This document shows positions 1-29,559 of a stretch of DNA of 29,559 bases, piece after piece. Made by a program: the position numbers and the translations under genes. Source of the DNA: a virus. The stretch covers positions 1-29,559 of IMG/VR virus record IMGVR_UViG_3300044960_000513. One strand, written 5' to 3'. Every line of letters starts with the position of its first letter. Position 1 is the first letter of the stretch. A model generated the notes under the pieces. It saw only the letters and a program-made list of their open reading frames with translations. It did not search any database and was not told the DNA's origin.

Positions 1-225
1 AGTCGATATGGGGGTGGGGCTGGGAGAGAATCCCCACGGGTTCACAGCCCCGGTCGTACTCTTCAGATTGACGTAAACGCTGCCCTTGTGAAGGTGTGCG
101 CGCCAGCCGGTCCCATCCGCCTGGCTCATGTCTTGCGTCCAGCCAACCGCCACGCCCGTCAGGAACGACACAAGTTTTTGGAGCAGATCGTTCGGGTCAG
201 TTGCTGTGCCCGTTTGATAGGCCAT
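1..225 (-). CDS. Phage tail-region protein, C-terminus cut off by window edge
   Basis: The reading frame opens with ATG at 225 and runs open through the left edge, so only the first 75 codons are present. A good ribosome binding site (AGGAAG, about 6 bases before the ATG) supports the start. The protein begins MAYQTGTATDPNDLLQKL and continues with a hydrophobic VSFLTG stretch. This N-terminus resembles that of the next gene upstream (GTAADVADLMAKLSAFL), which suggests a shared tail-protein module or a duplication. It lies 10 bases downstream of the preceding tail gene, so it belongs to the same late operon. Function is not recognised; a virion tail or baseplate-associated role is inferred from position only. 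Confidence 0.7.
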   Translation of the reverse strand, partial: MAYQTGTATDPNDLLQKLVSFLTGVAVGWTQDMSQADGTGWRAHLHKGSVYVNLKSTTGAVNPWGFSPSPTPIST

Positions 226-235
226 CGCGTTCTTC

Positions 236-1420
236 CTATGCGAGCTTCACGGCGAAGAAGTCTGTCTTGGTGGTGCGATAGATGTTCTGCACCACCAGGT
301 AGTCCGTGCGGCCCACGGTTACGGTGTTTTCTGAAGCGTTGGCATGGCCGGTCACGGCGTAAACTCCGTCGAGTTCACCCCAGACATTCGGGGTAGTGAA
401 GGTCATGTTGGGATACACGCCCGAGTTGCTGTCGTCCTCATGCAGCACGATGGGAAGCAGCGGGTAGCTGCCGTCCAGATTGGAGATCATGTTCGTCATG
501 CTGTACCCGTAGGGCCACACGAAGCCCTGCTGTGTCCCGCCCTGCTTGGTGCTGGCGAAGCCTTGAAACACGCCGTCAGGTCGGCGAAGTCTAAGTGTGA
601 AGTCGTTGTCCGAGCCTAGGCTGGCGCGGGGAATCGCAAACGCGGCGTGCTCGATGCCCTGATAGCTCCACCGCCAGTTCTGGGAAGTGCTGGCTGGTTC
701 CGTCAGCCAGCTCATCGAGCCGCCCACCACCAGCGGGTATGCGTATTGGCCGGGGTTGGCGTACTGGTTCAGAAACCCCAGGTACATGGCCTCATAGACG
801 GTGCTGGCCTTGACGATCACGACCACGCGCCGACCGTTCGCAACGAACCAATACGGCATGCTGCCCACGCGCAGCAGCGGCATGACGGGGCGCGTCATCG
901 CTCCAGGCTGGGCCGTGAATGCCAGCGCGCTGTCGAATCCGTTGAAACCGCCCAGCCGCCAGTTGTCGTAGTCCGCGCCGGCGTCGCTGAAGCGCAGGAT
1001 GCCCACGAAGATTTGCGCTTCATTTCCGTTTCCCGGTGCCTGCCAGATGTATTCGCTCCCCGCCACGCCGCGCTTCTGAATCCACGGCGGGGTCATGGTG
1101 AACACGATAGTGTCGCCTGCTTGCCAGGCTGTTCCGCCCGCTGTGATCGTGAAGTTCACGACCGCGCTGGTAAACGCCAGGCCCACGGTGCCGCTGCCCA
1201 GCGCCCCGCTCACGCTGCCCGACACTGCGAAGGCCGTGCTGCTGGTGAACGTGACCGTGATCGTCTCCAAGACGCTGCTGGCCGTGCCGATCAGGCTGGT
1301 GATTCTGCCCGTGCCCACGCCGCTGTATGCTGGCTCCAAGGCGTGCCCCTTCAGCAGGAACGCGCTCAGCTTGGCCATCAGATCGGCTACATCGGCGGCT
1401 GTTCCGATCTCGAAGCTCAC
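236..1420 (-). CDS. Phage tail structural protein, function unknown
   Basis: 394 residues starting with GTG at 1420, which overlaps the TGA of the tape measure gene (GTGA junction); a longer start at 1495 would sit inside the tape measure gene and is unlikely. Residues 1-30 form a short helical module (GTAADVADLMAKLSAFLLKG). Residues about 35-115 are a low-complexity beta-rich stretch rich in Thr, Ser, Gly and Val. The remainder is aromatic-rich, with WFVANGRRVVVIVKAS and YLGFLNQYANPGQYAYPL, the style of large phage tail or baseplate proteins. The position directly after the tape measure fits a tail-tip or distal tail protein. No catalytic motif is seen. Tail localisation is likely; the exact role is unknown. 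Confidence 0.75.
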   Translation of the reverse strand: MSFEIGTAADVADLMAKLSAFLLKGHALEPAYSGVGTGRITSLIGTASSVLETITVTFTSSTAFAVSGSVSGALGSGTVGLAFTSAVVNFTITAGGTAWQAGDTIVFTMTPPWIQKRGVAGSEYIWQAPGNGNEAQIFVGILRFSDAGADYDNWRLGGFNGFDSALAFTAQPGAMTRPVMPLLRVGSMPYWFVANGRRVVVIVKASTVYEAMYLGFLNQYANPGQYAYPLVVGGSMSWLTEPASTSQNWRWSYQGIEHAAFAIPRASLGSDNDFTLRLRRPDGVFQGFASTKQGGTQQGFVWPYGYSMTNMISNLDGSYPLLPIVLHEDDSNSGVYPNMTFTTPNVWGELDGVYAVTGHANASENTVTVGRTDYLVVQNIYRTTKTDFFAVKLA

Positions 1421-4002
1421 CGTATCCCCCTGCCCAGCGCGTTGTTCACAGACTTGCGGTTGTTCTCCAAGGTGCGCACGATCACCCGCGACCACATCGG
1501 GCTGGCTTCCAGCTTCTTCAGCACAAGCTCAGGTTCCAGAGCGATGGTCAGGTCCGCGCTGCCGTTGCCGCCTGTGCTGCCCACCTCCACAAGGCCGCCT
1601 TCGGCGAATCCGCGCACGCCGCGACGCCGCAGCACAACAGAGCCGTCGGCGTTCAGTGCGTTGAGGAATTCCAGAACTCCCGGCTGGCGCACCACAGCGG
1701 CTCGTACCACGAACTCGTGGTCGCTCAGCCGTGCCGGGATGCTGTCGCTGGTGCCCGTGCCCAGCCCGCGAATCAGGCCGCCGCCAGCAGCCTTTACGAC
1801 GCCGCCCTGCGAGAACAAACCAAAACCGCCGAACGCACCGAGCAATTTCTGAATTGCGAGATTTGCCAGCATCTGCGCCGCGATCTGGCGCAGGCTGTCC
1901 ACAACCGAAAGGGCCAGCTGGCGCATGGCATCGCCGAAGTTCTCCGCGTTCTCGATGCCCTGGGTGAAGAAGTTCTGAAGGTTGCTGGTAAGCGATTGCT
2001 CAACGGCCGCCTTGAACTGCGCCATTTCCTGCGCGGCGCGGTTGCTGCTGACAGCCAATGCCTCAATGGACTGCGCAAACTCGCGGGCCTGGGCGATCTT
2101 CTCTGGGTCGCCCGTGGCCTCGGCTGCTGCTAATAGCTGCTGGGCGATCTGTTGTAGCAGCGGCAGGCGCTCCTGCTCCAGGGCCACGATCTGCTGCTCG
2201 CCTTGAAATTGGAACAGGATGCCCTGCTGCACCTGAAGCTCGATGTCGCGTCGGCCAGTTTCTATCTGCGCAAGGGCCTGGCGGCCCTGGGCCAGCACCT
2301 CATCGAAGTTGATCTGCGCCTCGCCAGCGGCGCGGAACTCCTGCACGCGGCGCGCACGTTCGGTATCTGCCGCGCCTTGCTTGCGGAGAATTTCGTCCAG
2401 TTTCCGCGCTTCTTCATCCAGGGCAGCGCGGGCCGCCGCAAAGCGGTTCCCCTGAAGCTCGGCCAGCTTGACCTCGAAGGCGGTCTGCTCCTTCTGTAAG
2501 TCCCGCGCGGCCTTGCGCTCTTCGGCGGCCAGGTCTGCGATGTGCTCCTGTAGCTCGATGCGGCGCACCGCGATCTGATTTTCGATCTCGACGATGTTCT
2601 TCTGCCGGTCGGTTTCCGTTTCCGTCTTCGCCAGTGGACGTGCGCGCTCGAACTGGAGGCGCTTCTCCAGGACCTCGATTTCCTTCTGCGCTTCCTGTTC
2701 GATGATCGAGCGCCGGTTGGCGAAGAACTCTTGCAGGCCGATCAGCCCTTCCTCGAAGCGCCGCTTTTCCTCGGCTGTCTGCGCCTTCAGGTTCGCCTTC
2801 AGCAGGTTCAGCTCGTTCTCCAGCAGCTGCTCCTGGAGGGCCCGCTCGGCCTTGGCGTTGCGCTCGCGGTCTTGCAGGTTGGCGCTGGTTTCCCGCTTGC
2901 GAACGCGCCGCCGCCCGGCGGATTGCTCTCGGTTCTGGCCGTCGAGCGCCTGGAAGATCCTCGCGACGCGCTCTTCGATCCTCTTGTCCAGGTCGTCTGC
3001 GTCCGCGACGATGCCGTTCTTAAAATTCTCCCAGCCCTGCCGGATGTTGCCTTCGAGGACGTTCGCTACCAGCCTGCCGCCATGGACAATCAGCGCCGTC
3101 GTGCGGCCCACGATCTTCACCAGGCCTGCGCCCACGGCGGTCAGGAGCACGACGATGCCCTTCAGCACCTTGCCCGCGAAGTCGCCCAACTCGCGGAAAG
3201 CATTGACACCGTCGCCTGTGGCGGCTTCCGCCAGGGCGTCCGCTGCGTCCGCGATGGCCGGAACAAAGCCCGCCGTGAATTGCGTGGCGATGCCTTCGGC
3301 GGTGCTCTGCATGTCCGTCATGGCATCGTTCGCACGCTGGGCGGCGTCGGCCAGGTCGCGGTTCACCACTAGGCCCAGTTTTTCGGCCTTCTGGCGCAGC
3401 TTCTCGAAGCCGCCGTCCGCCAGATCGTCAATGAGCGGCAGCAACTCAGCGCCCTGCTTGCCGAAGAACTCCATCGCCAGGCCGGTGCGCTTCGCCCCAG
3501 GCTCCAGCTTGGCCAGCGCGTCCACGACCTTGAGGAACCGCGTGTCCTGGTCAAGCCCTTCGAGCGCCTTGCTGCTGCCGAATAGCTGCTCGACGGCATC
3601 GCGGGCGCTGCGCAGGCCCTGGTCATAGTCGTCCGTGACCTTCGTGAACTTGACGAGCGTCGTGCGCAGCTGCTCCTGGTCGAGATCAGCGGTTCGGGCT
3701 GCGAAGGAAAGCGTGCTGAGGGTTTCTACCGTGAGGCCGGTTTTCTGTTCGAGCTTGCCCAGCGCGTCGGCATTCTCCAGGGCGCGCTTGGTGAGCACGG
3801 TTGCGCCAGCAGCGACAGCGGCAAGGCTCAATGTAGGCAGCAGTCGGCCCAGAGCAGCGGCCTGTCCGCTCAGAAAGTTCAGGGCGCGACCGGCACCTTT
3901 GCCGGACTTCTCGGCTTCTGCCTGAATCCGCTTGAAGGCGTTGACGACTTCCTGCACGCCTTCGGCGCTGAGCCTTACCCGAACATCGGGCGTTTGAGCC
4001 AT
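1417..4002 (-). CDS. Tail tape measure protein
   Basis: 861 residues, the longest gene of the phage block, in the usual place after the tail assembly chaperone. It sets tail length and helps DNA exit. The N-terminus has an amphipathic region and a hydrophobic patch (LSLAAVAAGATVL, near residue 60). A second hydrophobic segment (GIVVLLTAVGAGLVKIVG) lies near residues 280-300, and a long charged coiled coil rich in Glu, Arg, Gln and Lys runs from about 340 to 620. The C-terminus carries the signature GTGTSDSIPARLSDHEFVV, commonly seen at the end of lambda-like tape measures. The ATG at 4002 has AAGGAG about 6 bases upstream. From its length a tail of roughly 130 nm is inferred from the family rule of about 0.15 nm per residue. 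Confidence 0.93.
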   Translation of the reverse strand: MAQTPDVRVRLSAEGVQEVVNAFKRIQAEAEKSGKGAGRALNFLSGQAAALGRLLPTLSLAAVAAGATVLTKRALENADALGKLEQKTGLTVETLSTLSFAARTADLDQEQLRTTLVKFTKVTDDYDQGLRSARDAVEQLFGSSKALEGLDQDTRFLKVVDALAKLEPGAKRTGLAMEFFGKQGAELLPLIDDLADGGFEKLRQKAEKLGLVVNRDLADAAQRANDAMTDMQSTAEGIATQFTAGFVPAIADAADALAEAATGDGVNAFRELGDFAGKVLKGIVVLLTAVGAGLVKIVGRTTALIVHGGRLVANVLEGNIRQGWENFKNGIVADADDLDKRIEERVARIFQALDGQNREQSAGRRRVRKRETSANLQDRERNAKAERALQEQLLENELNLLKANLKAQTAEEKRRFEEGLIGLQEFFANRRSIIEQEAQKEIEVLEKRLQFERARPLAKTETETDRQKNIVEIENQIAVRRIELQEHIADLAAEERKAARDLQKEQTAFEVKLAELQGNRFAAARAALDEEARKLDEILRKQGAADTERARRVQEFRAAGEAQINFDEVLAQGRQALAQIETGRRDIELQVQQGILFQFQGEQQIVALEQERLPLLQQIAQQLLAAAEATGDPEKIAQAREFAQSIEALAVSSNRAAQEMAQFKAAVEQSLTSNLQNFFTQGIENAENFGDAMRQLALSVVDSLRQIAAQMLANLAIQKLLGAFGGFGLFSQGGVVKAAGGGLIRGLGTGTSDSIPARLSDHEFVVRAAVVRQPGVLEFLNALNADGSVVLRRRGVRGFAEGGLVEVGSTGGNGSADLTIALEPELVLKKLEASPMWSRVIVRTLENNRKSVNNALGRGIR

Positions 4003-4005
4003 CGA

Positions 4006-4700
4006 CTACTCCTTCAGGATCGCGGGCACTTCCGGGGGCTTCTTGCGTTTCGTCGCGCCAGTAGCCGCCAGAACCGCCCACGCCAGATACTCCACGTGGT
4101 AGTCGCGCCGCGCGTCCTTGCGCAGCTTGTTCTCGTAGGCGGCCAAGGCTTCGGCCAGCGGCCAGCGCGTAATCTCCGCGTAGCGGCCCACGTCATAGCC
4201 TGCAAGCTCGCGCACCAGCTGGCCCCATTCGCCGTAGTCATTCAGTAGGGCGGTACGGGCACGAATGCGGGCGGCTGCGGCAGCTCGGGCTGGGGCTGGC
4301 TTCCCGCTGTCGAAGCAGTGACGGAACCGGCGTAGGAGCGCAGCCCGGCCTCTAAAAAACCTGTGAGCAGCGAGATGATGGCGCTCTTGACAGCGGCCTT
4401 GTCCTCATCGGCTGCTAAGCCGCGCATGAAGGCCGCCGTCTGCTGGGCGCGCTCGGGTGACCAGTGCTCGTCGGGCACGCCGTCCGGCAGCAGCATTCCG
4501 CCCAGCAGCGCGAACGCTTTGCCGCTGCCGATCACTTCATGCAGCAGCCGGACAGCGAACTCCTCTGGCCTCTCGCCGGGCCGCAAACGCACAGCGTCCA
4601 GGCCCGCCTCGCGGATATGCCTCATCAGCCAGAAGTCGTGCTCGATGGTGCTGCGCTTCACCGCGCGCCACTTCTGGCCGCCGACCTCCAGGTAATCCAT
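4006..4700 (-). CDS. Tail assembly chaperone, long form made by -1 frameshift (GT-type)
   Basis: The 152-residue gene at 4242-4700 contains an in-frame heptamer T TTT TTA at 4359-4353. Shifting -1 there opens a frame with no stop from 4353 down to 4006, giving a fused product of about 231 residues (116 before the slip, 115 after). The downstream part contains LLNDYGEWGQLVRELAGYDV and ENKLRKDARRDYHVEYLAWAV, with a basic tail, and ends 3 bases before the tape measure ATG. In lambda and most siphoviruses the gene pair between the tail tube and the tape measure makes G and a minor G-T fusion by exactly this mechanism, and the ratio matters for tape measure loading. No independent start with a good ribosome binding site is visible for the downstream part. 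Frameshifting is inferred, not shown. Confidence 0.75.
4242..4700 (-). CDS. Tail assembly chaperone, short form (G-type)
   Basis: 152 residues, ATG at 4700 preceded by AGGAG at good spacing. It begins MDYLEVGGQKWRAVKRSTIE, is largely helical, and ends in a Pro/Gln-rich tail (QPQPELPQPPAFVPVPPY). Size and location, between the tail tube gene and the tape measure, match the G protein of lambda-like phages, which coats the tape measure during tail assembly and is absent from the virion. Sequence similarity to lambda G itself is not obvious, so the call rests on gene order, size and the slippery site at codons 115-116. Confidence 0.75.
   Translation of the reverse strand: MDYLEVGGQKWRAVKRSTIEHDFWLMRHIREAGLDAVRLRPGERPEEFAVRLLHEVIGSGKAFALLGGMLLPDGVPDEHWSPERAQQTAAFMRGLAADEDKAAVKSAIISLLTGFLEAGLRSYAGSVTASTAGSQPQPELPQPPAFVPVPPY
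4353..4359 (-). other. Candidate -1 ribosomal slippery site T TTT TTA
   Basis: On the minus strand the six T residues at 4359-4354 are followed by A at 4353. The zero frame of the chaperone gene reads GGT TTT TTA GAG, so the heptamer is in the canonical X XXY YYZ register at codons 114-116. After slipping, the -1 frame is open for 115 further codons. A GC-rich stretch with two CCGG palindromes follows within 30 bases and could form a weak stimulatory hairpin, but I cannot establish a stable structure by eye. Confidence 0.72.
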
Positions 4701-4767
4701 CCGTCTTCTCCTGTGAAAAGGGGAGCGGCTCTACCGCTCCCCTGGCGTCCAAGTTGCGGACCGCCCG

Positions 4768-5538
4768 TTAGAGCTTGCGCGCGACGAAGAATTGCTCACC
4801 CGCAGGCTTCGTCGTGTCCTTCTGTGCCTTGCCGCGCAGGGTGAACGTGCCGAACTCCTCGGAGATGAACTGCAACTCGCCGTCGGGGTTGACTGTGAGC
4901 TTGTGGATGTCCACTTCCCAGCGCGGGCCTGCGGCCTGGTTCGCTGCGCTGAAGTACTTCAGCCTGCCTTCGACCTTGCCGACGGAGAGCCCGCGGACTT
5001 GCGTACTCGTGACGGCCGCCGCGCTGCCGTCCCACGTCGTCACGGCCTCGGTAAACACGCCGCCTGACTTGATCTTGACCAGCCCAAGCTCCGTGTTGAG
5101 CTCGTAATCGGTGCCCAACACGCCCGTAGTCGCGCCCTGCTTCACGGCAGTGACGGTCGCCTGCTTGAAGCCCAGGTAGTACCAGCGGTCGAACTTGAGC
5201 GCCGCGCCGCCGTTGATCTGTCGGCCCGTGGATGTGCTGGACGACGCCTGAGAAAACGTCGCCGTGTCACCCAGAAGGGCCAGTGCCAGGTTCTCCGGGT
5301 CGTACTCGCCGAGCACCATCGAGACTTCGGCCTCGCTGCCGATCACGGCTTCCTTGTAAATGCCGCGCGCGCCGTCCATCGAAGATTTCTTCTGGACAGT
5401 TTCAACGGTGGTCGTGATAGCGAGCGATTCCACGTTGCCCAGGTGACGATAGCCCGTGGGGTTGCCGTTCGCGTCGAAGCGATCAAACAGCACCTCGCCC
5501 GCTCCGAGCGAAAGATTTCCTGCGTCCGGTGTAGGCAT
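4768..5538 (-). CDS. Major tail tube protein
   Basis: 256 residues, ATG at 5538 with GGAGG about 8 bases upstream. The sequence is beta-rich with a long acidic/aromatic N-terminal half, including GEVLFDRFDANGNPTGYRHL and the segment TVETVQKKSSMDGARGIYKE. The C-terminal part (LQFISEEFGTFTLRGKAQKD) has the alternating pattern of the tail-tube beta-sandwich. It is followed by the chaperone pair and the tape measure, the invariable order of long-tailed phages. It polymerises as hexameric rings around the tape measure. The fold is inferred from context and pattern. Confidence 0.82.
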   Translation of the reverse strand: MPTPDAGNLSLGAGEVLFDRFDANGNPTGYRHLGNVESLAITTTVETVQKKSSMDGARGIYKEAVIGSEAEVSMVLGEYDPENLALALLGDTATFSQASSSTSTGRQINGGAALKFDRWYYLGFKQATVTAVKQGATTGVLGTDYELNTELGLVKIKSGGVFTEAVTTWDGSAAAVTSTQVRGLSVGKVEGRLKYFSAANQAAGPRWEVDIHKLTVNPDGELQFISEEFGTFTLRGKAQKDTTKPAGEQFFVARKL

Positions 5539-5564
5539 TAGCCCTTACCTCCGAAAGATTTGTC

Positions 5565-6206
5565 TTACCGAGACAGCGCCACGCCGATGGCGATGCCCAG
5601 GCCCACTTTGCCCAGCGTGCTGAAGAACCGCTTCACCTTGCCGCCGCCCTTCGCAGCCTTCTCCCAGCGCCCAGCTTTGTCTTCAGCGGCCTTGGCCTTC
5701 TCCTCTGCCGCTTGAATCTGCGCACGCAGATCGGCGGTGTCCTGCTCGCACTTGCCCAGGGCAGCCTGGTCCTGGCGGCACTGCACAATCTCGCGCGCAA
5801 TCTCGACGGCCGTCTGCTCAGGCATGACGCTGTACTTCGGCGCGTCTGGGAGCTTCTCGGCGACCTCGGGCTTCAACTCCTCGCGCTTAACCTCGGCAAC
5901 GGTGCCTTCTGCTTGAGGGACGTACTTCTCAATGACCCGCACGGCCTGGGCTTGCGTCCTGATCTCGCGTTTCTCCCGCTCCCAGGCCTCGCGTTCGCGC
6001 TGCCACTGCTTCTCGCGTTGGTCAATGCGCTGCCGCGCTTCTTCAATCCGCTTCTGGTTCGCGGCGATTACCTGGTCTTTGGCCTTGCCGTAGGCCTCGG
6101 CCTCTGCTGTCAGTTTCACCTGCTGGACGTACAGGTACGCAAAGGCCACGCCCAGCAACAGCAGGATGCCCACGGCGACGGCCAGCAATTTCTCAGTCAG
6201 CGTCAC
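5565..6206 (-). CDS. Membrane-anchored coiled-coil protein, spanin-like but in the tail operon
   Basis: 213 residues, start GTG at 6206 overlapping the TGA of the preceding gene (GTGA junction); longer readings would invade that gene. Residues 6-27 (LLAVAVGILLLLGVAFAYLYV) form a single transmembrane helix. It is followed by a very charged helical region to about residue 170, with runs such as KRIEEARQRIDQREKQWQRE, two cysteines near the middle, and a C-terminal hydrophobic Gly-rich end (LGKVGLGIAIGVALS). This is the architecture of inner-membrane spanins (Rz), but no lysin, holin or embedded Rz1 gene is nearby and the gene sits between head-tail joining and tail tube genes. An alternative is a membrane-linked assembly or superinfection-exclusion protein. 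Function unassigned. Confidence 0.7.
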   Translation of the reverse strand: MTLTEKLLAVAVGILLLLGVAFAYLYVQQVKLTAEAEAYGKAKDQVIAANQKRIEEARQRIDQREKQWQREREAWEREKREIRTQAQAVRVIEKYVPQAEGTVAEVKREELKPEVAEKLPDAPKYSVMPEQTAVEIAREIVQCRQDQAALGKCEQDTADLRAQIQAAEEKAKAAEDKAGRWEKAAKGGGKVKRFFSTLGKVGLGIAIGVALSR

Positions 6207-6646
6207 GACTTGTTCTCCAGGTTGAACCGGCTGGTGGAGTAGCGCACGACGAAGTCCACGGCGGCCACGCTGTAATCCGCGTCCGCGGCGTCGTCCGCAT
6301 CCCAGTCCGTGGACTCCTCCGTGGTCTCCAGTGCCAGCCCACCCAGGCTCTGGTCGGCCATGACCGACTGCACAGCCCACTTGCGCAGCGCGTCGTTGTC
6401 CTGATCGTCCCCTACGACGCGGCATTTCACCTCGACGCGCAGCCTGCGCTCGACCAGCGGACTGCGGCGGTTGTCCGTTGCGCGGGTCACTTCTTCGCGG
6501 ATCGGGTACACGCTGATCATGGGCAGCTGCGATTTCTCGATGGACTGCCGCCGCGAGCGATTCACCGTCACGCCCGCTGGCTTGCCAGCGCCGTCCAGCG
6601 CGGCCACGACTGCCTGAAGTACCCGTTCCGTATAGGAATCCGCCAC
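6203..6646 (-). CDS. Tail terminator / minor tail protein (gpU- or gpZ-like position)
   Basis: 147 residues beginning with GTG at 6646 (GGAAGG upstream), 2 bases after the stop of the head completion gene. It starts MADSYTERVLQAVVAALDG and contains PMISVYPIREEV and VERRLRVEVKCRV, the strand pattern seen in tail terminator proteins that cap the tail tube and join it to the head. It ends VDFVVRYSTSRFNLENKS. Assignment is by position (between head completion protein and tail tube) and by this pattern; sequence alone does not separate gpU from gpZ types. Confidence 0.65.
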   Translation of the reverse strand: MADSYTERVLQAVVAALDGAGKPAGVTVNRSRRQSIEKSQLPMISVYPIREEVTRATDNRRSPLVERRLRVEVKCRVVGDDQDNDALRKWAVQSVMADQSLGGLALETTEESTDWDADDAADADYSVAAVDFVVRYSTSRFNLENKS

Positions 6647-6648
6647 GC

Positions 6649-6945
6649 CTACACCTTCCTCAAAAGGAGCTCCGTGGTTGCGCCGTCGCCCTGTCGCAGC
6701 CGCCGCCAGACCGTGTAGCTCACGCCGTCCACGACGCAGGCGTCGTCGTTTTTCACGTTCGGGAAGTCGCTGGCCTTTACCAAAGCGACGGCCACGCGCA
6801 TGATCTGGCCCGCGCCGCCGTCCTGCTCCAGCCCGACTTCGTCGCGCTCATCAAAGAGGCACGGCTTGGTGACGCCGGCGATGGTGATGCTGTGGCCCCA
6901 ATCGGCCAGCATCGTGTCCACGTCGGCGTCACCGAAATAACCCAT
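6649..6945 (-). CDS. Head completion / head-tail attachment protein (gpFII-like)
   Basis: 98 residues, ATG at 6945 with GAGGG just upstream. The beta-rich sequence contains DWGHSITIAGVTKPCLFDER and ends VDGVSYTVWRRLRQGDGATT followed by ELLLRKV. This length and the closing strand pattern are typical of lambda FII-family proteins that attach to the portal-connector complex and provide the tail docking site. It lies between the capsid genes and the tail terminator-like gene, as expected. Confidence 0.7.
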   Translation of the reverse strand: MGYFGDADVDTMLADWGHSITIAGVTKPCLFDERDEVGLEQDGGAGQIMRVAVALVKASDFPNVKNDDACVVDGVSYTVWRRLRQGDGATTELLLRKV

Positions 6946-6956
6946 GCCCTCGGCAC

Positions 6957-7175
6957 CTATTTGCTTTGGTTCTTCCCCTTGGTCTTGCCGTCAGCGCCGC
7001 TCTCTTGCGCCCCGCTCGGCTCCCGTTCTTCATCGCTTTCAACAAGCGACAGAACGCCGCCTAGATATGGCTCTGCTTCCTCGGGGTTCAGGCTGACGGT
7101 GTCTCCGGGCTTGAGTGTTTTGCCCTTCAGCCCTTGGAGCATCCAGTTCGCCCGGTAGAGTTTCTCTGCTGCCAT
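6957..7175 (-). CDS. Small phage head-region protein, unknown function
   Basis: 72 residues from ATG at 7175; GGGAGG precedes with about 5 bases of spacing, better than the adjacent GTG at 7178. It begins MAAEKLYRANWMLQGLKGKT and has a GDTVSLNPEEAEPYLGG segment resembling short SH3-like or ribosomal-type beta modules, followed by an acidic then Lys-rich disordered tail. Small genes of this type often sit between the major capsid and head completion genes. Not recognised further. Confidence 0.65.
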   Translation of the reverse strand: MAAEKLYRANWMLQGLKGKTLKPGDTVSLNPEEAEPYLGGVLSLVESDEEREPSGAQESGADGKTKGKNQSK

Positions 7176-7202
7176 CACGTCCTCCCGCCTCTCAAGGCTG
7201 GG

Positions 7203-8135
7203 CTACGCCACGGCGTTCTCGAAGAAGTAGCCCAGGTCGTTCGCGACGATGAGTTCTTTCACGGACTCGCCCACGCGCACACGGATGCCGCCGCGCAGAC
7301 CGATGTCCGGGTCTTCACGGCGGCCAGCAACACGGTTGCCCCACTCGGCGGTGTAACCGAAGCTGACCCCGCCTACCGTGGTGACTTCCTTGTTGCGGAC
7401 GAGCAGCGCGGCATGCTTGCCCCACAACCGAACCATCGTGGGGTTCTGGCCGGGCTTAGCGCTGTTGTACCAACCCTCGCCCACCAGCACCTCTTCGAGC
7501 TCCAGCACGCGGGCGATAGCCTCGCGGGTCACTGTGCCGCCTTGGGCCGCGTTGCCGCCCAGCGGATAGGCAGCGGCTACGATCTTCTGGTGCCGCGACA
7601 GCACACTGAACACCGCGCGCCCGAACACTGCCACGCTGGGACGCATGACCATTGCGTCCATCGCGTCCTGAATGGCCTTGATCGGGTCGCTGCTTGCGTC
7701 GGACCACTGGTTCACACCAGCCAGCGTCACCTTGTTGCCCGTGGCATAGGACGCCGGACTGAACACCAGGTCCGCCGTCCGCTTCTCACGATCCAATAGC
7801 ACCAGATCGGTGAGCAGGCTCGTGGCGCGGCCCACGGGGTCAAAGCGGCCAGCGGCATTCTCGATGTCAGCCACAGGGATTGCATCCTCCAGTCCGTAAT
7901 CACGGGTGAAGTCGGATGCTTCCGTGGCCCCGAACTCAACCTCGGTGGGTTTGGACTTGCGCCCGACCAGCGTGTTCGGGATGGTGAAGGCGTCCGCCAG
8001 TGCGTACTTGTTGTACTTGAACTCCTGCCGCGCCACGGGGGTGCGCGGCAATACGGCGTCGGCAATGAAGCGTTCGTTCGTGTACGCCAGGGCGATTGCG
8101 GTCAGGCTCGGTTCAATCGGAAACGGTGCTTTCAT
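7203..8135 (-). CDS. Major capsid protein
   Basis: 310 residues, ATG at 8135 with a very strong ribosome binding site (AAGGAGGAG), consistent with the most abundant virion protein. It begins MKAPFPIEPSLTAIALAYTN and has the N-arm and charged region YGLEDAIPVADIENA common to a family of phage capsid proteins. Near the C-terminus VGESVKELIVANDLGYFFEN resembles the final beta strand and helix of HK97-fold capsids. It follows the cement protein gene and precedes the head completion gene. Identification rests on gene order, the expression signal and these motifs. Confidence 0.85.
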   Translation of the reverse strand: MKAPFPIEPSLTAIALAYTNERFIADAVLPRTPVARQEFKYNKYALADAFTIPNTLVGRKSKPTEVEFGATEASDFTRDYGLEDAIPVADIENAAGRFDPVGRATSLLTDLVLLDREKRTADLVFSPASYATGNKVTLAGVNQWSDASSDPIKAIQDAMDAMVMRPSVAVFGRAVFSVLSRHQKIVAAAYPLGGNAAQGGTVTREAIARVLELEEVLVGEGWYNSAKPGQNPTMVRLWGKHAALLVRNKEVTTVGGVSFGYTAEWGNRVAGRREDPDIGLRGGIRVRVGESVKELIVANDLGYFFENAVA

Positions 8136-8183
8136 TCAGGTTCTCCTCCTTTTCTGAGCGTGGTCAGCCTGTCGCGCAGCCGC

Positions 8184-8555
8184 TTATCCCTGCTTCACGC
8201 CGGGCGCGAGCAGTACGGTGAACAGGTCGTCGAGCACGGCGCTTTGCAGCGCGATGCCCGCGATGCGGTTGTTGACGCCGGCAGCGGGAGTCGCAGCCAC
8301 GGCCTTGCCGTTCGCATCGCTGGTGACTTCCTGGCCGCGAGTGATCGCTCCGCCCGCCTGCACGAGCGCGATGCCGCCATGAATTACATCCGTGGGCTCG
8401 CCGATCACGGTGTCAACGTCGGTGCTGACACCAATAATGAAGTCCGTCGCGGCGGCAGCTTGCACAACAGTCCTGTCGTCCGTCCCGAACTTCACAAAGC
8501 GGCGCTTGGAGATCGCCCCGCCCGCGTTGTAGTTCTTCGTCAGGCCTGGATTCAT
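8184..8555 (-). CDS. Capsid cement / decoration protein (DUF2190 type)
   Basis: 123 residues, ATG at 8555 with AGGAGG upstream. The sequence is small-residue and beta rich, for example RFVKFGTDDRTVVQAAAATD, GGAITRGQEVTSDANGKAVA and the closing LDDLFTVLLAPG. This pattern, an RFVKF-like strand then an ITRGxxVTSDxxGK turn, is characteristic of the DUF2190 capsid cement family that binds the outside of the expanded capsid. It is placed directly before the major capsid gene, as in lambda D-E. Confidence 0.85.
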   Translation of the reverse strand: MNPGLTKNYNAGGAISKRRFVKFGTDDRTVVQAAAATDFIIGVSTDVDTVIGEPTDVIHGGIALVQAGGAITRGQEVTSDANGKAVAATPAAGVNNRIAGIALQSAVLDDLFTVLLAPGVKQG

Positions 8556-8605
8556 TCTCTTTTCCCTCCTATTTGCGAATCGGTTTGCCCGGCAGGCTGA
8601 TTCGC

Positions 8606-9058
8606 CTACAGGCCCATCTCCGTGCGCACATGCGCGACGGCCTCAGCGACCGTTACGTGTACGCCTTGCTTCGCCTGCTCAGACTGGTAGTTCCGGGCCT
8701 TCTGCGCGACCACCTTCGGGTCTGGCTCCTCTTTCTTGGCCGGACTTGCCGGGGCTTCCGCGTGCGGCACGGGCGCGGGCGCATCGGCCTTCAGATCACC
8801 CAGGGTCTTGGCGCGCTTTTCTTTTTCGGCGGCCAGCACCTTCACCGCTGCTTCCGGCCCTGTGGTCTTGCCGTCGAACTTCAACTCGGCAATCAGGGCC
8901 TCGTGCCCGGGCACCGCCTGAGCCTCCACGGCCTTGATTCGTTCGCGCTCGGCGGTCGCGCCGTCGGCCTTGCCGCGCTCATAGGCCGCCTGCTCCAGCG
9001 CCTCGATCTCGCTCTTCAGTTCGGCTCGAAGCTCAGCGGTCAACGCTTCGCTTTCCAT
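8606..9058 (-). CDS. Scaffold-like head assembly protein (Nu3-like position)
   Basis: 150 residues, ATG at 9058, overlapping the 3' end of the protease gene by 19 bases; GAAAGGAG upstream. Residues 1-50 are a Glu/Ala-rich helix (ELRAELKSEIEALEQAAYER), the middle holds GHEALIAELKFDGKTTGPEA, then comes an Ala/Pro linker and a short basic C-terminus. Scaffolding proteins of lambda-like phages are helical, short-lived and encoded at the end of, or overlapping, the protease gene. Here it is a separate overlapping frame rather than an in-frame internal start. Scaffold role is inferred. Confidence 0.65.
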   Translation of the reverse strand: MESEALTAELRAELKSEIEALEQAAYERGKADGATAERERIKAVEAQAVPGHEALIAELKFDGKTTGPEAAVKVLAAEKEKRAKTLGDLKADAPAPVPHAEAPASPAKKEEPDPKVVAQKARNYQSEQAKQGVHVTVAEAVAHVRTEMGL

Positions 9059-9957
9059 GCGATTCTCCTTTCGGTCAGGATTTGCCGGGTAAACGCCCGC
9101 GCTCGTTCATGTGTTCTTTGCTCGTGCTCCTGGTTCAGCTGGCGAACCAGACCGGCTTCGGTGGAGACCCCGTCCACCAGGCCCGCCTCAATCGCTTTGC
9201 TGCCCAGGAAAATCCGCCCATCGGCCATCTTGTCGAGCACGGTCTCCACGCCGGTGCCGCGATGCCGCGCCACTTCGTTCACGAACACGCTGTACACGTG
9301 ATCCACCTGCTCCTGAATCGCGGCGCGCGCCTCGTCGCTCAGGGGCTTGTGCTCGCTGGCAATCCGCTTGTACTTGCCAGCGGTGATCTCGGTCGTCTTC
9401 ACTCCGCGCATCTCTTCGGCCATGCTGATGTCGGTGTGCGTGGCCACGACGCCGATGCTGCCCACCTGCGTCGTTTCGCCGGTGATCAACACGCGGTCGG
9501 CGGCGCTCCCAATCCAGTACGCGGCGCTGGCCATCATTCCGTTTGCCAGCGCCACGACTGGCTTCCTGCCGCGCGCTTCATAGATCGCCCGCGCCAGCTC
9601 GAACACGCCGTCCACGCTTCCGCCCGGGCTGTCCACACTCAGCAGGATCGAGTGCGCGCGGTGATCGTTGAGAGCGGCTTTGAAGTCGCGCTCCACGAGC
9701 TGCGTGCTGACGCCGCCGCTGACGCGCGTGAACAGGTTCATGCGCTTCGCGATCACGCCCTCGATGGGCAGGACGGCGACGCCTTCGACGACCTGGTAGC
9801 CTTGCTGTTCGTTATTCAGAGGATGGCCCAGGCGCCCTTCGATGGCGCGCAGGTCGATCTTTTCGCCGCGAAGATGCGTGAAGTAGATTTCGCGGATCTC
9901 CAGCAGCTTCTCCGGCACGATGGCCCAGGGAGCGTTGAGCACCTCAAGCAGCCGCAT
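9040..9957 (-). CDS. Prohead protease, S49 (SppA/ClpP-fold) family
   Basis: 305 residues from ATG at 9957, overlapping the portal gene end by 14 bases; the longer start at 10041 lies well inside the portal gene. Hallmarks of S49 peptidases are visible: strand plus turn SVDSPGGSVDG (about residues 107-117), nucleophile Ser in ANGMMASAAYWIGSAAD (Ser about 144) and general-base Lys in TAGKYKRIASEHKPLS (Lys about 195). In lambda-type phages this enzyme (gpC) processes scaffold and portal inside the prohead. The genes on either side (portal and scaffold) fit exactly. Confidence 0.9.
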   Translation of the reverse strand: MRLLEVLNAPWAIVPEKLLEIREIYFTHLRGEKIDLRAIEGRLGHPLNNEQQGYQVVEGVAVLPIEGVIAKRMNLFTRVSGGVSTQLVERDFKAALNDHRAHSILLSVDSPGGSVDGVFELARAIYEARGRKPVVALANGMMASAAYWIGSAADRVLITGETTQVGSIGVVATHTDISMAEEMRGVKTTEITAGKYKRIASEHKPLSDEARAAIQEQVDHVYSVFVNEVARHRGTGVETVLDKMADGRIFLGSKAIEAGLVDGVSTEAGLVRQLNQEHEQRTHERARAFTRQILTERRIAWKAKR

Positions 9958-11548
9958 CTTCGCGCTCCCCTTGTTCCCGGTCGGTGCCGCGCTCCGGCTG
10001 CGGCTGCGACGTATTGCCGGGGCCGGGCGCATTGACCACAATCAAGCCGTCGCGCTCGCGCATCCGGCGCTCTTTCACCTGCTCGCGGTGCTTGTCCTTC
10101 CACACGCCGCCGGTCAGTTGCATCGTCTCTTCGGCCAGCGTGCTGACGCCGATCTCCAGGCGCTTTGCGGCGGCGTCCACTTCTTTCGTCGGATCAATCT
10201 GCGCGGGCGCGTCGCCGATCCAGTCCGCTTGCAGGTAGGCGATGCGCCGCGCCGGATCGTCGAAGAATCCAGGCGCGGAAATGCGGCCAAGCGCGACGGC
10301 TTCTTCCATCCAGGCCTCGTACACGGGCGCGCAGAACGTCTGCGCCAGGAACTCCCGGCGGAGGCGAAAGAACTTCCAGGCCTCCATCAGCGCCGCGCGC
10401 GCCGCGCTGTAGCTGGCCGTGAAGTGCTTGATCAGCACCTCGAACGGCAGCCCGAGCGCAACACCGATCTGCCGCAACACCGACTGCACAAACGGGTCAA
10501 AGGCCGTGTTCGGACGGTTCGGGCTGACAGTGGTGATGTCCTCGCCTGGAGCCAAGTCCACGATGGTGCCCGTGCCGAGGCGAATCTCCGCGTTGTTCGG
10601 TGCCACAGCGGGATCGCCCGACGGGGGCGCAAAGCCGTCGCCCGATTCGGACTTGACAAACACGGTCAGCAGAGAAGCGACCACGGCGGCCATCAGTTCG
10701 GACTCGGTGTATTTGTCAAGCTGCTTGAGCGGCTCGATCACCGGGGCCAGGTAGGGCACGCCGCGTGTCTGGCCGGGCCGCGTGCGCTCGAAGATATGCA
10801 GCACATTGCGGCGGCTCGTTCGCCCGCCAAAGGCGGGCACGCGGATAGACTCGCGCTTGATTCCATCGATGCTGCCTGGATGATGGCGCAGGATGTGGTA
10901 GGCCACGGGCGCGCCGTTCGCGTCCAACTCGACGCCCGCGACGATCTTGTTGCCCGCGTTCTCCTTCTTGCCTGTGGGCGTCTCGACGCGGTCGGCTTCC
11001 ACCACCTGCACGCGCAGCGCGCAGGGATTTGTACGGCTCTCGATCATCGGCAACAGGACAAAGGCGTCGCCGCTTTCGAGCGCGGAGCGGAAGACCAGGC
11101 TTTGCAGGCCGTAGAAGTTCTGCGTGCGGGTCACATCGCACTCCGCGGACTCGGCCCACACCCGGAACTCGCGCTCCACCTGAGCCGTCCACTCGTCGGC
11201 CTGCTCCTCGGTCATGCCCAGGGCTTCCCAATCGGGGCGAGGAAGCAGGCTCAGGCCCGTGCCCACGACGTTCATGACCACGGTGTTGACGGCGCCCGTG
11301 GCCAGCGGAGCGTTGCGCACCATGTCGCGGCTGCGCGCGCGCAATGTTTCCAGATCAAAGAGCGTGTCCTCGTCGGCGCTCGCGGGCGTAACGAACCAGT
11401 CCTTCAGCGACCGCCGCGTGTAGCTCGCTCCCGTCCAGCTACCGGCAATGGCCATAACCATCCGCGCACGCATCCGCTGCGCTGCCCATGCAGGCGAGAA
11501 GTAGCCCACGGCGCGTTCGAGCCAATTCAGTTGTGGTGGTGCGTTCAT
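9944..11548 (-). CDS. Portal protein, lambda gpB family
   Basis: 534 residues. The ATG at 11548 overlaps the preceding stop (ATGA junction), whereas the longer open frame to 11791 would cover the whole preceding gene in another frame. Recognisable features are an N-terminal RMRARMVMAIAGSWTGASYT, RNAPLATGAVNTVVMNVVGT, and NRPNTAFDPFVQSVLRQIGV followed by LGLPFEVLIKHFTASYSAAR, the last being the strongest signature of lambda-type portals. The Gln- and Glu-rich tail is disordered. The portal forms the dodecameric DNA channel at one capsid vertex and is where terminase docks. Confidence 0.93.
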   Translation of the reverse strand: MNAPPQLNWLERAVGYFSPAWAAQRMRARMVMAIAGSWTGASYTRRSLKDWFVTPASADEDTLFDLETLRARSRDMVRNAPLATGAVNTVVMNVVGTGLSLLPRPDWEALGMTEEQADEWTAQVEREFRVWAESAECDVTRTQNFYGLQSLVFRSALESGDAFVLLPMIESRTNPCALRVQVVEADRVETPTGKKENAGNKIVAGVELDANGAPVAYHILRHHPGSIDGIKRESIRVPAFGGRTSRRNVLHIFERTRPGQTRGVPYLAPVIEPLKQLDKYTESELMAAVVASLLTVFVKSESGDGFAPPSGDPAVAPNNAEIRLGTGTIVDLAPGEDITTVSPNRPNTAFDPFVQSVLRQIGVALGLPFEVLIKHFTASYSAARAALMEAWKFFRLRREFLAQTFCAPVYEAWMEEAVALGRISAPGFFDDPARRIAYLQADWIGDAPAQIDPTKEVDAAAKRLEIGVSTLAEETMQLTGGVWKDKHREQVKERRMRERDGLIVVNAPGPGNTSQPQPERGTDREQGEREDAAA

Positions 11549-11766
11549 TCGTGCGGCACCACGGCGCCTCGCGTCCTCACGCCGCCCCGCGCGAGCTGCT
11601 TCACCATCTGCTGCCAGTAGCGGATGTTCTCGCGGATCTCGCGCGCGTCTGCTCGGGTGAAGGTGCGCCCGCCCAGCGAATAGGCCTGCCCCTTGGCCAC
11701 CGCCGAATCCGCAGTCAGCCATTCGTTCAGGTGTTGCTCCGCTTGCGCTAGCGTCAGTCCGGCCAT
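11545..11766 (-). CDS. Small head-tail joining protein, DUF6148 / gpW-like
   Basis: 73 residues, ATG at 11766. Contains LTLAQAEQHLNEWLTADSAV, GQAYSLGGRTFTRADAREIR and ENIRYWQQMVKQLARG, the pattern of the small DUF6148/gpW-type phage proteins encoded between terminase and portal. These are helical with a beta hairpin and in lambda (gpW) close the portal before tail addition. There is no clear ribosome binding site. A candidate promoter lies immediately upstream, so the transcript may have a very short leader. It is the first gene after an intergenic break and so heads the head-gene operon. Confidence 0.8.
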   Translation of the reverse strand: MAGLTLAQAEQHLNEWLTADSAVAKGQAYSLGGRTFTRADAREIRENIRYWQQMVKQLARGGVRTRGAVVPHE

Positions 11767-11778
11767 AACGCGCGTGCG

Positions 11779-11808
11779 AGTATGCAGACACCTCTAGGTG
11801 TGCGTCAA
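11779..11808 (-). promoter_or_regulatory. Candidate promoter with palindromic operator upstream of head operon
   Basis: Reading leftwards, TTGACG at 11808-11803 is followed after 18 bases by CATACT at 11784-11779, a fair match to a sigma-70 type -35/-10 pair. Inside the spacer, 11788-11801 holds ACACCT-CT-AGGTGT, a 6-base inverted repeat that could bind a dimeric regulator and block the promoter. The start codon is only 12 bases after the -10, so the leader would be extremely short. By-eye call. Confidence 0.45.
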
Positions 11809-11816
11809 TTGTCTTG
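11791..11816. repeat. Two-part repeat, copy A
   Basis: CCTCTAGGTGT (11791-11801), then four bases, then CAATTGTCTTG (11806-11816). Both 11-mers recur in the same order and orientation at 17654-17683. Copy A overlaps the candidate promoter of the head operon. Confidence 0.7.
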
Positions 11817-11858
11817 GTGAATACGACAGGTCAATTAGGAGAGTACTGGAAAGGCTAC

Positions 11859-11882
11859 TCCTGCCCAATCATTAGGGCAGGA
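11859..11882. terminator. Hairpin directly after the terminase large subunit gene
   Basis: TCCTGCCC (11859-11866) and GGGCAGGA (11875-11882) form a perfect 8-base-pair stem with an 8-base loop, 3 bases beyond the terminase stop on the minus strand. No U-run follows on either strand, so this may be an attenuator, an RNA-processing site or a weak terminator rather than a standard one. Confidence 0.5.
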
Positions 11883-11885
11883 ACT

Positions 11886-13817
11886 CTACAGCAATCCGCT
11901 GCTTCGCACGCGGCGAACACGCGCCGTCAGTGTCTCCGGCGACTGGCCCTGACGCACGGCCTCGGCGAGCTTGCCCAAGTCGCGGTAGATGGCCGGGGCG
12001 ATGAAGTGTTGCAGGGCGAACAGCCCGGCATGGCAATACACCGTCAGATCAAGTGCCTCATTCCGATTGTAGGTCTTGACGTAGAGCACCTTCTTTGTGC
12101 GCGTGCGTTTGTCGCGCACGGTGATCTTCTTCTCGCCTGTCAGTTGCTCCAGGTACTCGTCGGTCGCCCATTCCGGGAGGTGCATGTAACCGGGGCCGGG
12201 CCTGGGAATTTTCATCCGCGCGAAAACGCGATCTTTGGCGGCGTAGGTCGCCACGGCGAAGAGGCGAATGTTGCTGCGCTTGGTCGAGCCTTCCTGTACC
12301 AGCCCCGGCTTACTCAGATAGTCCACGCCCTTACAGGCGAAGATGCGGCGGCGGGTATGCTGGCGCGGAAGAACGTAGTCGTACACGCTGTCCGCGTGCG
12401 CGCCGGCGTCCACCAGTGTGATCGCGGGCGTCAGCACCGGTCCGCGCGGATGCTGCCACTGCTTCAGCAGGAACTGGTCTAGCTGCTCCCACACGTTGAC
12501 GGCCGTCTCCGGGTCAACTTCGACGCCGGGGTTGCCCCAAAAGACTTCGTGGGCAATGAGCCAGGATTCTTCGCCTGGCCCGAAGCCCACGATCTGCGCC
12601 TCAATGCGGTTGTGCTGCACGTCCGCCGCCGCGACAAGCGCACACACGCCTTCAGGAATAGGGGCCGCATACTTCTCCCGGCGCACCGCCAGCACATGCG
12701 CACCGAAACTCTCCCCGCCTTCGTCCCATGTCTCACCGAGACGCAGGTTCACGAACGCCTTCAGCTTTTCCGGGTTGTCCTGGGCCTCGGTCCACTCCTG
12801 GGCGAGCTCATGCCAGTTGAGGCGCCACGGGCTGTAGAGCGCATTGATGTGGAAGCCAACAACCTTCGTGCGCTCGGGGAACTTGGCTCTCCATTCCCCA
12901 CCTGCGAGCATCCGCTGTTTGTACTTTTCGTCTATGCCCTTGCCGCACTGGGGATCGACGCACAGATAGCGAACCGTCTCAGGGACGGGATTCCCGTTCG
13001 TGTCTTTCTCCCACACCAGGCGGTGCACGCCGTTTTCATCGCGCCAGCAGAGCACCTGCATGTGCCCGCAGAACGGGCACGGCACGAAGTAGCGCATCTG
13101 ATTGCTGCGCTCGTAATCGGCCTCGATGCGCGAGAGGCTCTTAGGCTTGCCGGGCGTGCTGCCCTTGAGGATCTTCGCGTCGTCGAACGTGTCGGTGCGC
13201 CGCGTGGCAATCTCCACGGGATCGCCCTCGCCGTCCACGTCGTCCGGGTAGCCATCCACTTCATCGAGCAGCAAGATGGCGATAGGATCGGAGCGCAGGC
13301 CTGCCCCAGCGTTTGCGCCGGTGATCTTCAGGAAGCCGCCGTCAAATTCCTTAAGCAGCATGGAATTTCCAGGCCGCCGCGACGTGGCTTCGCGCACCTT
13401 CGCCTTCAGCGCGGGGCAGGCGGCGATCATCGGCGCGATGCGTTTCCGGCTGTATTCCTTGGCTGTGTGGTCGGTGGGCTGCACCAGCATGATGGGCTTG
13501 GGGTCAGCGTCAATGAAGTAGCCCACGATGTTGTTCAGCACGCCATCGCTCCAGCCCACCTGAGTGCTTTTCATGCAGACGATCTCGCGCACCTCGGGAT
13601 TGAGGATGGCGTCCATCATCTCGCGCTGGAAGGATTCGGTGACCCACTGCCCAGGGCGGGCGCTGGTGCCTTTAGGAAGGATTCGGTTGCGCTCGGCCCA
13701 CTCGCTGACCTTCAGCGTCGGCGGCGGAGCCAGCAGTTGCCGCGCCAGGCGGCCCCGTGCGCTCCGAATCCGGGCCAGCGGTTCCGGTGTGGTCAGCGGT
13801 TCCATTGGCAAACTCAT
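11886..13817 (-). CDS. Terminase large subunit, GpA family
   Basis: 643 residues. After about 36 leader residues comes the family start motif KVSEWAERNRILPKGTSARP. A Walker-A-like CMKSTQVGWSDG lies at residues 81-92 and a Walker-B strand ILLLDEVD at 181-188. A zinc-ribbon-like pair CPFC and C-x4-C lies near residues 245-290. The nuclease half starts near AAADVQHNRIEAQIVGFGPG, with DAGAHADSVYDYV further on. The protein cuts concatemeric phage DNA and powers packaging. Its ATG at 13817 lies 146 bases inside the small subunit gene and lacks a clear ribosome binding site, so translation is probably coupled. Start could also be the ATG at 13805. Confidence 0.94.
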   Translation of the reverse strand: MSLPMEPLTTPEPLARIRSARGRLARQLLAPPPTLKVSEWAERNRILPKGTSARPGQWVTESFQREMMDAILNPEVREIVCMKSTQVGWSDGVLNNIVGYFIDADPKPIMLVQPTDHTAKEYSRKRIAPMIAACPALKAKVREATSRRPGNSMLLKEFDGGFLKITGANAGAGLRSDPIAILLLDEVDGYPDDVDGEGDPVEIATRRTDTFDDAKILKGSTPGKPKSLSRIEADYERSNQMRYFVPCPFCGHMQVLCWRDENGVHRLVWEKDTNGNPVPETVRYLCVDPQCGKGIDEKYKQRMLAGGEWRAKFPERTKVVGFHINALYSPWRLNWHELAQEWTEAQDNPEKLKAFVNLRLGETWDEGGESFGAHVLAVRREKYAAPIPEGVCALVAAADVQHNRIEAQIVGFGPGEESWLIAHEVFWGNPGVEVDPETAVNVWEQLDQFLLKQWQHPRGPVLTPAITLVDAGAHADSVYDYVLPRQHTRRRIFACKGVDYLSKPGLVQEGSTKRSNIRLFAVATYAAKDRVFARMKIPRPGPGYMHLPEWATDEYLEQLTGEKKITVRDKRTRTKKVLYVKTYNRNEALDLTVYCHAGLFALQHFIAPAIYRDLGKLAEAVRQGQSPETLTARVRRVRSSGLL

Positions 13818-14265
13818 TGGCCAAAGCGGTCAGGGCCTCGCGTATCGCTTTATCGAGCCGCGTTTTTACAACCGTGCGATTCTCACCTTCGAGATGCGGC
13901 GCGAGTCGCGCAGGCAAGGTGAGCAGCCGCTGGCGCAGCACGGTGAAGATCGCGCCCAATTCCTGCTCATAGACGCCCGCCGGGATCAGCTCGCCCCGCC
14001 GCGCGCCGAGTTCCAGTTCCTCCCGGTCCGCCTGAGCCTTGATCAGCCGCTGGCGCTCCTGGCGCAGCGACGCGCCGATGGCGTCCTGGGGAATCTCCCG
14101 GCGCTCGAGGGCCTTTTGCAGGTAGCGGACGTACCACATCAGACAGAGCCCGACGTCGTACTTCCCCTTCTCGGGACGCGGCATCCCCTCGGCGACCAGT
14201 TGCTGCACGCGGCGCACGCCGATGTTCAGGGCGCGCGCCACCTTTGCGACTCCGACCAGCGCCAT
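13672..14265 (-). CDS. Terminase small subunit, Nu1-like DNA packaging protein
   Basis: 197 residues, ATG at 14265 with GGGGTGAGG upstream. Residues 4-30 (VGVAKVARALNIGVRRVQQL) form an Excisionase/Nu1-type winged-helix DNA-recognition helix pair. Residues about 70-145 form a helical oligomerisation region containing LIKAQADREELELGARRGEL, typical of Nu1-family proteins. The last 50 residues are Gly/Ala/Thr-rich and overlap the large subunit gene in another frame. The partner of the GpA-type large subunit, it recognises the packaging start site on phage DNA. Confidence 0.85.
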   Translation of the reverse strand: MALVGVAKVARALNIGVRRVQQLVAEGMPRPEKGKYDVGLCLMWYVRYLQKALERREIPQDAIGASLRQERQRLIKAQADREELELGARRGELIPAGVYEQELGAIFTVLRQRLLTLPARLAPHLEGENRTVVKTRLDKAIREALTALANEFANGTADHTGTAGPDSERTGPPGAATAGSAADAEGQRVGRAQPNPS

Positions 14266-14271
14266 GCTGCC

Positions 14272-14823
14272 TCACCCCTGGGGCACCCAGGATTTCCCGA
14301 AGTCCGCCCGCTCGCGGCCCACCTGCTCCGGCATTCCCGCGCGATCTTCCAGCCGCTCGACTTCTTCGTCTTCCATGCCCAGCCGCTCGATGATGTCGGC
14401 CTTCTCGACCCCCTCAGCAACCATCGTGCGGACGATCTCGGCCATCGGCAGCACGGCGTGCGTGCCGCGCGCGCGGTTGTGGCGGATCGTGCTCATCATG
14501 CGGTGCACCGGGTCGAGCGCGACTTTGACCACGGGCACCATCCCGCCGTAGAGCTCGATCAAGCGCAGATCACCGCTGACCACGTAGCGGTGGAAGCCGT
14601 CCACAATGGTGTAGTCCGGCAGCACGACGATGGGCTGCGTGAAGCCATCTTCCAGGATGCTGACGATCAGCAACTCCAGTTCCGGCGGGGCCACTCGGTT
14701 CGGGTTGTAGTGGTTCGGCTTCAGCTGGTCGCGATGTACCCACTCGACGCGGCTCACCGGCTCGCTGGCCAGATCGCGCGGAGCGCCTGCAACGACTCGC
14801 TCGATCTTCGCATTCTCTGCCAC
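14272..14823 (-). CDS. ParB/sulfiredoxin-fold protein, IbrB-like
   Basis: 183 residues from GTG at 14823, which lies 4 bases after the stop of the PAPS-reductase-like gene; a TTG at 14850 would overlap that gene and has no ribosome binding site. Motifs: DQLKPNHYNPNRVAPPELEL, then ILEDGFTQPIVVLPDYTIVD and GFHRYVV, where GFHRY replaces the GERR box of chromosomal ParB; later TIRHNRARGTH. The C-terminal half is helical and HTH-like (IIERLGMEDEEVERLEDRAG). IbrB of E. coli is a ParB-domain protein paired with IbrA, a PAPS-reductase-like protein, and the same pairing is present here. Biochemical role of the pair is not settled in the family; a DNA-linked nucleotidyl or regulatory activity is possible. 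Confidence 0.85.
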   Translation of the reverse strand: MAENAKIERVVAGAPRDLASEPVSRVEWVHRDQLKPNHYNPNRVAPPELELLIVSILEDGFTQPIVVLPDYTIVDGFHRYVVSGDLRLIELYGGMVPVVKVALDPVHRMMSTIRHNRARGTHAVLPMAEIVRTMVAEGVEKADIIERLGMEDEEVERLEDRAGMPEQVGRERADFGKSWVPQG

Positions 14824-14827
14824 CGGC

Positions 14828-16012
14828 TCAGTACCTCGTGCCCAGGTCAAGCTCGGTTACGTCGGCGATGCTGACGCCGGCCTTCTTCCGCGCCTGCGTC
14901 GCGTGGCTGTTCATCGTGCGGCTCCGGCGGCCTTTCAGGTCACCGCGATTGACCACCATCGCCAGGAACTTCCAGCTGAGGCCGGTAAGCAGATCGGGCT
15001 GCTCTTCAGGGACGGGCCTGCTGGTCTTGGTTTTGTGCTCGCGCAGCAGCATCACCAGGTTCTTGGCGATGGCTGCCTTCAGCTCCCCCGGATAGAGATC
15101 GAGCAGGCGGTATGTCCACTCGCGCCAGGTCAGGCCGGGCGGCTTTTCGATCTTCCCGTAGCCGTAGAGTTCGGTATTCGCGTAGCGGCCCGCCGTGGCC
15201 GCCCCGTGCACGCGCGCGATCATCTTGTGCCAAAGGTCAGGCCAACACTGCGCGTAAATCCAGAGGCCGCTCAAAGGCTCTTCGCCGTAAGGCGGGCAGA
15301 CGCGCTGGTCGCTCAGCGGCATCCCGGCTTTCTGCATCAGGTCGTAGGCGCGGTTGTAGTCCCAGCCGAAGCGTTTCGGGGCGACCCACACGTCGAACGT
15401 CGTCCAATCGTAAATCGGGCTGACCGGGTAGCTGTAGCCTTCGCGCGGGTTGCCGATCCAGTTGTCGCGCAGCTTCATGGCCACGCTGCGATAGCGTCGC
15501 AGCGATTCATCGGCGCGGATGCCGCGAATGTCGGCCACGGTGCCGTGTTCCTTGCCGTAGACCAGGTGGGCCAGCTCGGGGATGCCCATGCCCCAATGGA
15601 AGCCGGGCAGTTCCGTGATTGCCCCTTCCGGCATTGGGCGCACCCAGAGGTGTTTCTCCGCCGGGTTCCAGCAGTGCCAGTAGGGCTGTTTGCGGCTGCA
15701 AGCGTTCCTGTGGCGCACGGGGATGCAGAGCCACTTCAGGCGCACGTCCGGGCGCTGGGCTACGCGCGCGACGTATTCGATGGTTTCCGGGTGAATCGCT
15801 TCTTCGTCCCAAAAGTACACTTCGAGCGGCGTGCGGCCCAGTTCACGCGCGACCTGCAAAGTCAGGTTGAGGCAGACGGTCGAATCCTTGCCGCCGCTGA
15901 AGCTGACCACGACGGTGTCGAACCGCTCGTAGCACTCGCGGATGCGGCGCAGCGCCGCCGCGTAAACGTCTTCCTCGACCAATTGCTTCTTGTAGATTCG
16001 CGTCTTGGCCAC
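14828..16012 (-). CDS. PAPS-reductase-like PP-loop protein, IbrA-like
   Basis: 394 residues, GTG at 16012 with GGGAGG about 8 bases upstream. The PP-loop ATP-binding motif FDTVVVSFSGGKDSTVCLNL is at residues 31-50 with the core SGGKDS at 39-44, shared with PAPS/APS reductases, DndC and tRNA thiolation enzymes. Further motifs are YFWDEEAIHPETIEYV, IRGIRADESLRR and SPIYDWTTFDVW, all usual in this phage and plasmid subfamily. Several cysteines (CIPVRHRNAC, then CSRKQPYWHC region) might hold a metal or sulfur. It sits between a cupin and the IbrB-like gene, in one transcription unit. A host-type sulfate assimilation role is unlikely in a phage; sulfur or nucleotide chemistry on nucleic acid is an inference. 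Confidence 0.88.
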   Translation of the reverse strand: MAKTRIYKKQLVEEDVYAAALRRIRECYERFDTVVVSFSGGKDSTVCLNLTLQVARELGRTPLEVYFWDEEAIHPETIEYVARVAQRPDVRLKWLCIPVRHRNACSRKQPYWHCWNPAEKHLWVRPMPEGAITELPGFHWGMGIPELAHLVYGKEHGTVADIRGIRADESLRRYRSVAMKLRDNWIGNPREGYSYPVSPIYDWTTFDVWVAPKRFGWDYNRAYDLMQKAGMPLSDQRVCPPYGEEPLSGLWIYAQCWPDLWHKMIARVHGAATAGRYANTELYGYGKIEKPPGLTWREWTYRLLDLYPGELKAAIAKNLVMLLREHKTKTSRPVPEEQPDLLTGLSWKFLAMVVNRGDLKGRRSRTMNSHATQARKKAGVSIADVTELDLGTRY

Positions 16013-16037
16013 GCGTGCGCCTCCCGAACCTTCGGGA

Positions 16038-16739
16038 CTACCTGGTGCGGATTTCTTCGATCTCCGATGCGCTCACGCCGTTGACGATGGTGCGGTTGAT
16101 CATCGGGTGCTTCTCGTCGGTCGGTCCGAAGTCGCTGTCTGGGTGATAGGCCAGCACGCGCATGTCTTCGCCGTAAGGCGTGCGGAAACTGTGCAGCCCG
16201 CCCGTGTGAATGCAGAAGATCATGCCGGGCACCAGATCAATCGTGCCGTCGGGCGTGATGCACTGGCCGCGCCCGGAAAGAATCATCCCGATGCGGTCGC
16301 TCGGATGCGTGTGCTGCGTCTGGTCAATTCCGGCAGGGAAGTAGAGCAGGTTGAGGCACGGATCGCCCAGGCGCACGGGCGGAATCAGCAGGCTGTCGGT
16401 GCAGCCGTCAATGTACTTCAGCCGCCCCGTATGCTCGGCAGGCCCGCCGATGTGGAAGAAGCCGCGCCAGTTCTCGCGCGTCACTACAATGCCTCTGCCG
16501 CAGCCGATGATGCGGAAAGCGCCGGGCACGCTGAAGTACATGCCCGGATGCAGGTGAAAAACGCGGCCGTCCTTGAGCAGAATCGGCTGGCCTTCGTGCA
16601 CGTAGCCGAAGTGCGTGCCGCCTTCGTCTTCCACTACCAGCGCCTGGTCGGGAACAAACGCGCTCAGATAGCTGGGAAACTGCCGATCTAGGTCGGCGAT
16701 CTTTCCGTGCTGCCAGCTGAAGTGGCTAAAACTTCTCAT
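16038..16739 (-). CDS. Cupin-fold protein in the phage ParB/PAPS-reductase block
   Basis: 233 residues, ATG at 16739 with GGAGG upstream; overlaps the preceding ParB-like gene by 14 bases. The C-terminal half has the cupin pattern: QTQHTHPSDRIGMILSGRGQ (motif 1 with two His) followed by GMIFCIHTGGLHSFRTP (motif 2 with His), which would hold one metal ion. The N-terminal half (VHEGQPILLKDGRVFHLHPG) looks like a second, degenerate cupin, making it a bicupin. A sugar- or small-molecule-binding or oxidising role is typical of cupins, but the substrate cannot be told. Its fixed position between ParB and the PAPS-reductase-like protein suggests a shared pathway. Confidence 0.82.
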   Translation of the reverse strand: MRSFSHFSWQHGKIADLDRQFPSYLSAFVPDQALVVEDEGGTHFGYVHEGQPILLKDGRVFHLHPGMYFSVPGAFRIIGCGRGIVVTRENWRGFFHIGGPAEHTGRLKYIDGCTDSLLIPPVRLGDPCLNLLYFPAGIDQTQHTHPSDRIGMILSGRGQCITPDGTIDLVPGMIFCIHTGGLHSFRTPYGEDMRVLAYHPDSDFGPTDEKHPMINRTIVNGVSASEIEEIRTR

Positions 16740-17412
16740 CGTGTTCCTCCAAGTAGAGTTCGCAGATGTGGAACAACGCGTCGCCGCGCCGCTTGAATCG
16801 TTCCCGCTGCTTGGCCAGCTGTATGGCCGCGTTCACCACGTTGCGCTGCTCGAACGAAAGCACCTCACTGAACGTCACCAGCGGATTCCCATCGCCCTGC
16901 CTTCCATCACCAGGCGCACCGTCAACTTGGTCGGCCTCGAAAGACCCTTCGTCCTCGCCGGCCTCAGCGCCTGCGATCTTTTCGAGCGCGGCTTCGTCCA
17001 GGTCGTCGGCGATGCGCTTCAGGTCGTCCTCGGTGAAGCCCGCGTGCCCGATCAACTGTACGTCCAGGCCGCGCAGTTCCTTGATCTCCTGAGCCAGCAG
17101 GCCGATGTCCCAATCGCTGTCGCGGTTCGTGCGGTTGTCAGCCAGCCGCAGCGCCTTCACCTTCTCCGGCGCAAGATTCCCCGCGACCACCACAGGCACC
17201 TGCTTCGCTTCCAGCAGCTTCGCCGCTTCCAGCCGTCCGTGGCCGATGATGACCACGTACTCCTTGTCCACCACGATGGGCTGCTGCCAGCCGAATGCGG
17301 CGATGGAGTCCGCAATCTTGCGGATCGAGTCCTCGCTGCGCCTGCGCGGGTTGCGCCAGTAGGGCTTCAGCTTTTCGATCCCGATCCATTGCACCTTCAC
17401 CGGACACCCCAT
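16726..17412 (-). CDS. ParB-like nuclease-domain protein, first gene of the phage block
   Basis: 228 residues from ATG at 17412; the frame upstream has no other good start before a stop. The N-terminal ParB/Srx fold shows the sequence IGIEKLKPYWRNPRRRSEDS, then IAAFGWQQPIVVDKEYVVII and GHGRLEAAKLL, then ALRLADNRTNRDSDWD. This subgroup is common in phages next to terminases or DNA methyltransferases. The middle is acidic (GAEAGEDEGSFEADQVDG) and the C-terminus is a separate helical segment (LAKQRERFKRRGDALFHICE). No methyltransferase domain is fused. Role may be in DNA binding or modification; the family includes CTP-binding ParB and nuclease-like members. Confidence 0.85.
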   Translation of the reverse strand: MGCPVKVQWIGIEKLKPYWRNPRRRSEDSIRKIADSIAAFGWQQPIVVDKEYVVIIGHGRLEAAKLLEAKQVPVVVAGNLAPEKVKALRLADNRTNRDSDWDIGLLAQEIKELRGLDVQLIGHAGFTEDDLKRIADDLDEAALEKIAGAEAGEDEGSFEADQVDGAPGDGRQGDGNPLVTFSEVLSFEQRNVVNAAIQLAKQRERFKRRGDALFHICELYLEEHDEKF

Positions 17413-17756
17413 TTCGCTTTCTGCCGGGGTCTCCGCACGCCCCGAAAGTGCTTGAAACCCGCATCAGGATTGGTCAAACCGCGCATTTCGCTGCTCGCTC
17501 CAAGCGAAACGAAATGACAAAATTCTCCGCCTTACGCTGGCGTGACGCCGCGCCCGCCGTCACCCGCGAACTCATCCTTCCGAAAGGACCCGCTGCCCTT
17601 CACGCTTGAGCATTCTTTGCCTTTCAAAGCGCCAGCGAAGGAGAGAAGGTAATCCTCTAGGTGTACCTAATGCAATTGTCTTGCTAAAGTGAACATCTTT
17701 CAGTGCCTTCGCATCAGGGGTTAAGGCATACTTCTGGGTGCACAAGGAGAGACGCG
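17413..17756. promoter_or_regulatory. Intergenic boundary between phage block and defence region
   Basis: 344 bases with no convincing gene between divergent genes. Leftward, a possible promoter for the phage block is TTGCAT (17675-17670), 18 bases, TACCTT (17651-17646), about 230 bases before the ParB-like start. A GC-rich inverted repeat GTGACG/CGTCAC lies at 17542-17547 and 17558-17563. Copy B of the two-part repeat is at 17654-17683. No strong rightward promoter is visible, but a clear ribosome binding site (AAGGAG) precedes the plus-strand gene at 17757. Base composition changes here from G+C-rich phage sequence to a more A+T-rich style. Confidence 0.4.
17654..17683. repeat. Two-part repeat, copy B
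   Basis: CCTCTAGGTGT (17654-17664), eight bases, CAATTGTCTTG (17673-17683). Same two 11-mers, order and orientation as copy A at 11791-11816, where the gap is four bases. A palindrome TAGGT-GT-ACCTA (17658-17669) overlaps it. The two copies bracket the ParB-cupin-PAPS-terminase block. Confidence 0.7.
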
Positions 17757-18734
17757 ATGAGTGCTCAAGCTATCCAAGCCGTAGGCGAGTGGCTCGCAAA
17801 GGCAGAAAACGCCGATGCTCAATGGCTATTGGGAGATGCTCTCCGTATCCGTATGCAGCACGTAAACTATTTGGAAAATCCAGCAATCCAGGTGATAGCC
17901 AGAGGGAGAGGTGGCCCGCTGGCATCGGTCATAAAAGCAGTTCGAGGCCTGGCCAAAAACCCGGATGACTTGCGCGGAAAGCTGACTCAAGAACTCAATC
18001 CCAAGGCCGCCGACTTCGATAACAGAATAGAGGATTTTTTGGCAGAGCTTGTATCGGTCATCTACCTAGCGAAGTGTGGGTTTAAGGAGTTCGAGTTCCT
18101 ATTGGCCCGCGATTCAGCCATGCCAGACCTGCGGGCAATCGACAAGGATAACGTCGCGTACTTTGTGGAGGTCAAGAATCTGCGCGAACCCAACTCACCG
18201 ACCACGGCAGCTTTCAGCATATGGCATCGCAAACAAATCGAGGAGCCTGAAAGGTTCCGCTTCACTGCGTCAATAGACTTCCGCTCACAGATCGAACCTG
18301 ACCTTGACCAGGAACAGGTCAAGGCCGTGAAGGAACTCGTGGATTCACTACCAGATAGGAAGCGGCCTTCCGAATTCAAAGTGACTATCCCCGGCGGGCT
18401 GGAGATCCAGATTAAGGTCGAAGATGGGGAACCCGTGATGCTCTCCTATGGGACGGGAGGGGCTTTGGATGATGTCAGGGAAAAAAGGGCCAAAACGTTC
18501 TTAGTTAAGGTGCTCGACCAAACCTCAAAGGGTCTGCGCCAGCTTTATGCTTCTCACCTAGACGGTGACGCAAGACGGCTGCTTCTATTGCGATGGAGAG
18601 TGCCGAGTGATACTTGGCTGGTTGCCGACGAGATGCGCAACGCAGTCCGAGAATCGCTGAAGAACTTCCTTGCGCCTTACTTTGCAAACCTCGACGTACA
18701 CATTCTAAACAATACCGACCAGCTGGAGACTTGA
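17757..18734 (+). CDS. Restriction-endonuclease-like protein, PD-(D/E)XK candidate
   Basis: 325 residues from ATG at 17757 (AAGGAG 7 bases upstream; the longer TTG/ATG-less extension has no such site). Residues 90-140 fit the PD-(D/E)XK core: Glu in FLAELVSVIYLAKCGF (Glu about 97), then PDL (Asp 124), then YFVEVKNLRE (Glu 138, Lys 140), ahead of a helical region. The remainder (KVTIPGGLEIQIKVEDGEPV and LLLLRWRVPSDTW) is not recognised. It stands alone on the plus strand, convergent with the CDGSH gene, and is more A+T-rich than the phage genes. It might be a stand-alone nuclease, a restriction subunit of a split system, or a repair enzyme. No partner methyltransferase is adjacent on this strand. 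Confidence 0.72.
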   Translation: MSAQAIQAVGEWLAKAENADAQWLLGDALRIRMQHVNYLENPAIQVIARGRGGPLASVIKAVRGLAKNPDDLRGKLTQELNPKAADFDNRIEDFLAELVSVIYLAKCGFKEFEFLLARDSAMPDLRAIDKDNVAYFVEVKNLREPNSPTTAAFSIWHRKQIEEPERFRFTASIDFRSQIEPDLDQEQVKAVKELVDSLPDRKRPSEFKVTIPGGLEIQIKVEDGEPVMLSYGTGGALDDVREKRAKTFLVKVLDQTSKGLRQLYASHLDGDARRLLLLRWRVPSDTWLVADEMRNAVRESLKNFLAPYFANLDVHILNNTDQLET

Positions 18735-18773
18735 TCTTCCCCAGAATCGGAAGACTTCGGGCGTGGACACCGG

Positions 18774-18792
18774 TCAGGGAGTTTCTCCCTGA
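18774..18792. terminator. Hairpin between convergent genes
   Basis: TCAGGGAG (18774-18781), TTT loop, CTCCCTGA (18785-18792): a perfect 8-base-pair stem that includes the stop codon of the leftward CDGSH gene and lies 39 bases after the rightward gene. It could act as a bidirectional terminator, though neither strand shows a U-run. Confidence 0.45.
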
Positions 18793-19028
18793 GGTCCAGG
18801 TACAGATTCCGATCTAGGTGCTACGTCATCGGCCTGGAAGCCGATCTTGCCGTGGGTGCCATCGCAAAAAGGTTTGTTGGCGCTGTGCCCGCACCGGCAC
18901 AGCGAAAACGCCGTCTTGCCCGCCAAGTCAAACGCCTTCCCGTCCGCGTCCACCACTTTGATCTCCGCACCATCCGTCGCTTCCATTCGGTACGGCCCAT
19001 TCTTCTTCGCAGTTATCGTCACCGGCAT
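18774..19028 (-). CDS. CDGSH iron-sulfur domain protein
   Basis: 84 residues from ATG at 19028, chosen because AGGAGG lies 7 bases upstream and the family N-terminus (MPVTITAKKNGPYRMEATDG) starts there; the longer frame to 19202 runs into the next gene. The signature C-x-C-x2-S-x3-P-x-C-D-G-x-H is complete: Cys44, Cys46, Cys55, His59 (SLCRCGHSANKPFCDGTH), which binds a [2Fe-2S] cluster. Bacterial members are small cytosolic redox or cluster-transfer proteins. The gene is not phage-like and not obviously linked to the defence genes, so it may be host chromosome or a passenger. Confidence 0.92.
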   Translation of the reverse strand: MPVTITAKKNGPYRMEATDGAEIKVVDADGKAFDLAGKTAFSLCRCGHSANKPFCDGTHGKIGFQADDVAPRSESVPGPQGETP

Positions 19029-19134
19029 CGAATCGTCCTCCTGTGGTCTCTTGAGCGCGCCAACAGAATAACTCATGGCCCCGAGTTGGTCACCTTGTTG
19101 ACATACGCCCTCGGGTGTAACGAGAATGGCCGGG

Positions 19135-19776
19135 CTAGAAGTTGAGGGTTCGAAGTTCCTCCAGGATGCGGTGGGGCGAGACCGGTCTCGCTCCGATCCC
19201 AATCAGGCTACCGTTCTCGGGGCAGTCGAAAGTCAGGACCGGTTTTTTCCAACTGCTGAGCTTCCGACAAAGAGACTCCGTGGTGCTGCCGGGAGCGGCG
19301 TAGGCCACGAAGATTACGTCGGCGAGAGTGGCGACGAACTCGTTGCGTTTCTGGGCCAGGTCAGCCGTGGCGCGGCGCTTCTTCTTTTCGAAGGAGGAAA
19401 GCAGTAGCAGGCGTCCCTGCTCAATCGGCCTGCGCCAGGAAGCAGGGATGCGCATACCTTCCAGGCTTCGGGCCGGGCAGATGATGAGGGGTTGCGTCCC
19501 CTTGAGCAGCACGTTCAAGCATTCTTTCTCGACAGGGGAGTGAAAGCCGCCGATTACCGTGACCCCAGCGTCCCTAAGCGCGTGCGCGAGGTCGTGGGTG
19601 CGGATAATAAGCGTGCCGGGGCATTTCTTCGAGCAGAAAAGCGCACACTTCTTTGTGTTGGCGATTCCAAGATTGCCCACCGCTCGGAGGTTCTTGGCAG
19701 AGTACCACGTGAGGCCCCGCTCGAAGTCTGCGGGCAAATGACCTTTCGGGCCAACTTGAACCTGGAGTTGTGTCAA
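19135..19776 (-). CDS. DprA/Smf-like SLOG-fold protein, third gene of defence operon
   Basis: 213 residues. The start is TTG at 19776 overlapping the methyltransferase stop (TTGA), and no ATG or GTG occurs before the conserved region. The Rossmann fold is shown by the sequence KCALFCSKKCPGTLIIRTHD, then DAGVTVIGGFHSPVEKECLN (residues 70-88), LLKGTQPLIICPARSLEGMR, KRNEFVATLADVIFVAYAAP (143-162) and a final strand KKPVLTFDCPENGSLIGIG. This is the DprA/SLOG layout, in which a Gly-rich loop and an R-N-E-type loop bind nucleotide or DNA. Typical DprA is longer and has a DprA winged-helix domain, which is missing here. SLOG proteins occur in many defence systems as nucleotide-signal sensors or processors. 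Confidence 0.75.
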   Translation of the reverse strand: MTQLQVQVGPKGHLPADFERGLTWYSAKNLRAVGNLGIANTKKCALFCSKKCPGTLIIRTHDLAHALRDAGVTVIGGFHSPVEKECLNVLLKGTQPLIICPARSLEGMRIPASWRRPIEQGRLLLLSSFEKKKRRATADLAQKRNEFVATLADVIFVAYAAPGSTTESLCRKLSSWKKPVLTFDCPENGSLIGIGARPVSPHRILEELRTLNF

Positions 19777-22700
19777 TCCTCGGCCTCTTCCAACTCGGCT
19801 CCGGACCGAAACTTAATGTCGTAGCTTATTATGAAGTCCATTTCTTCAGCGGTGAGTTGGTAGTGATCTGCCAGGAATTGGTCGATCCGGTCCATGATCG
19901 GCTTGGAGAACCTTGGGTAGAATTGGTCATACTCAACCGAGCCCGTGGCCTCGTACTTGGCCTTCAGGCGGCGTGCGTGCTTCTTCAGGTCCGCCATCAA
20001 TTCTCGTCCCAGGCCGACCAGTGCCTTCTTAGACGATTCCGATTTGAGCGGGGAACAGGGGAAGCTTTCGATACATAGCTTTCCTGCCTTAAACCCATCA
20101 AAGAAGACTTGCCAATAGAAATAGAAGGCAGAACTGTTCAGCAGAGCTACGAACGGCTCAATCGGAGTCCTGAATCGGTACTCTTTGTAATCCTCAGATT
20201 TCTTAAGTCCGTCTCTGTCACTGCGGAAATATGGAACGAAATCTACGCACTTTATGTAGTAGTGGGCGATGCGATGCACGTAGAGAGCCTCGCCCTCGCC
20301 TTTTGCAATCTGCATCGCGAGGGGCCGATGAGCAAAGAGTTTCTCCAATAAACGGCTTTCGATGGATTCACTGATCTTCGGGAATCCGAAAGCGAGGTAT
20401 TTGGGAGTCGCATTACAGTATTCGACTGCGGCAAACACGAAATCTCTGGCTTCCGAGAAAAAGCGGTAGAGCCTGGTCGTGTATTGCCGGGACGCCGTAC
20501 CAGATGTGTGAAGCAAGATGGACACGTTTTGTTTCACCCCATCGAACAGCTGGCCGGGATTCGAGTCACTCTCATAGCTTGACAGCCACGACGTGCCTTG
20601 TTCCCTTAGAATCTCTTGCATTGGTGTCATTCTTTCGGTGCAAACAAGGCTCATTGGAACAATCAAGCCGCAGCGATTGCCCTGCCTGAGCAGCCGAAGT
20701 GATCTCTCAACGAAAAACGCCCATAGGTTGTTGCATTCGAGGGTGCGATATCCCCTGACCCCATATTCGTCACGGACTTTGTAGAACTCAACCCACGGTG
20801 GATTGCCTACAATCACGTTGAACCCACCCGAATTCATGATTCCGTAGAACTCAATAAACCAATGAAATGGTCGGTGAGAATTCAACCACTTTTGGTAGGA
20901 GGGGCGGTCATCCGGTTTGACACCATATTCACCGGCTAAATTGCGGTTGAGTTCGTTCTCCAGCGTGCGCAGCCGGTGGAGCAACTCTTCCTTCGCCGTT
21001 GCAAACTCGTTCGACTCCATTCTTTGGTCGGACTGCATTTCACGGAATAGGCCAAACAGCCGGTCAATCTCCTGGGCCTTTTCCTCGATCTTCTCCATAG
21101 TGCCTTCGAAATCGAGCTTACTAGAGACAGCGCGCTTCACTTCGTCATACGAGGCATAGCCCACCAGCGTGTTTCCTGCACGGATGTTGAAGTCAATGTC
21201 AGGGAGCGGCTCAATCTGGTCGAGGCGCTCGATCTGGGCCACAAGCTTCAGGAAGAGCCGCAGCTTACAAATTTCTGTGGCCTCCTCCATGATGTCCACG
21301 CCGAAGACGTTATTGACGATGATTGCCTTGTAGATGAAATACTTGCGGTTCGGATGCGCGGCAACCCGTTCCAACTCCTTCTTAAAGTCCGCGAACTTCT
21401 CTGGGCGGTGCTTCTGGCCGGAGCGCTCCAGTTCCTCCAGAAAGATTTCCATGCGGTCGAGGCACGCCTCGTAGAGGGATTCCAAGATGTTCAGGGCCGC
21501 AAAGAGAAAGGCCCCCGAACCGCAAGCAGGGTCGAGCACGGACACGTTCTTGATGGCCTTGTAGAACGCGCGGAGCAATTCCGGACCTTCGCAGGTTTCG
21601 ATCACGTCCTGGGCGAACTGGCGGATGTCGAGGTTATAGGTGATGAGGTCGTTGATCGAGCGAATTTCGCCCGCCGCCAGCTTGCTTCGAACCTCTTCGT
21701 ACCGCTTGCGGCGCGCGACAACCTCTCGCCAGATTTCTGTGGGCAGGGCGTATTCCTCCGGGGCAGCCTTGTTCCACTGAGTGCGCTTGGAGACATCGCT
21801 GAGACCAGCGGCGATCTCCGGAGGCAGTTCCAAGCGGACGCCTTTTTTGACGGCATCGTAGATGTAGCGGTCCGGATCAGCTTGAAGCAGACGCCATATT
21901 GGGTTCGGGCCCTCAAACGCAATCCTGCACTCCTTCCGTGCCTGGTCGAACAGATAGGGGATGACCGTGTTCTGGCTGATGTAGCCGGTGATGTCTTCCT
22001 TGCTGTAGTACGCCCCCATCTGCTTCTGGTTGATGTACTTCTCGAAGATGTAACCCAGCACGTCCGGGTTGATTTCGTCGTCTTTCTTGAGCGGCCTCTC
22101 GTCCAGGTGCCACGTGTACTGCTCGAAGAAGGCAAAGAGCTTTTCAAAGGCGCCGTCGCCGATCTGAATGGCGTCGCCGTACAGTTCCTCGATTTGGTGC
22201 CGGAGGAACAAGCCGCCGTTCAGGTAGGGCACCTTCCCGAGCAGCTTGTTCATTACGGCGGACCGCTCGCCTTCCTTCTTGGCGAAGCCCTCGAAAAACA
22301 GCGGGCAAAGGAAGTCTCTGTAGAAGCGGTCTTTGCCGCGCTTCTTGCTTTCGGCGAGCCTATCCCGAAGGTAGTTTGGGCTATCGCCGAGGAACCCCTT
22401 CTTCTGAATGAAGTAGATGAACATCAGGCGATTGAGCATCACCGAGACGTACCACCGCTGCATGTCGTCGTCGGGGATGCCCTTCAGGAACTTCAGGAAG
22501 GCCGCGTGTTCAGATTTGAAGCGGTCATAGAAGCGCTTGGTGACCCTCTCCACATCGAAGGCAGCGCGGACGCGACCGGCGACCTCGGGGAGAGTAAGCC
22601 CCGCTTCCTCGTCAATGCTGACACTCAGGGCTTGCAGTTTCTGAATCAGTGCATCGCCAGGCTGGTGGCGGTAGAAAGTGTGCTCGCGGCAAGCGACCGG

Positions 22701-23030
22701 CTTGCCCGGCTCCCTCTTCAGCCATTGCCACGTCTGCGTCGTCTTGCCTGCATCTACGAAGACGATGAGGTGCTCGTGCACCAGCTTTGTGGCCTGGCGG
22801 TCGATCTTGCGGCGCGTTGGGTAGTCGGGGATGCGGCCGTCGGCTCCGGGCTCGCAGATGAACACTGCAAACCCGCGCTTGTGGGCGACCGCGCCCAGCC
22901 GATAGGAACCGCCATCCACTGTGAGATCGTGGGTCGCGGAATGGCGCTCCCAGCCGAGATCCTCAACGAAGAGGTTCTTCAGGTCGAAGTCTTTGAGGCG
23001 CTGGCGCGCTCGGGCTGAGTCAAGCGGCAT
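19773..23030 (-). CDS. Large N6-adenine DNA methyltransferase (Eco57I/type IIG-like)
   Basis: 1085 residues, ATG at 23030, 3 bases after the helicase stop. SAM motif I is VLDPACGSGAFLFAAL with Asp500-Pro-Ala-Cys-Gly504; the catalytic motif IV NPPW is at residues 743-746 within FNVIVGNPPWVEFY, so the target is adenine N6. Residues 1-110 (with AVAHKRGFAVFICEP and LVHEHLIVFVDAGKT) resemble a nuclease-like N-terminal fold, but I cannot see a complete PD-(D/E)XK set. Residues about 150-480 are a large helical part. The C-terminal ~280 residues after the catalytic core look like a target-recognition domain (TaqI-C-like). Size matches type IIG and BREX PglX-class enzymes. In the operon it follows a SNF2 helicase, implying a modification-plus-defence system. 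Confidence 0.9.
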   Translation of the reverse strand: MPLDSARARQRLKDFDLKNLFVEDLGWERHSATHDLTVDGGSYRLGAVAHKRGFAVFICEPGADGRIPDYPTRRKIDRQATKLVHEHLIVFVDAGKTTQTWQWLKREPGKPVACREHTFYRHQPGDALIQKLQALSVSIDEEAGLTLPEVAGRVRAAFDVERVTKRFYDRFKSEHAAFLKFLKGIPDDDMQRWYVSVMLNRLMFIYFIQKKGFLGDSPNYLRDRLAESKKRGKDRFYRDFLCPLFFEGFAKKEGERSAVMNKLLGKVPYLNGGLFLRHQIEELYGDAIQIGDGAFEKLFAFFEQYTWHLDERPLKKDDEINPDVLGYIFEKYINQKQMGAYYSKEDITGYISQNTVIPYLFDQARKECRIAFEGPNPIWRLLQADPDRYIYDAVKKGVRLELPPEIAAGLSDVSKRTQWNKAAPEEYALPTEIWREVVARRKRYEEVRSKLAAGEIRSINDLITYNLDIRQFAQDVIETCEGPELLRAFYKAIKNVSVLDPACGSGAFLFAALNILESLYEACLDRMEIFLEELERSGQKHRPEKFADFKKELERVAAHPNRKYFIYKAIIVNNVFGVDIMEEATEICKLRLFLKLVAQIERLDQIEPLPDIDFNIRAGNTLVGYASYDEVKRAVSSKLDFEGTMEKIEEKAQEIDRLFGLFREMQSDQRMESNEFATAKEELLHRLRTLENELNRNLAGEYGVKPDDRPSYQKWLNSHRPFHWFIEFYGIMNSGGFNVIVGNPPWVEFYKVRDEYGVRGYRTLECNNLWAFFVERSLRLLRQGNRCGLIVPMSLVCTERMTPMQEILREQGTSWLSSYESDSNPGQLFDGVKQNVSILLHTSGTASRQYTTRLYRFFSEARDFVFAAVEYCNATPKYLAFGFPKISESIESRLLEKLFAHRPLAMQIAKGEGEALYVHRIAHYYIKCVDFVPYFRSDRDGLKKSEDYKEYRFRTPIEPFVALLNSSAFYFYWQVFFDGFKAGKLCIESFPCSPLKSESSKKALVGLGRELMADLKKHARRLKAKYEATGSVEYDQFYPRFSKPIMDRIDQFLADHYQLTAEEMDFIISYDIKFRSGAELEEAED

Positions 23031-23033
23031 GGC

Positions 23034-26000
23034 CTACCTTTTCTCCTCCTTTGAGAATAGGCCCATCGAGCAGATGATCCTCGGTTCTTGCACCTGCTCG
23101 GATTCGTCAATCACGCACAGGCGGCCCTCTTCCCGCAAAGCCAGAACGAGTTCGGCCAAACCTTGATCTGAAATGCCGCTGCGCAGCTGGCGATTCAAGG
23201 TGTCCACGGCGGACTGCCTGAGCGGGTAGCGGTAGATTTCCTCGATAGCTTTGTTCAGCTCAGGCGTGTCGAAGAGCGTGCCTTTGATCTGCTCGGCGTA
23301 TCGCTTCAGGCGCTCGTAGGTGCGGAACCGCGCCCCAGACGGCCGACCCAACTGCCCGCCGATGGACTTCTCCTCTTTCACGATCCACTCGACGCCCTTG
23401 TGCACCAGCTCATGGTGCTTTTCGTGCCTGGGCATAGCCGGGGTGCTTGGCGAACACTCGGCGGCCTTGAGGATCGCAAACTGCGATTCGGTGACGCTGT
23501 TCCCGTCCTTGTCGATCCAGGCGAGGGCGTCGTTGCCTTCACCGGTGCGAAGATAAATCAGCACTCCCTCGGGCTCTTTCTCCTTCGGTGTAAATGCGCG
23601 TGTTGCGTAGGTCACCGGCGGCATCGCGGGGATGACCTTTTCGAGTTCAGGGTCTTGCGTAATCGCATTTTTCCAAATCTGATAAGCGTAGGAAGCCAAA
23701 TCCACCTCGCCGTCCACATCGCCGTCAAGAATGCCTGCCTTCTCGTGGTACAGGTCGAGGACAGCGCGGTCATTCCGGTCGTCCTCAAAGAACGCTTCAT
23801 CTGCCCCGACCACTTCTGCGTTTTCCTGAAGTCGCTGGCGGACCCGCGACCTGAGGCGAATGATGCGCTCGACGCCGTCAGCGGGAAGGAACGAGTGGCA
23901 GTAGATTTTCTCGGAGTGCTGACCGATTCGGTCCACACGCCCCGCCCGCTGAATCAACCGGATGATGGCCCAGGGCAGATCGTAATTGACCACAACACAG
24001 CAATCTTGCAGGTTCTGTCCCTCGCTGAGCACGTCGGTTGCAACGAGCACGCGAAGTTCATCTTCCGGCTTCACTTGATCGCGCTTGTTATTGCTGACGG
24101 GGCTGAATCGCCAGGCAAGTCGCGTGGGATCGGCTGATTCGCCGGTGACTCCTGCCAGGCGGGAAACACGGCGCTTCTGCAGTTGATCTTCCAGGTAGCG
24201 CACAGTGTCCGCGAATTGCGTAAAGACCAGGACTTTGTCGTTCGGGTGCTTCTTCGTGATGAGGTCGAAGAGGGCACTCAGTTTGGCGTCTTTCTCGGGG
24301 TTCCATTCCCCACACTTGTGAAGTACGTTCAGCAAAGCAGCTGAGTCGGCACGCAAGTCCTTTGTCAGCGAGGGAACAAACAGCGCAGGGCGAAGCCACT
24401 TGAAGCGGCGCTTTAACTGAGAGGCGTACTTCGCATATACCTCGGCGGCGCGGGCCTTGAACGCATCCTCGGTGCGCAAAGAGACCGCGGATTCTTCAGG
24501 GCCTTCCCCTTCGTTCTCATCGTCGAACATTTCCGAAGTGATCGCATCTTCGTCGTAAATCCGGGAGTCCAGCAACGCGGCGTCCTGTGTGCCCACAGGA
24601 ACCGGCAGTCCTTGCTCGATTGCGTGCAGGTAGACATAGTTTCGCAGGATGTGGCGTTCGACTGACTGGATGAACGCGCTGCCGCTGCTTTCCAACCGCT
24701 TGAAAAGTCCCGTTCGGCAGTAGCCCAGCAGGCGCTTGCCGGCTCGCGACAAGTCTTGGATTACTTTGGCCTCAGTCTGAGTGGGCGGTTCGTGAGGCGC
24801 TGCCGCGATGTAGTTCCCAAGCCCATACCGGGGGAGGGCCAGATTGTTGATTGTGTTCACCACATCGTCGTCGTAGAGCCGGGCGTATTGGTCTGAGGGG
24901 TCTTTCTCGTTGATTGTGAACCTGACTGTCTTGGGGACGCGCGACGGGAAATACGAACGGGTTCCGTCCTCGAAGACCAAGTACTTGCGCCCATTTTCAG
25001 GGTCCGCCAGCGCGTAGTTGTCCTGGATGAAAGTTCGCGTTCGACGAACCAGGTACAGACGCATTAACTCGCGCCAGTCATCGGCGTGGGGGCTCTTCTC
25101 AAAAGCGGCCAGCGACCTCACTGGACACTGGTGACGGCGGATGAACTCGGTCTCACCCAAATCCGTGAGCAATCGCTCCGGGCGAATCCCGATGTCCTTC
25201 TCCTCGGGGATGAAGAGGCGCAGTTGGTTGGAGAGGTCGAGGTACGTTTTGTTGTAGGGTGTCGCGGAAAGGAGAATGCACCTGCTTTCGTTCTGGTTGA
25301 TGTACTCCTGAATGGCCCGGTATCGCTTGCCCTCCCGGTTTCGCAAGTTCTGGCTTTCGTCAATCAACACGAGCCTGTACCGCCTCATGTCAGGCAACTC
25401 TTTCAGTACTTGACTGAGCGACAGAACCTTCGCTCGAAGCCGGTACTGCTGGCGGTAATCCTCCCACATGGGCACCAGGTTCTTTGGGCAGAGGATCAGC
25501 GTTTCTAGACCGTGGTCGTCTTCAAAGATTCGCGCGAGTGCCGTGGCCATTAGGGTTTTCCCCAGCCCTACCACATCGCCGATGAGCACTCCGCCGCGCT
25601 TGTTCAGGTGATGGGCCGCAATTTTGACGGCAGCGGTTTGGAATTCAAACAGCTTGTGGCCGAAGTCGCGGGGAATCGAAAAGCTCAGCAGGCCCTCGCG
25701 CGCGTCTTGGGACAAGTGATAGGCCATCTTGACGTAGATGTGATAGGGCGGGATAAGCTCCTCGCGCGCCCAGCTTTCTTCGATGACCTGTACAAGTTCG
25801 TTGGAGATGTCGAGGCACCAGCGGTCGTTCCAGCGATCCTCGAACCACTTCGCAAGTTTCAGACACGCATCATGGTCCTGAACGTCCACATTCAGTTCGC
25901 CCTGCTTGGAAAGGCCAGCCATTGTGAGGTTGCTGCTGCCAAGAAAACTGGTCGCTGGGTTCACCGGGTCTGGGCGGAAGAGCATGTAGAGCTTGGCGTG

Positions 26001-26414
26001 AAGCGGGTGCCTCAAGAACAGCTTAACGATTACCTTCTTGGCTTTGATCTGGGCAGCCAGGCGGCGAAGGCCAGCCTCGTCCTCGTTCGTGGGGATTCCA
26101 ACCGCCAACTGGTCACGGAACTCGCGGGCGAGTCTTTCCTTGAGGCGAAGAGCCGTCTGGTTGTCGATGCTTTCGTCGGTCTTTATCAGGCTCAGGGCAA
26201 GCCGCAGCTCCTCCTCCGGCAGCCGCTGCATACCGACAAGTAACCGACAACAATTGCCCTCGCCTCCCGACCACTTTTCAATATACCGGTCGATCTCCTT
26301 CCAGCCGCGCAGGTTGAAATAGCCGACGCAGAAGTCCGCGCGGTTCGAGACCTGCAACGTGTCTTGGAGAGCTGGGAGAAGCTGTTGCTCGATATTGTCG
26401 AAGATGCGTGGCAT
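23034..26414 (-). CDS. PLD-phosphodiesterase plus SNF2 helicase fusion protein
   Basis: 1126 residues, ATG at 26414. An N-terminal phospholipase-D-like domain has H-x-K (His139-Ala-Lys141, in RHPLHAKLYMLF) and the following FLGSSNLT (157-164), the single HKD motif of nuclease-type PLD domains. The SNF2 helicase core follows: Walker A GDVVGLGKTLMA (279-290), DEAH-box variant DESQ (352-355), motif III LLSATPYNKTYLDLSNQL, and motif VI QRAGRVDRIGQ (822-832). The C-terminal ~290 residues are unassigned and helical. It opens the operon, with methyltransferase and SLOG protein downstream. Such helicases translocate on duplex DNA and couple to a nuclease, here the PLD domain, in defence systems including DISARM-type ones. 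The particular system is not identified. Confidence 0.92.
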   Translation of the reverse strand: MPRIFDNIEQQLLPALQDTLQVSNRADFCVGYFNLRGWKEIDRYIEKWSGGEGNCCRLLVGMQRLPEEELRLALSLIKTDESIDNQTALRLKERLAREFRDQLAVGIPTNEDEAGLRRLAAQIKAKKVIVKLFLRHPLHAKLYMLFRPDPVNPATSFLGSSNLTMAGLSKQGELNVDVQDHDACLKLAKWFEDRWNDRWCLDISNELVQVIEESWAREELIPPYHIYVKMAYHLSQDAREGLLSFSIPRDFGHKLFEFQTAAVKIAAHHLNKRGGVLIGDVVGLGKTLMATALARIFEDDHGLETLILCPKNLVPMWEDYRQQYRLRAKVLSLSQVLKELPDMRRYRLVLIDESQNLRNREGKRYRAIQEYINQNESRCILLSATPYNKTYLDLSNQLRLFIPEEKDIGIRPERLLTDLGETEFIRRHQCPVRSLAAFEKSPHADDWRELMRLYLVRRTRTFIQDNYALADPENGRKYLVFEDGTRSYFPSRVPKTVRFTINEKDPSDQYARLYDDDVVNTINNLALPRYGLGNYIAAAPHEPPTQTEAKVIQDLSRAGKRLLGYCRTGLFKRLESSGSAFIQSVERHILRNYVYLHAIEQGLPVPVGTQDAALLDSRIYDEDAITSEMFDDENEGEGPEESAVSLRTEDAFKARAAEVYAKYASQLKRRFKWLRPALFVPSLTKDLRADSAALLNVLHKCGEWNPEKDAKLSALFDLITKKHPNDKVLVFTQFADTVRYLEDQLQKRRVSRLAGVTGESADPTRLAWRFSPVSNNKRDQVKPEDELRVLVATDVLSEGQNLQDCCVVVNYDLPWAIIRLIQRAGRVDRIGQHSEKIYCHSFLPADGVERIIRLRSRVRQRLQENAEVVGADEAFFEDDRNDRAVLDLYHEKAGILDGDVDGEVDLASYAYQIWKNAITQDPELEKVIPAMPPVTYATRAFTPKEKEPEGVLIYLRTGEGNDALAWIDKDGNSVTESQFAILKAAECSPSTPAMPRHEKHHELVHKGVEWIVKEEKSIGGQLGRPSGARFRTYERLKRYAEQIKGTLFDTPELNKAIEEIYRYPLRQSAVDTLNRQLRSGISDQGLAELVLALREEGRLCVIDESEQVQEPRIICSMGLFSKEEKR

Positions 26415-26547
26415 GGTTCGCGGGAAGGATTGTAATCACCCAGTCAACAAAAGGACATAGGGATGTGACTCCGACCCGCATTGTGCAACACTGGAAACAG
26501 GCTAGCTTTTGAGTCAGGTATAATCTTGCTGCTTTGGAGCCTCGTTG
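26415..26547. promoter_or_regulatory. Divergent control region between helicase operon and small plus-strand gene
   Basis: 133 bases separating divergent starts. For the helicase (leftward) a -10 like TACAAT sits at 26434-26429, 14 bases before its ATG, but the matching -35 (TGTCCT, 17 bases away) is poor. For the small gene (rightward) TATAAT sits at 26519-26524, 23 bases before its ATG, again without a clear -35. Both are by-eye calls. No long inverted repeat is seen. Confidence 0.4.
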
Positions 26548-26796
26548 ATGGCCAAGTACTGCACGGGTGACTACATCAAGGCTGAGTTCAAGGATGACGC
26601 TACAGGCGAGAGCGAGTGGATGTGGGTGCGAGTTGACTCTTGCGATGACACGGACCGGATTGTGTTTGGACGCCTCGACAGCCTGCCCGTGATCCAGGCG
26701 GGAAAGCTCAAGCTGCATTCTGAAATCGCCGTCAGCTATGCCAACGTGCGAGAACACCGACGATCTGTGGAGTTCATGAAGCCGCCGGGAGAATAG
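26548..26796 (+). CDS. Small conserved-looking protein, unknown function (weakly DUF2314-like)
   Basis: 82 residues from ATG at 26548, the codon after a TTG; no strong ribosome binding site, but a TATAAT lies 23 bases upstream. Sequence MAKYCTGDYIKAEFKDDATG, then GESEWMWVRVDSCDDTDRIV and FGRLDSLPV, then LKLHSEIAVSYANVREHRRS. The pattern of GDxIKAEF, a Trp-Met-Trp strand and a small-beta-domain end resembles short DUF2314-like proteins. It lies between the two defence gene sets and its 3' end overlaps the Vsr-like gene on the opposite strand by 23 bases, so the two messages could form a duplex. Role unknown; possible host gene or antidote. Confidence 0.7.
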   Translation: MAKYCTGDYIKAEFKDDATGESEWMWVRVDSCDDTDRIVFGRLDSLPVIQAGKLKLHSEIAVSYANVREHRRSVEFMKPPGE

Positions 26797-27187
26797 CCTT
26801 CTGGATGCGGGCTGCCGTTTTCTTGTCCTGTATGCGGCACTCCCAAATCCGTAACACAGCCCACCCACCGCGTCGAAGCTCGACATCAATCCGGCGATCA
26901 CGCTTGCGATTGCTAACGATCTTTTTCTTCCAGTACCGAACGTTGCTCTTGGGGGTCTTGTAGCACCTGGGGCAGCCGTGCCAGAAACAGCCATCAACGA
27001 ACAGGGCGACTTTTTGCCGTGGCCAGCAAAAATCCGGCGTTCCACTCATAGGAATCTGCCTACGCCAACCGCGAAAACCGTGTTCTCGCAGCAGCCGCAC
27101 CATTTTCTTCTCGGTGCTCAGGTTCCCGCGAGACCTCACAGCAGCCATGAACCGGGAACGTGTTGCCCTGTCAACTACGTCGACCAC
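26774..27187 (-). CDS. vsr: Very short patch repair (Vsr)-type endonuclease
   Basis: 137 residues from GTG at 27187: GGGAG lies 8 bases upstream and the resulting start (V)VDVVDRATRSRFMA matches the family N-terminus; the longer TTG at 27202 has no binding site. Visible motifs are SGTPDFCWP with Asp52, and LFVDGCFWHGCPRC with His70, plus KKKIVSNRKRDRRIDVEL and the closing WAVLRIWEC. The spacing Asp to His of 18 residues equals that of E. coli Vsr (Asp51, His69). Vsr nicks DNA 5' of T in T:G mismatches made by deamination of 5-methylcytosine. It is usually linked to a cytosine-5 methyltransferase, which is not in this window. It ends the GHKL operon. Confidence 0.92.
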   Translation of the reverse strand: MVDVVDRATRSRFMAAVRSRGNLSTEKKMVRLLREHGFRGWRRQIPMSGTPDFCWPRQKVALFVDGCFWHGCPRCYKTPKSNVRYWKKKIVSNRKRDRRIDVELRRGGWAVLRIWECRIQDKKTAARIQKAILPAAS

Positions 27188-27220
27188 GTGCTTATCTCCC
27201 AACGCGAGTGTTTCAGATTT

Positions 27221-28162
27221 TCAGGGTACGGCCTTCATGAAGTATGGAAAGTAGCGGTGAAACTGCGCGTACTGGCCAAGTTGCGACTCTGTCTTCTCCC
27301 TGTTTTCGTCGATCAGGTAGCCCAAAGTCCGTCGGAGGGTACTTCCTGCGCCACGATGGCAAGGTAGACGGCGTTGCAGATGCAGACGTTCCTTGGTGCT
27401 TAATGCAGGTACGTCAATCCTCTTCGGAGGTCCCCACTCCAGATTAGCCAAATCCCACCGCCGAAAAGCCCTCTTTGTCTCAGTCTCCCTCGTCCGCTGA
27501 ATAACCACACCCGTCAGCGTGAACATCCCACTTACGTCGGCGTAGTAGAAGGACGAGACAGGTTGAAACATCAAAGGCATGGCTCCCGGCAAAGATTTCT
27601 GGGCGGCGACCTGGAGCATCCCCTGAAGAAGCCCAGCGAACTTCTCGAACTCTCGCGGTGGATCAGTCGATGGATCAGGCATCACAGCTTCGAAAACCTT
27701 CCGAAAATCCTCAGCTTTGCCTTCCCGCATGAAGTCTCCGGACTCGGCACGCAAGGTGACCTTAACCATGCTACCCACAGCGACCTTGCTAAGTAAAACC
27801 ATGAAGTCCTCGAAATGCTGATATTCGAGCCGGGTGTAATCCAGCCAAAAAATACTCTTTTGGTCTCTTGCCTCGTATCCGGCCAGGAAGGATGTGAAGT
27901 TCGCATTTTCAAGCCGCAGCGCGCGACAGGGCCGATGAAAATCTTGCCTCTTCAGCGTCTCTTGATTCTCCTCGATTGACACCATTCTGATATCCGGGCA
28001 AAATTCGTACAACAGTCGAAAATCCTCAAGATACGGCCCGCCAAGTCCATAGTAGGTGTACTCTCTAAGCTTTCCGAAGTATTCGAGCCGTTTGATCGCC
28101 TCGATTAGCATGAGGCGATCTATCGCCTTATTCAGCCTGAGATGGTAAGGAGGATGCCTCAT
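27221..28162 (-). CDS. Unrecognised protein with methyltransferase-type Rossmann fold, paired with GHKL ATPase
   Basis: 313 residues from ATG at 28162, overlapping the ATPase stop (ATGA) and preceded by GGAGG; the frame to 28195 would lie inside that gene. Residues 35-48 (YTYYGLGGPYLEDF) give a Gly-rich nucleotide/SAM loop, residues 58-70 (IRMVSIEENQETL) the acidic end of strand 2, and residues 104-111 (IFWLDYTR) a motif-IV-like strand with Asp. The layout matches O-methyltransferase-like Rossmann proteins, though the substrate is unknown and the C-terminal ~130 residues (AFRRWDLANLEWGPPKR and basic end) are unique. No target-recognition domain is seen. Position between a GHKL ATPase and a Vsr endonuclease suggests a defence or repair role. 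Confidence 0.68.
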   Translation of the reverse strand: MRHPPYHLRLNKAIDRLMLIEAIKRLEYFGKLREYTYYGLGGPYLEDFRLLYEFCPDIRMVSIEENQETLKRQDFHRPCRALRLENANFTSFLAGYEARDQKSIFWLDYTRLEYQHFEDFMVLLSKVAVGSMVKVTLRAESGDFMREGKAEDFRKVFEAVMPDPSTDPPREFEKFAGLLQGMLQVAAQKSLPGAMPLMFQPVSSFYYADVSGMFTLTGVVIQRTRETETKRAFRRWDLANLEWGPPKRIDVPALSTKERLHLQRRLPCHRGAGSTLRRTLGYLIDENREKTESQLGQYAQFHRYFPYFMKAVP

Positions 28163-29541
28163 TTCCTGGCCTCCTTCAGTATCAGGTCGAAGCACTCTTC
28201 CCCAACGACCGACGGTTCGGTGTCAGCATCGTCGAATAAGTACTCCGCAACGCTTCGAACCTCCTCGACATCTTTGACAAATGAAATCCGTCGCTTTTTG
28301 GTTTCCAACGCCTTCGGCAACGGAAGAGGTGGAACATACTGGCTGCCAGGTGGAACTGTTTTCCTTGTGGGGTTTAGCTTGAGGCGCTTGACTTCGGCTT
28401 TGATCTCTTCAAAAGAGAGTGGCTCTCCCGCCTGAATGTGTTTCTTGGACTCATCGGCGCGTCCCTTCCACCTGTTCGTGTAGTTCGTGAAGATCCGCAT
28501 ACCTTCGCGCATTTTGTTCTTGACCTGGAGATATAAAGAGGAGGAGGCGTCAATACCTCGCTTGGTCGTTGTTGTGGGAAGCTTGGACGCTTCGTCAGCC
28601 TTGAACTCCACTATCCCAGAAATTGCAATGAATTGAGTATGGTAACGAGGAATGCCCGCCTCGCCCCAGCCGGTCAGTTCACTCCGGTCACAATACAGAA
28701 CGGCCCGGTCGTTGCAAAGAATCGTCCATCCAGCTTCCAATGACGAATACTTCTTCTCTTCTTGCTCCCTGGCAAGCTCAGCTTCCGACGGGATGGGTCT
28801 TGTGAAACCAACGGCCAAGAACACTTCAACGCCTTCAATCTTCGTCTTGAAAATGAACGGCTGGATAGCGGGCCTGCCGTCCCGCATCTTGTGAAAGATG
28901 AGTCGTGTGGGCCGGGGTTTGACGACCGTTCCGTTTATTGTGACGACGAAACCCTTGTCGATAATGAATGCGTAGTGAGCAGAGACCATTCGCTCAAGCT
29001 CCTGCTTGAAAGCCTTAGCATCTGGCCCGAAGCGTTTTTGAATGCCAACATATAGGTCTCCTATGACAATGGTGGTCCCGTCCTGTTGCATCGTCTTTTT
29101 CGCTGCTTTGACGGGTATGTCCCAATTCTGCTCGTCAGTGAGCCATTCCGGCTTGATCTCCACTTCGTATCTATCTTGCGAATTCTGAGTTGAAATCAGG
29201 CAGTGCTTGCCCATCTTAAATATGGCCCGCTTCATGCCAATGCCGTAGACCCCCACAGTCCCAGGCGCATCTTCCGGGCGGTCATCTGCGCGCCCCATCC
29301 GGAAAGCATAGTCATGCAAGCTCCACGGAATACCGCCGCAGTTATCAGAAATCGAAAAAGAATCCTTATCGAACTTAATGTGTGCCCAAAAACCGGAGTA
29401 CGGCTTTTTCGTTGCGTTACGGGCACCGGTGCGAAGAATGCCATCCACGCAGTTGTCGAGCAGGTCCAGAATCGATTCCTCTAGCTTGATGTCCCGTGTA
29501 AGCATCGAGACAAAAAACGATTTCACGGGGGACGCGTTCAC
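28159..29541 (-). CDS. GHKL (MutL/MORC-like) ATPase, start possibly beyond window
   Basis: 460 residues from GTG at 29541, but no clear ribosome binding site and the frame is open to the edge, so the true start may lie outside. GHKL ATP-binding motifs: N box EESILDLLDNCVDG (residues 21-34, Glu22, Asn30), G1 box ISDNCGGIP (64-72) and G2 box GVYGIGMKRA (97-106). The second half (residues 200-460), with PAIQPFIFKTKIEGVEVFLA and a Lys/Arg-rich C-terminal region, is not the MutL endonuclease domain. Homologues of this kind occur in restriction-modification loci with Vsr or Z1 proteins and are related to MORC ATPases. ATP-driven dimer clamp on DNA is likely. It is first in an operon with the methyltransferase-fold gene and vsr. 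Confidence 0.88.
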   Translation of the reverse strand: MNASPVKSFFVSMLTRDIKLEESILDLLDNCVDGILRTGARNATKKPYSGFWAHIKFDKDSFSISDNCGGIPWSLHDYAFRMGRADDRPEDAPGTVGVYGIGMKRAIFKMGKHCLISTQNSQDRYEVEIKPEWLTDEQNWDIPVKAAKKTMQQDGTTIVIGDLYVGIQKRFGPDAKAFKQELERMVSAHYAFIIDKGFVVTINGTVVKPRPTRLIFHKMRDGRPAIQPFIFKTKIEGVEVFLAVGFTRPIPSEAELAREQEEKKYSSLEAGWTILCNDRAVLYCDRSELTGWGEAGIPRYHTQFIAISGIVEFKADEASKLPTTTTKRGIDASSSLYLQVKNKMREGMRIFTNYTNRWKGRADESKKHIQAGEPLSFEEIKAEVKRLKLNPTRKTVPPGSQYVPPLPLPKALETKKRRISFVKDVEEVRSVAEYLFDDADTEPSVVGEECFDLILKEARK

Positions 29542-29559
29542 GGACCCGTATTGAACTGG

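Follow-up and report, generated by a model that had tools for sequence, protein, structure and literature searches.

A three-gene operon on the minus strand of the window (the whole stretch of 29,559 nucleotides, positions 1 to 29,559 of IMG/VR record IMGVR_UViG_3300044960_000513) joins a nuclease-helicase fusion, a large adenine methyltransferase and a short SLOG protein, raising the question of whether these genes form one defence system and what the third gene does in it. Judged from their sequences, the first two genes most likely encode a two-subunit, ATP-dependent restriction-modification system.

Organisation and domain content of the operon

According to the ORF calls, the operon comprises a putative PLD-SNF2 restriction/translocase subunit of 1126 residues (positions 23034 to 26414, minus strand, ATG start), an N6-adenine methyltransferase of 1085 residues as candidate modification/specificity subunit (19773 to 23030, minus strand, ATG start) and a DprA-like SLOG protein of 213 residues (19135 to 19776, minus strand, TTG start). 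Read on the minus strand, the first junction is TAG GCC ATG, leaving a 3-base gap, and the second is TTGA, in which the TTG start of the SLOG gene lies on the TGA stop of the methyltransferase gene with a 4-base overlap; the tight spacing given in the preliminary description is therefore borne out. That description also could not match the combination to a named system. This stands in so far as neither PADLOC nor NCBIfam contains a family naming the three-gene set, but the PLD/HKD-SNF2 fusion itself has precedents in SauUSI (PMC7913695), PbeA (PMC10853773) and the Type-2 BR/Hma helicases (PMC12839542). The operon is apparently a widespread bacterial DNA-defence set that lacks a name.

In the 1126-residue protein, Pfam detects PLDc_2, RE_NgoFVII, SNF2-rel_dom and Helicase_C. 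An N-terminal PLD (HKD) nuclease (H139, K141, N162, E173) is followed by an SNF2-type SF2 motor with Walker A K286, the DES motif at 352-354 and an arginine motif (R823/R826/R829). Usual motif swaps (A/T/S, W/Y) aside, the catalytic residues are retained in 78-82 of 82 sequences; H139xK141 and K286 of the previously noted fusion are among the residues conserved in relatives. Conservation is even, with an identity to the window of 0.5-0.8 over most of the length in the same 82 sequences, and the subunit itself appears to lack a variable region for target recognition. The PADLOC and NCBIfam models that it matches are those of other systems only: the HmaA profile reaches just 66 bits (PADLOC), and the match to DrmD is partial (118 bits in PADLOC; 131 in NCBIfam, against a cut-off of 610). 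A search of phage records yielded no full-length relative of this helicase.

The methyltransferase, matched in Pfam by Eco57I and MmeI_Mtase, consists of an N-terminal domain of uncertain fold (residues 1-120), a helical domain, the N6-adenine methyltransferase domain and a hypervariable C-terminal region (about 800-1050). The two motifs reported earlier, DPACGSG (500-506) and NPPW (743-746), were confirmed and are kept among relatives, and the catalytic residues are retained in 53-58 of 58 sequences, again allowing for the usual swaps. Identity to the window in these 58 sequences falls to 0.14-0.27 at residues 800-1050, compared with about 0.8 around the best-conserved motifs. Since such hypervariability is expected of a target-recognition domain at a methyltransferase C-terminus, we read this region as one.

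Distribution of the pair and its association with the SLOG gene

One species-level scan found at least 579 relatives, and in almost every complete locus, across phyla, the methyltransferase follows the helicase. The helicase is carried by 30 of 301 sampled Chloroflexota genomes (about 10%) and by 11 of 297 Acidobacteriota genomes (4%), and its distances correlate with those of the methyltransferase (r 0.33, p 0.0002). The pair also occurs on plasmids, there without the SLOG gene, and a homologous pair is present on Synechocystis pSYSX; one paper on the Synechocystis methylome assigns no motif to the pSYSX methyltransferase gene, and we claim no target motif. Viral contigs scanned with a single methyltransferase or SLOG sequence gave no relative, and tblastn with the SLOG protein matched none of 72,556 plasmids or 50,697 phages.

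With the pair in hundreds of genomes, and with 24 of 47 informative loci having a SLOG gene nearby in the same orientation, the operon is confirmed as a real, non-chance arrangement, and the possibility that the SLOG gene never goes with the other two is contradicted. Co-occurrence across genomes agrees: 4 of the 8 SLOG-bearing Acidobacteriota genomes are among the 11 with the helicase (P 6.7e-5), as are 9 of the 14 SLOG-bearing Chloroflexota genomes among the 30 (P 4.1e-7), both values being uncorrected for relatedness. Helicase, methyltransferase and SLOG are the only genes that recur widely across 90 loci, and SLOG is the commonest third gene, present in roughly one third to one half of copies; in 8 of 23 other loci its reading frame opens no later than the stop of the methyltransferase gene. 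Roughly half of the window-like loci lack it, as do about two thirds of the helicase-bearing Acidobacteriota and Chloroflexota genomes, and at least 11 changes of SLOG state map onto the helicase tree. The SLOG gene is an optional part of the locus that has been gained or lost repeatedly. The idea that it is confined to pair-bearing loci was rejected: some strong matches (L208, L209, L211, L213 and L217) stand on contigs that, as far as read, lack the pair.

Could the pair be complete alone, with the SLOG protein one of several interchangeable defence add-ons downstream of the methyltransferase, acting independently, for example as an abortive-infection factor triggered by single-stranded DNA? 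The same slots hold an AAA_21 ATPase with DUF4276 (PARIS/AbiL-like), DUF1016/YhcG, GmrSD, KilA-N, TIR, HNH-MTaX1, DUF3644 and HepT, and the patchy presence of SLOG on the helicase tree, together with its occasional presence without the pair, fits such independence. However, SLOG is embedded in 22 loci, nearly three times as often as the next family (8 loci), and it co-diverges with the helicase (Mantel r 0.59, p 0.0002). It also stands alongside other add-ons, rather than in their place, in L009, L011, L069, L084 and L086, and the protein has no recognisable effector domain. We therefore consider independent action of the SLOG protein rather unlikely, if the most serious competitor to a control function.

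Structure of the SLOG protein

Family models place the SLOG protein near DprA at scores below their thresholds (DNA_processg_A, Pfam, 25.8 against a cut-off of 29.6; DprA TIGR00732, NCBIfam, 28.5 against 191), and a profile search against the sequences of solved structures finds DprA alone. The AF2 model (pLDDT 92) superposes on DprA 4ljk_B with a VIA Z of 22.2 (rmsd 2.7 over 200 residues) and on ShosA 8zva with a Z of 18.3. Model residues 3-213 align with the Rossmann part of DprA alone, in agreement with the earlier description of a short DprA/SLOG-like protein without the DprA winged-helix domain. The family carries the signature CS(K/R)(K/R)xPG..GFHSPxExxCLxxLLRG..AR..RN, of which the DprA-type RN motif (R144-N145) is invariant in 22 sequences. 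The modelled fold thus points to a DprA/ShosA-type Rossmann protein much more than to a ThsA-like one.

The preliminary description had raised a modification-plus-signal design. In such a design, the SLOG protein would sense or make a nucleotide signal, and this signal would activate the nuclease. The SLOG superfamily does include the Thoeris cyclic-ADP-ribose sensors and the LOG phosphoribohydrolases, and both appear in the fold search, but at much lower similarity (Z about 12 for LOG and about 11 for the SLOG domains of ThsA, which sense nucleotides). Set against the DprA and ShosA scores, the profile search and the invariant RN motif, and with no signal-making partner that accompanies the loci throughout (TIR makes up 2 of 65 neighbours), this design is not favoured and we regard it as improbable.

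The methyltransferase N-terminus

A fold search with the model of the methyltransferase N-terminal domain (pLDDT 84.5) returned weak rows alone, including the restriction-endonuclease-like 9y1l, 1wdj and 3ot2, which may hint at a degenerate nuclease fold. That the methyltransferase is instead a self-sufficient Type IIG enzyme, adjoined by chance by a separate PLD-SNF2 and SLOG system, is very improbable: the PADLOC model REase_MTase_IIG (PDLC03628) does cover nearly the whole protein (residues 3-1082 of 1085, E 0, 1040.6 bits) and DrdV 7lo5 gives a weak structural row over residues 4-340 (Z 4.9), but residues 1-135 of 58 homologues share no conserved D..(D/E)xK motif, and the nearly constant order and the correlated distances of helicase and methyltransferase also count against it.

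Proposed mechanism

For the helicase and methyltransferase, we hold a restriction-modification core to be the probable reading with considerable confidence. The hypervariable C-terminus of the methyltransferase would read a short, probably asymmetric target, and the subunit would methylate adenine in host copies of it. On an unmodified target, the methyltransferase may recruit or license the PLD-SNF2 subunit, presumably by complex formation, and the latter would move along duplex DNA by its SNF2 motor and, in the manner of SauUSI or CglI, cut with PLD sites that a dimer brings together in pairs. The SLOG protein may bind the motor-nuclease or single-stranded DNA and restrain or gate the motor-nuclease; its action could be antitoxin- or licensing-like, comparable to that of RqlI on RqlH, so that cutting is limited to invading DNA. 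We place such a restraining or gating role just short of an even chance. Because many loci have no SLOG gene, a strictly required antitoxin is ruled out, unless forms without the gene are harmless in themselves. The whole reading, in which a DprA-like control protein is added as third component to a two-subunit, ATP-dependent restriction-modification system, we would put at evens.

The core looks like a common type of restriction-modification system that is split up or wrongly labelled in present defence catalogues, where the methyltransferase is filed as Type IIG. Control of the nuclease by the DprA-like protein would account for how cells keep a powerful translocating nuclease safe, and would make the recurring pairing of helicase and DprA testable in a simple three-gene setting. 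More tentatively, and with the balance tipping somewhat against it, the operon may represent a phylum-spanning restriction-modification family in which a DprA-like protein that binds single-stranded DNA licenses or restrains the motor nuclease. If so, the DprA-antitoxin theme of RqlHI, ShosTA and PsyrTA would be joined to true restriction-modification, and such systems would gain an off-switch, or a second trigger, tied to DNA processing.

Comparison with known systems

The nearest systems are DUF499/Hma Type-2 BR, DISARM, SauUSI and CglI, and the nearest precedent for the SLOG protein is RqlI. The BREX-related, DUF499-centred Type-2 BR/Hma systems likewise have an HKD/PLD nuclease on the N-terminus of a Swi2/Snf2 helicase and a large adjoining N6-adenine methyltransferase, and RM-like action has been proposed for them (PMC12839542). 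In contrast, the window operon has neither the DUF499 ATPase nor DUF3780 and has a DprA-like SLOG as commonest third gene: DUF499 was not found in the window genes scanned, which also gave no Pfam match to DUF3780, neither is among the 25 most frequent of 41 neighbour families, and no ATPase of DUF499 size recurs beside the three genes in the 90 homologous loci. DISARM shares an SNF2 helicase, a PLD protein and a methyltransferase, whereas here PLD is fused to the helicase and DrmA and DrmB (DUF1998) are lacking among the window genes scanned, partial helicase cross-matches apart. Type IIG and Type ISP enzymes also combine an N6-adenine methyltransferase with a C-terminal target-recognition region, in ISP together with an ATP motor. 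Type ISP enzymes have nuclease, motor, methyltransferase and target-recognition domain in one chain, whereas the motor-nuclease and methyltransferase are two genes here, and the nuclease is PLD instead of the Mrr/PD-(D/E)XK type of ISP and IIG.

R.CglI is an RE_NgoFVII-type PLD nuclease, and a domain of this type is detected in the window translocase; the CglI nuclease and ATPase are, however, separate proteins, and we know of no SLOG partner for them. In CglI (R.CglI and H.CglI), the endonuclease and the helicase-like ATPase communicate along DNA from an asymmetric site (PMC5737866). The Type IV enzyme SauUSI resembles the translocase in combining a PLD nuclease and an ATP-driven translocase in a single chain, and its dimer, which the nuclease domains hold together, cleaves both DNA strands (PMC7913695); unlike the window system, where the variable region lies in the partner methyltransferase, SauUSI recognises DNA by a domain of its own and cleaves methylated DNA.

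As regards the third gene, the antitoxins of ShosTA, SyrTA (PsyrTA) and RqlHI are homologues of DprA (PMC9122126), each being encoded with a helicase or PRTase partner, and RqlI binds and restrains the helicase RqlH of its own operon (PMC4670107). Here, the partner is a PLD-SNF2 nuclease without PRTase, accompanied by a methyltransferase, and the SLOG protein is shorter than ShosA (213 versus 308 residues). RqlH toxicity stems from its phosphoribosyltransferase domain, and no PRTase domain is matched by Pfam in any of the three operon proteins, which counts against the RqlI analogy. On the other hand, the regulator is optional among RqlH relatives (PMC4670107, PMC9122126), just as the SLOG protein is optional here.

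The operon and its surroundings

Reading of the ORFs and junctions bore out the preliminary description as to the three genes, their strand and both junctions: a 1126-aa PLD-SNF2 helicase (23034-26414, minus strand), a 1085-aa methyltransferase (19773-23030, minus) and a 213-aa DprA-like SLOG protein (19135-19776, minus). In Pfam, the helicase matches PLDc_2/RE_NgoFVII and SNF2-rel_dom/Helicase_C and the methyltransferase Eco57I/MmeI_Mtase; the DprA match of SLOG is below threshold. The corresponding PADLOC matches are C3a139 'HKD+Snf2' (162 bits), the Type IIG model (full-length, 1040 bits) and PsyrA (49.5 bits), and none of the three proteins met a curated NCBIfam cut-off. This comparison covered PADLOC 2023, NCBIfam 2026 and open-licence papers, and the family may bear a name elsewhere.

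The window, 29,559 bases long, makes up a whole IMG/VR virus record. A phage late operon fills its left 17 kb (GC about 62-66%), where a large terminase is found (phrog_15, 742 bits), as is a PAPS-reductase-like phage moron (14828-16012, minus; phrog_2302, 290 bits) flanked by ORFs at 14272-14850 and 16726-17412, both ParB-like on visual inspection. The right 12 kb has lower GC (50-59%) and contains the operon and more defence-like genes; the record stops within this cargo region. Directly upstream of the operon and reaching the contig end, a second minus-strand cluster (26774-29541) encodes a Vsr nuclease (26774-27202; TIGR00632 above cut-off), a Methyltransf_35 protein (27221-28195; 218 bits) and a GHKL/HATPase_c_3 protein (28159-29541; phrog_20521, 560 bits), resembling GHKL-Vsr-methylase RM neighbourhoods (PMC2292703). 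Between the Vsr and PLD-SNF2 genes, on the strand opposite both, an 83-aa ORF without a family match (26545-26796, plus) may be a real small gene. Downstream, a CDGSH iron-sulphur protein gene (18774-19202, minus) adjoins the SLOG gene on the same strand; since its longest ORF runs into the SLOG gene end, the real start may be further in. Opposite in strand to the operon, a 343-aa ORF (17703-18734, plus) lacks Pfam, PADLOC, NCBIfam and PHROG matches, and is possibly a PD-(D/E)XK protein, with an EVK motif within YFVEVKN.

SLOG is a recurrent yet optional partner

When the helicase alignment was used to scan a genome collection, at least 579 relatives were confirmed; we read 80 loci, together with six close viral and six plasmid loci (loci carry L-numbers). 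Wherever the contig of one of these loci is complete, helicase and methyltransferase are almost always both present. A SLOG profile search found SLOG in 23 of these loci, and in a 24th (L012) it lies 7.5 kb downstream of the methyltransferase; among the 47 informative loci, window excluded, it is present in 24 and absent from 23. SLOG always shares the strand of the pair; it lies 3' of the methyltransferase except in L017, where it precedes the helicase. Eight loci share the window's arrangement, the SLOG frame opening at or before the methyltransferase stop. Going by the titles of their records, SLOG-bearing loci come from Desulfobacterales, Lentisphaerae, Alphaproteobacteria, Latescibacteria, Chloroflexota, Poribacteria, Acidobacteriota, Burkholderiales, Bacteroidota, Nitrospirae and Clostridiales. 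In the acidobacterial locus L210, SLOG and a 114-aa ORF precede a 2665-aa ORF (11048-19045).

Because the 80 loci were picked by likeness to the window helicase, two less biased genome samples were taken, with SLOG presence defined by hits above 140 bits. Treating genomes as independent, both genes co-occur in 4 of 297 Acidobacteriota genomes versus 0.3 expected (helicase 11, SLOG 8; P = 6.7e-5) and in 9 of 301 Chloroflexota genomes versus 1.4 expected (helicase 30, SLOG 14; P = 4.1e-7). SLOG is missing from 7 of the 11 and 21 of the 30 helicase-bearing genomes, respectively, making it a recurrent yet optional part. On the helicase tree, SLOG presence requires at least 11 changes, while shuffled presence needs 16.3 on average (as few in only 2 of 300 shuffles); SLOG is linked to lineage, yet has been gained or lost many times. 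SLOG distances correlate with helicase distances (r = 0.59).

SLOG could instead be just one more add-on gene, an explanation supported chiefly by the other known defence or toxin-like genes that in many loci occupy the methyltransferase-SLOG gap, the helicase-methyltransferase gap or the position directly 3' of the methyltransferase. These comprise an AAA_21 ATPase with DUF4276 (PARIS/AbiL-like), DUF1016/YhcG, HNH with MTaX1, KilA-N, DUF3644, GmrSD, TIR, HepT, HipA-like with DUF3037 and, on cyanobacterial plasmids, VapC. However, SLOG is by far the commonest of such genes, and it coexists with other add-ons. Insertion of such defence or toxin genes is a known theme in Type I restriction operons. 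The ATPase-DUF4276 pairs, directly 3' of the methyltransferase in L005, L009, L029, L042, L046 and L054, are placed as if they were guards of a restriction system. L002 and L004 are on Synechocystis pSYSX and a Picosynechococcus plasmid; there, helicase and methyltransferase are separated by a small ORF and a VapC-family toxin, with DUF2513 following.

Conserved sites and structure models

Of the 82 helicase sequences, 80-82 retain each of H139, K141, N162, E173, K286, D352-E353 and the arginine motif; all 58 methyltransferases retain D500, G504 and N743-P744-P745. The conservation profile of the 82 helicases contains no hypervariable stretch; even where conservation is lowest, at 601-700 and in the final 26 residues, identity to the window remains at 0.34-0.41. 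In the methyltransferase, identity drops to 0.14-0.27 at approximately 800-1050, between better conserved flanks. This place matches that of the target-recognition domain in Type I, ISP and IIG enzymes, from which we infer that the methyltransferase supplies the specificity of its partner nuclease. The first 100 methyltransferase residues have a confident fold (pLDDT about 93), with no good structural match and no kept (D/E)xK motif.

The alignment shows one conserved HxK motif in the helicase PLD domain, so that PLD sites are expected to pair across a dimer. SauUSI is a dimer held together by its nuclease domains (PMC7913695), and a double-strand break by CglI takes two complexes (PMC5737866).

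The SLOG structure model is good (pLDDT 92). It matches DprA best (Z 22 over 200 residues), followed by ShosA (Z 18) and, further off, LOG enzymes (Z about 12) and the ThsA SLOG domain (Z about 11). All 22 sequences compared share S49, G77, E83, R144 and N145, and R144-N145 aligns with the RN motif of DprA. Position 50 or 51, at the site of the DprA GTRR loop, is basic in 22 of 24 sequences; together with the DprA-like features, this makes binding of single-stranded DNA plausible.

Comparison with known systems

The operon is best read as a restriction-modification system of two subunits that depends on ATP and has, as an optional part, a DprA-like restrainer or gate. Helicase and methyltransferase would form the two subunits, and SLOG, where present, would restrain or gate the PLD-SNF2 subunit. 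DprA homologues are antitoxins in shosTA, syrTA and rqlHI (PMC9122126). RqlI binds the helicase RqlH and holds back its genotoxicity, and rqlH frequently occurs without rqlI (PMC4670107). The operon family, known here from sequence and model comparison, parallels this pattern: SLOG is optional beside its helicase, as rqlI is beside rqlH (PMC4670107).
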